DNA of 64,000 bases from Denitratisoma oestradiolicum (lineage in GTDB: Bacteria > Pseudomonadota > Gammaproteobacteria > Burkholderiales > Rhodocyclaceae), in contig NZ_LR778301.1 of the NCBI RefSeq assembly GCF_902813185.1, forward strand, positions 2,108,001 through 2,172,000, written 5' to 3'. This document shows, piece after piece, positions 1 to 64,000 of the stretch. Within the stretch, counting starts at the first letter, position 1. Every line of letters starts with the position of its first letter. Both the position numbers and the translations under genes were made by a program. The notes beneath the pieces were generated by a model. The model did no database searches. It was not told the DNA's origin and worked only from the letters and a program-made list of their open reading frames with translations.

Positions 1-527
<527 letters not shown>

Positions 528-540
528 GCCTGGCTCCCAA

Positions 541-567
541 CGGGGCAGTCGCAGACTGACTGCCCCG
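541..567 (+). terminator. Hairpin after thiolase gene
   Basis: A perfect 10-bp stem (541-550 with 558-567) and 7-base loop lies 14 bases after the thiolase stop. The T-tract is poor, so it may be a weak terminator or an mRNA-stabilising hairpin between two co-transcribed genes. Confidence 0.5.
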
Positions 568-607
568 CTTCAAAATCAATTCATGCAATATTCCAAAGGA
601 GATGCAA

Positions 608-1510
608 ATGGGTGATTTGTCCGGTAAGGTCGCCATCGTCACCGGCGCCGGCCGTGGTCTGGGTCGCGAGGAAGCCATCCAGCTGGCCCGCCAGGGTGCC
701 CGGGTAGTGATCAACGACATCAACCTGCCCGCCGCCGTCGAGGCCTCCCACGCCACCGTGGCCGATATCAAGGCCCTGGGCGGCGAAGCCATCGCTGTCT
801 TCGGCGACTGCGCCGACAGCAACGATTCCGACACCCTGTTCAAGACCGCGCTGGAAACCTTCGGCGATGTGAACATCGTGGTGAACAACGCCGGCTTCTG
901 CCGCGACAAGACCATCTTCGCCATGAGCGACGACGAGTTCGACTCCGTGGTGCGCGTGCATCTGCGCGGCCACTTCGTGAACATGCGCAACGCCACCAAG
1001 TACTGGCGCGAAAAGGCCAAGGCCGGTCCGGTCTATGGCCGCCTGGTGAGCACCGCCTCCGAGTCCATGCTCTACGGCACCCCGGGTCAGCCCAACTACG
1101 CCGCCGCCAAGGCCGGCATCGTCGCCATGACCATGGGCGCCGCCCAGCTGATGATCAAGTACGGCATCACCGCCAACGTGATCATGCCTCGGGCCCGTAC
1201 CGACATGACCGCTGCAGCGCCTTCGGCCCCGATGTTCGCCGCGCCGGAAAAAGGTTTCGATGTCTTCAACCCCGAGAACGTCGCTCCGTTGGTGGGCTAT
1301 CTGGCCTCCCCGGAGTCCGGCCACATCTCCGGTGAAGTGTTCGTGGTCTGGGGCGGCCAGGTCACCGTGGTGCAGCGTCCGACCCTGGGCACCAGCTTCA
1401 ACAGCTCCAATGGCGGCAAGTGGGAACTGGACGACATGCACAAGGTCATGTCCACCTACTTCAACGAGTCCCACAAGACGGTGGTGGACGGCTACACCAT
1501 GCCGGTCTGA
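608..1510 (+). CDS. Short-chain dehydrogenase/reductase (SDR), steroid/3-hydroxyacyl-CoA type
   Basis: Classical SDR of 300 aa: cofactor loop TGAGRGLG at residues 12-19, NNAG at 93-96, and active-site Tyr164 and Lys168 in YAAAK with Ser151 or Ser153 upstream. It would oxidise or reduce a hydroxyl group with NAD(P), most likely a 3-hydroxyacyl-CoA or a ring hydroxyl (inference from the thiolase before it). I chose the ATG at 608 because AAAGGAG at 595-601 sits six bases before it; the in-frame ATG at 602 touches the ribosome site. The protein has about 50 residues beyond the usual 250-aa SDR core, resembling the SDR part of multifunctional beta-oxidation enzymes. Two terminators follow. Confidence 0.85.
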   Translation: MGDLSGKVAIVTGAGRGLGREEAIQLARQGARVVINDINLPAAVEASHATVADIKALGGEAIAVFGDCADSNDSDTLFKTALETFGDVNIVVNNAGFCRDKTIFAMSDDEFDSVVRVHLRGHFVNMRNATKYWREKAKAGPVYGRLVSTASESMLYGTPGQPNYAAAKAGIVAMTMGAAQLMIKYGITANVIMPRARTDMTAAAPSAPMFAAPEKGFDVFNPENVAPLVGYLASPESGHISGEVFVVWGGQVTVVQRPTLGTSFNSSNGGKWELDDMHKVMSTYFNESHKTVVDGYTMPV

Positions 1511-1523
1511 TGGCATGAGAAAA

Positions 1524-1545
1524 GCCCGCCGGAAACCTGGCGGGC
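1524..1545. terminator. Hairpin after SDR gene
   Basis: GCCCGCC at 1524-1530 pairs with GGCGGGC at 1539-1545. It lies 14 bases after the SDR stop and precedes a second, stronger terminator. Confidence 0.55.
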
Positions 1546-1551
1546 CTTCAG

Positions 1552-1586
1552 AAAAAACGCCGACCCTCAGGTTGGCGTTTTTTTTT
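1552..1586. terminator. Strong bidirectional terminator between convergent operons
   Basis: A 14-bp stem (1552-1565 with 1570-1583, one G-T pair) and a four-base loop is flanked by an A-run on the left and a run of nine T on the right. It can terminate the thiolase-SDR transcript on the plus strand and the acyl-CoA ligase transcript on the minus strand. Confidence 0.85.
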
Positions 1587-1604
1587 GCGGCTGTCGTACC
1601 TGAG

Positions 1605-3296
1605 TCAGCGGTTTCCGGCAACCTCCGCCTTCAGCGCCTGCTTCAGCACCTTGCCACTGGCGTTGCGGGGCAGGGTCTCGTCGCGGATCGAGACGTGCTT
1701 GGGCACTTTGAAGCCGGCCAGATGGGCGGCCACGTGCTGACGCACGGCCTCCGCATCGAGGCTGACGCCAGCCTCGGGTACGATGGCGACAGCCAGGGCC
1801 TCACCCATTTCCGTATCGGGCACGGCGAAGGCCGCCACCTCGGCCACGCCGGGCAGGTGGTGGATGCAGGACTCCACTTCCAGGGTGGAGATCTTCTCCC
1901 CCCCCCGATTGACGATGTCCTTGATGCGGTCGACGATGAAGACGAAGTCTTCCTCATCCACATAACCCACGTCACCCGAATGGAACCAGCCGTCCCGCAG
2001 CGCCGCCTCGGTGGCGGTGGGGTTGCGCCAGTAGCCCATCATCACCGTCACGCCACGCACGCAGAGTTCGCCGGTGCTGCCCTGGGGCAACACGTTGCCC
2101 AGGTCGTCCTCGGCATGGATCTCGACGATGGGCGAAACGATGCCGCTGGAGCGGGGCTTGTAGGCGAAGGCTTCGGCGGTGAAGGAGGATGCCGTCGAAT
2201 TGGTCTCGGTCAGGCCATAGCCGGTACCGGGCAGGGACTTGGGGAACTTGCTCAGGGTCATGTCCAGCAGGCCCTGGGGTGTCGCGGAACCGCCGAAGCC
2301 CACGGCCGCGATGCTGGACATGTCGGCCTGGTCGAAACGGGGCGAGCTGAACAGCTGCTGCATCATCGCCGGTGAGCCGTTGAGCTGGGTCAGGCGTTCC
2401 TGCTCGATCAGGTCGATGGCCTGGTCCACGTCCCACTTGTACATGATGACGATCTTGCGCCCTGCCTTCAGTGCCCCCAGAAACAGCGCCTGGAGGCCGC
2501 TGACATGAAACAGGGGCACCGACAGCAGAGCCGCCGGCGCGAAGCCGGAAGCCATCATGGCCTGGATGCGCTCGGGGCTAGCCATGGCTGTGATGGCTGA
2601 GACGAAGTCGATGTTCATCAGGGCCTGGCAAAAGGCCCGATGGTTGGACAACACACCCTTGGCCCCGCTGGTGGTACCGGAGGTGTACATGATCATCACC
2701 GGATCGTCGCCGACGATGTCCACCTGGGGTGCCGCCAGGGGTGTTGCGGTCAGCGGGTCGTAGCGGCTTACCCGGGGTGCCTCGGCGGGCGTATCGGTAA
2801 CGATGGCCTCGATCCCCAGGCCCTCCAGGTCGCCAGTCACATGGGCCAGGCGCTCCGGATCGCAAAACAGTACCTTGGGTTCGGCATTGCCCAGGTTCTG
2901 CACCAGTTCTTCCCGCTGGCTCCAGCTGTTGAGGGGAACGGCGATGGCACCGAGGGAGACGATGGCGACGAAGGCCGCCATCCACTCGGGGCGGTTGCGC
3001 ATGGCGATGGCCACCCGGTCGCCCTTCTTCACGCCGTAGCGGCTGGCCAGCTGGGCCGCCAGGGTGTCGGCGTGGCGGAAATACTCGTTGAAGCTCCAGC
3101 GCTGCCCCTGATAGACCAGGAAAGTCCTGTCGCCGAACTGGCGACCCTGGTTGATCAGGTGCATCACGTTCTCGGGGGCATTCTTGAAGACCTGATAGGT
3201 ATGGCCTCCCAGTTCCCGGTCCGCCAGTTCGAAGGGGGCTCCCGGGGCCGTCACCTGGGCCCGGGCTGCATTCAGTTTCTCGACGATATCGTTCAT
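1605..3296 (-). CDS. Acyl-CoA ligase (AMP-binding, FadD family)
   Basis: Adenylate-forming enzyme of 563 aa, the usual length for FadD ligases. Phosphate loop YTSGTTSGAKG lies at residues 204-214, followed by GYGLTET, the acyl-adenylate Asp in GDVGYVDEEDF, the hinge DRIKDIVNRGGEKIS, and the C-terminal catalytic Lys in PRNASGKVLK. It makes an acyl-CoA from a carboxylic acid, ATP and CoA in the cytoplasm. It is the last gene of the ten-gene minus-strand operon, 18 bases after an acyl-CoA dehydrogenase. The context suggests a steroid side-chain or ring-fragment acid as substrate, which the sequence alone cannot prove. Confidence 0.85.
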   Translation of the reverse strand: MNDIVEKLNAARAQVTAPGAPFELADRELGGHTYQVFKNAPENVMHLINQGRQFGDRTFLVYQGQRWSFNEYFRHADTLAAQLASRYGVKKGDRVAIAMRNRPEWMAAFVAIVSLGAIAVPLNSWSQREELVQNLGNAEPKVLFCDPERLAHVTGDLEGLGIEAIVTDTPAEAPRVSRYDPLTATPLAAPQVDIVGDDPVMIMYTSGTTSGAKGVLSNHRAFCQALMNIDFVSAITAMASPERIQAMMASGFAPAALLSVPLFHVSGLQALFLGALKAGRKIVIMYKWDVDQAIDLIEQERLTQLNGSPAMMQQLFSSPRFDQADMSSIAAVGFGGSATPQGLLDMTLSKFPKSLPGTGYGLTETNSTASSFTAEAFAYKPRSSGIVSPIVEIHAEDDLGNVLPQGSTGELCVRGVTVMMGYWRNPTATEAALRDGWFHSGDVGYVDEEDFVFIVDRIKDIVNRGGEKISTLEVESCIHHLPGVAEVAAFAVPDTEMGEALAVAIVPEAGVSLDAEAVRQHVAAHLAGFKVPKHVSIRDETLPRNASGKVLKQALKAEVAGNR

Positions 3297-3314
3297 GGCT
3301 TTACCTGGCGAAGA

Positions 3315-4454
3315 TCAGAAACCACGCAGGGTGGCGTAGCGGTCCCGATGGAAGGAGGCATCGCCGAACAGCTGCTGGGAGACCCGGGCCCGCTTGAGGT
3401 AGAGGCCCACGTCCAGCTCGTCGGTCATGCCGATGCCGCCGTGCATCTGCACCGCCTCGTTGCTGATCAGTTCCAAAGTGTCGGAAACCTTGGCCTTGGT
3501 CAGGGAGGCCAGGGTCGCCAGTTGCGGCGAGTTCTCGTCGATGGCGGTGAGGGCCGCCAACACGGCGCTGCGGCTCATCTCCAGGGCGATGTACATTTGC
3601 GCGGCCCGGTGCTGCAGGGCCTGGAAGGAACCGATGGGCACGTCGAACTGCACCCGCTCCTTCAGATAGGCAACGGTGGTCTCCAGCAACCAGTCGGCTG
3701 CGCCCAGCATCTCGGCGGTTTGCAGGATGCGGGCCCGATCCAGCACGCTGTCCAACAGCGCGGCCCCCTGCCCTACCGTACCGATCACGGCGCTGGCGGA
3801 CACGGCCACGTTGCTGAAGCGGATCGAGGCAATATTGCGGCTATCCACCAGGGTGCGGCGCAGGCGCTCGACGCCGGGTGCCTTGGCATCCACCAGGAAC
3901 AGGGTCAGGCCTTCAGCATCGCCCGGCTGGCCGGCGGTGCGGGCGACCACCACCAGTTGGTCGGCGATGGTGCCGTCCACCACGTAGTGCTTTTCGCCGT
4001 TCAGCACATAACCGTCACCATTGGCCTGGGCCGTGAGGGCGATGGCCTTGGGATCGTGGCGCGGCTTTTCGTCCACCGCCAGGGCGAACAGGGTTTCGCC
4101 ACCGATGATCCTGGGCAACCACTGTTCCTTCTGGGCATCGCTGCCGCCCAGCAGGATGGCGCTGCCCCCCAGGGCCACGGTGCCGAACAGGGGGGTGGCG
4201 GCCAGGGTCCGGCCGGCCTGTTCGAACACGGCGCCCAGGCCCTTGTAGCCGAAGTCCAGGCCGCCGTAGGCCTCGGGAAAGACGATGGCCGTCCAGCCCA
4301 GTTCCACCATCTGTTGCCACACGGGGGGCTGGTAGGCCAAGGGGTCTTGGTTGTCGCGCAGCTTGCGCAAGGCGGCGACGGGCGCGTGCTCCGCAAAGAA
4401 GCCCCGAGCGGTTTCCGCCAACATTTCCTGTTCGGAATCAAACAACATTCCCAT
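3315..4454 (-). CDS. Acyl-CoA dehydrogenase (smaller, heteromer-type subunit)
   Basis: 379-aa acyl-CoA dehydrogenase (ACAD), with the C-terminal motif QMHGGIGMTDELDVGLYLKR and RVQFDVPIGSFQALQHR at the FAD interface. No obvious catalytic Glu is seen in the usual helix. It begins at ATG 4454, with AAGGA seven bases before. Steroid ACADs of actinobacteria work as alpha2beta2 heteromers in which each subunit supplies half of the FAD site. This gene follows another ACAD (4628-5812), so the two may form such a pair (inference). It would introduce a 2,3-double bond into a steroid acyl-CoA and pass electrons to EtfAB. Confidence 0.85.
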   Translation of the reverse strand: MGMLFDSEQEMLAETARGFFAEHAPVAALRKLRDNQDPLAYQPPVWQQMVELGWTAIVFPEAYGGLDFGYKGLGAVFEQAGRTLAATPLFGTVALGGSAILLGGSDAQKEQWLPRIIGGETLFALAVDEKPRHDPKAIALTAQANGDGYVLNGEKHYVVDGTIADQLVVVARTAGQPGDAEGLTLFLVDAKAPGVERLRRTLVDSRNIASIRFSNVAVSASAVIGTVGQGAALLDSVLDRARILQTAEMLGAADWLLETTVAYLKERVQFDVPIGSFQALQHRAAQMYIALEMSRSAVLAALTAIDENSPQLATLASLTKAKVSDTLELISNEAVQMHGGIGMTDELDVGLYLKRARVSQQLFGDASFHRDRYATLRGF

Positions 4455-4478
4455 GATTTTTCCTTAAGGTGAAAAATG

Positions 4479-4616
4479 AGCTTTCCCGCCGGGCCGTCCC
4501 AAGGGAAAGCGGAGAGCGGCGCCAGCCGCAACCCCTCGGTGCCGCCACGGAGCGCCCCCAAACATCGAGCACAGCGAGCCGTATCGAACCCCCCGGAGGG
4601 GGGCGAAGGGGGGCGA
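4479..4616. repeat. GC-rich intergenic repeat element, copy A
   Basis: This noncoding stretch between two ACAD genes shares blocks with 52150-52298 and 61930-62078: AGCTTTCCCGCCG at the left, GGGAAAGCGG, a CGAGCxxAGCGAGCCG block, and a closing run of Cs and Gs with GGAGGGGGGCGAAGGGG. The other two copies lie between a DUF35 and a thiolase-fold gene. The ordered blocks at unrelated places mark a dispersed element, probably transcribed as a folded spacer within operons. Confidence 0.7.
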
Positions 4617-4627
4617 TCCTCATCCTT

Positions 4628-5812
4628 TTATTCCGGCAGGCCGAGCACACGCTTGGCGATGATGTTGAGTTGCACTTCAGAACTGCCCCCCGCGATGGAG
4701 TGGGCCTTGTCGTTGAGCCACTGCTTGGTGGCTTCCAGCTCGTCCTTGGCGAAGCCCTCGCTCTCCCAGCCCAGGCCCTGCAGCCCCAGGGCCGCCACCA
4801 TGGTCTCGGAGCCCTTCTTCAGGGTGTCGGACAATTGATATTTCATGGTGGCACTGACGTTGGTCACGTCCTTGCCGGACTTCATCATCTCGACGATGCG
4901 CTGCTGGGTCAGGCCCTGCACGTGGGTTTCGATTTCCAGGCCAGCCACCTTGTCCCGCATCACGGCGCTGCTGATACGGCCATTGGCGTCCCCCAGGGCC
5001 TTCTTCACCACGGGCACCAGGCTGGGTCCGGGCAGATTCAGCTCGGCGAACTTGGACATGGCCTTGCGCTCGAAGGTGAGCAGACGCTTGGCCACGCCCC
5101 AGCCGCCGTTCAGGGGGCCGACCATGTTCTTCACCGGCACCCGCACGTTGTCGAAGAACACCTGGCAGAAGCTGGACTTGCCGCTGATCAGGTCGATGGG
5201 CCGCACGGTGACCCCCGACGCCTTCATGTCGATCAGCACCATGGTGATGCCCTGCTGCTTGGTGCCCTCGTTGCTGGTGCGGACCAGGGCGTACATCTGG
5301 TCGGCGAGGAAGGCGTAGGAGGTCCATATCTTGGAGCCGTTGACGATGAAATCGTCGCCCTCGCGCACGGCGGACATCTTCAGGGACGCCAGGTCGGAAC
5401 CGGCATTGGGTTCGGAAAAGCCCTGGCACCAGCCGATCTCGCCACGCCCCGTGCCGGGAAGGAAGGTACTTTTCTGCTCGTCGGTGCCGAATTCCAGCAG
5501 TACCGGGCCGATCATCCAGATGCCCAGGCTGACCAGGGGCGGACGGCAGCCCGCCCGGGTCAGTTCCACCTCGACGATACGGGTGCGGGCCGAATCCAGG
5601 CCGGCGCCACCGAAGGCCGTGGGCCAATCAGGTGCCAGCCAGCCCTTGTCGCGCATGCGCTCGTACCACAGGCGGGCATCCTCGCTCTTGAATTCGATCT
5701 TGCTGGACGCCATGGGAATTTCGCCTTCCTGGGGCGGCGTGCGCAGGGACGGCGGGTAGTTGGCTTCGAGCCAGGCACGCACTTCAGCGCGGAAAGTGTC
5801 GAGTTCGTTCAA
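4628..5812 (-). CDS. Acyl-CoA dehydrogenase (larger subunit type)
   Basis: 394-aa ACAD. It contains WCQGFSEPNAGSDLASL (flavin/substrate region), NGSKIWTSYA, and a C-terminal GGSSEVQLNIIAKRVLGLP in which the GGSSE part is a common ACAD ending. The reading frame stays open upstream to 6244, but that part is antisense to the metallo-hydrolase gene. I chose the TTG at 5812, preceded by GAGGA seven bases upstream, which gives a normal N-terminus (NELDTFRAEVRAWLEANYP). It is transcribed just before the smaller ACAD at 3315-4454, with repeat element A between them. Likely substrate: a steroid side-chain or ring acyl-CoA. Confidence 0.85.
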   Translation of the reverse strand: MNELDTFRAEVRAWLEANYPPSLRTPPQEGEIPMASSKIEFKSEDARLWYERMRDKGWLAPDWPTAFGGAGLDSARTRIVEVELTRAGCRPPLVSLGIWMIGPVLLEFGTDEQKSTFLPGTGRGEIGWCQGFSEPNAGSDLASLKMSAVREGDDFIVNGSKIWTSYAFLADQMYALVRTSNEGTKQQGITMVLIDMKASGVTVRPIDLISGKSSFCQVFFDNVRVPVKNMVGPLNGGWGVAKRLLTFERKAMSKFAELNLPGPSLVPVVKKALGDANGRISSAVMRDKVAGLEIETHVQGLTQQRIVEMMKSGKDVTNVSATMKYQLSDTLKKGSETMVAALGLQGLGWESEGFAKDELEATKQWLNDKAHSIAGGSSEVQLNIIAKRVLGLPE

Positions 5813-5861
5813 TTTATCGTCCTCTGTTTTTGATTCAAATCTGTGTCGCCGGGACCGGGGC

Positions 5862-6893
5862 TTACGATGCCTGTACCCGATACTGATAGCTGCCGTCCTG
5901 CTGTAACTCCCGCTGTAACCGCCCTTGGCCGCAAAGATAGGCCAGATGGGCCAGGGTCTCGGCGATGGCCAGGATGCTGTCCATGGGGCCGCTGCGATGG
6001 GTGAAAAAGCGGTTTGCCAGGCCGTAGGCGGTATCCGGTTGCTCGGCGCAGAGGGTCTGCATCTTGTCGAGCACGCCCTGATGATGCTGGCGCAGTTCCT
6101 CAGCCCGGGCCTTGAGGCCATGGAAGGGCAGCTCATGGGCCGGCAGCACCAGGGTTTCCTCGGGCAGGCGGCCAATGTGCTCAAGGGAGACGAACCAGTC
6201 CTCCAAAGGGCTTGCCTCGGGCTCGAAGGGCAGCACGCCCACATTGGGGCTGATGCGGGCCAGCAATTGGTCGCCGCTCAGCAACACCCCCAGATCCGGG
6301 CAATAGAGGGAGGCATGCTCGGGCGAGTGCCCTTCCCCCCCCCACACCTGCCAGACATGGTCGCCGATGGTCAGGGTCCCGCCGTCCCGCAGGCGCTGGT
6401 AGGCCCGGGGCATGGGCGACTCGGTAAAAGCCTGGCCGAAGCGATTGAGGGCATCGATCAGATTGAGCAGTTGCTCCCCGGGCAAACCCGCCCGGATAAA
6501 GAACTCGCGAAACTCCCAGGACTCTCCCGAGAAGCCCCCGTCGAAAATCCGCATCGCGAAATATTCGGCCCGGCTCATGTAGAGGGGCACCCGCAATTTC
6601 TCGGTGAACCATCCAGCCAGGCCGCAGTGGTCCCCATGGTGATGGGTGCAGATGATGCCGGTGACGGGGCCGTCCAGGGCGGGCAGTATCCGCTCCCAGA
6701 TATCCCGGGTCTCCTGGGTGTTGATGCCGGTATCGACGATGCGCCAACCGGCGCCATCCCGCACCAGGTAGAGGTTGATGTGATTCAGGGCCAGGGGTAG
6801 CGGCATGCGCAGCCACTTGATCTGGCCCGGCACCACATCGATCAGCTCACCATTGGTGGCCGGCGCCTGGAAGGGAAAGGAAAGTGTCGTCAT
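5862..6893 (-). CDS. MBL-fold metallo-hydrolase
   Basis: 343-aa metallo-beta-lactamase fold protein with the zinc motif THHHGDH at residues 83-89 (HxHxDH), followed by GGEGHSPEHASLYCPDLGVLLSGDQLL, which holds the next His and the metal-bridging Asp. I took ATG 6893 (MTTLSFPF); the frame is open to 6941 but that part reads unlike the family. Such proteins hydrolyse thioesters, lactones or other esters. Within a CoA-based steroid operon a thioesterase or ring-lactone hydrolase role is plausible, but this is inference. It lies between an ACAD and an acyl-CoA ligase with short gaps, so it is probably co-transcribed. Confidence 0.8.
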   Translation of the reverse strand: MTTLSFPFQAPATNGELIDVVPGQIKWLRMPLPLALNHINLYLVRDGAGWRIVDTGINTQETRDIWERILPALDGPVTGIICTHHHGDHCGLAGWFTEKLRVPLYMSRAEYFAMRIFDGGFSGESWEFREFFIRAGLPGEQLLNLIDALNRFGQAFTESPMPRAYQRLRDGGTLTIGDHVWQVWGGEGHSPEHASLYCPDLGVLLSGDQLLARISPNVGVLPFEPEASPLEDWFVSLEHIGRLPEETLVLPAHELPFHGLKARAEELRQHHQGVLDKMQTLCAEQPDTAYGLANRFFTHRSGPMDSILAIAETLAHLAYLCGQGRLQRELQQDGSYQYRVQAS

Positions 6894-6927
6894 GGGGGCT
6901 ACCCGTCTAAGTCTGCAATTGCGTGGA

Positions 6928-8736
6928 TCAAGGCGCCACAAAGGGCTTCATGCCCAGTGCCGCCAGAGCACTCTCGCTGTAAGGCACATAGTTCCTTGCC
7001 TTGTCGTCCCGTACCCAGAGCGGATCGCTGAATTTTTTTGGATCGTAGCCCTGGCGTTGCAGGTCCACCCGCCGCAGCTTGAAGGTGGAGGTCATGTCGG
7101 CCTGGGGGCTCACCCGCACGAAATAGGGTACTGCATAGCCGGGCAGGTTGGCCGCCGCCATATCGTAGAAGACCTTGGGATCGAAGTCGCGGCCCGGGGC
7201 CATCACCACCGAGGCCATGCCGGCGCGGCCTTCGTGGTCAGGCACAGTCACACCGTAGATCGTCAATATTTCCAGCCCCGGATAATTGGCGAAGGCATCG
7301 GCCACTTCGCTGGTGGACACATTCTCGCTCTTCCAGCGGAAGGTGTCGCCAATGCGGTCCACGAAGTAGAAGTAACCCTCGTCGTCGTAGCGGGCCAGAT
7401 CGCCCGAGGAAAAGTAGGAATCCCCTTCCACGAATACATTGCGCAGGATCTTCTTTTCCGTGGCTTCCGGCGAGGTATAGCCTTCGAAGCGCCCGCCGCC
7501 GATATCGGGATGATTGACGATGAAGGCGACGATTTCCCCGATCTCACCCGGTTGGCAGAGGATCATGTGGCCGTTCTCGTCCTTCGGATGGCTCTCGGTC
7601 TCGACGTCGTAGCGGACCAGGCGGATATTGGTCTTTTCCCAGTAAGGGATGCGGCCGATGGAGCCCTTGAAGTTATCGACGTTCTGGATGTTGCCGTTGG
7701 ACTCGGTGGCCCCCCAGCCTTCATAAACCTGCTCGATGCCGAAGCGATTGACGAAGCGGTCCCACACCTCGGCCGAGAGGCCGGCGCCCATCACCTTGCG
7801 CAAGGTGTGGTTGCGGTCCTCGGGGGTTTCCGGCTGGTTCAGCAGATAGCGGCAGATCTCGCCCACGTACTGGGCGAAGGTGATCCTGTACTTGCGCACG
7901 TCAGCCCAGAATTCCCGCAGGCTGAACTTGCGCCGCAGCACCAGGGCGGCCCGGGCCGACAGGGCCGTGGAGGTCAGGGACATCAACGCCGCGCCATGGT
8001 ACAGGGGCAGGAAACAGTAGAACACGTCGTCCTTGCCGGTAGCCGTGGTGACCTGCATCACGTCGCCGGTGGTGAGGACCCGCATGTGGCTGTTGAGCAC
8101 GGCCTTGGGCAGGCCGGTGGTGCCGGACGTGTAGATGTGGATGAAGGGGGTCTCGCCGACCACCCCGACCCGTACCGCCTTGTCCAGGTTGTCCGCGGGC
8201 TGGCCGGCGGCCAGGGCATCGACATCGGCCCCGCACATGGCGCGCAGGGCCTCGCTGGCGGGCTTCTCGGCATCCCCCAGGCGCCACAGGGGCAAGCTGC
8301 CCCGGACTTCCGGGCAGTCGAAATGCACCAGGCATTCCTCGCCCACCACCGCCGCCTTTGCGCTGGTGATCGAGAGACAGTGGGCCAGGGCCTTGCCGGT
8401 GATGTTGGTGTTGATCAGGGAAGCGGTGACGCCCAGCTTGGCCATGGCCCAGAGGATGAAAAAGAACTCCGGCCGGTTCTCCACCGCCATGGCACAGGCA
8501 TCGCCGCACTGGAGCCCGAGTTTTTGCAGGGCGCGGGCGTACTGGTTGGCCTTGGCATTCACCTCGGCATAGGTGTAACGGCGGTCGCCGTAATAAAGGA
8601 AGATGCGATCGGGAGAGTCGGCAGCGCACTCTTCGATGCGATCCGCCATCGTGTAGGTCTGCTTGGGCTTGTGCCGACCGGCAATCTCGTTACGACGGTC
8701 CAGCTTTATCTGTGTCTCTTCCCGCGATACCACCAT
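6928..8736 (-). CDS. Very-long-chain acyl-CoA synthetase type ligase (FATP/FadD6-like)
   Basis: 602-aa AMP-binding ligase. It has IYTSGTTGLPKAVLNS near residue 200, YEGWGATESNGNIQN for adenine binding, and GDLARYDDEGYFYFVDRIGDTFRWKSENVST, the hinge typical of the FATP/VLACS branch (DTFRWKGENV). Bile-acid and cholesterol side-chain CoA ligases belong to this branch (FadD17/FadD19 in mycobacteria). GGAG lies eight bases before ATG 8736. Within this igr-like operon it is the best candidate for activating the steroid side-chain carboxylate; the substrate is inferred. Confidence 0.85.
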   Translation of the reverse strand: MVVSREETQIKLDRRNEIAGRHKPKQTYTMADRIEECAADSPDRIFLYYGDRRYTYAEVNAKANQYARALQKLGLQCGDACAMAVENRPEFFFILWAMAKLGVTASLINTNITGKALAHCLSITSAKAAVVGEECLVHFDCPEVRGSLPLWRLGDAEKPASEALRAMCGADVDALAAGQPADNLDKAVRVGVVGETPFIHIYTSGTTGLPKAVLNSHMRVLTTGDVMQVTTATGKDDVFYCFLPLYHGAALMSLTSTALSARAALVLRRKFSLREFWADVRKYRITFAQYVGEICRYLLNQPETPEDRNHTLRKVMGAGLSAEVWDRFVNRFGIEQVYEGWGATESNGNIQNVDNFKGSIGRIPYWEKTNIRLVRYDVETESHPKDENGHMILCQPGEIGEIVAFIVNHPDIGGGRFEGYTSPEATEKKILRNVFVEGDSYFSSGDLARYDDEGYFYFVDRIGDTFRWKSENVSTSEVADAFANYPGLEILTIYGVTVPDHEGRAGMASVVMAPGRDFDPKVFYDMAAANLPGYAVPYFVRVSPQADMTSTFKLRRVDLQRQGYDPKKFSDPLWVRDDKARNYVPYSESALAALGMKPFVAP

Positions 8737-8788
8737 TTATCGGTCTCCAGTAAAACAGCCAACACAATCCCCCAGCACCAATGCAGGA

Positions 8789-8818
8789 GCCGGAGTTCGG
8801 GGAAACCCCAACTCCGGC
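8789..8818 (-). terminator. Hairpin between ACAD and ligase genes
   Basis: GCCGGAGTT (8789-8797) pairs with AACTCCGGC (8810-8818), and the loop itself pairs GGGG with CCCC. It lies in the 146-base gap after the 8883-10061 gene. There is no T-tract, so partial termination or transcript processing is more likely than a full stop. Confidence 0.45.
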
Positions 8819-8882
8819 CTCATGGCGACTTATATCACCACGGGGTCATACTGCGCGGGGAGATATCCTCCCCGGTTGTGTA

Positions 8883-10061
8883 TCAGCGATCGGCCCTGGG
8901 CATACCCAGGCCGAACTGGGATGCCATGTCCCGCAGCATCTCGTTCACACCACCTCCGAAGGTGTTGACCAGGGCGCCCCGGTATTCCTCCTCCAGGATG
9001 CCACCCAGCATTTCCGCCTGGCTGCCATGGCGGTACAGGCTCCCCGCGCCGACCACCTCCATCAGCTTGCGATAGACGTCGATGGTGGCCTCGGTGCCGA
9101 ACACCTTGGAAGCGGAAGCTAGGCCCACGTCCATCTTGTCCATGGTCAAGTCAGCAGCCATACGGTAGCTCATCAGCCGCATCGCTTCCACCTGGCGGTA
9201 GCAGTCGGCCAGCCGGCTCGCCACCCAGGGCGTATCGATCGGGCGGTGGCCGTTCTCGTCGGTAGTCCGCGCCCATTCCAGGGTCTTCACAAAATCGCCC
9301 CGGGCCTTGACGCCCATGGCCCCCAGGCCGATGCGTTCGTGGTTCAACTGGGAGGTGATCAGTTTCCAGCCACCATTGACTTGCCCGACCAGCATTTCCG
9401 GCGGCACAAAGATGTTGTCGTAATAGGTGACATTGGTCAGATGGCCCACCGTGTAGATCGGCGTGAAGGAGAAACCGGGGTCCTTGGTATCCACGATCAG
9501 GATCGAGATGCCCTTGTGGCGGGGAAGATCGGGATCGGTACGGCAGGCCAGCCAGATGTAGTCGGCCGCATCCGCGTCGGAGGTGAATATCTTGTTGCCA
9601 TTCACCCGGAAGCCGTCGCCGTCCTTCACCGCCGAGGTCTTCAGGGTCGCCAGGTCGGTGCCGGCGGAGGGCTCCGTATAGCCGATGCTGAAATGGATCT
9701 CCCCGGCCGCCATGCCCGGCAGGAACTTCTTCTTGTGTTCCTCCGAGCCGTGGGTCATCAGGGCCGGACCCACGGTATTGATGGTGACGAAGGGCAGGAT
9801 GGCCCCGGCCAGGAAGGACTCTTCGAAGAAGATCAGCTGTTCCAGGGGCGTGTAGCCCTTGCCGCCGTATTCCTTGGGCCAACCCACCGCCAGCCAGCCG
9901 TCCTTGCCCATCTGGCGCACCTGACGCTTGTATTCCTGGAGCCGGGCCGGGTTCTTGTAGTCATGCAGCAGCGACTTGGCCTCGGGCGTCATCAACCGGG
10001 CGAAATAGGCCCGGATTTCCTGCTTCAGGGCTTCTTGTTCGGGGGACAGGTTTGTGTACAT
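8883..10061 (-). CDS. Acyl-CoA dehydrogenase, ChsE/FadE28-29-like
   Basis: 392-aa ACAD. It shows GYTEPSAGTDLATLKTSAV, NGNKIFTSDADAADYIWLACRTD, and a C-terminal GSQAEMLGGILEEEYRGALVNTFGGG. GAGG lies eight bases before the ATG. It follows the Ltp2-like gene by ten bases. In the M. tuberculosis igr operon, two ACADs (ChsE1/ChsE2) form one heteromeric enzyme that desaturates the 3-oxo-4-pregnene-20-carboxyl-CoA side chain. This gene and the small ACAD at 11684-12796 are the natural candidates for that pair (inference from gene content). Confidence 0.87.
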   Translation of the reverse strand: MYTNLSPEQEALKQEIRAYFARLMTPEAKSLLHDYKNPARLQEYKRQVRQMGKDGWLAVGWPKEYGGKGYTPLEQLIFFEESFLAGAILPFVTINTVGPALMTHGSEEHKKKFLPGMAAGEIHFSIGYTEPSAGTDLATLKTSAVKDGDGFRVNGNKIFTSDADAADYIWLACRTDPDLPRHKGISILIVDTKDPGFSFTPIYTVGHLTNVTYYDNIFVPPEMLVGQVNGGWKLITSQLNHERIGLGAMGVKARGDFVKTLEWARTTDENGHRPIDTPWVASRLADCYRQVEAMRLMSYRMAADLTMDKMDVGLASASKVFGTEATIDVYRKLMEVVGAGSLYRHGSQAEMLGGILEEEYRGALVNTFGGGVNEMLRDMASQFGLGMPRADR

Positions 10062-10071
10062 AGCTAAGACC

Positions 10072-11250
10072 TCATTCGGAGGACAGGATTAAACCGCTGG
10101 TGGGCACGCCGCTGCCGGCGGAGACCACCACATTTTTGACATTGGCCACCGGGTTGACGGAAGTGCCGCGCAACTGGCGCACCCCTTCCGCCACACCGTT
10201 CAAGCCATGGATATAGGCTTCGCCCAGTTGGCCACCGTTGGTGTTGATGGGCAGGCTTCCGCTGCGACTGTGCTCACCGGCCCGGACGAAGTCCTTGGCC
10301 TCGCCCCGCTGGCAGAAGCCGAAGACCTCCAGCTGGGGCAGGATGAAGGGAGAGAAATGATCATAGAGCACCGCCGTCTGGATATCTTCGGGCTTCAGGT
10401 CGGCCATAGCGTAAAGCTGGTCTGCCACCAGGCGCATCTCGGATAGGGCCGTGATGTCCTTGCGGTAGTAGGAGGTCACGCTCTGCTGGTCGTCCGTCAT
10501 ACCCTGGGCCGCGGCAGCGATCAGCACCGGCTTCTGCTTCAGGCTCCGGGCCCGCTCGGCGGAAACCAGCACCACGGCCACGGCACCGTCGGATTCCTGG
10601 CAGCAATCGTAGAGATGCAGAGGTTCGACAATCCAGCGGGAAGCCTGATGCTCTTCCAGAGTCAGGGGCTTGCCGTAGAAAAAGGCCTTGGGGTTGGTGG
10701 CGGCGAAATCCCGGGCCGCCACGGCAACCCGACCGAAATCCTCGCTGGTGACACCGAAGTCGTGCATGTAGCGGCGGGCCGCCATGGCGATCCAGGAAGC
10801 CGGGGATACCAGGCCGTGGGGGATGTACCAGCCGAAATGCACCGACTCGACATTGGGGCTGGCAGGCCAGTCGGCGACGCCGGAGCCAAAGCAGTACCAG
10901 GAACGCTCGTTCATGGCCCGATAGCAGACCACCACCTCGGCGACGCCGCTGTGGATGGCCATGGCCCCATGCAGCAGGGGAGCACAGGCCGCGCCGCCAC
11001 CTTCATGGGTGCGGCTGAAGAACTTCAGGTTCTTGCCGCCCAGCAGGCGGAATATTTCCCGCTCGGGCACATTGTCCATGGTGTAGGTGGACAGACCATC
11101 CACCTCGGCGGGGTCGATGCCCGCATCCGCCAGGGCCGCCAGTACCGCCTCCATGCCCAGGTGCAATTCGGTGCGCCCGGAGTTCTTGGAGAACTCCGTG
11201 GCACCGATGCCTGCGATGGCCACGCGCCGGGAGAGGGGATGTTTGCTCAT
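10072..11250 (-). CDS. ltp2: Ltp2-like thiolase-fold steroid side-chain aldolase
   Basis: 392-aa SCP2-type thiolase-fold protein. It begins RRVAIAGIGATEFSKNSGR. It lacks the thiolase nucleophile context: the region is THEGGGAACAPLLHGAMAI, and the C-terminal CxG is replaced in VVVSAGSGVPTSG. It has NTNGGQLGEAYIHGLNG instead of the GHPxG motif, and the Tyr there fits a lyase of the Ltp2 kind. Ltp2 cleaves 17-hydroxy-3-oxo-4-pregnene-20-carboxyl-CoA to androstenedione and propionyl-CoA, and needs the DUF35 domain of ChsH2. That partner is encoded three genes upstream (12808-13773), which strengthens the call. Confidence 0.8.
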   Translation of the reverse strand: MSKHPLSRRVAIAGIGATEFSKNSGRTELHLGMEAVLAALADAGIDPAEVDGLSTYTMDNVPEREIFRLLGGKNLKFFSRTHEGGGAACAPLLHGAMAIHSGVAEVVVCYRAMNERSWYCFGSGVADWPASPNVESVHFGWYIPHGLVSPASWIAMAARRYMHDFGVTSEDFGRVAVAARDFAATNPKAFFYGKPLTLEEHQASRWIVEPLHLYDCCQESDGAVAVVLVSAERARSLKQKPVLIAAAAQGMTDDQQSVTSYYRKDITALSEMRLVADQLYAMADLKPEDIQTAVLYDHFSPFILPQLEVFGFCQRGEAKDFVRAGEHSRSGSLPINTNGGQLGEAYIHGLNGVAEGVRQLRGTSVNPVANVKNVVVSAGSGVPTSGLILSSE

Positions 11251-11264
11251 CGCTTATCCCATCC

Positions 11265-11687
11265 TCAGTTAGGCAGGGCCAGAACCACGGTGGCCATCAG
11301 GTGGTTGCCGATGGAATTGCGCCCCGTCACATCCAGTTCGAGGGTGCGATCGGCATCACCCTTGGCGGTCACCTTGGCACTCATGGTCATGGTATCCCCG
11401 GGGTAGTTGGGTGCCCCCAGGCGGATGGCCACCTTGCGGAACATTGCCTCCGGACCGGCCCATTCGCCCAGGTAACGCTCCACCAGGCCCCCGGTGGTGA
11501 GGATGTTCATGAAAATGTTGGGGGAACCCAGGGCCCGGGTGGCCTCCAGATCGTGATGCACGTTCTGGTAATCGCGGGTGGCGATGGCGCAGGAAACGAT
11601 CTGCCGCACGGAGATCGGAATATCCAGCGTCGGCAACTCCTCGCCAACGCTCACCGCGTCGAAGCGCCGGGTTTCGGTCCAACTCAT
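11265..11687 (-). CDS. chsH1: MaoC-like hydratase subunit, ChsH1-like
   Basis: 140-aa single hot-dog domain. ATRDYQNVHHDLEATRALG is the hydratase-2 motif with the catalytic Asp/His region, followed by SPNIFMNILTTGGLVERYLGEW. The start at ATG 11687 overlaps the stop of the upstream ACAD by four bases (ATGA), so translation is coupled; the open frame farther upstream is antisense-like shadow. ChsH1 pairs with the MaoC domain of ChsH2 to hydrate the 17(20)-ene of the steroid side-chain CoA ester. The small size, the DUF35-MaoC partner nearby and the Ltp2-like gene next door all agree. Confidence 0.82.
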   Translation of the reverse strand: MSWTETRRFDAVSVGEELPTLDIPISVRQIVSCAIATRDYQNVHHDLEATRALGSPNIFMNILTTGGLVERYLGEWAGPEAMFRKVAIRLGAPNYPGDTMTMSAKVTAKGDADRTLELDVTGRNSIGNHLMATVVLALPN

Positions 11688-12796
11688 AGCTCGACCCCGT
11701 GGGCCTCCGGACTGGCCAGCCATTGCCCCAGAGCGGCCAGTTGGGCCGGCTTGCCGCCAAAGGTCATTTCCAGGGCACGGCTCCAAAGAGTGAAGCGATG
11801 GATCGGGTAACTCAGGTCCACCCCGATGCCGCCATGCATGTGCTGGGCGGCGTGGGTGACGTGATAACCGCAATCGCAGGCCCATACCTTGACCGCGCCG
11901 GCCGCGCCCACCGCATCCAGGCCGGCATCCAGGCGCCAGCACAACTGCCAGAGGGTGGAACGCAGGGACTCCACGTCGATCAGGCAGTCGGCGGTCTTCT
12001 GGGTGATGGCCTGGAAAGAGGCGATGGGACGGCCGAACTGCACCCGCTCTGTCGTATAGGCCACCACCCGGGTCAGCGCTTCCCGCGCCACGCCCAGGTG
12101 CAGCGCGCCCAGACAGGCCACCACCCGGGGCTCCAGCCAGGCCAGGGCTTCCGGTGCCAGGGCCGAATCCGCCGGCAATTCCAGACCGGTAAACGTCAAG
12201 TCCGCCGCCGGCTCGTTGTGGGTCAACATCCCGGCCATCTTGCCGATGCCCGGCAGGGACAGGTCCACCGCGAAGAGGCGCACCCCACCCGCCGTCTGGG
12301 CCGGCAACAGCGCCACGGCGGACTGTTCGGCCAGGGCAACGGCCACCGCCCGGCCCTGCAGGCGCCAGCCGGCCGAGGTCTGCTCGGCCTTCAGGGAGAG
12401 TCCACGACTGGAAATGAGCCCCTCCAGATTCACGCTGGCCAGCTTGGCGCCGCTGACCAGATCAGCCAGCCAAGCCGACTTGGCCCCCGCCGCGCCGAAA
12501 CGGGAGATGGCCACCGCCGCCAGCTGGGTGGACCACAGGGGCACCGGTGCCACGAAGCGGCCCTGCTGCTCCAGGGTCAGCATCAACTCCACCATCCCCA
12601 GGCCCGTGCCGCCATCTTCCTCGGCGACGATCAGGGAAACCAGGCCGGTCTCCTGTAGCTGTTGCCACAGGTCGGCGTTGTAGGCAGCGCCGCTGTTGTC
12701 GTACTTCTGCATCTGGTCGTCGGCGCAATAGTCCGAAAATACGCTGGTCGCCAGATCGGCAATGGCACGCTGCTCTTCGCTGAAAGTGAAATCCAT
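11684..12796 (-). CDS. Small acyl-CoA dehydrogenase, ChsE-type partner subunit
   Basis: 370-aa ACAD. It starts MDFTFSEEQRAIADLATSVF, contains RVQFGRPIASFQAITQKTADCLIDVE (FAD interface) and QHMHGGIGVDLSYPIHRFTLWSR. The central part is alanine/leucine rich and weakly conserved, as in the smaller subunits of heteromeric steroid ACADs. GAGGGAG precedes the ATG. It lies 11 bases after the ChsH2-like gene and overlaps the ChsH1-like gene by four bases. It probably forms an alpha2beta2 enzyme with the ACAD at 8883-10061 (inference). Confidence 0.82.
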   Translation of the reverse strand: MDFTFSEEQRAIADLATSVFSDYCADDQMQKYDNSGAAYNADLWQQLQETGLVSLIVAEEDGGTGLGMVELMLTLEQQGRFVAPVPLWSTQLAAVAISRFGAAGAKSAWLADLVSGAKLASVNLEGLISSRGLSLKAEQTSAGWRLQGRAVAVALAEQSAVALLPAQTAGGVRLFAVDLSLPGIGKMAGMLTHNEPAADLTFTGLELPADSALAPEALAWLEPRVVACLGALHLGVAREALTRVVAYTTERVQFGRPIASFQAITQKTADCLIDVESLRSTLWQLCWRLDAGLDAVGAAGAVKVWACDCGYHVTHAAQHMHGGIGVDLSYPIHRFTLWSRALEMTFGGKPAQLAALGQWLASPEAHGVEL

Positions 12797-12807
12797 CTAT
12801 AGCTCCC

Positions 12808-13773
12808 TCAAATGGGCCGGAACACCGGCACAACCAATTCTTCATCCGTCCGCAGGAACTCCACCTGCACCGGCATACCTATTTGCACTTCGGAATACTT
12901 GATCCCCGCCAGGCCCGCCACCAGGCGGGTGCCCTCCTCCAGTTCCACCAGCAATACCGGGTTGGGGCTTTCGATCCCCGCCACCTGGGGATGATGCATC
13001 ACCACAAAGGAATGAATGATGCCCCGGCCACTGGCCTGGATTGCCTCCCATTTGAAGGAATGGCAATGGGGGCAAGTCGGACCGGGCGGATGGCGCAATT
13101 CGCCGCAAGCGCTGCATTTCTGGATCAGCAGCCTGCCTTCCTTCAGGCCGTCCCAGAAGAACCGGGTGTCCTGGCTGATGCCGGGATGGGGACGACGGGG
13201 CTGGGCTTCGGCCGGCTGCTCCGCTTTGGATTCTGCCTCGTCAGGCACCTGATGGGGCCGATAGACGAAGAGACGGAAGCGCATGGTGCCCACCTTCTCG
13301 CCCTCGGTGGTCATGAAGGTCATCAGATTGGTGACGAAATACCCGGTCCCCAGGGCCGTGCGCTTCAATTCACTGACCGACTCAAGCATGGAGGTGAAGC
13401 ACAGGGACTCCCCCAAGCGCAGGTAGCGGAAATACTCATGCTCCGAATTGACCGCCACATTGACCGGAAAGCCATTGTTGGTCAGGAACTCCACCGCCTC
13501 GTAGGGGTTCACCGTGCTGGAACCGGGGGGCGACTCGCCATTGACGCCGGCCAGGGTCCAGGCCTGCATCATCGTCGGCGGCGCCACCTGTCCGCCATGG
13601 ATGGACTTGGCGGCGAATGCGGGATCGTGATAGAGGATGCTCTTGTTGCCCATGGCCTCGCACCATTGGCGGATCATGGGCTGATTGACCGGATCCCAGG
13701 CATAGACGCGACCATACTCACGGCCCACCATCGCCTTGACGTGGGCTTCGACATCGACATTCGTCACGGACAT
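12808..13773 (-). CDS. chsH2: MaoC-DUF35 fusion protein, ChsH2-like
   Basis: 321-aa two-domain protein. Residues about 1-170 are a MaoC/FAS1-dehydratase-like hot-dog domain. Residues about 195-321 are a DUF35 domain with the zinc ribbon CSACGELRHPPGPTCPHC (Cys-x2-Cys-x10-Cys-x2-Cys), then an OB fold. This architecture is that of ChsH2: the MaoC half hydrates the side-chain enoyl-CoA with ChsH1, and the DUF35 half binds and activates the Ltp2 aldolase. It is the first gene of the operon, preceded by GAGAG eight bases before the ATG and by a 645-base region with candidate promoter and operator sequences. Confidence 0.85.
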   Translation of the reverse strand: MSVTNVDVEAHVKAMVGREYGRVYAWDPVNQPMIRQWCEAMGNKSILYHDPAFAAKSIHGGQVAPPTMMQAWTLAGVNGESPPGSSTVNPYEAVEFLTNNGFPVNVAVNSEHEYFRYLRLGESLCFTSMLESVSELKRTALGTGYFVTNLMTFMTTEGEKVGTMRFRLFVYRPHQVPDEAESKAEQPAEAQPRRPHPGISQDTRFFWDGLKEGRLLIQKCSACGELRHPPGPTCPHCHSFKWEAIQASGRGIIHSFVVMHHPQVAGIESPNPVLLVELEEGTRLVAGLAGIKYSEVQIGMPVQVEFLRTDEELVVPVFRPI

Positions 13774-13883
13774 TTTTGGCTCTCAAATTGATGGATGAAC
13801 ATGGCCCGGATCAAATCGTTCATCCTGGGGCAACGCCGACGGGGAGCCCCCAGACGCCCGACGTCTATTCCAAAACTTGATCG

Positions 13884-13913
13884 AATCTAGCGCACTGGGT
13901 CCTGCCCCGGCAA
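13884..13913 (-). promoter_or_regulatory. Candidate promoter of the igr-like operon
   Basis: On the minus strand, TTGCCG (13908-13913) and TAGATT (13884-13889) are 18 bases apart. The match to sigma70 boxes is only fair, and the start would lie about 100 bases before the ChsH2-like gene. Confidence 0.3.
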
Positions 13914-13935
13914 CTCACATTTGCGCCGCAACGAA

Positions 13936-13948
13936 CATTTGCCAAATG
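13936..13948. promoter_or_regulatory. Perfect palindrome, candidate operator
   Basis: CATTTG-C-CAAATG is a perfect inverted repeat just upstream of the candidate -35 box. GCGCC to the left and GGCGC to the right extend the symmetry loosely. It could bind the regulator of the steroid operon; no such regulator gene is adjacent. Confidence 0.35.
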
Positions 13949-14202
13949 GCGCAATCACCGGCCTGAACAGACAGGTATATCCTTGTTCGTGTTTATATTG
14001 CGTCGCAACAACCAGAATACGGCTCAGGAACGCAATTGGGATGACAGCGCTGATCCGGGAAAAGCGACCCATTCGGTACCAGCGTGATGCCTTACGCTGA
14101 ATGGGGAACCCATATGCTTTTCCTTGCCGGCCCCTGTTTAAGCTTCTCCTGGAATTTCGTCTTCCAGAAGTGAGCCGTTGGGACTGGAGGAGCCAGCCAA
14201 GG

Positions 14203-14338
14203 GTAATCGGCTCCGATCCGGACTACCTCTGGATACTGGCGCGGGACAAGCAGATCCCCGTAACCGGTCGGTCGGGCTCGAAGCCTGGGGGTTGCAGTGG
14301 ATCGCTTGATCTGGGTGGCCCACCTCCGGCCCGATTGA
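14203..14338 (+). pseudogene. Lipocalin (Blc-like) C-terminal remnant with frameshift
   Basis: In one frame the plus strand reads VIGSDPDYLWILARDKQIP (from 14203), which matches the Blc lipocalin signature (DYLWIL.R). From about 14267 the neighbouring frame continues with ARSLGVAVDRLIWVAHLRPD and a stop at 14336-14338, matching the Blc C-terminus. No intact N-terminal half is seen upstream. I read this as the frameshifted, truncated end of an outer-membrane lipocalin gene. Confidence 0.5.
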
Positions 14339-14387
14339 GCCGGAACCGCCCGGTGCTCCGATTCTCGGGTACCGGTTCGGCAATGAC

Positions 14388-14410
14388 GAGGGCCGCCGGG
14401 GGCGGCCCTC
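14388..14410 (-). terminator. Hairpin at the 3' end of hom
   Basis: GAGGGCCGCC (14388-14397) and GGCGGCCCTC (14401-14410) form a perfect 10-bp stem with a three-base loop, nine bases after the hom stop on the minus strand. The T-tract is weak. Confidence 0.6.
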
Positions 14411-14418
14411 AGTTGAAC

Positions 14419-15732
14419 TCACTTGTCCAGCTCTTCCAGCCGCAGCCGGATGACTTTGCGCTTCACCACCGGCAGGGCCTCGATCCTGGCGATGGCGGCA
14501 TCCGCCTGCTTTTCCTGGCAGACATGGGTCAGGATGATGATGTCGGTCTGGGCCTCGCCCTCGCCGGGTTCCCGTTGCAACAGGGCATCGATGGAAATCC
14601 CCGCATCGGCCAGGATGCGGGTCACGTCGGCCAGGACACCGGCCTTGTCTTCCACTCGCAGGCGCAGATAGTAGGCGGTCTCCACCTCGGCCAGGGGCAG
14701 GATGGGCGTGTCGGCCATGGCGTCGGGCTGGAAGGCCAGGTGGGGCACCCGGTTCTCTGGATCGGCGGTATGCATCCGGGTCACATCCACCAGGTCAGCG
14801 ATCACCGCGCTGGCGGTGGGTTCGGCACCGGCGCCCTTGCCATAGTAGAGGGTGGAGCCCACGGCATCGCCCTGGACCAGCACCGCGTTCATGGCCCCTT
14901 CCACGTTGGCGATCAGGCGCCGAGCCGGAATCAGGGTGGGATGGACCCGCAGCTCGATGCCGTTTGCGCGGCGCTTGGTGATGCCCAGCAGCTTGATGCG
15001 GTAGCCGAGCTGCTCAGCGTACTTGATATCCTCGGCCTCCAGCTTGCTGATACCCTCCACGTGGGCCTTGTCGAACTGGACCGGGATGCCGAAGGCGATG
15101 GCGGAAAGAATGGTGATCTTGTGGGCTGCATCCACGCCCTCGATGTCGAAGGTGGGATCTGCCTCGGCGTAGCCCAGACGCTGGGCTTCCTTGAGCACCG
15201 TGTCGAAGGGCAGGCCCTTGTCCCGCATTTCGGAAAGAATGAAATTGGTGGTGCCGTTGATGATGCCGGCGATCCACTGGATGCGGTTGGCCGCCAGGCC
15301 TTCCCGTACCGCCTTGATGATGGGGATGCCCCCGGCCACGGCGGCCTCGAAGGCCACCATCACGCCCTTCTTCTGGGCGGCGGCGAAGATCTCGGTGCCA
15401 TGGACCGCCAGCAGGGCCTTGTTGGCGGTCACCACATGCTTGCCGTTCTCGATGGCCTTCAGCACCAGTTCCTTGGCGATGCCGTAGCCGCCGATCAGTT
15501 CCACCACGATGTCGATCTCGGGGTCCGTCACCACGGAGAAGGCATCGTCGGTGAGGGCCACCTGGCCCCCGGTCACTTCCTTGGCCAGGGCCAGGTTCTT
15601 GTCCGCCACCTTGGTGATGCGGATGGGACGACCGGCACGGCGGGTGATTTCCGCCTCGTTGCGAGTGAGGACAGTGTAGGTGCCGCCACCGACGGTACCG
15701 ATGCCAAGAAGGCCGACATTAATAGGTTTCAT
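14419..15732 (-). CDS. hom: Homoserine dehydrogenase
   Basis: 437-aa enzyme with three parts: NAD(P)-binding domain starting INVGLLGIGTVGGGTYTVL, the catalytic domain with GGIPIIKAVREGLAANRI, NGTTNFILSEM and EADPTFDIEGVDAAHKI (catalytic Lys/Asp region), and a C-terminal ACT domain (YYLRLRVEDKAGVLADVTRIL) for feedback control by threonine. It reduces aspartate semialdehyde to homoserine for threonine and methionine synthesis. alaA lies 66 bases upstream on the same strand, an arrangement common in betaproteobacteria. The gap between them is made of short GTGAGAAGTGA-like repeats. Confidence 0.97.
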   Translation of the reverse strand: MKPINVGLLGIGTVGGGTYTVLTRNEAEITRRAGRPIRITKVADKNLALAKEVTGGQVALTDDAFSVVTDPEIDIVVELIGGYGIAKELVLKAIENGKHVVTANKALLAVHGTEIFAAAQKKGVMVAFEAAVAGGIPIIKAVREGLAANRIQWIAGIINGTTNFILSEMRDKGLPFDTVLKEAQRLGYAEADPTFDIEGVDAAHKITILSAIAFGIPVQFDKAHVEGISKLEAEDIKYAEQLGYRIKLLGITKRRANGIELRVHPTLIPARRLIANVEGAMNAVLVQGDAVGSTLYYGKGAGAEPTASAVIADLVDVTRMHTADPENRVPHLAFQPDAMADTPILPLAEVETAYYLRLRVEDKAGVLADVTRILADAGISIDALLQREPGEGEAQTDIIILTHVCQEKQADAAIARIEALPVVKRKVIRLRLEELDK

Positions 15733-15798
15733 AGTTCAGTGAGAAGTGATGAGTGAGAGGTGAAAAGTGCGCGGGCGAGTCCTTGCCCTCGACGCTTC

Positions 15799-17025
15799 TC
15801 AGGTGCCGTGGCGCTTGCGGTAGTTCTCCAGGAAGCGGGCGATGCGGCCGATGGCTTCCCGCAGGTCGTCCTCGTGGGGCAGGAAGACCACGCGGAAATG
15901 ATCCGGATGGGGCCAGTTGAAACCGCTGCCCTGGACCAGCAGGACCCGCTCCGACTCCAGCAGTTCCAGGATGAACTGCTGATCATCGGCAATCGGGTAG
16001 AGCTTGGGATCCAGTCGGGGAAAGAGATAGAGGGCGGCCTTGGGCTTGACGCAGGTGACGCCGGGAATGTCGGTCAGCAGTTGGTGGGCCAGATCCCGCT
16101 GGCGGCAGAGGCGACCGGTGGGTACCACCAGGTCGTTGATGCTCTGATACCCGCCCAGGGCGGTCTGGATCGCGAATTGGCCCGGCACATTGGAGCACAG
16201 GCGCATGGAGGCCAGGATGTTGAGGCCCTCGATGTAGTCCTGGGCATGACGCTTCTCGCCGGAAATCACCATCCAGCCGGAGCGGAAGCCGCAGGCCCGG
16301 TAGTTCTTGGACAGGCCGTTCAGGGTCACGAACAGCACATCGTCCGCCAGGGAGGCGATGGAGGTATGGACGTTGCCATCGTAGAGCACCTTGTCGTAGA
16401 TCTCGTCGGCGAAGATGATCAGATCGTGGGTGCGGGCAATTTCGATGATTTCCCGCAGCAGTTCCACCGGATAGAGGGCGCCGGTGGGATTGTTGGGGTT
16501 GATCAGCACAATGGCCCGGGTGGTGGGCACGATCTTGGAGCGGATGTCGGCCAGGTCCGGCAGCCAGTCCGATGCCTCGTCGCAGAGGTAATGGCGCGGC
16601 GTGCCGCTGCCCAGGGTCACCGCCGCCGTCCACAAGGGATAGTCGGGTGTCGGCACCAGCACCTCGTCCCCCGGATTGAGCAGGGCCTGCATGGCCATCA
16701 CGATCAGTTCCGAGGCGCCGTTGCCGATGTAGATATCCTCGATGCCCACCCCGGCGATGTGCTTCTGCTGGGTGTAGTGCATGATCGCCTTGCGGGCGGC
16801 GAACAGGCCCTTGGAGTCGGAATAGCCCGAAGAGTCCGGCAGGTTGCGGATCACGTCCTGGACGATCTCCTCCGGCGCCTCGAAGCCGAAGGGAGCCAGA
16901 TTGCCGATATTCAGCTTGATCACCCGGTGCCCGTCCTCCTCCATCTGCCTGGCCCGGGCCAGGACCGGTCCCCGGATGTCATAGCAGACATTGGCGAGCT
17001 TGGCGGACTTCAATACCGGTTGCAT
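15799..17025 (-). CDS. alaA: Alanine-synthesising aminotransferase AlaA
   Basis: 408-aa class I/II PLP aminotransferase, close to E. coli AlaA along its whole length: SKLANVCYDIRGPVLARARQ-like start, KLNIGNLAPFGFEAPEEI, INPNNPTGA, the DEIYDKVLYDG segment and the PLP lysine in NGLSKNYRACGFRSGW. It makes alanine from pyruvate and glutamate. AAGGA lies nine bases before ATG 17025. It is upstream of hom and probably shares its transcript. A Cys replaces the more common Ala/Val after the PLP lysine region, which should not matter for catalysis. Confidence 0.95.
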   Translation of the reverse strand: MQPVLKSAKLANVCYDIRGPVLARARQMEEDGHRVIKLNIGNLAPFGFEAPEEIVQDVIRNLPDSSGYSDSKGLFAARKAIMHYTQQKHIAGVGIEDIYIGNGASELIVMAMQALLNPGDEVLVPTPDYPLWTAAVTLGSGTPRHYLCDEASDWLPDLADIRSKIVPTTRAIVLINPNNPTGALYPVELLREIIEIARTHDLIIFADEIYDKVLYDGNVHTSIASLADDVLFVTLNGLSKNYRACGFRSGWMVISGEKRHAQDYIEGLNILASMRLCSNVPGQFAIQTALGGYQSINDLVVPTGRLCRQRDLAHQLLTDIPGVTCVKPKAALYLFPRLDPKLYPIADDQQFILELLESERVLLVQGSGFNWPHPDHFRVVFLPHEDDLREAIGRIARFLENYRKRHGT

Positions 17026-17087
17026 GTCGAGGATTCCTTTGGGATGCGATGGGCCGGAAGCGGCACAAGGCGGCCACCGGCAAAGGG

Positions 17088-17146
17088 TATAATCTTACTC
17101 AAGCCCTTGCTGCGCCGCAATCAAACGACTGCGGCGCTTCTTTTTT
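17088..17146 (+). promoter_or_regulatory. Promoter with terminator-like leader hairpin before the Mth938/arn operon
   Basis: A perfect -10 box TATAAT lies at 17088-17093 without a clear -35. Transcripts starting near 17100 would at once form a hairpin of GCGCCGCA (17112-17119) and TGCGGCGC (17130-17137), followed by a T-rich run to 17146. The first gene starts 15 bases later. No plus-strand gene ends here, so the hairpin may attenuate the operon. Confidence 0.45.
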
Positions 17147-17161
17147 GCGGCGTTTTCTTCC

Positions 17162-17545
17162 ATGAAACTGCATCCCAAGATCACCGTCGGACAATACGCC
17201 ATCACCGGCCAGGGGCCGGGTTATGTGTCTGTGAACGGCAGACGCCTGGAACACAGTCTGATCATCACCCCCTTGCAACTGGACGACACCTGGCCCGTGG
17301 CCCGGCCGGAGGATCTCCAGACCGAGCACCTGCTGCCCCTGCTGGATTTCCAATGCGACGTGGTGCTGCTGGGCACCGGCCTGCGCCAGCGCTTTCCCTC
17401 ACCGGCCCTGCTGCGCCCCCTGATCGAGGCCCGCATCGGCGTGGAGGTGATGGACACCGCCGCCGCCTGCCGCACCTATCACATCCTCACCAGCGAGGGC
17501 CGGGCCGTGGTGGCGGCCCTGATCGTGGAAAAGCCGACACCATGA
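17162..17545 (+). CDS. Mth938-like domain protein (NDUFAF3 superfamily)
   Basis: 127-aa protein of the Mth938/DUF498 fold. Landmarks are SVNGRRLEHSLIITP, DVVLLGTGLRQRFPSPALL and GVEVMDTAAACRTYHILTSEGR, all typical. The human relative NDUFAF3 helps assemble respiratory complex I; the bacterial role is not settled. It heads a chain of overlapping genes: its stop overlaps the ATG of the ArnT-like gene by four bases. I see no clear ribosome site before ATG 17162. Confidence 0.85.
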   Translation: MKLHPKITVGQYAITGQGPGYVSVNGRRLEHSLIITPLQLDDTWPVARPEDLQTEHLLPLLDFQCDVVLLGTGLRQRFPSPALLRPLIEARIGVEVMDTAAACRTYHILTSEGRAVVAALIVEKPTP

Positions 17546-19203
17546 ACACCCGCCGCCTGGCCTGGATACTCTGGATTGCTCTTTTCGCAGTCTGGTTCGG
17601 CACCCTGGATCAGCGGGCTCTGATCCGCCCCGACGAGGGGCGCTATGCGGAAATTCCCCGGGAAATGGTGGCCAGCGGCGATTGGCTGACCCCCCGTCTC
17701 AACGACCTGAAGTATTTCGAAAAGCCGGCCCTGCAATACTGGGCCACCGCCACCGGCTACGAACTGCTGGGTGAGGATGAATGGACTGCCAGGCTCTGGC
17801 CCGCCCTGACCGGCTTCCTTGGCATCCTGCTGGCCTGGTACACCGGCCGCCGCTTGTGGGGGCCCCGGGCCGGACACCTGGCCGCGGCCATCCTGGCCGG
17901 GACCCTGTTCTATGGAACGATGGCCCATGTCCTCACTCTGGATATGGGGCTCTCGTTCTTTTTGCAACTGGCCTGGACCGGATTCATCCTGGCCCAGCAG
18001 CCCGATACCCGGGCCAGTCGGCGCTGGATGCTGACGGCCTGGGCGGCCCTGGCCCTGGCGGTATTGTCCAAGGGACTGGTGGCCCTGGTGCTGACCGGCG
18101 GCACCTTGGTGGCCTATTCCCTGTTGAATCGGGATTTATCCCCCTGGAAAAAGCTCGCCCCCCTTTCCGGGCTGGCCCTGTTTCTGGCCATCGCGGCGCC
18201 CTGGTTCATGGCCGTTTCCGTCGCCAATCCGGAATTCCCCCGTTTCTTTTTCATCCATGAGCACTTCGAACGCTTCCTGACCACGGTCCATCGCCGCAGT
18301 CAGCCCGGCTGGTATTTCCTCTATGTCTATGCGGCAGGCGCCCTGCCCTGGACCCTGATGCTGCTTCACAGCCTGTTCAAATCCTGGCGGTACGAGGAAA
18401 GCAGCCCCTTTCAGCCTCTGCGTTTCCTGGTGATCTGGGTGGTCGTGACCTTTGGTTTCTTCAATCTGTCCAGTTCCAAGCTGCCTCCCTATATTCTGCC
18501 GATACTGCCGGCCATGGCCCTGCTGGGAGGTCGACACCTGGCCGAACTTTCCCGCCGTGCCCTGCTGCTTCATTTGGCCGCGCTGATGCCCCTGGCGCTG
18601 ACCGCCCTGATCCTGGCACCCCGGGTGGCCCATTGGCAGGACAAGGACTATTCCCCGGCCATGGTCCAGGGGCTGACCTTCTGGCTGACCACTGCCGCCG
18701 TGGTTTTTGTGCTGGGACTGGCGGGGGCAGCCCTGCTGGCCTGGAAGGAGCGCAAAGTATCCGCCCTGGTCATGCTGGGGATGGCCGGACTGCTGTCCGG
18801 TAGCGCCATACTCCAGGGTCACGGCCAGCTCTCTCCCTACAGTTCCAGCAAGGAGCTGGCGCTGCGCGTCGCCCCCAAGCTAGCCCCTGGACTGCCCTTC
18901 TACAGTGTCCTCAGCTACGAACAGACCCTGCCCTTCTATCTCAAGCGCACCCTGACCCTGGTCCAGTTCCGGGGCGAAATGGCTTTCGGTCTGGACCGGG
19001 AGCCTGGAAAGGGCATACCCACCGTGGCTGAATTCAAGCAGCGCTGGCTGATCGACAGTGAGGCCTATGCCATCATGCCCATCGAGGAATTCGACAAGCT
19101 CGTGGCCGAGGGCCTGCCCATGGAGGAAATCGATCGTGACGGGCGCTATGTGATTTCCCGGAAACCGCCCCACACCGCCAGCCCCGACACCAGGATGCCA
19201 TGA
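17542..19203 (+). CDS. arnT: ArnT-like lipid-linked sugar transferase (GT83)
   Basis: 553-aa integral membrane glycosyltransferase, close to the 550 aa of E. coli ArnT. The first loop has the family signature RPDEGRYAEIPREMVASGDW with the catalytic acidic residues, then LKYFEKPALQYW; about 12 membrane helices follow and the soluble C-terminal domain ends the protein. ArnT moves 4-amino-4-deoxy-L-arabinose from undecaprenyl phosphate to lipid A on the periplasmic face, which lowers the negative charge and gives resistance to cationic peptides. ATG 17542 overlaps the previous stop (ATGA); the next gene overlaps again. Confidence 0.87.
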   Translation: MNTRRLAWILWIALFAVWFGTLDQRALIRPDEGRYAEIPREMVASGDWLTPRLNDLKYFEKPALQYWATATGYELLGEDEWTARLWPALTGFLGILLAWYTGRRLWGPRAGHLAAAILAGTLFYGTMAHVLTLDMGLSFFLQLAWTGFILAQQPDTRASRRWMLTAWAALALAVLSKGLVALVLTGGTLVAYSLLNRDLSPWKKLAPLSGLALFLAIAAPWFMAVSVANPEFPRFFFIHEHFERFLTTVHRRSQPGWYFLYVYAAGALPWTLMLLHSLFKSWRYEESSPFQPLRFLVIWVVVTFGFFNLSSSKLPPYILPILPAMALLGGRHLAELSRRALLLHLAALMPLALTALILAPRVAHWQDKDYSPAMVQGLTFWLTTAAVVFVLGLAGAALLAWKERKVSALVMLGMAGLLSGSAILQGHGQLSPYSSSKELALRVAPKLAPGLPFYSVLSYEQTLPFYLKRTLTLVQFRGEMAFGLDREPGKGIPTVAEFKQRWLIDSEAYAIMPIEEFDKLVAEGLPMEEIDRDGRYVISRKPPHTASPDTRMP

Positions 19204-19571
19204 CCCCCATCGCCTTCACCCTGATCCTCACCGGCGTACTGCTCAACGCCGCCGCCCAGTTGCTGCTCAAGGCCGGTACCAATGTGGTGGGACATTTCGA
19301 TTTCCATCTGGACAATCTCATACCGATCGGGATGAAGATCGCCTTTCAGCCCTACATCATGGGGGGCATGGTCTGCTACGCGGTGAGCCTGGTGGTCTGG
19401 ATCATGGCCCTGTCCCGGGTTCCGGTGAGCATCGCCTACCCGATGCTGTCCATCGGCTATGTGATCAATGCCCTGGTGGCCCACTACTGGTTCGGCGAGG
19501 CCCTGGTCATGCAGAAGATGCTGGGCATCGGCTTCATCATCATCGGCGTGGTATTGGTGGCGAAATCGTGA
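19200..19571 (+). CDS. Small EamA/SMR-type flippase subunit (ArnE/ArnF-like)
   Basis: 123 aa with four predicted membrane helices. It has LLNAAAQLLLKAGTNV in helix 1, IMALSRVPVSIAYPMLSIGYVINA in helix 3, and a hydrophobic end GFIIIGVVLVAKS. ArnE and ArnF form the heterodimer that flips undecaprenyl-phosphate-Ara4N across the inner membrane. Only one such protein is encoded here, so it may act as a homodimer (inference). It overlaps ArnT and ArnB genes by four bases each. Confidence 0.8.
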   Translation: MTPIAFTLILTGVLLNAAAQLLLKAGTNVVGHFDFHLDNLIPIGMKIAFQPYIMGGMVCYAVSLVVWIMALSRVPVSIAYPMLSIGYVINALVAHYWFGEALVMQKMLGIGFIIIGVVLVAKS

Positions 19572-20680
19572 ATACGGATTTCCTTCCCTTCACGCGCCCC
19601 TCCATCGACGAGGCAACCATTGCCAGCGTCACCGAGGTACTGCGCTCTGGCTGGATCACCAGCGGCCCCAAGGTGCAGGCCTTCGAATCAGCGCTCTCGG
19701 TACTCTGCGGCGGCCGTCCGGTGCGCGCCTTCAATTCCGGCACGGCAGCCCTGGAAGTGGCCCTGCGTCTGGCGAACATCCAGGCTGGCGACGAAGTGAT
19801 CACCACGCCCCTGACCTGGGTCGCCACCGCCAACGTGATCCTGGAAGTGGGTGCGACGCCGGTGCTGGTGGATATCGACCCCGCTACCCGCAACATCGAC
19901 CTGGATCGGGTGGAGGCTGCAATCACTGCCCGAACCCGGGCCATCATCCCGGTGGACCTGGCAGGCCTGCCGGTGGACCGGGACCGGCTCTACGCCATCG
20001 CCCATACCCACCAACTGCGGGTGGTGGAGGATGCGGCCCAGTCCTTCGGCGCCTCCTGGAAAGGCCGGCCGATCGGCAGCACGGGAGACTTCGTTGCCTT
20101 CAGCTTCCACGCCAACAAGAACCTCACCACCACCGAGGGCGGCGCCCTGGTGCTGCCGGCGGACGTGGACGCCGGCCTCTGCGAGCGCCTGCGCCTGCAA
20201 GGGGTGCAGCGTTTCCCGGACGGCGGCATGGACGTGGACGTGCTGGGAGGCAAGTGGAACCTGACCGACGTGGCCGCCGCCGTGGGCCTGGGTCAGCTGA
20301 AACATCTGGATGAATTCACCGAACGCCGCCGCCAGCTGGCCCGGCGCTACTTCGAGAAGATCGATCCGACCCTGGGCCTGGCATTGCCACCCGCCGACTT
20401 CAGCAACTCCAACTGGCACATGTTCCAGCCCCTGCTGCCCCCGGGCACCGACCGGGGCGCCTTCATCGCCGCCATGAAGGACCAGGGCATCGGCGTCGGC
20501 GTCCATTACCCGGCCCTGCATCTGTTCAGTCTCTACCGGAACCTGGGTTTCAAGGCCGGCCAGTTCCCCCAGGCGGAGAATGTGGGCGCCCGCACCGTTA
20601 CACTTCCCCTGTTCCCGGCCATGGAGGACAGCGACGTGGATCGCGTCTGCCAGGCCCTGACAAACGCACTCCAGCGCTGA
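19568..20680 (+). CDS. arnB: UDP-4-amino-4-deoxy-L-arabinose aminotransferase (DegT/ArnB)
   Basis: 370-aa PLP enzyme of the DegT/DnrJ/EryC1 family. It has FNSGTAALEVAL, TPLTWVATANVILEVGATPV, the Asp of VEDAAQSFGASWKG and the PLP lysine in SFHANKNLTTTEGGAL. It transfers an amino group from glutamate to UDP-4-keto-arabinose. The start is GTG 19568, overlapping the previous stop as GTGA. It is next to ArnC, ArnA and ArnD genes, which supports the Ara4N assignment over other nucleotide-sugar aminotransferases. Confidence 0.88.
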   Translation: MNTDFLPFTRPSIDEATIASVTEVLRSGWITSGPKVQAFESALSVLCGGRPVRAFNSGTAALEVALRLANIQAGDEVITTPLTWVATANVILEVGATPVLVDIDPATRNIDLDRVEAAITARTRAIIPVDLAGLPVDRDRLYAIAHTHQLRVVEDAAQSFGASWKGRPIGSTGDFVAFSFHANKNLTTTEGGALVLPADVDAGLCERLRLQGVQRFPDGGMDVDVLGGKWNLTDVAAAVGLGQLKHLDEFTERRRQLARRYFEKIDPTLGLALPPADFSNSNWHMFQPLLPPGTDRGAFIAAMKDQGIGVGVHYPALHLFSLYRNLGFKAGQFPQAENVGARTVTLPLFPAMEDSDVDRVCQALTNALQR

Positions 20681-20683
20681 ACC

Positions 20684-21622
20684 ATGAGCACACCCGAAAT
20701 CTCCGTCGTCATCCCGGTCTACAACGAGGAAGCCGGGCTCCAGAACCTCTTCGACCGGCTCTACCCGGCCCTGGACGCTCTGGGCGCAGCCTACGAGGTC
20801 CTCTTCGTCAATGACGGCAGCCGGGACCGCTCCGCCGCTCTGCTGCGGGAACAGTTCGAGCGCCGGCCCGACGTGACCCGGGCCATCCTGCTGGCTGCCA
20901 ACGCTGGCCAGCACATGGCCATCATGGCGGGTTTCGAGCATGCCCGGGGGCAGATCATCGTCACCCTGGATGCGGATCTGCAAAATCCTCCGGAGGAGAT
21001 CGGCAAGCTGATCGCCAAGATGCGGGAGGGCCACGACTATGTGGGCAGCATCCGCCGCAAGCGCCAGGACAGCCTGTTCCGCACCTGGGCCTCCAAGGCC
21101 ATGAACCGGCTGAGGGAGAAGATCACCCGCATCAAGATCACCGACCAGGGCAATATGCTGCGGGCCTATTCCCGCAGCGTGGTGGATGCCATCAACAGTT
21201 GCAAGGAAGTCAGCACCTTCATCCCGGCCCTGGCCTACACCTTTGCCCGCCATCCCACCGAGGTGGTGGTGGAGCACGAGGAACGGGCCGCCGGCGAGTC
21301 CAAGTATTCCCTCTACAGCCTGATCCGCCTCAACTTCGACCTGATGACCGGCTTCTCCCTGGTGCCCCTGCAATGGTTCTCCATGCTGGGCATTCTGGTC
21401 TCCCTGGGCTCGGCAGCCCTGTTCCTGCTGCTGATCGCCCGCCGCCTGATCCTGGGCCCGGAAGCCGAGGGGCTGTTCACCCTTTTCGCCCTGGCCTTCT
21501 TCCTGATCGGCCTGACCCTCTTCGGCATCGGCCTGCTGGGGGAATATGTGGGCCGGGTGTATCAGCAGGTGAGGCATCGCCCCCGCTACCTGATCGAGGC
21601 TGTCCTGGAAAAAACGGAATGA
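20684..21622 (+). CDS. arnC: Undecaprenyl-phosphate 4-deoxy-4-formamido-L-arabinose transferase
   Basis: 312-aa GT2 glycosyltransferase. An N-terminal nucleotide-sugar domain (VVIPVYNEEAGLQNL, LFVNDGSRDRS, TLDADLQNPPEEI with the DxD-type metal site) is followed by two C-terminal membrane helices that hold it at the inner membrane. It moves the formylated sugar from UDP onto undecaprenyl phosphate. The gap to arnB is three bases, and its stop overlaps the formyltransferase start. Confidence 0.9.
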   Translation: MSTPEISVVIPVYNEEAGLQNLFDRLYPALDALGAAYEVLFVNDGSRDRSAALLREQFERRPDVTRAILLAANAGQHMAIMAGFEHARGQIIVTLDADLQNPPEEIGKLIAKMREGHDYVGSIRRKRQDSLFRTWASKAMNRLREKITRIKITDQGNMLRAYSRSVVDAINSCKEVSTFIPALAYTFARHPTEVVVEHEERAAGESKYSLYSLIRLNFDLMTGFSLVPLQWFSMLGILVSLGSAALFLLLIARRLILGPEAEGLFTLFALAFFLIGLTLFGIGLLGEYVGRVYQQVRHRPRYLIEAVLEKTE

Positions 21623-22542
21623 CCCGCGCCGTCGTCTTTGCCTACCACAACGTGGGTGCCCGCTGCCTCAGGGTGCTGCTGGCCCACGGGGTGGACGTGG
21701 CCCTGGTGGTGACTCACCAGGACAGCCCCACCGAAAATATCTGGTTCGAGCGTGCCGCCGATGTGGCGAAGGAGTACGGCATCCCCGTGGCCATGCCGGA
21801 GGACCCCAACACCCCGGAATTCATCGCCCGCCTCCAGGCCCTGGCGCCGGACTTCCTGTTCTCCTTCTACTACCGGCTGATGCTCAAGCCCGCCCTGCTG
21901 GCGCTCCCCATCCGGGGCGGCTACAACATGCACGGTTCCCTGCTGCCCAAGTACCGGGGCCGGGTGCCGGTGAACTGGGCAGTGCTGCACGGCGAACGGG
22001 AAACCGGCGCCACCCTGCACCGCATGGTGGAAAAGCCCGACGCTGGGGAAATCGTCGCCCAGCAGGCGGTGCCTATCCTTCCCGACGATACGGCCGGCGA
22101 TGTCTTCCACAAGGTCACCCTGGCAGCAGAAATGGCTCTGGACCGGGTGCTGCCCGACCTGCTGGCCGGCAGCGCCCCCCACGTCATGCCCGATCTCGCC
22201 ACCGGCAGCTATTTCGGCGGTCGCAAGCCCGAGGACGGCCAAATCGACTGGAGCCAGCCTGCCGCCGCTGTCCACAACCTGATCCGTGCCGTGGCCCCTC
22301 CCTACCCGGGAGCCTTTTTCGAGCTGGGGGACCACCGCATTGTCGTCACCCGCAGCCTCTCCCAGCCGGTTAGCCGGGGACTGGCCGGACAACCGGTGCT
22401 ATACGCCGACGAAAGCCATCTATTCGCCCGCTGTGGAGACGGCGGCGTGGTTAAAATTCTTGCGCTTGAACTGGACGGCAAAGCGATTCCTCCGATCTCC
22501 CTGCCGGCCCGCCTCGGCCAAAACCCGATTCCCCTGGTCTGA
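21619..22542 (+). CDS. UDP-Ara4N formyltransferase (ArnA N-terminal domain as a separate protein)
   Basis: 307-aa formyl-tetrahydrofolate-dependent transferase. It contains NMHGSLLPKYRGRVPVNWAV (the Asn-His of the active site), GATLHRMVEKPDAGEIVAQQ with the catalytic Asp, and IDWSQPAAAVHNLIRAVAPPY. E. coli carries this activity as the first half of the 660-aa ArnA; here it is a stand-alone gene, and the decarboxylase half is the next gene five bases on. Start at ATG 21619 overlaps arnC (ATGA). Confidence 0.88.
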   Translation: MTRAVVFAYHNVGARCLRVLLAHGVDVALVVTHQDSPTENIWFERAADVAKEYGIPVAMPEDPNTPEFIARLQALAPDFLFSFYYRLMLKPALLALPIRGGYNMHGSLLPKYRGRVPVNWAVLHGERETGATLHRMVEKPDAGEIVAQQAVPILPDDTAGDVFHKVTLAAEMALDRVLPDLLAGSAPHVMPDLATGSYFGGRKPEDGQIDWSQPAAAVHNLIRAVAPPYPGAFFELGDHRIVVTRSLSQPVSRGLAGQPVLYADESHLFARCGDGGVVKILALELDGKAIPPISLPARLGQNPIPLV

Positions 22543-22547
22543 CCATT

Positions 22548-23591
22548 ATGAAAAAAATCCTCATCCTCGGCGTCAATGGCTTCATCGGCCACCATCTGTC
22601 CCAGCGCATCATGGAGACCACCGACTGGGAGGTCCATGGCATGGACATGAACTCCGAACGGGTCGCCGATCTGATGGGCAATCCCCGCTTTCATTTCTTC
22701 GAGGGCGACATCACCATCAACAAGGAGTGGATCGAGTACCACGTCAAGAAGTGCGACGTGATCCTGCCCCTGGTGGCCATCGCCACCCCGGCCACCTACG
22801 TCAAGGAACCCCTGCGGGTGTTCGAACTGGACTTCGAGGCCAACCTGCCCATCGTGCGCCAGGCCGTGAAGTACGGAAAGCGGGTGATCTTCCCCTCCAC
22901 CTCCGAGGTCTATGGCATGAGCCAGGACCCGGAATTCGATCCTGAAAATTCCCCCCTGGTCTACGGCCCCATCAACAAGCCGCGCTGGATCTATGCCTGC
23001 GCCAAGCAGATGATGGACCGGGTGATCCACGCCTACGGCCAGCAGGAGGGCCTGCAATACACCCTGTTCCGCCCCTTCAACTGGATCGGCCCGGGCCTGG
23101 ATTCCATCCACACCCCGAAGGAAGGATCGAGCCGCGTGATCACCCAGTTCCTCGGCCACATCGTGCGGGGCGAGCCCATCAAGCTGGTGGATGGCGGCGC
23201 CCAGAAGCGCGCCTTCACCTATGTCACCGACGGCATCGACGCCCTGATGAAGATCATCGCCAACAAGGATGATGTCGCCAACGGCAAGATCTACAACATC
23301 GGCAATCCCGGCAACAACTACTCCATCCGCGAACTGGCCACCCTGATGCTGGATCTGGCCAAACAGTATCCCGAATACGCCGAGTCCGCCGCCAAGGTCA
23401 AGGTGCTGGAGACCACCTCCGCCGAGTACTACGGCAGCGGCTATCAGGACACCCAGCATCGGGTTCCGAAAATAACCAATACCATGGCCGATCTGGACTG
23501 GGCGCCCCAGGTGAAATTCGAGGACGCCCTGCGCGGCATCTTCGAAGCCTATCGGGGCGACGTGGCCCAAGCCCGCAAGCTGATGGACTGA
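22548..23591 (+). CDS. UDP-glucuronate decarboxylase (ArnA C-terminal domain as a separate protein)
   Basis: 347-aa NAD-dependent epimerase-type SDR. It has the loop LGVNGFIGHHL at residues 7-17, FPSTSEVYGM with the active-site Ser/Thr, YACAKQMMDRV (Tyr-x3-Lys), and FRPFNWIGPGLDS, all typical of ArnA. It oxidises and decarboxylates UDP-glucuronate to UDP-4-keto-pentose, the first committed step to Ara4N. The UDP-glucose dehydrogenase that supplies UDP-glucuronate is not in this window. Confidence 0.9.
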   Translation: MKKILILGVNGFIGHHLSQRIMETTDWEVHGMDMNSERVADLMGNPRFHFFEGDITINKEWIEYHVKKCDVILPLVAIATPATYVKEPLRVFELDFEANLPIVRQAVKYGKRVIFPSTSEVYGMSQDPEFDPENSPLVYGPINKPRWIYACAKQMMDRVIHAYGQQEGLQYTLFRPFNWIGPGLDSIHTPKEGSSRVITQFLGHIVRGEPIKLVDGGAQKRAFTYVTDGIDALMKIIANKDDVANGKIYNIGNPGNNYSIRELATLMLDLAKQYPEYAESAAKVKVLETTSAEYYGSGYQDTQHRVPKITNTMADLDWAPQVKFEDALRGIFEAYRGDVAQARKLMD

Positions 23592-23604
23592 GGCATCCCT
23601 GTCG

Positions 23605-24534
23605 ATGCCCCAGCTCGCGCTCAAGATCGATGTCGATACCTACCGGGGCACCCTGATCGGCGTGCCCCGGCTGGTGGAGACCCTGCGCCGTTTCGGCGCC
23701 CAGGCCACCTTCCTGTTTTCCCTCGGTCCCGACCACACCGGCCGCGCCATCAAACGGATATTCCGGCCCGGCTTCATGAAAAAGGTGTCCCGCACCTCGG
23801 TGGTTTCCCACTATGGTTTCAGGACCCTGATGTACGGCACCCTGCTGCCGGGGCCGGACATCGGCCGCCGCTGCGCCGCCATCCTGAGGGGCGTGCGGGA
23901 TTCCGGCTATGAAGTGGGCATCCATTGCTGGGACCATGTGGCCTGGCAGGACCAGGTAAGCAAGGCCGACATGGCCTGGACCGAAGCGGAAATGAAAAAA
24001 GCCGTGGACCGTTTTCGCCAGGTCTTCGGCGACGAGCCCCGGACCCATGGCGCCGCCGGCTGGCAGATGAATCCCCATGCCCTGCGCCTGACCCAGCGCC
24101 TGGGTCTCAGCCACGCCTCCGATTGCCGGGGCACGCGTCCCTTCATCCCGGTCTGGAATGGCGAGGTGGTGCAATGCCCGCAACTGCCCACCACCCTGCC
24201 CACCCTGGACGAATTGATCGGGGCGGACGGCGTGAACGAAAGCAATGTCCATGAGCGCCTGCTGGAGCTGACCCGGGAGCCGACGGCCAACGGCCATGTC
24301 TTCACCCTTCACGCCGAACTGGAAGGCATGAAGCTGATGCCGGTATTCGATCGACTACTGGCGGGCTGGAAGGCCCAGGGCTACGAGCTGGTCAGTCTCA
24401 ACGCCGTCAGAAACAGCCTGGATCCAGCCAAGCTCCCCCGCCACGAGGTGAGGCTGGGGGAGATTCCCGGTCGCTCGGGCACCCTGTTGCTCCAGGGGCC
24501 GGAGTTCCTGGCCCCCTGGGCCAATGCGGCTTAA
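23605..24534 (+). CDS. arnD: 4-deoxy-4-formamido-L-arabinose-phosphoundecaprenol deformylase
   Basis: 309-aa NodB-type polysaccharide deacetylase. The N-terminal IDVDTYRGTLIGVP holds the metal-binding Asp motif, followed by EVGIHCWDHVAWQDQ with the His motif and FTLHAELEGMKLMPVF near the end. It removes the formyl group after transfer to the lipid carrier. GAGG lies 11 bases before ATG 23605. It ends the contiguous Ara4N block and is followed by a palindromic repeat. Confidence 0.9.
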   Translation: MPQLALKIDVDTYRGTLIGVPRLVETLRRFGAQATFLFSLGPDHTGRAIKRIFRPGFMKKVSRTSVVSHYGFRTLMYGTLLPGPDIGRRCAAILRGVRDSGYEVGIHCWDHVAWQDQVSKADMAWTEAEMKKAVDRFRQVFGDEPRTHGAAGWQMNPHALRLTQRLGLSHASDCRGTRPFIPVWNGEVVQCPQLPTTLPTLDELIGADGVNESNVHERLLELTREPTANGHVFTLHAELEGMKLMPVFDRLLAGWKAQGYELVSLNAVRNSLDPAKLPRHEVRLGEIPGRSGTLLLQGPEFLAPWANAA

Positions 24535-24584
24535 CGTAATGGAAAACACGGAACAATTTCGTGGAACCTTACAAACACCCGCCT

Positions 24585-24652
24585 CGTCATTCCGGCGAAG
24601 GCCGGAATCCAGTGGGCCGCCGATCTGGACCCCGGCTTGCGCCGGGGTGACG
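24585..24652. repeat. Double-hairpin intergenic repeat
   Basis: It begins CGTCATTCCGGC and ends GCCGGGGTGACG. It folds as two hairpins: TTCCGGC/GCCGGAA (24590-24607) and CCCCGGC/GCCGGGG (24630-24647), each with a four-base loop. This CGTCATTCCGGCGAA-type element is widespread in proteobacteria as a REP-like unit (established for similar sequences; identity here by eye). It separates the Ara4N genes from the following GT83 gene. Confidence 0.75.
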
Positions 24653-24675
24653 GGTTTCATCATCAGGGGTGGCGC

Positions 24676-26268
24676 TTGACCCTTGGGCGCCTTTTCCCCT
24701 TCTTCCTGCTGGCCCTCCTGCTCCTGGGCTGGGGCATCTGGGAGGCCACGGGGCTCACCGGCAAGGACGAATACCTGCTGGGCCTGCGCATTCCCCTGGA
24801 AATGATGCAGCGGGATGCCTGGTGGGTACCCTTCATCGACGGTGCCCCGCGCCTGAAAAAACCCCCTTTGCTCTACTGGCTGGGACGCCTGAGTTACGAA
24901 GGCTTCGGCCCATCATTGGTGGCCGCCCGGGGCATCACCGTGGCCTTCGCCCTGCTCCTCCTGGGCTGCACCGCCTGGCTGGGCAAGCGTCTCGGCGGTT
25001 CCCTGGGCACGGGCCTGCTGGCTGCCGGGGTGCTGCTGGGCATGAGCGGCATGGCCTCGGAATCCCGTCGCCTGATGCTGGACGTGCCCGTGGCCGCCCT
25101 CTCCATCTCCGCCTTCTGTCTGTATCTGGGCTGGCTGGATCGGCGCCGGCCCGTCCTGCTGCTGGGGGCCGCGGTCCTGATCAGTGGTGCCTTGCTGACC
25201 AAGGGCCCCATCGCCCTGGTGGCCTGCGGCGGCGGCCTGTTGGCCCTGTGGTTCACCCGTCCGGAGTCCCGTAGCGCCCTGGTCCGCCATTGGGAAACCC
25301 ACGCCCTGGCCCTGGCGGCTGCCCTGGCCCTGCCCCTCTACTGGTATCTCCATGTGCGTCAGCACTACGGCGCCCAACTGGCCGCCGCCGCCCGGGACGA
25401 ACTGGAGGCCCGGCAACTGATGGCGCTGTCGCCGGACGCAGCCATCGGCATCCTCACCCTGGCTCTGCCCTGGAGCTTCATTGCCTTCCATGGCCTGTGG
25501 CAGCGCCGCCATCGGGCTGAAACCCGCTTCCTGGGGCTGTGGCTGCTGTTCACCCTGCTGCCCTTCTTTTTCATACGCAGCTTCGAACGCTATCTGATCG
25601 GCTCCCTGCCCGCCCTGGCCCTGCTGGCCGCCCTGGCCCTGAAGGCCGGCACCGTGCCAGCCTGGACCCGGCGCCTGGGCAGTCTGGTGCCGGCCCTGCT
25701 CGCCACTGCCCTGGCCCTGCTGCTATGGCGCTGGCAACTGGGGGGCTGGCTACCCCTGGCGATAGTCCTGTCGGTGTTCCTGATTCTCTGGTGGCGGCGG
25801 GAATGCACGCCCCGGGGGCTGATCGCGAGTACCGCCCTGCTCTGGGCCGTGGCCTGGGGTCTGGCTTTCCCCTGTCTTGGCGTCAATGCCGTGCCAACCT
25901 CCCTGGTGGATCTGGCCCGGCAGCGCCCGGTCATTCTCTTCGCCGGTCCCCAGCCGGCCCTGCTGCCCCTGCTCAGCGGCCGGGCCCAGCGCCAGACCAG
26001 TCAGATGGATCGGCTGGCCGCCACCGATCTGACGCCCGGTACCTTGCTCACCCTGCGGGCCGAGGACAGGCCCCAGCTCGACCGGCAGTTGCAGGCCCTG
26101 GGCCGCTCGGCCCGACCGGTCATGGCGTTCCAGACCCTCAGCTCCGCCGGCTCCGGCATCCGTTTCGCCCGCCAGGGGACGACCCGGGCCGATTGGCAAC
26201 TGGCCTGGAACGGCCGCTCCCCGATACCGCTGATGTCCACCATTCAGGTGCTGGAGATGGCGCCTTGA
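24676..26268 (+). CDS. GT83-family membrane glycosyltransferase (second ArnT-like protein)
   Basis: About 530-aa polytopic protein with an ArnT-like first loop: GLTGKDEYLLGLRIPLEMM and WWVPFIDGAPRLKKPPLLYW, where KDE replaces the usual RPDE. About 11 to 12 helices follow with a short soluble end. It probably transfers a sugar from a polyprenyl phosphate to an envelope lipid or glycan; the acceptor is unknown. The TTG at 24676 after AGGGGTGG is the likely start, since upstream codons fall in the repeat. Its stop overlaps the next gene's TTG. Confidence 0.75.
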   Translation: MTLGRLFPFFLLALLLLGWGIWEATGLTGKDEYLLGLRIPLEMMQRDAWWVPFIDGAPRLKKPPLLYWLGRLSYEGFGPSLVAARGITVAFALLLLGCTAWLGKRLGGSLGTGLLAAGVLLGMSGMASESRRLMLDVPVAALSISAFCLYLGWLDRRRPVLLLGAAVLISGALLTKGPIALVACGGGLLALWFTRPESRSALVRHWETHALALAAALALPLYWYLHVRQHYGAQLAAAARDELEARQLMALSPDAAIGILTLALPWSFIAFHGLWQRRHRAETRFLGLWLLFTLLPFFFIRSFERYLIGSLPALALLAALALKAGTVPAWTRRLGSLVPALLATALALLLWRWQLGGWLPLAIVLSVFLILWWRRECTPRGLIASTALLWAVAWGLAFPCLGVNAVPTSLVDLARQRPVILFAGPQPALLPLLSGRAQRQTSQMDRLAATDLTPGTLLTLRAEDRPQLDRQLQALGRSARPVMAFQTLSSAGSGIRFARQGTTRADWQLAWNGRSPIPLMSTIQVLEMAP

Positions 26269-27413
26269 AACGTCTGGCGGCACTGGCCGGCCAGCGCTGG
26301 CTGCCTCCGGGCCTGTTCCTGCTGGCCCTGCTCCTGTCTGCACCCCGCTGGCTGCCGCCCCCGGCCCCGCCCCGCTTCCTGCCGGCCACCGGCCCCCTGC
26401 CCCTGGTCCACCCCGGCACCCAGTTGCTGCCCCTCGAAACCCGTCTGCTGCCCAGTTCCCGGGCCAGCGCCCACAGCGTCAGCCTGACCTCTCTGGGAGA
26501 GGAGCGCATCGCTGCCGCCTGGTTCGCCGGCAGCCGCGAAGGGGCCGAGGATGTGGCCATTCTCTTCTCGATCTTCGATGGCCGAGGCTGGGGCGAACCT
26601 CAGGCTGTCGTCCAGCGGCAAGCGGCCCAGCAGGCCAGCGCCCGCCGGCTGCGCAAGCTGGGCAATCCGGTGCTCTGGAAAGACGGAAACGGCATCCTGC
26701 ATCTCTGGTTTGTCAGCGTGGCCTACGGCGGCTGGGCCGGCAGCGCCATCAACCATATCCAGTCCGATGATGAGGGCCAGCACTGGTCTTCGTCCCGGCG
26801 GCTGATCACCTCCCCCTTCTGGAACCTGTCCACCCTGGTGCGCGGCGCCCCCCTGGCCCTGGCCGATGGGGGGGTGGCTCTGCCCGTCTATCATGAGTTC
26901 ATCACCAAGCATGCCGAATGGCTGCGCCTCGACCACCAGGGCCGGGTCCGGGACAAGCTGCGACTGCCCGGTACGACAGGACTCTTGCAACCGACGGTGG
27001 CAGTCGTAGATGAGGACCAGGCCCTGGCCCTGCTGCGGGACAGTAGTTCCCATCAGCGCATCCACGTCAGCCGTTCGGCGGATGGCGGTGCCCACTGGTC
27101 AACAGTCACTGCCACCGAACTGCCCAATCCCAATGCCGGCATCGCCCTGCTGCGCCTGGCCGATGGCCGCCTGTTGCTGGCCTACAATCCCCAGCCCTCC
27201 GACCGCAACCGCCTGGCCCTGGCCCTTTCCGCCGACCAGGGGCAAAGCTGGTCCCTGCCACGACTGATCGAGCAAGGTGACGCCGGTGATGAATTCTCCT
27301 ATCCGGCCCTGGCCCAGGACGACAGCGGCATGGTCCATCTGGCCTACACCTGGAAGCGGGAGCGCATCAAGCACCTGCGCTTCTCGCCCGGATGGCTGAA
27401 GGAGCTGCGCTGA
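26265..27413 (+). CDS. Sialidase-fold (BNR/Asp-box) exported protein
   Basis: 382 aa. An N-terminal membrane anchor (GLFLLALLLSA) is followed by a six-bladed propeller with three Asp-boxes of the SxDxGxxW type: SDDEGQHW, SADGGAHW and SADQGQSW. There is an FAGSREGAEDVAI motif holding an Arg near the start. It resembles exo-alpha-sialidase-like proteins found with envelope glycosyltransferases. The true substrate need not be sialic acid. The start is TTG 26265, overlapping the GT83 stop; a TGATG junction couples it to the next gene. Confidence 0.7.
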   Translation: MKRLAALAGQRWLPPGLFLLALLLSAPRWLPPPAPPRFLPATGPLPLVHPGTQLLPLETRLLPSSRASAHSVSLTSLGEERIAAAWFAGSREGAEDVAILFSIFDGRGWGEPQAVVQRQAAQQASARRLRKLGNPVLWKDGNGILHLWFVSVAYGGWAGSAINHIQSDDEGQHWSSSRRLITSPFWNLSTLVRGAPLALADGGVALPVYHEFITKHAEWLRLDHQGRVRDKLRLPGTTGLLQPTVAVVDEDQALALLRDSSSHQRIHVSRSADGGAHWSTVTATELPNPNAGIALLRLADGRLLLAYNPQPSDRNRLALALSADQGQSWSLPRLIEQGDAGDEFSYPALAQDDSGMVHLAYTWKRERIKHLRFSPGWLKELR

Positions 27414-27955
27414 TGCCGCTCCTGGCCCAGGCCCTGTTGATTGCCGCCCTGGCGGCCCTGCCCTTCAGAGGCCGCTGGAAACTGCTGGCCCTGCTGCCGG
27501 CCATCCTCAGCCTGGCCCCCCTGGGCGAGGGAGTTTCCCTGGCCATGATGCTGCGGGGACTGTGGGGCGACTTCAGCGTCACCAGCCTGCAACTGCTGGT
27601 CCTCTGCCTGGCCGGCCGGCCCCCTCAAGCCCTGGGCTGGCGCGGACCCGCTCTGATCGCCGCCAGTGCCGCCTTGTTCTATCCCCTGGCCCTGGGTCTG
27701 GGCGATTTCGATCCCTACCGCCTGGGCTACACAGCCTGGCCCCTGCTGGCTGTTTTCGGCGCCTTTGCTCTGGCGGCCTGGTGGCGCGGGCAGCCCATCT
27801 GGCTGTGGCTGCTCACCATCGACATTTTGGCCTGGGCCGCCGGCTTGCTGGAATCCCCCAATCTCTGGGACACTCTGCTCGACCCATTGCTGGCCGCCGC
27901 CATGCTCATCCTCGCGCTGCGCAACGGCTGGCGCACTTACAAGACCCGATCATGA
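27413..27955 (+). CDS. Small polytopic membrane protein of unknown function
   Basis: 180 aa, very rich in Leu and Ala, with five or six predicted membrane helices and short loops. I recognise no catalytic motif. It overlaps the sialidase-fold gene by one base (TGATG) and the following GT2 gene by four (ATGA), so the four products (GT83, propeller, this protein, GT2) are probably made together and may act on one envelope polymer. It may help the flanking glycosyltransferases or move a lipid-linked sugar (inference). Confidence 0.7.
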   Translation: MPLLAQALLIAALAALPFRGRWKLLALLPAILSLAPLGEGVSLAMMLRGLWGDFSVTSLQLLVLCLAGRPPQALGWRGPALIAASAALFYPLALGLGDFDPYRLGYTAWPLLAVFGAFALAAWWRGQPIWLWLLTIDILAWAAGLLESPNLWDTLLDPLLAAAMLILALRNGWRTYKTRS

Positions 27956-28914
27956 CCGATACCTTTTCCTGCGATGTTTCCATCGTCATTCCCATCTACA
28001 ACGAGGAAGAAAACCTGCCCGATCTGGTGGCCCGGGTCGGCGAGGCCATGGAGCCCTCGGGCTTCAGCTTCGAGCTGATCTGCGTGGATGATGGCTCCAA
28101 GGACGACTCGGCCCGGGTGCTGCGTGATCTGGCGGCCCGCACCGACTGGCTCAAGCCTCGCTACCTGATGCGCAACTACGGCCAGACCGCCGCACTACAG
28201 GCGGGCTTCGATGGGGTGCAGGGACGCTACACCGTGACCCTGGACGGGGATCTTCAAAACGATCCCCTGGACATCCCGGCGCTGATCCGGACCCTGGAGT
28301 CCCGCAGCGACATCAACATGATCTCGGGCTGGCGCAAGGAACGCCAGGATGCGGCCATCAATCGCAAGATCCCGTCGATGATCGCCAACCGCATCATCGC
28401 CAAGGTGACCGGCGTCAGGCTCCACGACTACGGCTGCGCCCTCAAGGCCTACCGTACCGAACTGGTCCGCCGCATCCGCCTCTATGGCGAACTGCACCGT
28501 TTCATTCCGGTGCTGGCCTTCGAGGCCGGGGCCAAAATCATGGAAGTGCCGGTGCGCCATCACGCCCGCACCAAGGGGGTCAGCAAGTACGGCATCGACC
28601 GCACTTTCCGCGTGATCCTCGATCTGTTGCTGATGAAATTCATGCTGCGCTACCTGCATCGTCCGCTCCATGCCTTCGGCGGCGCCGGCCTGTGGATGGG
28701 AGTCCCCGGCCTATTAATCTGCGGCTATCTCAGCGTACTCAAGCTCTTTGGTGAGTCCATCGGCGGCCGCCCCCTGCTGCTGTTGGGCATCATGCTGGTG
28801 CTGATGGGCGCCCAGTTGATCGGCCTGGGCCTCCTGGGGGAGATCCTGATCCGCATCTACCACGAGCCCGAGGGTCGAGCCCAGTACCGTTTGCGCCCGC
28901 CACCGGAGGATTGA
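27952..28914 (+). CDS. ArnC/dolichyl-phosphate-sugar synthase-like GT2 glycosyltransferase
   Basis: 320 aa. GT2 domain VSIVIPIYNEEENLPDLVA, CVDDGSKDDSARVL, TLDGDLQNDPLDIPAL (DxD), then two C-terminal membrane helices, as in ArnC. It also has AGAKIMEVPVRHHARTKG, typical of polyprenyl-phosphate hexose synthases. It likely makes the polyprenyl-phosphate sugar donor for the GT83 protein at 24676 (inference from the paired layout seen with arnC/arnT). Confidence 0.83.
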   Translation: MTDTFSCDVSIVIPIYNEEENLPDLVARVGEAMEPSGFSFELICVDDGSKDDSARVLRDLAARTDWLKPRYLMRNYGQTAALQAGFDGVQGRYTVTLDGDLQNDPLDIPALIRTLESRSDINMISGWRKERQDAAINRKIPSMIANRIIAKVTGVRLHDYGCALKAYRTELVRRIRLYGELHRFIPVLAFEAGAKIMEVPVRHHARTKGVSKYGIDRTFRVILDLLLMKFMLRYLHRPLHAFGGAGLWMGVPGLLICGYLSVLKLFGESIGGRPLLLLGIMLVLMGAQLIGLGLLGEILIRIYHEPEGRAQYRLRPPPED

Positions 28915-29030
28915 ATCTCCGGGGCATGATGGGTACCACGCTGGCGGCATGACCCCATCCGCGCCGTATACAACAGGCCAACATGCACGGCGAACAGGCC
29001 CTGCTCATCCCCCGGGAAATTGACACAACC

Positions 29031-30329
29031 ATGACAGAACCCACCCCCTGCTCTCCAAAGCCAGTAAGTCCGGCCTACGCCCACTACGTGCTGGCCCTAC
29101 TGACCCTGGTATATGTGTTCAATTTCATCGACCGGCAAATCCTGTCCATGCTGATCGAACCCATCAAGCAGGAGTTCGGCGTCTCCGATACCGCCATGGG
29201 TCTGCTCACCGGTTTCACCTTCGTGGTGTTCTATACCCTGGCCGGCATTCCCATCGCCCGCTGGGCCGACCGCAGCTCCCGCAAGTTCATCATCGCGCTT
29301 TCGCTGACCATATGGAGCGCCATGACCGCCGCCTGCGGTATGGCTCGCAATTTTACCGAGCTGTCCCTGCTGCGCGTTCTGGTGGGTGTGGGAGAAGCCG
29401 GTGGCAACCCACCGGCCCATTCCCTGATCGCCGACTATTTTCCGCCGTCGAAACGGGCCACGGCGCTGTCCATCTATGCCTGGGGGGTCTATATCGGTGC
29501 CGCCATCGCCTTCCTCGCCGGCGGTTATCTGGTGAGCCACTACAGCTGGCGCATGGCCTTCCTTGTGGTGGGCCTGCCGGGCATCCTGCTGGCCGTTCTG
29601 GTGGCCCTGACGGTGCGAGAAGTTCCCCGGGGGCTTTCCGAACATCGGACCCATGAAATCCGTGAAGAAGCCGTGCCCCTGAAAGAAGTCATCCGCTACC
29701 TGCTGGGTCGCCGGGCCTTCGTCTTCATCGCCCTCGGCGCCTCGGTGCAATCCCTCTCGGGCTATGGCGTCCTGACCTGGGGCCCTACCTTCCTGTCCCG
29801 GGTGCACCACATGCCCTGGACCGAGATCGGCGTCAGCATGGGCTGGATCATCGGTCTGGCCGGCTGTTTCGGGGCCTATTTTGGGGGGCGTCTGGCAGAC
29901 CGCATGGGCACTCGGGATGCCCGTTGGTACATGCGTCTGCCTGCACTGCAATCAGCCTTGGCCATCCCCTTCGTGGTCGGTTTCACCCTGATCCCGGACC
30001 AGTCCCTGGCCCTGCTCTGCTTCATCCCCTTCTACGCCCTGGGCGCCATGTACGTGGGACCGATGTTTTCCATGGTGCAGGGTCTGGTGCAGTTGCGCAT
30101 GCGGGCCACGGCATCAGCCATCCTGCTGTTCGTGGTCAACATGGTGGGCCTGGGCCTGGGTCCCCTGACAGTGGGCCTGCTCAACGATTACTATTTTGGC
30201 GCCATGCATGGCCCCCTGGCGATCCGCTACTCAATGCTGGTGGTGGGCCTGCTGGGCGGTATGGCCAGTCTGCTGTTCTGGCAGGCCGCGCGGACCCTGA
30301 AGGAAGACCTGGCCAACAGCAAAGGGTGA
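29031..30329 (+). CDS. MFS transporter, spinster-like
   Basis: 432 aa with 12 predicted helices. It contains LVYVFNFIDRQILSMLIEPIK, RWADRSSRKF between helices 2 and 3 (the MFS signature), GVGEAGGNPPAHSLIADYFP, and GGRLADRMGTRDARWYM. Proteins of this spinster-type subfamily often lie in steroid and aromatic catabolic clusters, where they may move organic acids or sterol products (inference). ATG 29031 leaves a normal short N-terminus; ATG 28983 in the same frame would add 16 unlikely residues. Confidence 0.8.
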   Translation: MTEPTPCSPKPVSPAYAHYVLALLTLVYVFNFIDRQILSMLIEPIKQEFGVSDTAMGLLTGFTFVVFYTLAGIPIARWADRSSRKFIIALSLTIWSAMTAACGMARNFTELSLLRVLVGVGEAGGNPPAHSLIADYFPPSKRATALSIYAWGVYIGAAIAFLAGGYLVSHYSWRMAFLVVGLPGILLAVLVALTVREVPRGLSEHRTHEIREEAVPLKEVIRYLLGRRAFVFIALGASVQSLSGYGVLTWGPTFLSRVHHMPWTEIGVSMGWIIGLAGCFGAYFGGRLADRMGTRDARWYMRLPALQSALAIPFVVGFTLIPDQSLALLCFIPFYALGAMYVGPMFSMVQGLVQLRMRATASAILLFVVNMVGLGLGPLTVGLLNDYYFGAMHGPLAIRYSMLVVGLLGGMASLLFWQAARTLKEDLANSKG

Positions 30330-30429
30330 ATGGCAATAATTTCTTACACCTGCTTACCTGAAGCGACTATCGGCATCGGGGCAATCGGGCTATCGTTGCC
30401 GTGGTCAATCACCACCCAAGGAGTTCATC

Positions 30430-30948
30430 ATGAAATTGCCCAGAACCTTGCTATCTCTCGGCCTGGCGGGGCTGATCGCCGGTTTTTCCGCTCAGGCTGC
30501 TGAACCTGCCTCCCCAAAGAAGGATGCCCCAGCCGGATACGGCATGCCCTGTCACGATGGCGGCGGTGGTCACGACAGAATGTACAAGCGCATGCAGGAG
30601 CGGCACGACGCCCACCACAAGGCCCTCCATGACAAACTCAAGTTGAATGCCGACCAGGAGGAAGCCTGGAAGGCCCTGACCGCAGCCCATCAACCTCCGG
30701 CCGAGGGCATGCGTCCCGATTGGGCGGAGTTGGAGAAACTGTCCGCGCCGGCACGCATGGAAAAGATGATGGATCAGATGAAGCAGCGCCAAGAGCACAT
30801 GGGCGCCCGCCTCCAGGCACTGAAAGCCTTTTATGCCAAGCTGAGTCCGGAACAACAGAAGATTTTCGACCAGGAGAGCCTGGCGCCCTGGAAGAAATTC
30901 GCCGAGCACAAAAAGGCCCGGCGCGAGGCCAGGCCCGGGGCCAAGTAA
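30430..30948 (+). CDS. Spy/CpxP-like periplasmic protein
   Basis: 172 aa. The signal peptide ends after SAQA (about residue 23). The mature part is helical, charged and Met/His rich, with two LTxxQ-like motifs, LNADQEEAW and LSPEQQKIF. These mark the Spy/CpxP family of periplasmic ATP-independent chaperones that bind misfolded proteins and respond to envelope stress. AAGGAG is perfectly placed before ATG 30430. It is a single gene between the MFS gene and a convergent operon. Confidence 0.85.
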   Translation: MKLPRTLLSLGLAGLIAGFSAQAAEPASPKKDAPAGYGMPCHDGGGGHDRMYKRMQERHDAHHKALHDKLKLNADQEEAWKALTAAHQPPAEGMRPDWAELEKLSAPARMEKMMDQMKQRQEHMGARLQALKAFYAKLSPEQQKIFDQESLAPWKKFAEHKKARREARPGAK

Positions 30949-30966
30949 GGCTCAGCCTTCCTGAAT

Positions 30967-30998
30967 CATGGCTCCGGTCTACCCGGACCGGAGCCATG
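30967..30998. terminator. Perfect hairpin between convergent genes
   Basis: CATGGCTCCGGTC (30967-30979) pairs with GACCGGAGCCATG (30986-30998): 13 bp with a six-base loop, between the Spy-like gene and the DUF2164 gene. No T-tract is seen on either side. Confidence 0.65.
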
Positions 30999-31012
30999 GG
31001 GCACCGCCCTGC

Positions 31013-31285
31013 TCACCGGCCCTTGCGCTGACGATCCGACTTGCGCCAGTACTGAAGTTCGTCTTCATGAAACTCGATGTCGAGTTCCATGACCCTGGTC
31101 TGTAGGCGCTCCTGCACATCCGCCACCGCCTTGTTGTAGATGACCGGGCCGATCTCCTCCAGGAAGAAATTCAGCAATGCCCCGGCAGTGACATTGCCGA
31201 TCCGCTCCTCCATGTTTTCCTGAAAATACCGTTCGATGGAAGCGATGGCTTCCGTGCGTGTGTCCCTGGGGATATCAATGGTCAT
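31013..31285 (-). CDS. DUF2164 family protein
   Basis: 90-aa cytoplasmic protein. ASIERYFQENMEERIGNVTAG and NFFLEEIGPVIYNKAVADVQ match the DUF2164 family. The rest is charged and helical. Function unknown. It lies 21 bases after the ABC-F gene on the same strand and is probably co-transcribed with it. Confidence 0.8.
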   Translation of the reverse strand: MTIDIPRDTRTEAIASIERYFQENMEERIGNVTAGALLNFFLEEIGPVIYNKAVADVQERLQTRVMELDIEFHEDELQYWRKSDRQRKGR

Positions 31286-31306
31286 TTGGGTAGGGTGCCG
31301 TGAAAA

Positions 31307-32968
31307 TCAATCGGTGTCGGCTTCCCGACTGCGTTTGGCTTCATCCAGCAGGTAACGCTGGTAATCATCCAGATCGCCGTCGAAAGACTCGATACCACCC
31401 CGGGAAACCAGCCAGAATTCGTCGCAGACCGAGCGCAGCAGGGCGCGGTCGTGGCTGACCAGCATCACCGTGCCCTCGAATTCGTTGAGGGCCACGCTGA
31501 GAGCTTCGCGGGTGGACAGGTCCAGGTGGTTGGTGGGCTCGTCCAGCAACAACAGATTGGGACGTTGCCAGACGATCATGCACAGTACCAGGCGCGCTTT
31601 TTCGCCGCCGCTCATGGTACCGACCGGCTGCTTGACCATATCGTTGCTGAAATTGAAGGTACCCAGGAAGTTGCGCAGGTCCTGCTCCCGGCCCGCCACA
31701 TAGCCACTGCGGCCGGCGGCGATGGTTTCCTTGGCGAGGCGAATCATGTGTTCCAGAGGGGTGTCCTGGGGCCGCAGCACGTCCAGTTCCTGCTGGGCAA
31801 AATAGCCGATATTGAGGCCGCGGCCTTCGGTGACTTCGCCGCTGATGGGCGCTAAGGCCCGGGCGATGGTCTTGACCAGGGTGGACTTGCCCTGACCGTT
31901 GGCGCCAAGGATGCCGATGCGCTGACCAGCGTGCACCGAACGATTGATGTTGCGCACGATGACCGTGGGCGGTGTGCCCGGCGGCGCCTCCGCCAGGGGC
32001 GGGTAGCCGATGCTGGTGGTGGACATGGACAGCATCGGATTGGGCAGGTTGAGGGGTTCATGGAACTCAAAGTTGAATTCGGCGTCGGCCAGTACCGGAG
32101 CGATCTTTTCCATCCGTTCCAGAGCCTTGACCCGGCTTTGGGCCTGCTTGGCCTTGCTGGCCTTGGCCTTGAATCGGTCGATGAACTTTTGCAGGTGAGC
32201 GATCTTTTCCTGCTGGCGGGCCATGGCCGACTGCTGCAACAGCATCTGCTCGGCCCGCATGTCTTCAAAGGCGCTGTAGTTGCCGCCGTACCGCACCAGC
32301 CTGGCATTGTCGATGTGCAGGGTGACCTGGGTGATGGCGTCGAGGAATTCCCGGTCGTGGCTGATCATGATCAGGGTGCCGGCGTAGCGCTTGAGCCAGG
32401 CTTCCAGCCACACCAGCGCATCCAGATCCAGGTGATTGGTGGGCTCGTCCAGCAGCAGCAGGTCGGAGGGGCACATCAGGGCCCGAGCCAATTGCAGCCG
32501 CATGCGCCAGCCGCCGGAGAAACTATTCACCGGATTGTTCAGCTCGGAGACCTTGAAGCCGAGACCGAGGATCAGGGCCTGGGCGCGGGCTTCGGCATCG
32601 TGGGCGCCGGCATCGTTGAGTTCCATGTAGGCATGGGCCATGCGCATGCCGTCGTCGCTGGCTTCGGCGGCATCCACCTCGGCCTGGGCCGCCAGCAGCA
32701 CGGTGTCTCCCTCGATGACGAAAGCCGTCGCACTCTGTTCGGTTTCCGGCATGTCCTGGGCCACCTGGGCCATGCGCCACTGCCGGGGAATCGAGTAATC
32801 GCCACCGTCTTCATGGAGCGTGCCGTTGAGCAAACCGAACAGGGTGGACTTGCCGGCACCGTTGCGGCCCACCAGGCCGACCTTCTCGCCGGGATTGAGG
32901 GTGACCGAGGTGTTGTCCAGCAATACCTTGGCGCCACGGCGCAAGGTGACATTTTTGAGGATGATCAT
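31307..32968 (-). CDS. yheS: ABC-F family ATPase (YheS-like)
   Basis: 553 aa with two ABC cassettes and no membrane helices. Cassette 1: Walker A GRNGAGKST, signature FSGGWRMRLQLA, Walker B LLLLDEPTNHLDL. Then the Lys/Arg-rich linker of the ABC-F family (IDRFKAKASKAKQAQSRVKA). Cassette 2: GANGQGKST, MSGGEKARL, LLLLDEPTNHLDL. ABC-F proteins bind the ribosome E site and relieve stalled translation. Sequence order and motifs follow E. coli YheS closely, but the C-terminal extension is shorter (YheS is 637 aa). The DUF2164 gene follows. Confidence 0.92.
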   Translation of the reverse strand: MIILKNVTLRRGAKVLLDNTSVTLNPGEKVGLVGRNGAGKSTLFGLLNGTLHEDGGDYSIPRQWRMAQVAQDMPETEQSATAFVIEGDTVLLAAQAEVDAAEASDDGMRMAHAYMELNDAGAHDAEARAQALILGLGFKVSELNNPVNSFSGGWRMRLQLARALMCPSDLLLLDEPTNHLDLDALVWLEAWLKRYAGTLIMISHDREFLDAITQVTLHIDNARLVRYGGNYSAFEDMRAEQMLLQQSAMARQQEKIAHLQKFIDRFKAKASKAKQAQSRVKALERMEKIAPVLADAEFNFEFHEPLNLPNPMLSMSTTSIGYPPLAEAPPGTPPTVIVRNINRSVHAGQRIGILGANGQGKSTLVKTIARALAPISGEVTEGRGLNIGYFAQQELDVLRPQDTPLEHMIRLAKETIAAGRSGYVAGREQDLRNFLGTFNFSNDMVKQPVGTMSGGEKARLVLCMIVWQRPNLLLLDEPTNHLDLSTREALSVALNEFEGTVMLVSHDRALLRSVCDEFWLVSRGGIESFDGDLDDYQRYLLDEAKRSREADTD

Positions 32969-33060
32969 GGGGAAGCGACTCTTGGGGGATGCGCATGATA
33001 GCCAGCGCAGCCGGCGGCGCCTACGGAAATTTCAGCGCTGGCCACCGCCCATGCCAGGCG

Positions 33061-33747
33061 CTACGAGATCGAGTTGGCCCCGCCAAGCGCCAGTTGCCGT
33101 TGCACAAACAGGGCAAGCAAATGACTCGCATCCTGATAGAGCGGATGGCCGCCCGCGGCGACGAGGCTTGCATGGATGTCGGGCATCCAGCGGCCGGCGT
33201 GGCGCGTCAGGAAGTCGGCTCCGGCCCGTTGAAAGGCGCTGCCATTCTGTCCATGCTTCTGGTAGCGGGCGTGCTGGAAGGAAAGAAAGTGGAGGAATTC
33301 CAATTCGCTCACCAGATGGTCGGGCATTTCGTTGGGACTTCGGGCAATGACCAGGCCGAAATGTTTGTAGAAGCGAAGCACTTCTTCCATAACTTCCATG
33401 CGATGGCCCCGGTGTTCGCCCTCGTGCAGAGAGCATAGGGGAGTGTCCCGCTCCCCCAGGTAGAACAGCCGGCTGTAATCGCTCGCCAAGGCGTCCGGGT
33501 CTGTCTCGCCGACGAAGGCGTTCTCCCCCAAAGCGCTGACCAAGGCCGGATCGATGGCCGTGAATATTTCCAGAACCTGCTGCCGCAACCTGCCACTCGC
33601 GTAAGCCTGGATCAGGGCCGCGTCCGGGTGGTCGAACAATTTTGCCAACAACAGCCAGCCGCGGCCCATGCTCACTGCCAGGGGCTCGGGCAGTGGGGCG
33701 CTGCGCTCGTCGGACAGCATCCGATGGAGAGTAATGGGCTGACTCAT
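33061..33747 (-). CDS. TorD-family assembly chaperone for the molybdenum enzyme (delta subunit)
   Basis: 228-aa helical protein of the TorD/NarJ type. It shows LASDYSRLFYLGERDTPLCSLHEGEHRG and EMPDHLVSELEFLHFLSFQ, the conserved centre of this family. Such chaperones help insert the Mo-bis-guanine-dinucleotide cofactor and hold the enzyme until Tat export. Its ATG overlaps the alpha subunit stop by four bases (33744-33747), so it is coupled to that gene, and it probably serves it alone. Confidence 0.88.
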   Translation of the reverse strand: MSQPITLHRMLSDERSAPLPEPLAVSMGRGWLLLAKLFDHPDAALIQAYASGRLRQQVLEIFTAIDPALVSALGENAFVGETDPDALASDYSRLFYLGERDTPLCSLHEGEHRGHRMEVMEEVLRFYKHFGLVIARSPNEMPDHLVSELEFLHFLSFQHARYQKHGQNGSAFQRAGADFLTRHAGRWMPDIHASLVAAGGHPLYQDASHLLALFVQRQLALGGANSIS

Positions 33748-36632
33748 GCTCGGGCTATCCTTTCGATCTCGACCCGGGTATCGCGGTCTGACGGACCAGG
33801 TGTGGCGGCCTCAGGCAGGGGCTGGAGGTGGAAATACCCCCCTGCCACCTGCAGGGGGTTGATCGGGTTGGGCGTTACGGCCGCGTAGGACTTGCCATTC
33901 TTGAACTGGTAGGGCTCCCAGGCATGGTATTGCATCACCTGTCCCGGCCGCAGACTGGGTGCGATCTTGGCCATGATTTCATACGAATCGATGTCGTTAT
34001 ATACCCGCACCCGCTCACCATCCTTGATGTGGCGGCGCTTGGCATCCTCGACATTGATCAGAATGATGGGTTCGCCCCGCTGCAGTCGCAACAAATTGTG
34101 GTGATCTCGCCAGCTGGCATGGATCGACCAACGTGTATGGCCCTGAGTCAGATGCAGAGGATAGTTGCCGCCAAGGCGCGGACTGTCTTTGTGGATCGGC
34201 AGTTGCTCCCCCTGCTCCATGAAAAATGGATGGTCGATATAGAACTGGATACGTCGGGTCAGGGTGGGCCAGGGAAGCTTTTTGTCCGTATGCCAGGTAT
34301 TTGCGGTAATGGTGGCATCGGGCTTGATATCAGTGGCATTACCGATGTTGATGAAACTCATGCCTAGGTCGGTATAACGGGCAAATCCCTTTTTCTTGAT
34401 TTCGGCCCAACTGATACCACCGAGATTGGTTGTCATCTCCAGCAAGTCGGTCATCACCTTCTCGTCGCTGTTTTCGTCATAACGACCCTTGAAACTGAAC
34501 TCATCGTAGACCTGGTCCAGGCGGCGGGTCTTGCCGGCACGATCCACAAAGGTCTTGATGTCGCGTTCTTTGGCCCGCTTCTGGATGGTCTTCTGCAGCA
34601 GGCAGGTAAAGGCCCAATCTGACTTTGACTCACCAATTGGCGGCACGGCCTGGCTGATAATGTGAGCATAAGGTGCGAGGGGCGTCGCCCATGTAATATC
34701 GTTTTTCTCGTACCAGCCGGCGGCGGGGAAAACGTAGTCACTGTGGAGCGCGGTGTTACTCATGCGCCAATCGAAGGTGACCAGCAGATCCAGATCCTTG
34801 ATAAAGGTTTCGTAGAGCTGGTTGTAGCCCCGGGTGCGACGCAGGATGTTGCCCCCTACTTCAAGAAAAATGCGCTGACGGTTTTTCGGTGGCCGAATCT
34901 GCCAGCCCTTGTCGTAGGCCTCCTGGAGGAAAGAATCCAGTTCCCGCTTCATAGTAGGGTCATACTGTGCAGCGCTGCCGATCAGCTTACCCAAGCCCAC
35001 CTGATACCAGAACAAATTGCTGGCGATATAACCACCTTGCCGGTAGGCCTCTCGCACCAGATCGTAGATGATCATCTCGTCGGTCATGCCAGCCATCTTG
35101 GACTTGATGAACTTGGGTGCAGCCTTGAGTTTCAGCAGTAGGGCACCGATCTTGGGCGAGTAGTCGGCATCGGAGACATTGATAGTCTCGGTGCCGGCAA
35201 TGGTCATGGCAGGAAATCCAATAATGCCACTGCCTTTTTTGCCCATCTGGCCGCAAAGAGTGAGCACCAGGATCTGACAGCGTTCCATTTCCAGACCATG
35301 GTAGAACTTGGAGAAAACTGACTGGGTCACCATCGTGGCCGCCTTAGCCTTGGCGATGCGGCGAGCCAATTTGCGGATGGTTTCGGTACCGATGCCGGTG
35401 ATGGCCGAGGCTTTCTCCGGCGTGTAATCGACCAACTGCCGCTTGAGCAGGGAGAATACCGGGGTTACCGTGACCAGACCACTCAAGGTCTTGACCGGAA
35501 ACTCTCCCTCCAGAGCTGGCTGGGCACCCTCCAAGGCCAGCGACTTGTGAGGGCAGATGCGCATTTCCCCGCTCGCCATGTCGTGGAAGTAGAAACGATC
35601 TTCCGCACCTCCAGTCTCCATATCGCTACCGCGCAGAAACAGGCCGGTATCTTTGCGGACCAGCAGCGGCAGATCAGTCTGCTCCGCTATGAATGCCCGA
35701 TTTTCCAGGCCCTCCTCCACGATAACATGGCACAAGGCCAGCCCCAGTGCAGCGTCGGTGCCGACATTGACCGGAATCCAGGTGTCGGCGTGGATCGAAG
35801 AGGCGTTGTAATCGGGCGCAATAGTAATGATATGCGCGCCGTTGTAACGTGCCTCATTGAGAAAGTGGGCATTCGGAATCTGGGTATAGATGGGATTACC
35901 GCCCCAGATCAGAATCAAATCGGAATAGAACAGATCATCCATGGAGCCCGAGAAGGTAATCTTGCCCACGGTGGCCTGAGCGCCAGGATGATGATCGCCC
36001 ACGTCGCTGTTGATATCCAGGATAGGGGTATCAAGCACATGGCCACTGCGATGGACGCCAGTGCCATTGCAGCCGCCGGTGTTGGCAGTGCCCATATCCC
36101 AGACAATGGAGCCTGGCCCATCGGACACCATCACATCAATGATTTTGTCGGCGATCTCCTGCAATCCCTCCTCCCAGGTGATGCGTTTCCAGCGCCCATC
36201 ACCACGGGCGCCAACACGCTTCATGGGGTATTTAATGCGGCCCTCGTCATACATTTTCTGGCTGTAGCAGCCCCCCTTCTGGCATCCCCGTGGATTGTAG
36301 TCGGGCACATTGGGGTCGATCTGCTTGTATTTGCCGGCCTGTTCTTCACGCCAGACGATGCCGTCCTTGACGAATACATCCCAGGAGCAACCGCGCTGAT
36401 ACCAGCAGTTCACAAAATGGGTGGACTTTGCCACGCTGTCCCAGGTCCACTGTTTTCGATATATATCCTCAAACGTGGTGTAGGCCGGCGCCGCGCCATG
36501 CGGTGGTGCGCTCAGGACGATCATGCCGTCACCACCGACCCATTCCAGCTGTTTGAGAGAAAGCAGCAGGCCACCGCCCGCGAGGGCGGCACCACCACCA
36601 ATGATGAGTTTGCGACGACTCTTATCGAGCAT
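33744..36632 (-). CDS. Molybdenum hydroxylase catalytic alpha subunit, steroid C25 dehydrogenase-like (DMSO reductase type II)
   Basis: 962 aa, the size of the type II DMSO reductase group (ethylbenzene and steroid C25 dehydrogenases). A Tat signal SRRKLIIGGG lies at residues 5-14. The N-terminal Fe-S site has His72 and Cys76, Cys82 and Cys117 or Cys122 (THFVNCWYQRGCSWD, NPRGCQKGGC). LDINSDVGDHHPGAQAT is the region of the Mo-ligand Asp. It hydroxylates an unactivated tertiary carbon with water, probably in a sterol side chain, in the periplasm. I chose ATG 36632, with CTGGAG before it. It overlaps the beta gene end by 11 bases. Exact sterol substrate is inferred. Confidence 0.85.
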   Translation of the reverse strand: MLDKSRRKLIIGGGAALAGGGLLLSLKQLEWVGGDGMIVLSAPPHGAAPAYTTFEDIYRKQWTWDSVAKSTHFVNCWYQRGCSWDVFVKDGIVWREEQAGKYKQIDPNVPDYNPRGCQKGGCYSQKMYDEGRIKYPMKRVGARGDGRWKRITWEEGLQEIADKIIDVMVSDGPGSIVWDMGTANTGGCNGTGVHRSGHVLDTPILDINSDVGDHHPGAQATVGKITFSGSMDDLFYSDLILIWGGNPIYTQIPNAHFLNEARYNGAHIITIAPDYNASSIHADTWIPVNVGTDAALGLALCHVIVEEGLENRAFIAEQTDLPLLVRKDTGLFLRGSDMETGGAEDRFYFHDMASGEMRICPHKSLALEGAQPALEGEFPVKTLSGLVTVTPVFSLLKRQLVDYTPEKASAITGIGTETIRKLARRIAKAKAATMVTQSVFSKFYHGLEMERCQILVLTLCGQMGKKGSGIIGFPAMTIAGTETINVSDADYSPKIGALLLKLKAAPKFIKSKMAGMTDEMIIYDLVREAYRQGGYIASNLFWYQVGLGKLIGSAAQYDPTMKRELDSFLQEAYDKGWQIRPPKNRQRIFLEVGGNILRRTRGYNQLYETFIKDLDLLVTFDWRMSNTALHSDYVFPAAGWYEKNDITWATPLAPYAHIISQAVPPIGESKSDWAFTCLLQKTIQKRAKERDIKTFVDRAGKTRRLDQVYDEFSFKGRYDENSDEKVMTDLLEMTTNLGGISWAEIKKKGFARYTDLGMSFINIGNATDIKPDATITANTWHTDKKLPWPTLTRRIQFYIDHPFFMEQGEQLPIHKDSPRLGGNYPLHLTQGHTRWSIHASWRDHHNLLRLQRGEPIILINVEDAKRRHIKDGERVRVYNDIDSYEIMAKIAPSLRPGQVMQYHAWEPYQFKNGKSYAAVTPNPINPLQVAGGYFHLQPLPEAATPGPSDRDTRVEIERIARA

Positions 36633-37713
36633 GGAAATCTCCAGGAACATCGGCCGGGCTCTTGATGAAGTCAGGAAATATGTCTTTGGGCCATTCGTAG
36701 ACGATCAGCGTGTCCAGCAATTCCGATTTTTCGCCAGCGCGCTTCTTCTCCATTTCCTTTTCCATGGTCGCCAGGGCACTGTCGACGTTGGGGCCGAACA
36801 AGGTACGCAGATAGTCGGTAGGTATGCGGTGAGTGCCCTCCTTCACATTGCCGGACATATCGACTTCCGGAGGGGACAGTGGAGGAATGTAATAGACATT
36901 GGGCTGAGTACCATATTCGGCATGTAACGGCAGGGCGACCTTGTACTTGTAGATCAGCTTGTGGATGGGTGCCGTTTCGTCATCCAGATAACCGACGAAA
37001 CGCAACCGGCCCGGGCACTGACGGGCACAGGCTGGTGCCACACCGGCCTCGACCCGGGGATAGCAGAAAATGCACTTCTGGCTCACCTGACGCACGTGGT
37101 TGAAGTAGATTCGTTTGTAGGGGCAGGCTTCCATGCAGAAACGGAAGCCCTTGCATTTGGTATCGTCAATCAGCACGACGCCATCCTGCTCTCGCTTGTA
37201 GATGGAGCCCCGGGGGCAAGCCTCGACACAGGCGGGATGAGTGCAATGATTGCAAAGACGAGGCAGATAGAAATAGTAGGAGTTCGGATACTCGCCGTCC
37301 CCCTGGTCTTCGTCCCAATTGGGTCCCCAATTGGGATCCTTGTCGTCAAACGTCATGGGGTGCAGATGGGAGGTCTTGCCACCACCTTCGAACATCACCT
37401 CCTTGTGATTGAACTTCCAGGCATCACCGTGTTCCTGACGAATCGGAATAATCCCCGGACGGGCCTTGCCGTCGGGCTCGAAACCACCGCCCATCTGCTC
37501 CCAGCCCTTGGGTGTGCCCTTACCGGGCATGGTATTTACGACCGACCACCACTGGCCTTCCATGCCTTCCTTGTTGGTCCATTGGGTCTTGCAGGCGATG
37601 GAACAGGTGTGACAGCCGAGGCATTTGTTCAGGTCAAAAACCATGGCCAACTGCCGCTTTGGTTTCACTATTTCGCCGTTGAGTTCGCGGCCGATGGTGG
37701 AATGATCACTCAT
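36622..37713 (-). CDS. Iron-sulfur beta subunit of the steroid C25 dehydrogenase-like enzyme
   Basis: 363-aa ferredoxin-like subunit with four Cys clusters: CLGCHTCSIAC, CNHCTHPACVEACP, CKGFRFCMEACP, and CIFC with CARQCP. In the third, Phe stands where the second Cys should be (NarH has Trp there), which predicts one [3Fe-4S] and three [4Fe-4S] clusters. It would pass electrons from the Mo subunit to the heme subunit. It has no export signal and would leave with the alpha subunit through Tat. GPNWDEDQGDGEYPNSYYFYL is typical of this branch. Confidence 0.9.
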   Translation of the reverse strand: MSDHSTIGRELNGEIVKPKRQLAMVFDLNKCLGCHTCSIACKTQWTNKEGMEGQWWSVVNTMPGKGTPKGWEQMGGGFEPDGKARPGIIPIRQEHGDAWKFNHKEVMFEGGGKTSHLHPMTFDDKDPNWGPNWDEDQGDGEYPNSYYFYLPRLCNHCTHPACVEACPRGSIYKREQDGVVLIDDTKCKGFRFCMEACPYKRIYFNHVRQVSQKCIFCYPRVEAGVAPACARQCPGRLRFVGYLDDETAPIHKLIYKYKVALPLHAEYGTQPNVYYIPPLSPPEVDMSGNVKEGTHRIPTDYLRTLFGPNVDSALATMEKEMEKKRAGEKSELLDTLIVYEWPKDIFPDFIKSPADVPGDFHAR

Positions 37714-37760
37714 GAGAAATCCTCGCAGTCATTGATTGAACTTGCAGGCGGGCGGCCAGC

Positions 37761-38417
37761 TCAAGTCGCCAGGGAAAATTCGGTCCAGTTGGGCGAAAAG
37801 GCCTTTAGGCCGGCCCGCTCCTGACGATACCCATCCCATACGGCAAAGCCGATGCGTTGCGGTGTATTCAGTACGAAACCCGGCTGACTAGTGATAATCG
37901 GGGGCGGCATCAGGAGCCGCCTGAACACAACCTGCCAGTGCCCATCCTGCCATTGCGCGGCAACGCTAATGTTCTGCTCAGGCTGCACGGTGCTGCTGCC
38001 GATGCCCTGGGCGAGGTTAACCGCTGCCGTGGGCGCACCGTTGTCCTTCCAGTGCCAGATACTGACCGGTGCATCCTGGGCACCCATGAAAATCGGCGCA
38101 TGCTCATGGAGCGGAAAAAGCAGCGCGGCGGCATCCGGAAACTCATTGTTGTCCTGATGCGTCCGCCGGGGCGGCTCGTCGGTCTGCCATTCCAGACGCA
38201 GGGCTAACTCGGTCCCGTCGTGCGCCGCCTGGAAACCCAAGACACGCAACTGACCAAATCTCTCATCCTTCCATTTCGCCTGGACATATTTCGACGGCTG
38301 CATCGCCACAGGGGCTGCCATGAGTTTGATTTTCACGCTGGGCAGGCGATGCCAAAGTGCTGCATTGGGGGCATAAATCTCCGCCATGGGCAGATTGACG
38401 CGCGGTACCTTGAACAT
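37761..38417 (-). CDS. Heme b gamma subunit of the steroid C25 dehydrogenase-like enzyme
   Basis: 218-aa beta-rich protein like the EbdC/DdhC gamma subunits. AAALLFPLHEHAPIFMGAQ has the Met that fits one heme axial ligand, and RAGLKAFSPNW near the C-terminus has the Lys that fits the other; Met/Lys ligation is known for ethylbenzene dehydrogenase. I see no signal peptide, as expected when it is exported as part of the complex. It is the first gene of the operon, GGAG six bases before the ATG, with a promoter and palindrome about 70 to 100 bases upstream. Confidence 0.85.
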   Translation of the reverse strand: MFKVPRVNLPMAEIYAPNAALWHRLPSVKIKLMAAPVAMQPSKYVQAKWKDERFGQLRVLGFQAAHDGTELALRLEWQTDEPPRRTHQDNNEFPDAAALLFPLHEHAPIFMGAQDAPVSIWHWKDNGAPTAAVNLAQGIGSSTVQPEQNISVAAQWQDGHWQVVFRRLLMPPPIITSQPGFVLNTPQRIGFAVWDGYRQERAGLKAFSPNWTEFSLAT

Positions 38418-38483
38418 AATTTCTCCGTGAGTGGACTGACGGTGTTACGACCTGACACAACATCTCAGCAATACGTTTTGCGC

Positions 38484-38514
38484 TCAATGTATACAATGAA
38501 CACTACATCGTCAA
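38484..38514 (-). promoter_or_regulatory. Promoter and TetR-type operator of the C25 dehydrogenase-like operon
   Basis: On the minus strand TTGACG (38509-38514) and TACATT (38486-38491) are 17 bases apart; TATACA overlaps the second box. The 16-bp near-perfect palindrome TCAATGTATACAATGA (38484-38499, one mismatched pair) covers the -10 box. Because the TetR gene starts 103 bases away in the other direction, this is the likely operator at which it represses the operon, and perhaps itself. Confidence 0.55.
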
Positions 38515-38601
38515 CATATCTACCTTAATGAGGGCAACTGTTATAATCAGACCATTCCACCGTTGGGATGAGCTTTTCAGGTATTACCGTGGACACGATG
38601 T

Positions 38602-39342
38602 ATGAGCGCCAAAAATAGGCTGGCTGCCGGATCAAAGAAAACCAACCGCAGTAGTCCGTCAGTCGAGAACCGCCGCCGTCGCGCTGAGCCCCTTTCCCGC
38701 AGCACGATTCAGCGGACTGCGCTGACCATCGTCGATGAATTGGGCCTGACAGGGCTCACAGTGCGCAATCTGGCTCAAGCGCTGGGGGTCACACCGATGG
38801 CCGTCTATCGGCACTTCGAGAACAAGGCTGCCATCGAGAACACCCTGGTGGACCTGGTGGTGGGGGATTATCAGGTCACCAACCACACGGAAGCAGACCT
38901 ACACCACTGGCTGGGCCGAACCTTTGGCGCCATGCACCAGGCGCTTTGCGAACACCCGGGCATTATTCCCCTCCTGGCGGGTGCCACCTATTCGGGCAGC
39001 AACGCCGTGCTCGTACTGGAGCAGGTGTTGCAGCGCCTACGAGAAGCTGGCATAGGTAGTGCCGATGCGACGCGCCTTTTCTACGGCCTGATGGCTTATA
39101 CGCTGGGTAGCGTGATGCTGATGGATAGCGTCGTGCTGGGGCAGTACAGGGAGTCAAAAGCTGTCCTTGCGGAGTTGCGGCGGCAGCGCCGCCACGGATT
39201 TGCCAGTCTGCCCCAGAGCACCTATCCCTACGTGGTGGAAGCGGCGCCACACTTGGCGACCCATTTTGGCGGTGAGGGCTTCGCACAGGGGCTGCTCAGC
39301 ATCATTGACGGCATTCTAGGAAAGGCTGCAGCCCCGCAATGA
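38602..39342 (+). CDS. TetR/AcrR-family regulator
   Basis: 246 aa. The N-terminal helix-turn-helix is TVRNLAQALGVTPMAVYRHFENK, near residues 50-75, after an unusually long basic tail (NRRRRAEPLSR). The C-terminal ligand-binding half resembles the TetR_C group. It is divergent from the molybdenum enzyme operon with a shared 184-base region, so it likely controls that operon in response to a steroid or side-chain compound (inference). A small hairpin ACTGTC/GACAGT lies nine bases after the stop (39351-39366). Confidence 0.88.
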   Translation: MSAKNRLAAGSKKTNRSSPSVENRRRRAEPLSRSTIQRTALTIVDELGLTGLTVRNLAQALGVTPMAVYRHFENKAAIENTLVDLVVGDYQVTNHTEADLHHWLGRTFGAMHQALCEHPGIIPLLAGATYSGSNAVLVLEQVLQRLREAGIGSADATRLFYGLMAYTLGSVMLMDSVVLGQYRESKAVLAELRRQRRHGFASLPQSTYPYVVEAAPHLATHFGGEGFAQGLLSIIDGILGKAAAPQ

Positions 39343-39583
39343 ATCGCCTCACTGTCAGTCGACAGTTCATATGCAGTTCATCGAGGACCAGGCATCGCCA
39401 TTGAGAACCAGGTCGGTTTTGGGCTTCCCACCATTACTTGATGGAGAACTTGCCCCTGGTATTGGACAAGGTGCCTGCGAAACTGGTCGTTATGACTCTC
39501 TACCACTACTTTTGATGCTGGCAAGCGTTGTAGCGTATTGATTAGGACCAGCTTGATTAGGCTGATTTTCGACGGCCGGCGCT

Positions 39584-40021
39584 TCAGGTACGCAGGGGGT
39601 GCATCCAGACAAACAGCCCCTGCCCCTGGTCCTCGGCCAGACGGGCCAGATCAGCCAGGTCGGCAAGCATGTCTGCAATCGCATCATCGCCCCAGCCGGC
39701 GGACTCGAACTCCTCGGTTTCGGTCAGCTCCGCAGTGACCGCCTCCAGACCATCCTCATCGAGTTCTACCAGACGCTCCAGCATCTCGTCGGCCAGCCGC
39801 AACACCAGCGCTCCCTCGGCGGCGGAAATATAGATCGGATCGTAAAGGGCGGCCGCATCGTCGAACAGATCACCCGTCAGCAGACAGTGGATCGTTGCGA
39901 TCTTGGCGATACTTAGATCACGCAGTTCGATACCGCTCCATTCGGAGACGGGTTGCAGCGATTCGCCAATGGACTCGACCTCGTCCTCTTCGGCAGCAAT
40001 TATATTGACAAGGATACCCAT
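39584..40021 (-). CDS. Small acidic protein, weakly YfbM/DUF1877-like
   Basis: 145 aa, very acidic. I chose ATG 40021 (MGILVNIIAAEEDEVE) because the open frame farther upstream reads unlike a protein. The overall pattern, LRDLSIAKIATIHCLLTG, then DPIYISAAEGALVLRLADEML, then AIADMLADLADLARLAEDQGQGLFVW, recalls DUF1877 proteins, but the match is loose and the function unknown. It lies 100 bases downstream of another small minus-strand gene. The 241 bases to its left show no gene. Confidence 0.6.
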   Translation of the reverse strand: MGILVNIIAAEEDEVESIGESLQPVSEWSGIELRDLSIAKIATIHCLLTGDLFDDAAALYDPIYISAAEGALVLRLADEMLERLVELDEDGLEAVTAELTETEEFESAGWGDDAIADMLADLADLARLAEDQGQGLFVWMHPLRT

Positions 40022-40121
40022 GGTCGGGATTCTACCGTGCCGGGGACAGCAACCAGGACATGTTGCCGCGATCAAGGGACCCGAAACCATCATTTACCGG
40101 TTCAGCAGACCCGCAAAGCAT

Positions 40122-40481
40122 TCACTTTGTATTTCTCTCGCGAATGATGGGCGGTACGAACTTGACGGAAAACTTCCAACCCTCAGGCGTGGCTTTCAAG
40201 ATCAAGGCCTTGGAATTGGCGCCCTCCTCGAAGGCGGGTTCGGCACCGGCGAGTTCTATCGCGCCGATGCCCTTGATGACGCAGGCCCCGGGAAGCGTGA
40301 CGAAGGCCGACTCCGCCGCCACCAGGACAAACTGACCTTCCTTGGACTCCGAGCATGACAGCCCCCTCGGCACCGATGAGGGATCGTTTTTCCAGGCATG
40401 ACGCAGATCATCAAGCCCTTTCAGCAAGGCCTCGGTGGTCTTGACCGCAAGCGCGACTTCCCTGGATTTCGTATGGCCCAT
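40122..40481 (-). CDS. Hypothetical protein
   Basis: 119 aa. I do not recognise a family. The N-terminal half is helical (VALAVKTTEALLKGLDDLRHAW) and the C-terminal half is beta-like with a hydrophobic middle. No signal peptide, Cys cluster or catalytic motif is evident. A possible ribosome site is not clear. It runs in the same direction as 39584-40021 and may share a transcript with it. Coding use fits the window, but I am not certain that it is expressed. Confidence 0.5.
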   Translation of the reverse strand: MGHTKSREVALAVKTTEALLKGLDDLRHAWKNDPSSVPRGLSCSESKEGQFVLVAAESAFVTLPGACVIKGIGAIELAGAEPAFEEGANSKALILKATPEGWKFSVKFVPPIIRERNTK

Positions 40482-40665
40482 CAGTTTGTCTCCGCGTTGG
40501 ATTCCCCAGCCTATTTAAGCATGGCTCCGGTCCCCAAATGATCCATCATCGTCCCCATCCGAGATTCAAAGGAGTTGATCCATACCCAGAATCGCTCCTT
40601 AGAATGAAAACAGTGTCGGACGTCAAGGCTCCCCCTCCCCTGTCAGCACCGTCAAAGGAGATATT

Positions 40666-41718
40666 GTGAAGATCGAAGCCACCATCACCGCCCCGCCCTC
40701 CATAGAAGAACTGGCCCGGCATGCCCGGGAACTGGACGAACTGGGCTACGACAGCATCCTGGTGCCGGAAGCCGGTCATGACCCCTTCCTGCCCCAGATG
40801 ATCCTGGCGGAACACACCCGGCGCGCCCGCATCGGCACCGGCATCGCCATCTCCTTTCCGCGCAGTCCCTTCGTCACCGCCCAGATGGCCTGGGACCTGC
40901 AACGTTTCTCGGGCGGCCGCTTTGTCCTCGGGTTGGGTACCCAGGTCAAGGGCCACAACGAGCGACGCTACTCGACTCCCTGGCCCTCCCCTCCCGGTCC
41001 CCGGTTGCGGGAATACATCCTCTGCATGAAGGCCATCTTTCGACACTTCAGTACCGGCGAGAAACCCGACTTCAAGGGAGAGCACTACCAGTTCACCCTC
41101 TGCAACTCCTTCTTCAACCCCGGCCCCATCGAGGGGATCAGCACGGTCCCCATCCACGTCGCGGCAGTCAATCAATACAACTGCCGGCTCGCCGGCGAGT
41201 TGGGGGACGGCGTGCGCATGCATCCCCTCAACACGCCCGCCTATATCCGGGACGTGATCCGTCCCGCCGTGGCCGAGGGCGCGGCCCGGGCCGGCCGCGA
41301 CATCAGCGCAGTGGAATTCGCGATCAATCCCTTTTTCATCACCGGCAGGACCGAGGAGGAGTTCGAGGAATCCAAGAAACTGATCCGCAAGCACATCTCC
41401 TTCTACGCTGCCACGCGAACCTATTCGGCGGTGATGGAGCATCATGGCTGGGGCGAAATCGGCGAGGAACTGGTGAAACTGTCCCAGGCCAACCGCTGGG
41501 AGGAAATGCCTGCCCTGGTGACAGACGAAATGCTGGATACCTTCGCCATCATGGGTCTCCACGAAGAGCTTCCCGGAAAACTGACCGCCCGCTATTCCGG
41601 CATCGTGAATACGGTCAATGTGGTTTTCGGTCCTCCCTACGCCGAATTGCAGCAACGGCAGCGCCAGCAGTTCGTCAGCCTTGGGCGTATGCTGCCGGCC
41701 TTGAAGCAGGTGGTCTGA
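40666..41718 (+). CDS. LLM-class F420-dependent oxidoreductase (TIGR03617-like)
   Basis: 350-aa luciferase-like barrel. VPEAGHDPFLPQMILAEHT, RIGTGIAISFPRSPFVTAQMAWDLQ and FVLGLGTQVKGHNERRYSTPW are typical of the actinobacterial F420-linked group, in which coenzyme F420 replaces FMN as the carrier. The start is GTG 40666 with AAAGGAGATATT before it. In steroid users such enzymes may reduce or oxidise ring or side-chain alcohols (inference). A second member is at 56369-57271 and a Ddn-like protein at 53644-54159. Confidence 0.83.
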   Translation: MKIEATITAPPSIEELARHARELDELGYDSILVPEAGHDPFLPQMILAEHTRRARIGTGIAISFPRSPFVTAQMAWDLQRFSGGRFVLGLGTQVKGHNERRYSTPWPSPPGPRLREYILCMKAIFRHFSTGEKPDFKGEHYQFTLCNSFFNPGPIEGISTVPIHVAAVNQYNCRLAGELGDGVRMHPLNTPAYIRDVIRPAVAEGAARAGRDISAVEFAINPFFITGRTEEEFEESKKLIRKHISFYAATRTYSAVMEHHGWGEIGEELVKLSQANRWEEMPALVTDEMLDTFAIMGLHEELPGKLTARYSGIVNTVNVVFGPPYAELQQRQRQQFVSLGRMLPALKQVV

Positions 41719-41760
41719 AGTCTGGAAACGGGCGCCGCTAATGGCACGGGAGGAATGATC

Positions 41761-42132
41761 ATGCGCATATTGCTGATGGCCCTGCTCGCATCAATATCCC
41801 TGACGGCTACCGCAAACGACGATTGCGGCTCGCCCTACGTCATTGACGAAAACAAGGCCGACATGGGGCCCCGGCATCATCCCATCGGCCGCCCCCTGCC
41901 CGCTACCGGCGCCTTTCATCAACCCACGGGTTGTCTCGAAGGTCTCTGGTTTTACGACCGGAATGGCAACGGTAGTCCGGATGCTGCGGAGCCGCGATTG
42001 TTCGGCGCTCAGCGGGTAGTGGATTGCGGCTCCTGCCATGGTGAATCCCCTGCCACCAGATCGGCGGCATCCGCCAGCGTATTCCTGCGCCTGGATGCCG
42101 CCACCCTGTGCACGGTGTGCCACAACCTCTGA
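41761..42132 (+). CDS. Periplasmic diheme c-type cytochrome, small
   Basis: 123 aa. A signal peptide (LLMALLASISLTATA) is followed by a mature domain of about 105 residues with two heme-binding motifs, CGSCH near residue 97 and CTVCH close to the end. I chose ATG 41761, seven bases after GGGAGG; ATG 41755 sits right on that site. The two Cys at DDCGSP and QPTGCLEG may form a disulfide. It lies 42 bases after the F420-type gene and would pass electrons in the periplasm; partner unknown. Confidence 0.75.
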   Translation: MRILLMALLASISLTATANDDCGSPYVIDENKADMGPRHHPIGRPLPATGAFHQPTGCLEGLWFYDRNGNGSPDAAEPRLFGAQRVVDCGSCHGESPATRSAASASVFLRLDAATLCTVCHNL

Positions 42133-42161
42133 TTCCACCCTCAGGCTGATCAGGAAGCGAA

Positions 42162-42193
42162 AAAGCCGGCGCCCTGAAAGGGAGGCCGGCTTT
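42162..42193. terminator. Terminator between convergent genes
   Basis: AAAGCCGGC (42162-42170) pairs with GCCGGCTTT (42185-42193), with a second short CCCT/AGGG stem inside. It lies between the cytochrome gene and etfB and could work in both directions. Confidence 0.75.
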
Positions 42194-42216
42194 GTATTTA
42201 TGGAGAGGAGTTCAGC

Positions 42217-43014
42217 TCAGATGATTTTTTCGCTGCGGAGCTTGGTGAGGAGTTGCTGAGCGATGTCGGCGGGGGAGCTGCCGGAGATGAACTCGCAATT
42301 GCCCTGGACCTCGGGGACGAACTGTTTGGTGAGGACCACGAGGGGCTGGAGCTTGTCGGCGGGGAGCAGCGAACTGGCGGCGAGTTCGGTGGGGGCCATC
42401 TTGCGGGCGGCCATCTTGGCCTTGGCGGAGGGGAAGCGGGGGGTGCCCAGCTCGTTGCTGACGGTGATCACCGCAGGGGTCTGGCCTTCCACCACCTCGT
42501 CGCCATCGGGGGTGGCGCGGGTGACCTTGAGGGTGCTGCCGTTGAGTTCGACGGCCCGGGCCAGGGGCGCCACGGCCATGCCCAGCTGCTCGGCGATGAG
42601 GATGGGCACCACGCCCTGATCGTCGTCGGAGGCCTGACGGCCGCAGAGGATCAGATCGGCGCCGCCGGAGGATTTCACATAGGCGCTGATCAGGTTGGCG
42701 ATGACCTGGCCGTCGAGTGCGGTGCTGCCGGGGTCGATGGCGACGATCTCGTCGGCGCCCAGGGCGGCGCAATGCTTGAGAAGATCCTTCAGGTCCTGCC
42801 CGATGGAAACGGCGACGAGGGTGAACTCGGCGCCGGCATCCCGCAGGCGCAGGGCGGCCTCCATGGCCTGCTCGTCGAAGCCGTTGATCAGGCGCGGCAC
42901 CGCGGCGGCCTCTGGGGTCTTGCCGTCGGCGGCGAACTTGAGGTTGCCGGCCAGCACGTAGTTATTGACCGCGTTGGGGTCCAGCACTTCCTTCACACAC
43001 ACCACGATACGCAT
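42217..43014 (-). CDS. etfB: Electron transfer flavoprotein beta subunit
   Basis: 265 aa, typical EtfB: MRIVVCVKEVLDPNAVNN, NGFDEQAMEAALRLRD, ALGADEIVAIDPGSTALDGQ and the AMP-binding loop GRQASDDDQGVVPILIAEQ. With EtfA it carries electrons from acyl-CoA dehydrogenases to a membrane quinone reductase. The partner etfA is not adjacent; the copies lie at 50752-51711 and 62517-63474. This split of etfB and etfA is unusual. GGAG lies before the ATG (rc of 43017-43024). Confidence 0.93.
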   Translation of the reverse strand: MRIVVCVKEVLDPNAVNNYVLAGNLKFAADGKTPEAAAVPRLINGFDEQAMEAALRLRDAGAEFTLVAVSIGQDLKDLLKHCAALGADEIVAIDPGSTALDGQVIANLISAYVKSSGGADLILCGRQASDDDQGVVPILIAEQLGMAVAPLARAVELNGSTLKVTRATPDGDEVVEGQTPAVITVSNELGTPRFPSAKAKMAARKMAPTELAASSLLPADKLQPLVVLTKQFVPEVQGNCEFISGSSPADIAQQLLTKLRSEKII

Positions 43015-43090
43015 AGGGAGAATCTCCGGGATAAATCTGGTTCGGCGGGGTTAACTTGAAACAGCGAATTGAAACGGCAAGTCAAATTTA

Positions 43091-43150
43091 CGAGCGCAGC
43101 GAGCCGGCATCGTCACCTCCCCCAGAGAGGGGGAGGCCGGGAGGGGGTGG
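43091..43150. repeat. Partial GC-rich intergenic repeat
   Basis: CGAGCGCAGCGAGCCG (43091-43106) and the following C-run/G-run block match the right half of the repeats at 4479-4616, 52150-52298 and 61930-62078. The left half is absent. Confidence 0.5.
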
Positions 43151-43208
43151 GCCTTCCTGCCTTTCGCGTATTTCATGGACAGGGGCGAGAAATCGGCTTC
43201 CATGAGCG

Positions 43209-43538
43209 TTAATCGAGGGTCACATCCAGGGGACGGCCATTCTCGTCGATCAGGGTCAGGCTGTCCGCATCGCACCAGACCGCCTCATAGGCGAAACCTG
43301 GAGGCTTGCGGGTCAGTTGGGCCAGCAGGTACCAGCGCCAGGGATAGGGACCGAAGTCCCGGTAGGCCCCGGTCAGGGTACCGGTGAACTCCTGCCGACC
43401 GGCATACTTGGTGCCCTCGATAGGGCGCCCGCCGTCGCACTCGGCCCGCTGGCCCTGCAATTCCGGAGTGAACCCACTCCGGAACGGCAGGTCATCGCCC
43501 GAGGGGGCCTCAGGCGTCGGCGAAGCGGTCGAAGACAT
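43209..43538 (-). CDS. Hypothetical protein
   Basis: 109 aa. No family recognised. The N-terminal 30 residues are Pro/Ser-rich and disordered-looking; the rest has TGTLTGAYRDFGPYPWRWY and YEAVWCDADSLTLIDENGRP, suggesting a small beta domain. The start overlaps the end of the nitronate monooxygenase gene by 29 bases on the same strand, so it may be translationally linked. Function unknown. Confidence 0.55.
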   Translation of the reverse strand: MSSTASPTPEAPSGDDLPFRSGFTPELQGQRAECDGGRPIEGTKYAGRQEFTGTLTGAYRDFGPYPWRWYLLAQLTRKPPGFAYEAVWCDADSLTLIDENGRPLDVTLD

Positions 43539-44607
43539 CGAGGGCTTCCTCGACGATGTCGGACAGGATCTGACGCGCGGGCTTCATTTCCTTCACGTAG
43601 TGGATGCCCTGGCCGGCGGCTTCGGTCATCAGGTCCTTGCGCTGGTAGTCCAGGGAGCCCTGGATGTAGTTGGAGGACAGGATCATCTGCAGGGGCGGCT
43701 TCAGGGGCTCGGGAGCTGCATCGCTGAGCCATTCGTCGTGCCAGGGAGAGCGGGTCGTGCGCATGGTGTAGCCGGAGATGCAGTTGGAGTAGACCGTGTC
43801 GTCGGTCTCGGCCTCGATCAGACGCTCCTTGAGGGGCAGATTGACGTCGGATTCGCGGGAGGCCAGCCACAGGGAGCCGGTCCACACGCCGTCGGCACCC
43901 AGGGCCAGGGCGGCGGCCAGATGGCGGCCGGTGGTCACGCCGCCGGCGGCGATCACGGGCACGCCGGTGCCGCGGGCCTGGTCCACCACCTGGGGCACGA
44001 TGGAGAAGGTGCCGATGTTGCCGGTATGGCCGGCCGCGTCATAGCCTTGGGCGATGATCACGTCGGTGCCGGCCTCGATCTGCTTCTTGGCCTGGCGGGG
44101 CTTGCCCACCAGACCCCAGACCTGCATGCCCAGATCGTGAGCGCGCTTCAACAGGAAGGCGGGGGAACCCAGCCCGGAGGCGAACACCGGCACCCGCTCG
44201 TCAAAGACCACATCCAGCTGGGCCAGGGCGCGCTTCTGGTCGAGGCCGCCCCAGTGGTGGATATCGGGAGCGATCTTGGGATCGGGCACGTTGTACTTCC
44301 GCTTGATCATCTGCTCGAAATCCCGATGGCCCTGGGGGATCATGGCCAGCAGTTCGTCGACGCTCTGTTCCTCGGCCACGGAGGACGGCAGTACCAGATC
44401 GATGCCGAAGGGCTTGCCGCCGATGCGTTCGCGAATCCACTTGATGTCGGCGGCGATCTGGTCGGGGGTGTGCAGGGCCTCGCCCAGGACGGCGAAGCCG
44501 CCGGCGTTGATCACCGCTACCGCCACGTCCTTGCAGTGGGTGAAGGCGACGACGGGATACTCGATGCCCAGTTTCTCGCACAGTTGGGTATGCAGCGGAC
44601 CGCTCAT
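43510..44607 (-). CDS. Nitronate monooxygenase family FMN enzyme
   Basis: 365-aa TIM-barrel flavoprotein of the NMO/2-nitropropane dioxygenase group. It has VINAGGFAVLGEALHTPDQI at the N-terminus, then DVIIAQGYDAAGHTGNIGTFSIVPQV (FMN/active-site loop with His), then PVIAAGGVTTGRHLAAALALGADGV. AGGAG lies six bases before ATG 44607. Similar genes lie in many steroid and aromatic clusters, where the reaction may be an enoyl-CoA or nitronate oxidation; the substrate here is not evident. Confidence 0.85.
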   Translation of the reverse strand: MSGPLHTQLCEKLGIEYPVVAFTHCKDVAVAVINAGGFAVLGEALHTPDQIAADIKWIRERIGGKPFGIDLVLPSSVAEEQSVDELLAMIPQGHRDFEQMIKRKYNVPDPKIAPDIHHWGGLDQKRALAQLDVVFDERVPVFASGLGSPAFLLKRAHDLGMQVWGLVGKPRQAKKQIEAGTDVIIAQGYDAAGHTGNIGTFSIVPQVVDQARGTGVPVIAAGGVTTGRHLAAALALGADGVWTGSLWLASRESDVNLPLKERLIEAETDDTVYSNCISGYTMRTTRSPWHDEWLSDAAPEPLKPPLQMILSSNYIQGSLDYQRKDLMTEAAGQGIHYVKEMKPARQILSDIVEEALDVFDRFADA

Positions 44608-44949
44608 GAAAAACTCCTCTTACGGGTTCGATGGATGCGAGGGCGCGGAAGACGAATCTCCCCACCCGGATCAGGCCGACAATCTAGCGGCTCCGGCCAC
44701 AAAAATGAAGCCCCTCCCTGCCCCGGAAGGGCGCTCTGGCAGGGCGCTGTCCTGAAATGAACCTGGATAGTCCTGATCCGATTCGTCCTGTGAAATCGAC
44801 GGCGATTGGCCGGGGGCACCGATGGCATTAGACTACGCTCCCATTGATCGGCTGGGGTGTTTTGTGGCCATGAGCCGCGGTGTCCCCATGATCCCCGGGG
44901 AATCCCGGTGCCCCTTGCCCTGTTCGACCTTTGATTTCGGGAAACCACG
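44608..44949 (+). promoter_or_regulatory. 342-base divergent promoter region
   Basis: The region separates the nitronate monooxygenase gene (minus) from the CoxM-like gene (plus). On the plus strand TTGGCC (44806-44811) and TAGACT (44829-44834) are 17 bases apart. The string CATTAGACT also occurs upstream of etfA at 50708-50716. I see nothing else gene-like. Confidence 0.35.
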
Positions 44950-45824
44950 ATGAAGCCGGCCCCTTTTGACTACCATGCTCCGGCCACCCTGGCCGAGGCG
45001 GTGCGCCTCCTCCAGCAGTACGAAGATGATGGCATCGACGCCAAGGTGCTGGCCGGTGGTCAGAGCCTGATGCCCATGCTGGCCCTGCGCGTTGCCCGCC
45101 CCGAGGTGCTGATCGATCTGCGTCAGGTGGCCGGACTCACCGGCATCCGGGAAGACGCTGGCACCATCGTCATCGGCGCCATGGAGCCCAAGCAACTGGC
45201 GGCGGAGTCGCCCCTGGTGCAGCAGAAGCAGCCCCTGTTCCATGCCGCCACGGAACTGGTGGGTCATCGGCAGATCCGCAACCGGGGTCCGTGGGCGGGT
45301 CCTTTGCCCATGCCGATCCGGCCTCCGAGTATCCGGCTGTGGCCCTGGTGCTGGACATGGAATTCAAGGCCGTGGGTCCGGGGGGCGAGCGGAGCATTCC
45401 GGCGGAAGAGTTCTTCGTGACTTACATGACCACCAGTCTGGAGACAAACGAGATTCTCACCGAGGTACGGATGCCGGTGATGGCGCCGGGGACGGGCTGG
45501 GCGATTCAGGAGATGGCCCGCCGGAACGGCGATCTGGCCCTGGCCGGGGTGGCCCTGACCCTGCAAGCCAGTGGCGGGATCTGTACGGCAGCGCGGATCG
45601 CCGCCTTCGGGGTGAATGCCACGGCGGTGCGCCTGCCCCAGGCCGAGGCGGCTTTGGTGGGCCAGGCCCTGAACGCGACAAATTTTACGAACGCCGCTGC
45701 CCTCGGCGCCGCGGAACTGGTCGAACCCATGACCTGCATCCACGCTTCGGCGAGCTACCGCCGGCAACTGGTCAAGACTCTGCTGGAGCGCTGTCTGGCG
45801 GAAGCCGCCGGCCGGCTGGGGTAA
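44950..45824 (+). pseudogene. Molybdenum hydroxylase FAD subunit (CoxM family), frameshifted
   Basis: If one missing base near 45284-45290 is restored the gene encodes 291 aa, the normal CoxM length. The first frame gives FDYHAPATLAEAVRLLQQ, LAGGQSLMPMLALRVA and ELVGHRQIRNRG; the second resumes with GGSFAHADPASEYPAVALVL (FAD-binding GGSxAHADPAxE), then EIPAEEFF-like and LAGVALTL regions to the end. The broken motif is the FAD motif. Whether this is a real mutation or an assembly error cannot be told. The Fe-S subunit gene follows, but no large Mo subunit lies nearby. Confidence 0.8.
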
Positions 45825-45856
45825 GTAGCGCACACGACACTCAAGAGGAATTCCTG

Positions 45857-46357
45857 ATGACGACAAAGCAAACCGTGAGCGTCACGGTCAATGGCACTCG
45901 CTACGAGCGGGACGTGGAACCCCGCCTGACCCTGGTGGATTTCCTGCGCCATGAACTGGCCTTGGGCGGCACCCATGTGGGCTGTGAGCATGGCATCTGC
46001 GGGGTATGCACCGTGCTGATCAACGGCCGTTCGGCTCGTTCCTGCCTGACCCTGGCAGTTCAGGCCGATGGCGCAGAGATCACCACCATCGAGGGCCTGC
46101 GCAACCGCCAGACCGGCAGCCTCCATCCTATCCAGCAGGCCTTCGTCGAGGCTCACGGCCTTCAGTGCGGCTTCTGCACCCCAGGGTTCATCATGACCAC
46201 CCTCGAACTCCTCCGTAACAACCCAGACCCCTCCGAGCACGACATCAAGGAAGCCCTCGGCGGCAACCTCTGCCGTTGCACCGGCTACCAGTCCATCATG
46301 GCCTCCGTCAAACTCGCCGCTTCTAAAATGCGCGACGCTCAGAACACCTCTGCCTAA
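45857..46357 (+). CDS. Molybdenum hydroxylase [2Fe-2S] subunit (CoxS family)
   Basis: 166 aa with two [2Fe-2S] domains. The N-terminal plant-ferredoxin fold has CEHGICGVCTVLINGRSARSC; to stay brief, the first cluster uses Cys residues near 46, 51, 54 and 66. The C-terminal helical domain has CGFCTPGF and CRCTGY. Such subunits carry electrons from a molybdopterin large subunit to FAD. AGAGGAA lies before ATG 45857. It follows the frameshifted FAD subunit by 32 bases and precedes a CoA-transferase; the catalytic subunit is missing from the window. Confidence 0.92.
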   Translation: MTTKQTVSVTVNGTRYERDVEPRLTLVDFLRHELALGGTHVGCEHGICGVCTVLINGRSARSCLTLAVQADGAEITTIEGLRNRQTGSLHPIQQAFVEAHGLQCGFCTPGFIMTTLELLRNNPDPSEHDIKEALGGNLCRCTGYQSIMASVKLAASKMRDAQNTSA

Positions 46358-46387
46358 CCTCCTTAACGATTCAAGCGAAAAGTAATC

Positions 46388-47659
46388 ATGACCGATTCCA
46401 AGTCCAAATTTGCCGCCGGCCCCCTGGCCGGCCTGCGTGTGCTAGACATGTCCACCATGCTGGCGGGCCCCTATGGCGCCACCCTGATGGGGGATCTGGG
46501 TGCCGACGTGATCAAGATCGAATCCCACTATGGCGATGAGAGCCGTCACCTGGGCCCGATGCGGGGCGACCAGCGCGGTCCCTATCTGAGCCTGAACCGC
46601 AGCAAGCGCGACCTGGTACTGGACCTGCAACAGGAAGAGGCCCAGAAAGTCTTCGCCAAGATCGCCGCCACCACCGATGTGCTGGTCACCAACATCCGCG
46701 AACCGGCCTTGTCCAAACTGGGCCTGTCCTACGAGCAGGTGAAGGCCCATAAGCCGGACATCATCTGGGTCCGGGTCACGGCCTTCGGCGCCGACGGCCC
46801 CTACGATGGCCGGCCCGGTATCGACTTCCTGGCCCAGGGCTACACGGGCGTGCTGACATTGAACGGGGAGCCCACGGGTGGCCCGGTGCGCACCGGTTTC
46901 CCGGCCGTGGATGTAATGACCTCGCTGCTGGTGGCCAATGCCGCCATGGCGGCGCTGCGGGTGCGGGACCAGACCGGCGAGGGCCAGCGTATCGAGGTGT
47001 CCCTGCTGGACGCCCTGATGCATGCCCAGGCCAGTTCCATCGGCACTTATCTCGCCACCGGCGACCGGCCGGTGCGCACCGGCAACCGCAGCCTCTACTT
47101 CGCCCCCTCCGGCGTTTATCCCACCAAGGATGGCAAGCACGTGGTGATCACCACCCCGGGCGAGAAGTTCTTCGGCAAGGTCTGTCGCGCCCTGGAAACC
47201 GACTGGGATACCGACCCCCGCTTCCATGACATCAATGCCCGCCTGGCCAACGAGGATGAGTTGGACCGGGTGGTGGGCGAGCGCACCAGCCAATACACCC
47301 GCGACGAGCTGGTCGAGAAGCTGATCGCCGCCGACGTGCTGACCGCTCCCATCAACGAGGTGGAGGACGTGATCCAGGATCCCCAGATCCTGCACAACAA
47401 GATGATCGTCTCCACCCAGCATCCGGAACTGGGGGAGTTGAAGGTAACAGGCATTCCCGTCCGCTTCTATGGCACGCCCTGCGAAGTCAGGAAGCATCCT
47501 CCGATGCAGGGCGAGCACACCCGGGAACTGCTGGCGGAACTGGGTTACAGCACCGCCGAAATCGACGATCTGATCGCCCGTGGCCTGGCGGCCGACCGGG
47601 TGGAGTTGCTGCGGCTGAAGGAAGAACGCAAGGCGAAGAAAAAAGCCCAGCAAGGCTGA
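46388..47659 (+). CDS. Family III CoA-transferase (CaiB/BaiF)
   Basis: 423 aa. It has LRVLDMSTMLAGPYGATLMGDLGADVIKIE near residues 16-45, RSKRDLVLDLQ, and the catalytic Asp208 in IEVSLLDALMH. It transfers CoA between acids through an enzyme-bound aspartyl-CoA intermediate. The C-terminal tail is Lys-rich (ERKAKKKAQQ). It follows CoxMS genes by 30 bases and probably shares their transcript. A bile-acid or aromatic acid CoA acceptor is possible but not shown. Confidence 0.9.
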   Translation: MTDSKSKFAAGPLAGLRVLDMSTMLAGPYGATLMGDLGADVIKIESHYGDESRHLGPMRGDQRGPYLSLNRSKRDLVLDLQQEEAQKVFAKIAATTDVLVTNIREPALSKLGLSYEQVKAHKPDIIWVRVTAFGADGPYDGRPGIDFLAQGYTGVLTLNGEPTGGPVRTGFPAVDVMTSLLVANAAMAALRVRDQTGEGQRIEVSLLDALMHAQASSIGTYLATGDRPVRTGNRSLYFAPSGVYPTKDGKHVVITTPGEKFFGKVCRALETDWDTDPRFHDINARLANEDELDRVVGERTSQYTRDELVEKLIAADVLTAPINEVEDVIQDPQILHNKMIVSTQHPELGELKVTGIPVRFYGTPCEVRKHPPMQGEHTRELLAELGYSTAEIDDLIARGLAADRVELLRLKEERKAKKKAQQG

Positions 47660-47663
47660 AGTC

Positions 47664-48815
47664 TTGCAAACCCCGATGGCGGAGGCGGACGCCCCGACCG
47701 TGTGCTGGACCGAAGGTGGAGCCGAGCGCTCTGCCATCTGGCGCTCCGAGCGCGGCGCTCCGCTGCCCCGACGGATAGTGATCGTCGACGACAGCCTCAA
47801 GGCTGACGCCGCCTATCGCCTCGCTTGCGAAGGCAGTGCCCTGCTGTGGCAGGGCGACTACCAGAACGCCCGCCAGGTGCTGCAAGCCCTGGCACGGCGC
47901 ATCGACCGTAAGGGCCCAAAGCCGGCTAGCGCTAGTCCGGGTGAAGCATTTCACTGCCACCGCCAGGCCCAGGCCCAGCGGGCCCAGGTGCTGGGGATGC
48001 TGCTCCTGCCCCTGAATGCGGACTACCATATCCCCCTGCGTCGCTCTCCGGATGTGCAACAGGCCTGCCTGGAGGCCTATGGCCCTGCGAATGGTCCATC
48101 CCTGGTGTCGCTGCGGGAGATACTGGGCCTGATCGGCGCCCACCAATGGCGCCAGAAGGGAGTGGTGCTTCCAGCCCTGGGAGCGGCGATCCACCCCCAT
48201 TACGGCGTGTTCTCACCGGTGCGGGGCGAGTATCTGGATCTGGTGGCCCAGGCGCCGCTGCCTTCGCAAACCCTGGCCTTCGACATCGGCACCGGCACCG
48301 GGGTGCTGGCAGCCTTGCTGGCCAAGCGCGGCGTGGCCCGGATCGTGGCGACCGACCAGGACCCGCGCGCGCTGGCCTGTGCCCGGGAGAACCTGGCGCA
48401 CCTGGGCCTGGCACAACAGGTGGAAGTGCTGGAGGCTGACCTGTTTCCACCGGGCAAGGCGCCCCTTGTCGTCTGCAATCCGCCCTGGTTACCGGCACGG
48501 CCCAGTTCTTCAGTCGAAAGCGCGATCTATGATCCCGACAGCCGCATGTTGCTGGGCTTTCTCAAGGGGCTGCCCGCTCATCTGGCAAGCGGTGGCGAAG
48601 GCTGGCTGATCCTCTCCGACCTGGCCGAGCATCTGGGCCTGCGCAGCAGAGAGGAATTGCTGGCCGCCATTGCGGCGGCGGGCCTTACCGTACTGGGGCG
48701 GATCGATGTGCGGCCCCGGCATCCCAAGGCCGGCGACCGCGAGGATCCGCTTTACGCGGCCCGCAGTGCCGAGGTCACGTCCCTCTGGCGCCTGGCGGTC
48801 CGCGCAACACATTGA
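47664..48815 (+). CDS. Class I SAM-dependent methyltransferase (HemK/PrmC-like NPPW motif)
   Basis: 383 aa. The first 190 residues are an unfamiliar N-terminal domain. The methyltransferase domain starts at LAFDIGTGTGVLAALLAKRG, with VEVLEADLFPP and the NPPW motif (VVCNPPWLPARP) that in N6-type enzymes binds the amino group to be methylated. This points to a protein or nucleic acid target rather than a small molecule. The start is probably TTG 47664, eight bases after AAGG; ATG 47676 is an alternative. The stop abuts the next, convergent gene. Confidence 0.75.
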   Translation: MQTPMAEADAPTVCWTEGGAERSAIWRSERGAPLPRRIVIVDDSLKADAAYRLACEGSALLWQGDYQNARQVLQALARRIDRKGPKPASASPGEAFHCHRQAQAQRAQVLGMLLLPLNADYHIPLRRSPDVQQACLEAYGPANGPSLVSLREILGLIGAHQWRQKGVVLPALGAAIHPHYGVFSPVRGEYLDLVAQAPLPSQTLAFDIGTGTGVLAALLAKRGVARIVATDQDPRALACARENLAHLGLAQQVEVLEADLFPPGKAPLVVCNPPWLPARPSSSVESAIYDPDSRMLLGFLKGLPAHLASGGEGWLILSDLAEHLGLRSREELLAAIAAAGLTVLGRIDVRPRHPKAGDREDPLYAARSAEVTSLWRLAVRATH

Positions 48816-49298
48816 TCAGTGCTGGATTCGCCCCCAGCCCGGGTGGTCGAAATATGCCGAGTAATCGTCCAACGCCTTGAGGATACCCACGGCGCCCTGG
48901 TGTCTGCCGGCTTTTGACTTGCCGCCCATCCGTTCGACGCCGGCCAGCATCCTGCCGAGGATGAGATGCAATTGCTCGTCGGCTTTCGGGTCGAGCTTGC
49001 AATTGGCGATGATGGTGTTGATGTCGCCGCGCACCTCCCGCGCCAACTTTGCGTACTGGGGGGATGCCAGCTTGCCGGCGTGGATATCCTCCAGGGAGTC
49101 GCCCATCCGCTTGCGGATCTGCTCCATCCCACTTCGCAGCGGCACATCGGTGGACCACTTCGCGCCGCTCTCCTGGAGCATCAGCTGTGCGGATGTACCG
49201 GCATGATGGTCGTGTTCATGGTGGTGATCCGCAGCCAGCGCGCCACCCATCGTCAGTCCGGCAGCAATAAGCAAGCTGAGAATCTTCTTGAAAACCAT
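48816..49298 (-). CDS. Periplasmic His-rich DnrO-like protein
   Basis: 160 aa. A signal peptide (LSLLIAAGLTMGGALA) is followed by a His-rich segment DHHHEHDHHAG, which looks metal-binding. The mature body is helical: LRSGMEQIRKRMGDSLEDIH, then KLAREVRGDINTIIANCKLDPKAD and MLAGVERMGGKSKA. Proteins with this layout are sometimes named DnrO and may bind copper or zinc; the function here is not proven. AGGAG lies five bases before ATG 49298. It faces the methyltransferase gene end to end. Confidence 0.7.
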   Translation of the reverse strand: MVFKKILSLLIAAGLTMGGALAADHHHEHDHHAGTSAQLMLQESGAKWSTDVPLRSGMEQIRKRMGDSLEDIHAGKLASPQYAKLAREVRGDINTIIANCKLDPKADEQLHLILGRMLAGVERMGGKSKAGRHQGAVGILKALDDYSAYFDHPGWGRIQH

Positions 49299-49389
49299 GG
49301 GGTCTCCTATCGGTCATAGTCCGGAATCGGCACGGGGCCGCCAGACTGCACCCGATTCCTTAAAAAATTCTTAAGAGACTCCTCTATTT

Positions 49390-50417
49390 TCATTCCTCGT
49401 CACTGTCGTCCGAGTCTGAGTCGTTGTCTCTGAAGTCGGTGAGTTTTTTGCTGGTCCATGATTTGAATGCTCTACGGAAGTTGGAGACGGAGGAGTAGCC
49501 GAGGATGAAGCCGATTTCCTTGGGGGTGAGGGAGGTGTACTGGAGGTACTGGATGGCGAGTTCGCGGCGGGTGTCGTCGAGGATCTGTTGGTAGGTGACG
49601 TTTTCGCGGACGAGCCATCGGCGGAGGGTGCGGGAGCCCATGTTGAGGCGCTCGGCCATGTCCTCGAGGGAGGGGAACTTGCCGGGGTTCTTGACCAGGT
49701 AGTTGCGGATCCGGTTGGAGAGCAGGTCCCGGTCTTCCTTTTGGGACACCAGCAGTTGGCACTGACGCTCGCAGAGCTTGAAGACCTCCTCGTTGGCGAG
49801 GCTGATGGGGTCCTGGAGCCGGTTGATGTCGAAGACCACGATGTTCTTCGGCTGGCTGAAATACAGGGGGCAATTGAAGCGCCGCATATAGGGCGTCAGG
49901 TCGGCCGGCGCCGGATAGGTGACGTGCAACTCCAGTACCGGGAAGGGCCGATTGGTCAGGCTGGAAGAGAGCTCCATGGTGCGGCTGATGAACTCCTCCA
50001 CCGCGAAGCGCATCAGGTCCCCCAGCAGATAGGAATCCCGCACCTCGAAGAACCAGCGTCCGCCCTGGATATGGCCCACGGCATGGACGATCATGTCGTT
50101 CAAGGCGCCGTACTTGTTGAAGACCTCGCTGGACTGCTTCAGGGTGGCGGAACTGAGGGCGGCATAGCCCAGGATGCCCAGGTTGCTGATCTTGAACTCC
50201 GCCCCACGGCGATGCCCAGATAGGGGTCCCCGGTCAGGTCCAGCATGTTCTGGATGGTGCGGCGGAACTGGGCGGGCAGGATGCGCCGGGACGGGTCCTG
50301 AAGCCGGTTGAGGTCCAGGCCCGTGCCGGCCAGCACCTGCTCGGCCGTAAAGCCCCGGCTGCGCATGCAGTCCAGGTAGAAACTGAGCCGGCTGGGGGAC
50401 TTCAGGTGATCGGACAT
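49390..50417 (-). pseudogene. AraC-family regulator, frameshifted in arm 1
   Basis: The N-terminal 67 or so residues (MSDHLKSPSRLSFYLDCMRS to DPYLGIAVG) and the C-terminal 237 (arabinose-binding-like region and the AraC helix-turn-helix MGSRTLRRWLVREN, then LTPKEIGFILGYSSVSNFRRAF) lie in different frames. Adding one G to the run at 50202-50205 (minus strand) restores a 342-aa protein with AEFKISNLGILGYAALSSA at the junction. The C-terminus is a run of Asp, Ser and Glu. It is divergent from etfA and likely controls it. The deletion may be real or an assembly error. Confidence 0.8.
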
Positions 50418-50751
50418 GGCAACCGGGGGCGAGGAGAGGTGAAGGGCAGAGGCGGTGAAATATACCGCGATGCTCCCTGGAATGTCCAGATATGATACAA
50501 ATCTAAAGGCATTCTCCTACGGTCCTCAATCTGGCCGATGGCCTGTGAAGGGGATGCTGAGGGGGCTACGGCAAGGAAGGTGCCGGCAGGGCCGGATCGC
50601 CGTGGAGAGAGGCGTCGCTCCTGGCCGATGGAGACAGAGCCTGTCCGCAAATGAAATGTCAAAGGCCGAATTGGAAGCGCGGGGATAGCAAGGGCGCCAG
50701 GGGAGTCCATTAGACTCTGGGATCGGGTAATTTTTGCAAGGAATCCGCACT
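50418..50751. promoter_or_regulatory. 334-base divergent region between the regulator and etfA
   Basis: It holds the regulator promoter and a palindrome (50459-50489), and on the etfA side the string CATTAGACT at 50708-50716. No gene is evident. The whole region is repeated at 63475-63808. Confidence 0.55.
50459..50489 (-). promoter_or_regulatory. Promoter and palindrome of the AraC-type regulator gene
   Basis: On the minus strand TGGACA (50483-50488) and TATATT (50459-50464) are 18 bases apart. The palindrome CTGGA-ATG-TCCAG (50477-50489) overlaps the -35 box, so the regulator may control its own gene. The same sequence lies in arm 2 at 63738-63767. Confidence 0.5.
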
Positions 50752-51711
50752 ATGACAGTGGTTCTATGTACCTGGGGTAACACCCTCGAGGGTGGCACGG
50801 AAGAAGCCCTCACCCTGGCCCGGCAGTTCGCCGCCGCCAATGGCGCGGCCCTGAACTGGGTGGTGATCGGCCCCGCCGCCAACGACGCGGCCCAGATCGC
50901 CGGCCAGTACGGCGTGGCCAGCCTGGATGTGATCAGCGACGCCAAGCTCGCCGGTTTCGGCCCGGATGCCCTGGTGGCCTCCCTGGCCCAGTATTGCGAG
51001 CAGATCAAACCCACCACCGTGCTCTTCAACCAGAGCGCCCCGGCCCGCCTGATCGCCCCGCGCCTGGCCGGCCGGCTGAATGTGCCGGTGGTGATGAACA
51101 CCTTCGCCCTGGCCCAGGCCGGCAACACCCTGTCCGTGACCGCCACCGCCTTCGGTGGCGACACCCATGTGGTCTATCAACTGGCCGCGCCGGTAAAGGT
51201 GATCTCCGTGGTCACCACCTCCCTGGTGGCGGAAGCCGCTGCGACCGCCACGACGCCGGCCCGGCGCGACATCGCCGTGGATCTGTCGGCGGTGGAAGAA
51301 CGCTTCAAGGTCACCTCCGCCCCCCGGGCCGAGGGACCCCGTCTGGAAGATGCCGAGATCATCGTCTCCGGCGGACGTGGCCTGGCCAGTGCCGCCAACT
51401 ACGATGCCCTGGTGAAGCCCCTGGCCGAAGCCCTGGGCGGCATGTGGGGCGGCTCCCGTGCCATCGTGGACGAGGGCTGGATCGACTCCTCCCGCCAGGT
51501 GGGCCTGACCGGCAAGATCACCCGCCCGGGCCTGTATCTGGCGGCGGGCATTTCCGGCGCCAGCCAGCACATGGCCGGCTGTTCCGCCGCCAAGACCATC
51601 GTCGCCATCAACAAGGACAAGGACGCCTCCATCTACCGCTACGCCCGTTACGGCATCGTGGCGGACTGCCTGGATGTGTTGCCCGAACTGATCAAGGCTA
51701 TCAAAGCTTAA
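50752..51711 (+). CDS. etfA: Electron transfer flavoprotein alpha subunit, copy 1
   Basis: 319 aa. N-terminal part MTVVLCTWGNTLEGGTEEAL is the domain I fold. The C-terminal FAD domain has SGGRGLASAANYDALVKPLA and GGSRAIVDEGWIDSSRQVG, GKITRPGLYLAAGISGASQH, and INKDKDASIYRYARYGIVAD, all expected. It pairs with EtfB (42217-43014) to carry electrons from ACADs. I chose ATG 50752, after AAGGAATCCGCACT. The DUF35 gene follows after 15 bases. This is the intact copy; the inverted copy at 62517-63474 is frameshifted. Confidence 0.95.
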   Translation: MTVVLCTWGNTLEGGTEEALTLARQFAAANGAALNWVVIGPAANDAAQIAGQYGVASLDVISDAKLAGFGPDALVASLAQYCEQIKPTTVLFNQSAPARLIAPRLAGRLNVPVVMNTFALAQAGNTLSVTATAFGGDTHVVYQLAAPVKVISVVTTSLVAEAAATATTPARRDIAVDLSAVEERFKVTSAPRAEGPRLEDAEIIVSGGRGLASAANYDALVKPLAEALGGMWGGSRAIVDEGWIDSSRQVGLTGKITRPGLYLAAGISGASQHMAGCSAAKTIVAINKDKDASIYRYARYGIVADCLDVLPELIKAIKA

Positions 51712-51726
51712 CGAGGAGGAAAAAGC

Positions 51727-52140
51727 ATGAGCGAACAACGCGTACCCGCCGTACCGGGGCTGTTTACCGAAGAGGGCGGCGCCAAGATTTTTGGCAACCG
51801 CTGCACCAGCTGCAACACGCCTTACTTCCCCAAGGCGGCGGCCTGCCACAATCCCCGTTGTGCCGAATCGAAGATGGAAGACACGACCTTCGGTGGTCAG
51901 GGCGTGATCTGGAGCTACTCGGTGGCGGACTTCCCGCCGCCGCCGCCCCACAAGTTCGACAAGCCCTTCAAGTCCTACGCCATCGGCGTGGTGGATCTGG
52001 ACTGCGGTCTGCGCCTGGTGGGCCAGATGGTGGATCCCGCGGAGAAGGTGCAGGTGGGCGCCCAGGTGGAGTTGGTGATCGATACCCTCTACCACGAGGA
52101 CGACAAGGCGTTCACCTCCTGGAAGTTCAAACTGGTTTAA
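51727..52140 (+). CDS. DUF35 zinc-ribbon/OB-fold protein, copy 1
   Basis: 137 aa. The zinc ribbon CTSCNTPYFPKAAACHNPRC uses four Cys, followed by an OB fold with GVIWSYSVADFPPPPPH and YAIGVVDLDCGLRLVGQM. DUF35 proteins bind the thiolase-fold proteins encoded next to them and help them act on acyl-CoAs (known for Ltp2/ChsH2). The thiolase-fold partner is the following gene, 198 bases on. AGGAGG lies right before ATG 51727. Arm 2 holds an identical protein. Confidence 0.9.
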   Translation: MSEQRVPAVPGLFTEEGGAKIFGNRCTSCNTPYFPKAAACHNPRCAESKMEDTTFGGQGVIWSYSVADFPPPPPHKFDKPFKSYAIGVVDLDCGLRLVGQMVDPAEKVQVGAQVELVIDTLYHEDDKAFTSWKFKLV

Positions 52141-52149
52141 AGAAAACAC

Positions 52150-52298
52150 TCGCCCCCCTTCGCCCCCCTCCGGGGGGGTCGAGTCGGCTCGCTACGCTCG
52201 GATATCACGGGGAACTGTCGTGGGAAGAGGGTGCCGTTTGCGCCTCCGGCGCGTGCCGCTTTCCCCCATCGTGGGAAATGTGGCGCGGCGGGAAAGCT
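52150..52298. repeat. GC-rich intergenic repeat element, copy B
   Basis: Located in the 198-base gap between the DUF35 gene and the thiolase-fold gene. It runs in the opposite sense to copy A at 4479-4616 and contains the same blocks. A long open frame passes through it from the upstream genes but has no protein-like content. Confidence 0.7.
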
Positions 52299-52338
52299 GC
52301 TATTTCACGTTAACCGTAAGGTGACAAGGAGAATTCAA

Positions 52339-53532
52339 ATGCAAGAAGTTGCTGTTCTGGGCGTAGGTATCCATCGCTTCGGCAAGACCGGGGACGATAT
52401 CGTCGGCACCAAGTCCGTCACCGAGCTGTGCCGCGCTGCCGTGGAAATGGCCTTGAAGGATGCCGGAGTGTCCTGGAACCAGATCCAGGCCGTGGCCGCC
52501 GCCAGTTCCCGTTTCTCCGGGGGCAAGGGTTGGGGCCTGAACGGAAACGACATCGTCGAGGAAATGGGTTCCACCGGGATTCCGGTCTATAACATGTCCG
52601 CCGGCTGTGCCGCCGGGGGCAACGCCTTCAACGTGGGTTACGCCCTGGTGGCCGGCGGTGTCTACGACATGGTGCTGGTGATGGGCGGCGAAGTGATGCC
52701 CAAGGGCATGATCCAGACCTCCGGCGTGGAAGAAGCCACGGACCCCGAGTTCCTGCGCCAGCGCTGCATCGGCATGCCCGGCCCGTCCTTCTGGGCCACC
52801 CTGGCCCGCCGTCGCATGTTCGACTACGGCACCACGGAAGAGCAGTACGCCAAGATCGTGGTCAAGGCCCGCAAGAACTCCGTGGGCAACCCCTTCGCCC
52901 GCTTCCAGAAGGAAGTGTCCCTGGCCGAGGTGCTGGCCTCCCCCTACGTGAGCAATCCCCTGCGCCTGTTCGAGATCTGCCCGGTGTCCAACGGCGCCGC
53001 CGCGGTGGTGATCTGCTCCCAGGCCAAGGCCCGCCAGTTCTCGGCCAAACCGATCACGGTGGCCACCTCCACTGTGGCGACGGTGGACTTCTCCGACGCG
53101 CTGCCCCGGGGCCTGTCCGGCCCGTCCCCCAGCGGCCCGAGCTTCCATACCGAATCCAAGGCCGCAGTGATGCGGGCTTTCGAGCAGTCCGGCATCGGTC
53201 CCAAGGACGTGAGCTTCACCGAACTCCAGGACAACTGCTGCTACTACGAGCTGGCCTATCCCGAGGAGTGGGGCCTGTGCGCCCCCGGCGAGGCCGAGCG
53301 CCTGCTCGAAGCCGGCGAGTACGCCCCCACCGGCAAGATGCCCATCAACCCCTCCGGCGGCTTCGTCTCCTTCGGCGAGGCCACCACCGCCATGGGCGTC
53401 TGGCAGATCGCCGAACTCACCCTGCAGCTCCGCGGTCAGGCCGGCAGCCATCAGGTCCCCAACGCCAAGGTCGGCCTCGCCCAAACCAACGGCCTCGGCG
53501 GCAATGCCACTGCCGCTATCCTGAAACGGTAG
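52339..53532 (+). CDS. Thiolase-fold acyl-CoA lyase/thiolase (SCP2 type), copy 1
   Basis: 397 aa. It retains a Cys in the nucleophile region (YNMSAGCAAGGNAF) and has FTELQDNCCYYELAYPEEWGLC. The usual GHPxG motif is replaced by NPSGGFVSFGEATTAMG, so the catalytic His is missing; the C-terminal part ends LAQTNGLGGNATAAIL without CxG. It is therefore more likely a lyase (retro-aldolase) or an unusual thiolase than a standard thiolase. The DUF35 partner precedes it. AAGGAG lies seven bases before ATG 52339, so the long open frame upstream is not coding. Arm 2 encodes the identical protein. Confidence 0.85.
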   Translation: MQEVAVLGVGIHRFGKTGDDIVGTKSVTELCRAAVEMALKDAGVSWNQIQAVAAASSRFSGGKGWGLNGNDIVEEMGSTGIPVYNMSAGCAAGGNAFNVGYALVAGGVYDMVLVMGGEVMPKGMIQTSGVEEATDPEFLRQRCIGMPGPSFWATLARRRMFDYGTTEEQYAKIVVKARKNSVGNPFARFQKEVSLAEVLASPYVSNPLRLFEICPVSNGAAAVVICSQAKARQFSAKPITVATSTVATVDFSDALPRGLSGPSPSGPSFHTESKAAVMRAFEQSGIGPKDVSFTELQDNCCYYELAYPEEWGLCAPGEAERLLEAGEYAPTGKMPINPSGGFVSFGEATTAMGVWQIAELTLQLRGQAGSHQVPNAKVGLAQTNGLGGNATAAILKR

Positions 53533-53545
53533 GATGTACCCAGAA

Positions 53546-53575
53546 CAGACCTCAAGCTCACCAGGTTGAGGTCTG
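53546..53575 (+). terminator. Terminator-like hairpin after arm 1
   Basis: CAGACCTCAA (53546-53555) pairs with TTGAGGTCTG (53566-53575) with a ten-base loop. It lies just outside the inverted repeat, 13 bases after the thiolase-fold stop. Confidence 0.6.
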
Positions 53576-53643
53576 CTTCAAAGATTTAATGTTGTAACCT
53601 CCGTACAGACCAACTGATAACTATCTGACTTGAGGAGCTGAAT

Positions 53644-54159
53644 ATGTCAAAAAACCGTGACGACATGGTGAAACCGGATTGGATCGACGATGCAGGCTGG
53701 GCGCTGCTCAAGGAGCAGACTGCATCTCTGGATCGTATTCGTGGCGATGCCAAGATGGATGTCGACCTTTACAAGGCCAATCCGGATGGCTGGTCCACGG
53801 GCACGGGCTCACGTTCGGGGTTGCCGACCCTGCTGTTGACCACCATCGGCCGCAAATCGGGCGAGAAGCGAACCACGCCGCTGGTGTTCATGCAGGACGG
53901 CGAGAACATGGTTATCGTGGGCTCCCTGGCGGGCCATGACAATCATCCGACCTGGTACATCAATCTCAGCACCAACTGGAAGTGCTGGGTTCAGAAGGAT
54001 CGCAATGTGATGGCCTGTGACGCCCGGGACGTGACCCCCGCGGAACGGGAAGCTCTATGGCCCAGGCTCGACAAGGTGTTTCCGGCTTGGCATTATTTCC
54101 AGGATCAGACTGAACGCGTCTTCCCGATGGTTATTCTCAAGCCGACGGGTCCAGCCTGA
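53644..54159 (+). CDS. Ddn-like nitroreductase family protein (F420-dependent type)
   Basis: 171 aa. The split-barrel core is LPTLLLTTIGRKSGEKRTTPLV, then VIVGSLAGHDNHPTWYINLSTN and WPRLDKVFPAWHYFQDQTERVFPMVIL, matching the deazaflavin-dependent nitroreductase (DUF385) family. These proteins use F420 to reduce enones, quinones or nitro groups in actinobacteria. Use of F420 by this organism would need to be confirmed, since I see no F420 synthesis genes. It is the first gene of the core between the two arms; the ATG has GAGGAGCTGAAT before it. Confidence 0.8.
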   Translation: MSKNRDDMVKPDWIDDAGWALLKEQTASLDRIRGDAKMDVDLYKANPDGWSTGTGSRSGLPTLLLTTIGRKSGEKRTTPLVFMQDGENMVIVGSLAGHDNHPTWYINLSTNWKCWVQKDRNVMACDARDVTPAEREALWPRLDKVFPAWHYFQDQTERVFPMVILKPTGPA

Positions 54160-54265
54160 TCGACTGGTTCCGGGTTTTATCGTCGGACTGCGACCAAGTT
54201 GCGTGGATATCGCGGCTTGGTCGCTTTTTGCTTGTCATCGCTAAAACAATGAGGAGAGCAGCGCC

Positions 54266-56254
54266 ATGAGTAACGTGAAATTCGAGCACCTTTTCACACC
54301 CTTGCAGGTGGGGCCCATGCAGGTGCCGAACCGTATTTGCGAGACCACCAATACCATCAACTCTTCGATGGCCCCCGGGCTGATCGACGAGAATTTCATC
54401 GCCCATCATGGTGCCAAGGCTAAAGGCGGAACGGGCTGGATCGGCAGCGAGACCTGGCTGCTCGACGTGCCGTTCCCGCCGGAAACCTCTCCTGAGGTCG
54501 GGCTGTCCCTCGGTTTTGCCGCTCCTTTCGCTGCCTATCAGAGCCCCGATTTTCTTCAGGGAATGAAGAAGTTCTGCGATGAAGTGCACAAGACCGGTTC
54601 CGTGGCGGTTGTTCAGCTGACCCACCTCTGCTCGGCCTGGGGCCCGTCCCCGGTGCCCGTTATTGGCGCCCAGGATTACACGCCCCATGTACTTGGCGAA
54701 GAGGAAATCGAGTTCCTCCTGAACACCTATGCGGATGCGGCCGAGGCTGCCAAAAACGTAGGCGCGGATGGCGTGGAGATTCACTGCGCCCATGAGACTC
54801 TCGGCTACGCTTTCCTGTCGCCGGTCACCAATCGGCGCACCGACAAATGGGGCGGTGGCCCTGAGCAGCGCATCCTCTACGTCGTGGAGGCCCTGAAGCG
54901 TATTCGCGCACGAATCGGCGATTCGTTGGCTGTAGGTATCCGCATCGCCGGCATGGAGTTCCGGGAGGGGGGTTACGACAATCTCCAGATGCGCGAGATG
55001 CTCTACCTGATCGGTGAAACCGGCCTGATCGACTTTGCTGACATTGATGTCGGCCATTGCTGGGGCGCGCCTTCCTACGTACCCAACTCCTACTATGGCC
55101 ATGGACAGTTCCGTGACTGCGGCAAGGGGGCGCGGGTCGACCTGGACCCGAAGATCAAGGTCCTGTTCACGGGTCGCATCAACGATCCCGTCGTGGCCGA
55201 GGAACTTCTCAAGAACGGCTACTGCGATTTGGTAGGCATGGTGCGGGCCGGCATCGCCGACCCCGATTTCGCCAACAAGGCGCGCGAGGGTCGCTTGAGT
55301 GAGATCCGGCGCTGCATCGGCTGCACCCGCTGCATCGATGAGGCATCGGAAGCCGTAACCATACCTTACACGCCGACCTGCTCCATCAACCCGATGATCG
55401 GCAATGAGCTGCGCTGGGAGGAACAGTTCAAGCCGGCCGCAACCCCGAAGAAGGTGGTCGTCGTCGGTGGCGGTCTGGCCGGCTGCGAGGCCGCCAGGAT
55501 CTCCGCACTGCGCGGCCACAAGGTCACGCTGCTCGAGAAGGGCAAGCGCCTGGGGGGCCAATTGCTGATCGCATCGAAGGTTGCCGGCCGGGACTCCTTC
55601 GAAGACCAGGTCTACTTTGAAGAAAATGAAATGACGCGCACCGGTGTCGAGGTACGGCTCAACGCCGTGGCAGACATGGCCGCCATCAAGGCCCTGTCAC
55701 CCGATGCCGTAGTGATCGCCACGGGTTCCCTGCCCCGTGTGCCTCACGATGTCACCGGCCTGGAACAGGCCCACGTCGTGCAGGGCTGGGACGTGATGCA
55801 GGGCAAGGTGCAGACCGGCAAGCGCGTCGCCATCATCTCCCAGGAAGACTATTACGAGACTCCTTGCGTTGCCGAATACCTCGCGGCCCTGGGCAAGGAA
55901 GTGACCGTATTCCACAAGTCTGTCCATCTGGGCACGGAGATCGCTCGCTACTCTATCGGCATGGTGCAAAAGCGTATGGAAGAGTTCGGTGTGACGATCA
56001 AACCCGGCCTGATCCTCAAGGCCATTGACGGTAATGCCATCGAACTCGTTTCCTCCTGGGGGGGCAAGAACTACCGGGAGGAAGGTTTCGACAGCGTGGT
56101 GCTGGTATATGCCTCGACGCCGCAGTGCGAACTCTACGACCAGCTCAAGGCCGAAGGCAGCATCAAGCAACTCTATCTGGCAGGCGCCGCTTGGCTGCCG
56201 CGCCACATGGCAGAGTCGACACGCCATGGCGCCAACATCGGTCTGGTGATTTAA
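54266..56254 (+). CDS. Old yellow enzyme/2,4-dienoyl-CoA reductase-like flavoprotein (BaiCD/BaiH-like)
   Basis: 662-aa three-part enzyme. Residues 1-340 are an FMN TIM barrel (LFTPLQVGPMQVPNRICETT; GVEIHCAHETLGYAFLSPVTNRRTDKWGG). Residues about 349-375 hold the [4Fe-4S] motif CIGCTRC with a distant Cys in TPTCSINP. The C-terminus is a pyridine-nucleotide domain starting VVVVGGGLAGCEAAR near residue 397. This is the layout of FadH and of BaiCD/BaiH, which act on the 4,5-double bond of 3-oxo steroids. A steroid ring enone reductase or dehydrogenase is a good guess; GAGGAG lies before the ATG. Confidence 0.85.
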   Translation: MSNVKFEHLFTPLQVGPMQVPNRICETTNTINSSMAPGLIDENFIAHHGAKAKGGTGWIGSETWLLDVPFPPETSPEVGLSLGFAAPFAAYQSPDFLQGMKKFCDEVHKTGSVAVVQLTHLCSAWGPSPVPVIGAQDYTPHVLGEEEIEFLLNTYADAAEAAKNVGADGVEIHCAHETLGYAFLSPVTNRRTDKWGGGPEQRILYVVEALKRIRARIGDSLAVGIRIAGMEFREGGYDNLQMREMLYLIGETGLIDFADIDVGHCWGAPSYVPNSYYGHGQFRDCGKGARVDLDPKIKVLFTGRINDPVVAEELLKNGYCDLVGMVRAGIADPDFANKAREGRLSEIRRCIGCTRCIDEASEAVTIPYTPTCSINPMIGNELRWEEQFKPAATPKKVVVVGGGLAGCEAARISALRGHKVTLLEKGKRLGGQLLIASKVAGRDSFEDQVYFEENEMTRTGVEVRLNAVADMAAIKALSPDAVVIATGSLPRVPHDVTGLEQAHVVQGWDVMQGKVQTGKRVAIISQEDYYETPCVAEYLAALGKEVTVFHKSVHLGTEIARYSIGMVQKRMEEFGVTIKPGLILKAIDGNAIELVSSWGGKNYREEGFDSVVLVYASTPQCELYDQLKAEGSIKQLYLAGAAWLPRHMAESTRHGANIGLVI

Positions 56255-56294
56255 AGCCGAGGGCCGGAAACCACCGGTCCAACGCTGGAAAAAG

Positions 56295-56332
56295 AACGGG
56301 CTGTCTTCGATGCCGGGACAGCCCGTTTTTTT
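56295..56332 (+). terminator. Rho-independent terminator after the OYE gene
   Basis: AACGGGCTGTC (56295-56305) and GACAGCCCGTT (56317-56327) form an 11-bp stem with an 11-base loop, followed by seven T. Confidence 0.9.
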
Positions 56333-56368
56333 AGAGCTCCGCCGCCCTGGCAAGGGCGGATAGTTCTA

Positions 56369-57271
56369 TTAGAGAAACTTGGAGACTACGTTGTCAGCAT
56401 AGCGTTTAATGGCATCCACCTTCACTGACAGTGGAGGCTGTTGCCGCATGATGCTGCCTACGCCCATCTCAGCCAGGATGCCGGGGTCGCTCCAAGGCGT
56501 AACTTGCAAATCGGTAATGCCCAGATCCCCCAAGCGACGAATGTCGTCCACAGAGTTGGCATTGGGAACGTGCATCATGATATCGAAGGGCTCGTTCTCG
56601 CGCCCAAACTCGCGTCGATAACCATTCAGTTCCGCCACTACCGCCGGGACATCTTCCATGTTGTGAATGACGCTGACCCATCCATCGCCGTAATGGGCCG
56701 CACGGCGTAGCGCAGGGCTTGTCGTACCACCCACGTAAATTGGAATAGGCTTCTTCGGCACAGGCGCCATGGTCAGACGGTCGAACTCAAAGTACTTGCC
56801 GTGGAATTCCTGCATGCCTCCCTTCATTAGCAGCTTGAGGACTTGAATGGCCTCATCCTGGCGCGCACCACGGGTCTTCATGTCCTTGTGGAGCCACTTG
56901 AACTCTTCGGGCATCCAGGCCAGGCCTACGCCCAGGGCGACACGATCGTTGGCAAGAGCAGCCACAGAGAACAGACTCTTCGCCTCCAGTAAAGGCTCGC
57001 GAACAGCCAGCCGGAGAACAGAGGGCAGGAAACGGATGCGCTTGGTCGCCACCGCCATGTTTGTCATTGCTACCCAGGGGTCCAGAACGGGCATATCGAG
57101 AGGCCAGAAGCGCGTGCCATCAGGATTGTAGGGGTAGGGAACCGAGATCACCTCGGGGAAAAAAGGTGCATCAGCCACTTGGATGCAATCCCAGCCACAA
57201 TCATCTGCCGCCCGTGCAATGTCTTGATGCTCAGCGGGGTCGCACATGAACAGGTGAAATCCGAATCTCAT
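56369..57271 (-). CDS. LLM-class F420-dependent oxidoreductase (TIGR03619-like)
   Basis: 300-aa luciferase-like barrel, beginning MRFGFHLFMCDPAEHQDIA. VPYPYNPDGTRFW, DPWVAMTNMAVATKRIRFLPSV, RVALGVGLAWMPEEFKWL and PIPIYVGGTTSPALRRAAHYGDGW are typical of the F420-linked mycobacterial group. It is a different subgroup from the enzyme at 40666-41718. GGAG lies seven bases before ATG 57271. It is a single gene facing the OYE gene across the terminator. Coenzyme and substrate are inferred from the family. Confidence 0.85.
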   Translation of the reverse strand: MRFGFHLFMCDPAEHQDIARAADDCGWDCIQVADAPFFPEVISVPYPYNPDGTRFWPLDMPVLDPWVAMTNMAVATKRIRFLPSVLRLAVREPLLEAKSLFSVAALANDRVALGVGLAWMPEEFKWLHKDMKTRGARQDEAIQVLKLLMKGGMQEFHGKYFEFDRLTMAPVPKKPIPIYVGGTTSPALRRAAHYGDGWVSVIHNMEDVPAVVAELNGYRREFGRENEPFDIMMHVPNANSVDDIRRLGDLGITDLQVTPWSDPGILAEMGVGSIMRQQPPLSVKVDAIKRYADNVVSKFL

Positions 57272-57554
57272 AACTCGTCTCCTCGTTGTTTCGTGAGCAT
57301 CAAATACGGCGCGCTCAAAAGCTTAGTTTTAAAAATATGGCAATGCTGCATCCTCACTCATGGCTAAAGATATCTCAAACCGAGCCTTGGCAGTTGTACT
57401 CCTTGGTGTAAAGCATCTGATTTGCCATCGGTATTCATCCTGCGCACAATCAGGCATCAAACTGCCGGAAATTAGCTCTGGCTCAGGGTTTTCCCTCCCC
57501 GCCAGAAAGTCTTTCCGCTAGGATTGGGCTGCGGGAAAACTTTCAAGGAATGCA
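57272..57554. other. 283-base AT-richer intergenic region
   Basis: Between divergent genes (F420-type enzyme on the minus strand, crotonase on the plus strand). It is noticeably less GC-rich than the rest, with stretches such as AGTTTTAAAAATATGG. It should hold promoters for both genes, but I could not fix them with confidence. No coding frame is convincing. Confidence 0.5.
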
Positions 57555-58562
57555 ATGACCTCCCCGGTTCCAATCTTGTCTCCGGATGAATTGCTGGATG
57601 CTTTTGCCACTCCATGGGGGTTGGATGCCTATTCTCATGCGGTTGGACATGCCTGCCTGCTACTGGACCTGAGCCGGCCCCTTGCTGCAGGAAGAGAGGA
57701 GGATGCGGTACGGGCGCTTATGGGACTTCCTTGTCCAACCCTGGGGCTTGGCGCTTTGCCCCAGGTTCCCCAACCCCACGGACTACTGGCTGCGCTGGAT
57801 GTAGTACTGATAAACCAGGACGAGTTGCCGGGAATGTTGCGGAATATCCAAGCCCATCCCCTGGCTGCCGCCACCCTGGTGCAATTGCTGCGCCACAACA
57901 GCCGGGCCAGTATAGAGGACGGCCTGCTGGCGGAATCCCTGGCTTACGCGATGCTCCAGGGTAGCCAGGAGTTCCGGCACTTCCTGGCCGGACGAGGCAC
58001 GCCGATACGAAATGACGATGAGTATCCCCTGTTGATCACCAGGCTGGGCAACATTCTGGACATAACTCTCAATCGCCCGGAAAAGCGCAATGCCTATTCG
58101 GCGGCGATGCGAGATGCCTTGTATGAGGCCCTGAGTTTTCTAGCGGCCGATTCCAGTCTGGAACGAGCCGAGGTGCGGGGTGAAGGAGGCTGCTTCTGCA
58201 TCGGCGGAGACCTGGAGGAATTCGGCCTGTCCACGGATACTGCCCAGGCCCACCTGATTCGCATGTCCCGGCCGGTCGGACTGATGATTTCCCAATTGGC
58301 AGACCGGATTGAATTCCATGTACACCGGGCCTGCATCGGCTCGGGCATCGAACTACCTGCCTTTGCCAAACGGGTGACCGCCACGGCCGACACTTTTTTT
58401 CAACTGCCGGAAATCACCATGGGGCTGATTCCCGGTGCCGGCGGCACAGTCAGTATTTTGCGTCGTATCGGACGACAGCGTATGGCGCAGTGGGCGCTTT
58501 CCGCACGCCGGATCAAGGCGGCTACGGCGCTTGAATGGGGGCTGATCGACGCCGTCGTCTGA
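57555..58562 (+). CDS. Crotonase (enoyl-CoA hydratase/isomerase) with an N-terminal extension
   Basis: 335 aa. The C-terminal half (from about residue 155) is a crotonase: ILDITLNRPEKRNAYSAAMRDALYEAL, EVRGEGGCFCIGGDLEEFG (oxyanion hole GGDL), CIGSGIELPAFAKRV, and the catalytic region ITMGLIPGAGGTVSI. The first 150 residues resemble a degenerate leading domain with LAAATLVQLLRHNSRASIEDGLLAESLAYAML, seen in some actinobacterial EchA proteins. It may hydrate or isomerise a steroid ring enoyl-CoA. AAGGAATGCA lies before ATG 57555. Confidence 0.8.
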   Translation: MTSPVPILSPDELLDAFATPWGLDAYSHAVGHACLLLDLSRPLAAGREEDAVRALMGLPCPTLGLGALPQVPQPHGLLAALDVVLINQDELPGMLRNIQAHPLAAATLVQLLRHNSRASIEDGLLAESLAYAMLQGSQEFRHFLAGRGTPIRNDDEYPLLITRLGNILDITLNRPEKRNAYSAAMRDALYEALSFLAADSSLERAEVRGEGGCFCIGGDLEEFGLSTDTAQAHLIRMSRPVGLMISQLADRIEFHVHRACIGSGIELPAFAKRVTATADTFFQLPEITMGLIPGAGGTVSILRRIGRQRMAQWALSARRIKAATALEWGLIDAVV

Positions 58563-58573
58563 CGGCGCCACAA

Positions 58574-60544
58574 TCATTGCTGAGCCGGCGGCAGCGCCGC
58601 CACCACCAGTTCGGCGATGTCGAACACCTTGCGCTCCTCGGTGTGCTTGGTGGCGCTGGAGGTCAGCATCAGCAGGCAGAAAGGACAGGAAGTGGCGATC
58701 TTGTCGGCGCCGGTATCGAAGGCTTCCTGGGCGCGCACATCGCTGATGCGCGCAGTGCCGCCCTTGCCACCCCAGTAGTTACCGCCGCCGGCGCCGCAGC
58801 AGAAGCTCTCCTTGCGGTTGCGGGGCATTTCTATCAACTGCCCCACGGCGGAAACCACGCTGCGGGTCTCGTCCACGATATCGTTGTGACGGGCCAGATA
58901 GCAGGGGTCGTGGAAGGTGATCTTCTCGTTGCTGTTCTGCACCACGGTCAGCTTGCCAGCCTGGATCAACTGGTCGATCAGCACCGAGTGGGGGATGGTC
59001 TGCCAGTTGGCGCCCAGCTCCGGATAGTAGCGGTCAAAGCTGTTGAAGCAGTGGGCGCACATGGTGATGACCTTCTGGATCTGCATTTCCTGGAACTCCT
59101 CAATGTTGGTCATCGCGATTTCCTGGAACTGCATCTCGTTGCCCATCATCTTGGCGGGATCACCGGTACAGCGGGACTCTTCCAGCACACCGTAGGAAAC
59201 ACCGGCGGTTTCGAGAATTTTCACCATGGCCCGGGCGATCTGCTGAGCCCGTTCCTCGTAGGTCACCGAACAGCCTATCCAGAGCAGGTACTCGGTCTCG
59301 CCTGGCTCGAAGACCGGCACATCCAGCCCCTTCTTCCAGTCATCCGGATTGGCGCCGGTACCAATGAAGGGATGGCCGCGCTTTTCCAGGTTGGCGTTGG
59401 CGGCGGCCATGGTGTCGGGCATTTCCGAGCGGTCCATCACGAAATGGCGTCGGAATTCAATGATCGCTTCTGCCGGGCTGTTGCTCACCGGACACTGCTC
59501 GACGCAGGCGCCGCAGGTGGTGCAGTTGAAAATGGCTTCCTGGCCCAGTTCGTCGATCAGACCCGCATCATCGGCCTTGCCCTGCTCCAGGTATTCGGCG
59601 CAAATCGCCATGATGTTCTTGGGGGACAGCTCCTTACCGGTCTGAGCGGCGGGGCAGGCCTCGTGACAGCGACCGCACCAGAGGCAGGCGGAGAAATCCA
59701 TCAGGTACTTCTGGCTCAGGTCGGAGAGTCGGGCCGCACCGAAAACCACGTCCTTCCCGTTCTCCTCTTCCGCATCGAAATCGATGGGTGACAGGTTGAT
59801 GCCGGAACGCTTGTGGGCCAGGGCAGAATTGGCGGGGCCCAGCACCATGTGGGACATGGGCGTATGGGTGATCAGGGCAATAAAGGCGATGCCCATCAGG
59901 CCATGGATCCACCACATCAACTGATTGCCGCCCGCCAGCAAACCAGCATCCATCCCCCTCAGGGCGGATGCCATGGCGCGGCCGAGAAACTCCACCTGAC
60001 TCGTGGCGGCAGGATCGGTCAGTCGGAATGCCTCAGCAGTGAAGCCCGCCAATACGATCAGCAGCAATAGGGCCTCCATGGGCTCGAAGCCGGGCCGGGT
60101 CTTGCGGGCTGTCAGTCGATCGGGCGGAGCAAGACGGCGCACGATAAAAAACAGGATACCCAGCAACATCATGATGCCTGCGACTTCGCGGCCCATCTCC
60201 ATCAGGAAATAACCGAACCATCCGCCGTAGATGTCGATGCCGATGAAGGACAGGGGGAACAGGCCATGGCCCAGAATTTCGAGCAGTGCGCCAAAGAACA
60301 GCAGGAGGTGCGCAATGCCCGATGCCGGGCGTTTCATCAGCCGCGAAAGCAGCAACCCGCGCTGGGCGAAGGTTCGCCAATTCGCCTTGGCCAGCACCGC
60401 CTCACGAGTGATCTCCTTGCCGAAATAGGGCTTGCCCTGGGCGATGCGTTCCCAGTACTTGCGCAGTCCCAGATATAAGCTGAACAGCGCACCGCTGAGC
60501 AGTACCGTCAGGATCGCGTAGTTGATGGCGGATATGGCGTACAT
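58574..60544 (-). CDS. Membrane ETF:quinone oxidoreductase of the Fe-S/CCG type (EMO-like)
   Basis: 656 aa. Five or six membrane helices in residues 1-240 with several conserved His (heme b site likely). Two [4Fe-4S] motifs follow: CLWCGRCHEACP at 287-298 and CTTCGACVEQCP at 341-352. Then two CCG domains (CTGDPAKMMG, CAHCFNSF, DPCYLARHN, CCGAGGGNYWG, SCPFCLLML). This is the architecture of proteins proposed to oxidise reduced ETF and feed electrons to a membrane quinone (EMO). Its place beside etfA supports that. No clear ribosome site before ATG 60544. Confidence 0.83.
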   Translation of the reverse strand: MYAISAINYAILTVLLSGALFSLYLGLRKYWERIAQGKPYFGKEITREAVLAKANWRTFAQRGLLLSRLMKRPASGIAHLLLFFGALLEILGHGLFPLSFIGIDIYGGWFGYFLMEMGREVAGIMMLLGILFFIVRRLAPPDRLTARKTRPGFEPMEALLLLIVLAGFTAEAFRLTDPAATSQVEFLGRAMASALRGMDAGLLAGGNQLMWWIHGLMGIAFIALITHTPMSHMVLGPANSALAHKRSGINLSPIDFDAEEENGKDVVFGAARLSDLSQKYLMDFSACLWCGRCHEACPAAQTGKELSPKNIMAICAEYLEQGKADDAGLIDELGQEAIFNCTTCGACVEQCPVSNSPAEAIIEFRRHFVMDRSEMPDTMAAANANLEKRGHPFIGTGANPDDWKKGLDVPVFEPGETEYLLWIGCSVTYEERAQQIARAMVKILETAGVSYGVLEESRCTGDPAKMMGNEMQFQEIAMTNIEEFQEMQIQKVITMCAHCFNSFDRYYPELGANWQTIPHSVLIDQLIQAGKLTVVQNSNEKITFHDPCYLARHNDIVDETRSVVSAVGQLIEMPRNRKESFCCGAGGGNYWGGKGGTARISDVRAQEAFDTGADKIATSCPFCLLMLTSSATKHTEERKVFDIAELVVAALPPAQQ

Positions 60545-60653
60545 GTGGGTTCGACCTTTTTATTGGCGCCTGACGTGGCGGCAAGCGGATCAAGGGGCAC
60601 CGAAGATACCCCCGGATGCTCTGGGCCGCAAGATTCCGGCCCTTTTCATGCAA

Positions 60654-60681
60654 AACGCCCCGGATACCACTCCGGGGCGTT
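60654..60681 (-). terminator. Terminator of the arm 2 operon
   Basis: AACGCCCCGG (60654-60663) pairs with CCGGGGCGTT (60672-60681). On the minus strand the stem is followed by TTTT. It lies 15 bases beyond the thiolase-fold stop, just outside the repeat. Confidence 0.85.
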
Positions 60682-60695
60682 GCCTGAGGAAAATA

Positions 60696-61889
60696 TTAGC
60701 GTTTCAGGATAGCGGCAGTGGCATTGCCGCCGAGGCCGTTGGTTTGGGCGAGGCCGACCTTGGCGTTGGGGACCTGATGGCTGCCGGCCTGACCGCGGAG
60801 CTGCAGGGTGAGTTCGGCGATCTGCCAGACGCCCATGGCGGTGGTGGCCTCGCCGAAGGAGACGAAGCCGCCGGAGGGGTTGATGGGCATCTTGCCGGTG
60901 GGGGCGTACTCGCCGGCTTCGAGCAGGCGCTCGGCCTCGCCGGGGGCGCACAGGCCCCACTCCTCGGGATAGGCCAGCTCGTAGTAGCAGCAGTTGTCCT
61001 GGAGTTCGGTGAAGCTCACGTCCTTGGGACCGATGCCGGACTGCTCGAAAGCCCGCATCACTGCGGCCTTGGATTCGGTATGGAAGCTCGGGCCGCTGGG
61101 GGACGGGCCGGACAGGCCCCGGGGCAGCGCGTCGGAGAAGTCCACCGTCGCCACAGTGGAGGTGGCCACCGTGATCGGTTTGGCCGAGAACTGGCGGGCC
61201 TTGGCCTGGGAGCAGATCACCACCGCGGCGGCGCCGTTGGACACCGGGCAGATCTCGAACAGGCGCAGGGGATTGCTCACGTAGGGGGAGGCCAGCACCT
61301 CGGCCAGGGACACTTCCTTCTGGAAGCGGGCGAAGGGATTGCCCACCGAATTCTTGCGGGCCTTGACCACGATCTTGGCGTACTGCTCTTCCGTGGTGCC
61401 GTAGTCGAACATGCGGCGCCGGGCCAGGGTGGCCCAGAAGGACGGGCCGGGCATGCCGATGCAGCGCTGGCGCAGGAACTCGGGGTCCGTGGCTTCTTCC
61501 ACGCCGGAGGTCTGGATCATGCCCTTGGGCATCACTTCGCCGCCCATCACCAGCACCATGTCGTAGACACCGCCGGCCACCAGGGCGTAACCCACGTTGA
61601 AGGCGTTGCCCCCGGCGGCACAGCCGGCGGACATGTTATAGACCGGAATCCCGGTGGAACCCATTTCCTCGACGATGTCGTTTCCGTTCAGGCCCCAACC
61701 CTTGCCCCCGGAGAAACGGGAACTGGCGGCGGCCACGGCCTGGATCTGGTTCCAGGACACTCCGGCATCCTTCAAGGCCATTTCCACGGCAGCGCGGCAC
61801 AGCTCGGTGACGGACTTGGTGCCGACGATATCGTCCCCGGTCTTGCCGAAGCGATGGATACCTACGCCCAGAACAGCAACTTCTTGCAT
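60696..61889 (-). CDS. Thiolase-fold acyl-CoA lyase/thiolase (SCP2 type), copy 2
   Basis: 397 aa, identical in amino acid sequence to the arm 1 copy at 52339-53532, but with a TAA stop and four silent changes (at CGC-CGT to CGG-CGC, and AAC-TCC to AAT-TCG, in the region of residues 157-181). The same Cys is kept and the same His-motif change (GEATTAMG) is present. AAGGAG lies before ATG 61889. It is transcribed toward the central core. The identical protein with silent changes suggests recent duplication and gene conversion. Confidence 0.87.
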   Translation of the reverse strand: MQEVAVLGVGIHRFGKTGDDIVGTKSVTELCRAAVEMALKDAGVSWNQIQAVAAASSRFSGGKGWGLNGNDIVEEMGSTGIPVYNMSAGCAAGGNAFNVGYALVAGGVYDMVLVMGGEVMPKGMIQTSGVEEATDPEFLRQRCIGMPGPSFWATLARRRMFDYGTTEEQYAKIVVKARKNSVGNPFARFQKEVSLAEVLASPYVSNPLRLFEICPVSNGAAAVVICSQAKARQFSAKPITVATSTVATVDFSDALPRGLSGPSPSGPSFHTESKAAVMRAFEQSGIGPKDVSFTELQDNCCYYELAYPEEWGLCAPGEAERLLEAGEYAPTGKMPINPSGGFVSFGEATTAMGVWQIAELTLQLRGQAGSHQVPNAKVGLAQTNGLGGNATAAILKR

Positions 61890-61929
61890 TTGAATTCTCC
61901 TTGTCACCTTACGGTTAACGTGAAATAGC

Positions 61930-62078
61930 AGCTTTCCCGCCGCGCCACATTTCCCACGATGGGGGAAAGCGGCACGCGCCGGAGGCGCAAACGGCACCCT
62001 CTTCCCACGACAGTTCCCCGTGATATCCGAGCGTAGCGAGCCGACTCGACCCCCCCGGAGGGGGGCGAAGGGGGGCGA
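61930..62078. repeat. GC-rich intergenic repeat element, copy C
   Basis: Inverted copy of element B (52150-52298) within arm 2, and in the same sense as element A at 4479-4616. The shared blocks with A (AGCTTTCCCGCCG, GGGAAAGCGG, AGCGAGCCG, GGAGGGGGGCGAAGG) show a dispersed element, independent of the large repeat. Confidence 0.7.
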
Positions 62079-62087
62079 GTGTTTTCT

Positions 62088-62501
62088 TTAAACCAGTTTG
62101 AACTTCCAGGAGGTGAACGCCTTGTCGTCCTCGTGGTAGAGGGTATCGATCACCAACTCCACCTGGGCGCCCACCTGCACCTTCTCCGCGGGATCCACCA
62201 TCTGGCCCACCAGGCGCAGACCGCAGTCCAGATCCACCACGCCGATGGCGTAGGACTTGAAGGGCTTGTCGAACTTGTGGGGCGGCGGCGGCGGGAAGTC
62301 CGCCACCGAGTAGCTCCAGATCACGCCCTGACCACCGAAGGTCGTGTCTTCCATCTTCGATTCGGCACAACGGGGATTGTGGCAGGCCGCCGCCTTGGGG
62401 AAGTAAGGCGTGTTGCAGCTGGTGCAGCGGTTGCCAAAAATCTTGGCGCCGCCCTCTTCGGTAAACAGCCCCGGTACGGCGGGTACGCGTTGTTCGCTCA
62501 T
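62088..62501 (-). CDS. DUF35 zinc-ribbon/OB-fold protein, copy 2
   Basis: 137 aa, identical to the arm 1 protein at 51727-52140, with the zinc ribbon CTSCNTPYFPKAAACHNPRC. It lies between the frameshifted etfA copy and the thiolase-fold gene, with AGGAGG before the ATG. Confidence 0.9.
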   Translation of the reverse strand: MSEQRVPAVPGLFTEEGGAKIFGNRCTSCNTPYFPKAAACHNPRCAESKMEDTTFGGQGVIWSYSVADFPPPPPHKFDKPFKSYAIGVVDLDCGLRLVGQMVDPAEKVQVGAQVELVIDTLYHEDDKAFTSWKFKLV

Positions 62502-62516
62502 GCTTTTTCCTCCTCG

Positions 62517-63474
62517 TTAAGCTTTGATAGCCTTGATCAGTTCGGGCAACACATCCAGGCAGTCCGCCACGATGCCGTAACGGGCGTAGCGGTAGATGGA
62601 GGCGTCCTTGTCCTTGTTGATGGCGACGATGGTCTTGGCGGCGGAACAGCCGGCCATGTGCTGGCTGGCGCCGGAAATGCCCGCCGCCAGATACAGGCCC
62701 GGGCGGGTGATCTTGCCGGTCAGGCCCACCTGGCGGGAGGAGTCGATCCAGCCCTCGTCCACGATGGCACGGGAGCCGCCCACATGCCGCCCAGGGCTTC
62801 GGCCAGGGCTTCACCAGGGCATCGTAGTTGGCGGCACTGGCCAGGCCACGTCCGCCGGAGACGATGATCTCGGCATCTTCCAGACGGGGTCCCTCGGCCC
62901 GGGGGGCGGAGGTGACCTTGAAGCGTTCTTCCACCGCCGACAGATCCACGGCGATGTCGCGCCGGGCCGGCGTCGTGGCGGTCGCAGCGGCTTCCGCCAC
63001 CAGGGAGGTGGTGACCACGGAGATCACCTTTACCGGCGCGGCCAGTTGATAGACCACATGGGTGTCGCCACCGAAGGCGGTGGCGGTCACGGACAGGGTG
63101 TTGCCGGCCTGGGCCAGGGCGAAGGTGTTCATCACCACCGGCACATTCAGCCGGCCGGCCAGGCGCGGGGCGATCAGGCGGGCCGGGGCGCTCTGGTTGA
63201 AGAGCACGGTGGTGGGTTTGATCTGCTCGCAATACTGGGCCAGGGAGGCCACCAGGGCATCCGGGCCGAAACCGGCGAGCTTGGCGTCGCTGATCACATC
63301 CAGGCTGGCCACGCCGTACTGGCCGGCGATCTGGGCCGCGTCGTTGGCGGCGGGGCCGATCACCACCCAGTTCAGGGCCGCGCCATTGGCGGCGGCGAAC
63401 TGCCGGGCCAGGGTGAGGGCTTCTTCCGTGCCACCCTCGAGGGTGTTACCCCAGGTACATAGAACCACTGTCAT
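62517..63474 (-). pseudogene. etfA: etfA copy 2, frameshifted by two one-base deletions
   Basis: Same sequence as etfA copy 1, except that one base is missing from a G/C run at 62806-62808 (CCCC in arm 1 becomes CCC) and one at 62779-62781 (GGGG becomes GGG). The frame is correct from ATG 63474 to about codon 222 (ALVKP), then wrong, and not restored by the second deletion; the true C-terminus lies in another frame. Both changes are in homopolymers, so assembly error is possible. If real, only copy 1 is functional. Confidence 0.85.
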
Positions 63475-63808
63475 AGTGCGGATTCCTTGCAAAAATTACC
63501 CGATCCCAGAGTCTAATGGACTCCCCTGGCGCCCTTGCTATCCCCGCGCTTCCAATTCGGCCTTTGACATTTCATTTGCGGACAGGCTCTGTCTCCATCG
63601 GCCAGGAGCGACGCCTCTCTCCACGGCGATCCGGCCCTGCCGGCACCTTCCTTGCCGTAGCCCCCTCAGCATCCCCTTCACAGGCCATCGGCCAGATTGA
63701 GGACCGTAGGAGAATGCCTTTAGATTTGTATCATATCTGGACATTCCAGGGAGCATCGCGGTATATTTCACCGCCTCTGCCCTTCACCTCTCCTCGCCCC
63801 CGGTTGCC
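63475..63808. promoter_or_regulatory. 334-base divergent region of arm 2
   Basis: Inverted copy of 50418-50751. It holds the regulator promoter and the palindrome described for arm 1. No gene evident. Confidence 0.55.
63738..63767 (+). promoter_or_regulatory. Promoter of the AraC-type regulator, arm 2
   Basis: TGGACA (63738-63743) and TATATT (63762-63767), 18 bases apart, same as in arm 1. Confidence 0.5.
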
Positions 63809-64000
63809 ATGTCCGATCACCTGAAGTCCCCCAGCCGGCTCAGTTTCTACCTGGACTGCATGCGCAGCCGGGGCTTTACGGCCGAGCAGGTGCTGGCCGG
63901 CACGGGCCTGGACCTCAACCGGCTTCAGGACCCGTCCCGGCGCATCCTGCCCGCCCAGTTCCGCCGCACCATCCAGAACATGCTGGACCTGACCGGGGAC
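63809..64000 (+). CDS. AraC-family regulator, N-terminal part, copy 2
   Basis: The first 64 codons of the same regulator as at 49390-50417 (MSDHLKSPSRLSFYLDCMRS to MLDLTGD), running off the window edge. The site of the arm 1 frameshift is just beyond base 64000, so it is unknown whether this copy is intact. It is divergent from etfA copy 2. Confidence 0.8.
   Translation, partial: MSDHLKSPSRLSFYLDCMRSRGFTAEQVLAGTGLDLNRLQDPSRRILPAQFRRTIQNMLDLTGD

Follow-up and report, generated by a model that had tools for sequence, protein, structure and literature searches.

A probable steroid side-chain operon of the igr kind in the anaerobic estrogen degrader Denitratisoma oestradiolicum

Why should an anaerobic estrogen degrader carry genes for degrading steroid side chains? 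PMC8449060 lists D. oestradiolicum with those bacteria that can use only steroids lacking a side chain. The window analysed here (64,000 nucleotides of the D. oestradiolicum genome) contains an operon that resembles the mycobacterial igr operon, and we asked what it is likely to do, what would precede it in the degradation of a steroid, and how it relates to known systems.

Gene content and layout

An earlier note on this DNA had named ten minus-strand genes between 1605 and 13773 by family, and all frames, domains and structure matches agree with it: the ten open reading frames are intact and carry the expected Pfam and NCBIfam domains. The operon starts with a ChsH2-like protein (12808..13773), which joins a non-catalytic MaoC-type domain to a C-terminal zinc ribbon and OB domain (DUF35), seen both in Pfam (PF13452, PF12172, PF01796) and in the best solved structures, 6ok1_B (ChsH2(DUF35), 147 bits) and 4wnb_A (96 bits). 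Next come a ChsE1-like small acyl-CoA dehydrogenase (ACAD) subunit of 370 aa in the Scd2B position (11684..12796), whose best solved match is Tcur3481 (226 bits) and in which the Pfam middle domain was not matched, and a ChsH1-like catalytic MaoC subunit (11265..11687; 4wnb_B, 114 bits, and 4w78_B). The Ltp2-like retro-aldolase (10072..11250) scores 640 bits with NF005892 (cut-off 469) and 516 bits with 6ok1_A, the runner-up structure reaching 161. A ChsE2-like large ACAD subunit of 392 aa in the Scd2A position (8883..10061; Tcur3483, 403 bits) closes this core. The ChsE1 and ChsE2 labels follow PMC12502768, and the two unlike subunits appear, as judged from sequence, to be of the steroid heterotetramer type. 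For these five core genes, the family matching proposed in the earlier note leads to steroid proteins, namely ChsH2, ChsH1, Ltp2, Tcur3481 and Tcur3483.

The catalytic motifs are also evident. ChsH1 keeps D-x4-H (RDYQNVH), which we take to be the pattern of the catalytic hydratase subunit, and ChsH2 reads GNKSILYHD at that site. The hydratase is therefore predicted to pair two different subunits, of which only ChsH1 has D-x4-H; residue roles are described in PMC11321319. The aldolase contains YDHF and EAYIHG motifs, and YDHF and the second tyrosine align with Tyr294 and Tyr344 of Thermomonospora curvata Ltp2, whose roles are treated in PMC12329534. The window Ltp2 reads YDHF and not YDCY; a YDCY protein sits elsewhere, at L021.

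Beyond the core lie an acyl-CoA ligase in the StdA2 position (6928..8736; NF006134, 703 bits, cut-off 625), a putative C3-acid ligase by gene order only, and an MBL-fold hydrolase (5862..6893, adopted start; PF00753, PF21221), which is kept in G001, G002, G028, G087 and G377. A second ACAD pair follows, with a large-type member in the Scd1A position (4628..5812, domain and structure matches) and its partner in the Scd1B position (3315..4454, NCBIfam, Pfam and structure matches). The former very probably uses a TTG start at 5812, because the frame upstream of its provisional start is conserved in strain DHT3. The last gene is a StdA1/CasG-like ligase of the steroid-24-oyl-CoA type (1605..3296), whose best NCBIfam match, NF052580, gives 415 bits, below the cut-off of 750. 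Both ligases score under the cut-offs of the steroid-specific NCBIfam models, the StdA2-position ligase reaching 211 bits with the CasI model, far below 900. The core five genes are separated by 11, -4, 14 and 10 bases, and the gaps beyond them are 146, 34, 49, 173 and 18 bases with the adopted starts at 6893 and 5812; the provisional starts gave 37 and 142 instead of 34 and 49 for the two gaps around the MBL gene.

Two plus-strand genes converging on the operon had been overlooked in the earlier note. They encode an SDR dehydrogenase (602..1510; NF005862, 351 bits, below the cut-off of 414) and, represented by its 3′ part (1..527, frame 3-527), a FadA5-type steroid 3-ketoacyl-CoA thiolase, the whole gene of which lies at L015:16353-17528 and the whole protein of which scores 605 bits with NF005889 (cut-off 515). 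An Rfam search of the window gave zero matches, and scanning 1-14500 for promoters and terminators yielded nothing above shuffled sequence.

Proposed route and conservation

We consider it likely, with a probability of roughly 0.85, that these genes form a conserved betaproteobacterial operon with which D. oestradiolicum removes the carboxylic side chain of steroids by way of CoA esters. What was observed is the set of genes and their order, the domains and catalytic motifs, the conservation and the purifying selection; the reactions and the substrate are all transferred from relatives. The StdA1/CasG-like ligase would form a steroid-24-oyl-CoA, and the ACAD pair at 3315 and 4628 would desaturate the C5 chain. 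A hydratase outside the assigned set, followed by the SDR and the FadA5-type thiolase, or alternatively a Sal/DUF35 pair at 3.02 Mb, would then release acetyl-CoA; the genome carries both thiolytic and aldolytic gene sets for C5 release. If a C3 acid forms, the StdA2-position ligase could re-activate it. The ChsE1-ChsE2-type ACAD would then desaturate C17-C20, ChsH1-ChsH2 would add water at C17, and Ltp2, docked on the DUF35 of ChsH2, would split off propionyl-CoA, and the remaining 17-ketosteroid would enter the oxygen-free 2,3-seco pathway of ring degradation. As proposed, the route would include zero oxygen-requiring steps, and the MBL protein is without a place in it. Since the operon has genes for both the C5 and the C3 stage of the side chain, steroid acids for which an attack at C25 or C26 is unnecessary can be its substrates.

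The ACADs and ligases of ring and side-chain degradation belong to related families, and the IpdE2 model also picks up the ACAD at 3315, at 154 bits, far below the cut-off of 450. One could thus suppose that the ten genes act in C/D-ring (HIP-type) β-oxidation during growth on estrogens rather than on the C17 side chain. We regard this as very unlikely: content and order fit a side-chain operon with a mutant-proven core, and to our knowledge ChsH1-ChsH2-Ltp2 with C3-type motifs has no role in ring degradation.

The same ten genes in the same order are found in the other two Denitratisoma genomes examined (G001 and G002) and, outside the family, in G377, so the arrangement is not due to chance. 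Between D. oestradiolicum and DHT3, dN/dS ranges from 0.086 to 0.189, which indicates purifying selection on each of the ten genes. The Ltp2 of DHT3 is 92% identical to that of the window and the operon flanks are conserved, with the SDR (95%) and the FadA5-type thiolase (97%) both adjoining the operon there. The passages of PMC8449060 concerned with D. oestradiolicum report no growth on side-chain steroids, which would suit an operon that is decaying in a bacterium specialised on estrogens, but the ten intact frames, the dN/dS values of 0.09-0.19 and the conservation in DHT3 have already weakened this explanation, and we consider it highly improbable.

The first attack

The earlier note had held that cyp125 alone was missing relative to igr and that only the first, oxygen-dependent attack had been replaced. 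The operon is indeed without any P450, and cyp125 was not found beside it, but the genome encodes two P450s, and igr lacks the added ligases, ACAD pair and MBL gene. One P450 gene lies near another steroid cluster (L018). Its product was considered as a CYP125, but its closest match is P450terp (295 bits), followed by a chain called CYP125MRCA (266 bits), then others and the native CYP125 chains (about 175 bits); by sequence, it might still have a CYP125-like role. The second (L042) matched no CYP125-named NCBIfam model, if that collection has one.

A rival reading, in line with the earlier note, makes the operon the end game of an oxygen-free cholesterol degradation begun by S25DH-type molybdenum hydroxylases. 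It is true that S25DH-like alpha, beta and gamma subunits and a Nitrate_red_del-family chaperone share the window (33061-38417), and that the molybdenum hydroxylase alphas of the genome include one of S25DH1-4 type and two of S26DH type, beside two DH8-like ones and a more distant one (40-43% to the DH8 group). However, the window alpha is nearer to the DH8-like outlier of G028 (64%) than to its S25DH1-4 group (only 39-42%), and the best homologue of the likely 25-HSK in D. oestradiolicum reaches only 28-31%, compared with two 51% matches in DHT3. The query came from G028 and owes its putative identity as the 25-HSK to those two matches, as published. With S25DH- and S26DH-type alphas present and a 25-HSK homologue above 31% absent, the published oxygen-free cholesterol attack is incomplete in D. 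oestradiolicum by known genes. Moreover, neither KshA nor S25DH-like genes always accompany the operon, which is found both with and without each of them: G002 has it with zero S25DH-like alphas at E 1e-100, and in the Pseudomonas genomes eight of the ten genes coexist with KshA. The S25DH-rich Sterolibacterium-like genomes, for their part, have a different hydratase-aldolase cassette in the operon. We therefore find a role in oxygen-free cholesterol degradation doubtful. The same distribution supports an end game shared between aerobic and oxygen-independent degraders, and a review had already described the side-chain phase as largely homologous between aerobic and anaerobic bile-acid degradation (PMC8399759). 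The claim that only the first attack has been replaced is too simple, as the Sterolibacterium-like cassette itself differs.

Possible cassette exchange and known systems

The Sterolibacterium-like G028 has all ten counterparts together on one strand, and seven were seen in G087, where the C5 ACADs and C5 ligase are without match in the 2.8 kb remaining before the contig end. In these operons chsH2-chsH1-ltp2 is contiguous and of another lineage, with 36, 42 and 51% identity to the window (tblastn values, as for all operon identities), whereas the neighbouring ChsE-type ACADs of G028 show 61-67%. Denitratisoma operons carry a YDHF aldolase and Sterolibacterium-like operons a YDAF one, without the oxyanion-hole histidine; D. 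oestradiolicum and DHT3 both have close kin of the YDAF cassette (72-82%) at sites distant from the operon. A rule of one motif for one clade failed, for aldolases that fall outside the Sterolibacterium-type clade also have YDAF (L022, L074, L077), and a 39-42% relative of G092 has YDHF. A third form is a fused MaoC-DUF35-MaoC protein, encoded after a DH8-like molybdenum hydroxylase and before an ltp2. In the DHT3 version DUF35 is absent between the two MaoC domains, and an ltp2 was not found in the surrounding 20 kb. Among 369 genomes of the class, three matches to the fused protein were found at E 1e-50, including G000; the two others cover only the first 320-340 residues, and the correlation of DUF35 with the aldolase therefore rests on two genomes. 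P0145 and P0146 are likewise without DUF35. An empty site was sought for a low-GC island at 1.19 Mb, but the DHT3 stretch after metH is different and rearranged and offers no clean one.

Taken jointly, the proposals that chsH2-chsH1-ltp2 is an exchangeable cassette, that DUF35 holds the aldolase and a hydratase stopping at the alcohol can be kept, and that D. oestradiolicum degrades steroid acids without oxygen, an ability so far unrecognised, are tentative, with slightly less than even chances. The apparent cassette exchange between relatives is the most interesting remainder; together with the joint lack of DUF35 and aldolase in DHT3, it offers a natural test of domain roles and of the tuning of substrate range. 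If true, the DHT3 fused hydratase would show in nature that DUF35 holds the aldolase and that an enzyme confined to hydration can be retained.

The operon itself is of an already known kind, the betaproteobacterial C5+C3 side-chain operon, which is larger than igr. Its gene order fits that of Comamonas testosteroni CNB-2 RS06795-06840, compared here through the published table, which names nine of the ten places: RS06795 Shy2, 06800 Scd2B, 06805 small hydratase, 06810 Sal2, 06815 Scd2A, 06820 C3 ligase, 06830 Scd1A, 06835 Scd1B and 06840 C5 ligase (PMC8399759). RS06825 is absent from the table, and from the locus numbering we would guess that it is the counterpart of the MBL gene. In C. testosteroni TA441, disruption mutants prove the core five genes (ORF40-44), so that a betaproteobacterial counterpart of igr is already published with mutants (PMC12502768). 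C. testosteroni differs in being an aerobic bile-acid degrader that uses Sal/Shy for the C5 step, whereas the D. oestradiolicum operon is flanked by the FadA5-type thiolase and SDR. Shy/Sal likewise pairs a MaoC-DUF35 hydratase with a thiolase-fold aldolase, but is described in PMC11321319 and PMC12329534 as homomeric, C5-specific and YDCY; the window copy is YDHF and, by sequence, apparently heteromeric.

As the earlier note maintained, the protein set and pairings of M. tuberculosis igr recur here in a betaproteobacterium. The five activities correspond, the pairings are heteromeric and a FadA5-type thiolase lies nearby. The igr order is chsE1, chsE2, chsH2, chsH1, ltp2, and the window operon has another order, is without cyp125 and adds two ligases, a second ACAD pair and the MBL gene. 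In the tree, M. tuberculosis Ltp2 groups with proteobacterial rows, apart from T. curvata, the sole actinobacterial row. New are the different version that relatives carry in one part of the operon and the occurrence of a mutant-proven kind of side-chain operon in an anaerobic degrader of estrogens to which the literature ascribes growth on side-chain-free steroids only; this last opposition makes a simple growth test decisive.

Composition and distribution of the operon

The ten minus-strand genes at 1605-13773 described in the earlier note were recovered with the same frames. The identities proposed for ChsH2, ChsH1, Ltp2 and the acyl-CoA dehydrogenases (ACADs) were also borne out by domain and family searches and by comparison with solved structures, the latter covering all genes except those for the MBL hydrolase and the two ligases. 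The best solved relatives of the two core ACADs are the T. curvata pair Tcur3481/Tcur3483, and the small and large proteins are ChsE1-like and ChsE2-like, respectively, following the usage in PMC12502768. The remaining five genes were assigned by domain and family searches to a ligase (6928), the MBL hydrolase, a second ACAD pair (4628 and 3315) and a StdA1/CasG-like ligase (1605). Both YDHF and the second Tyr are present in Ltp2, fitting the motif expectation. The hydratase motif pattern D-x4-H is found in ChsH1 and is absent from ChsH2; a His-to-Tyr change in ChsH2 is described in PMC11321319. Between the window and strain DHT3 (G001, identity inferred), dN/dS of the ten genes ranges from 0.086 to 0.189.

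Ltp2 matches at E 1e-60 were found in 9 of 150 relatives (the genome of the window, G000, counted in), and neighborhoods were examined for six of the nine, leaving out G045, G092 and G141 with their 38-42% matches. G000, DHT3 and a further Denitratisoma genome (G002) share all ten genes in one common order. The core five (chsH2, chsH1, ltp2 and the ChsE1- and ChsE2-like ACADs) are present in G004, which is 83% complete. Among the Sterolibacterium-like genomes, G028 has counterparts of all ten with the core reordered, and seven counterparts were seen in G087. At E 1e-110, five of 369 genomes of the class match (G000 counted in), and three of the other four were examined, leaving out G314: G377, from another family, keeps all ten genes in order, G492 has the core five differently arranged with a 34% ligase, and G397 does not. 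A scan of named genomes gave six loci, one from the same record as G002 (L009) and five from Pseudomonas/Stutzerimonas with 8 of 10 operon genes, the MBL and 6928 ligase genes being missing.

Two types of chsH2-chsH1-ltp2 cassette and related loci

The ChsE-type ACADs of G028 share higher identity with those of the window (67 and 61%) than do those of Pseudomonas locus L010 (59 and 50%). The relation is reversed for the chsH2-chsH1-ltp2 cassette, as a cassette exchange would produce: identities in G028 versus L010 are 51 versus 71% for Ltp2, 42 versus 54% for ChsH1 and 36 versus 55% for ChsH2, and the C5 genes do not discriminate (51 versus 54% for 4628, 56 versus 54% for 3315 and 54 versus 50% for 1605). 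Identities of 72, 75 and 82% link the G028 cassette to that of L017 in G000, and the same three values are found with L071 in DHT3; neither locus has an operon ACAD in its 20 kb, and still closer relatives are found in protein databases. In a 34-row aldolase tree, G028, G087, L017 and L071 form one supported clade, which excludes the aldolases of the window, of Pseudomonas and Comamonas, and of T. curvata; support for the fork uniting the YDHF rows stops at 92/93, and the branching order is open in several places. The operon occurs with a YDAF-type hydratase-aldolase cassette at L079 and L154 in G028 and at L082 and L155 in G087.

Among the best 120 relatives of the window-type aldolase, 119 carry YDHF and one YVHF, and all of the best 120 relatives of the G028-type aldolase carry YDAF, both lists comprising nearest matches only. 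According to PMC12329534, the YDHF His of T. curvata Ltp2 is an oxyanion-hole residue, and substituting it carried a penalty of about 14-fold. YDAF is also found outside the G028-type clade (L022, L074 and L077), and thus may be the older motif state.

In L018 (G000:C1:3460000-3479999), the gamma-beta-alpha genes of a DH8-like molybdenum hydroxylase precede one for a fused steroid hydratase, MaoC-DUF35-MaoC, and an ltp2 (60%) comes next. The fusion is not rare, since database proteins P0121-P0144 (59-96% identical, 462-487 aa) have FAS1_DH, zinc-ribbon and OB domains. The DHT3 counterpart (L159; P0147, 359 aa) has two MaoC domains without DUF35, which P0145 and P0146 also lack, and no ltp2 match lies in the 20 kb of L159.

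A 45% GC island at L016:7026-17630 (G000:C1 about 1.193-1.204 Mb) carries chsH2-chsH1-ltp2-ligase, with identities to the window of 59, 63, 80 and 56%, along with genes for two SDRs, two TetR proteins and a TonB receptor. The island is flanked by metH and metK, and RACo, B12-binding and MtmB-like genes are close by, so that its surroundings look like the estrogen-methylation (emt) cluster; it is absent from the corresponding place in DHT3. In the window, 50226-53540 and 60688-64000 form an inverted repeat with perfect stretches of 2094 and 1195 bases, which carries a DUF35-type and a thiolase-like gene and extends to the window end; the roughly 7.1 kb enclosed include a mycofactocin-OYE/BaiCD-like enzyme gene (54266-56254, below cut-offs). 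Two genes, at L022:4197-5336 and 43510-44607 of the window, have the common protein start MSGPLHTQLCEKLGIE.

Relation to the initial attack

KshA_C was found in G002 and in 5 of 5 Pseudomonas/Stutzerimonas genomes, and in none of G000, G001, G004, G028 and G087 among the genomes searched. S25DH-like alpha subunits at E 1e-100 number 6 in G000, 5 in G001, 8 in G028 and 7 in G087, with none in G002 or G004. Since the operon is found with and without either, its end game is bound to neither kind of attack, and the earlier suggestion that it is common to aerobic and oxygen-independent degraders holds on this distribution. The eight alphas of G028 group as four, three and one, the grouping published for Sterolibacterium denitrificans (PMC6016249, PMC7411048 and PMC8449060).

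Genes for S25DH/ethylbenzene-dehydrogenase-like alpha, beta and gamma subunits and a Nitrate_red_del-family chaperone lie at 33061-38417 (minus strand), and this alpha is 64% identical to the DH8-like outlier of G028. Two P450 genes (L018:1520-2857 and L042) are present in G000, a genome without a KshA_C match.

Predicted substrates and known systems

A FadA5-type thiolase scores above its curated cut-off (605 versus 515), and together with an SDR it points toward the operon in both G000 and DHT3, the DHT3 copies being 97% (thiolase) and 95% (SDR) identical, whereas in G002 their place is taken by two genes in line with the operon, one Sal-like with YDCY and one of DUF35 type. A YDCY Sal-like aldolase and a DUF35 gene at L021:8285-9909 (G000:C1 about 3.024 Mb), with a ligase and two ACADs, are a possible aldolytic C5 set. 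The ACAD at L022:6057-7244 is 76% identical to 4628. Compared with the likely 25-hydroxysteroid kinase (25-HSK) of G028, two DHT3 proteins match at 51%, and no match exceeds 31% in G000 or 29% in G002. The lack of a close homolog in G000 agrees with PMC8449060, the relevant part of which restricts D. oestradiolicum to side-chain-free steroids, without 25-HSK. Taken with the purifying dN/dS and the FadA5-type thiolase and SDR, it leads us to predict that the substrates served by the operon would be steroid acids and not cholesterol.

Within the papers covered by the literature search, no account of the operon from Denitratisoma came up. The anaerobic route is stated to proceed by C26 oxidation and then beta-oxidation (PMC6208644, PMC11061730), and side-chain phases with and without oxygen are described as largely homologous (PMC8399759). 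The gene order of C. testosteroni CNB-2 is identical in the table of PMC8399759, from which RS06825 is missing. In C. testosteroni TA441, ChsE1E2, ChsH1H2 and Ltp2 were assigned by disruption, and the set had been hypothesized to be the igr counterpart (PMC12502768). Both the operon order and the igr-counterpart idea are already known from C. testosteroni.
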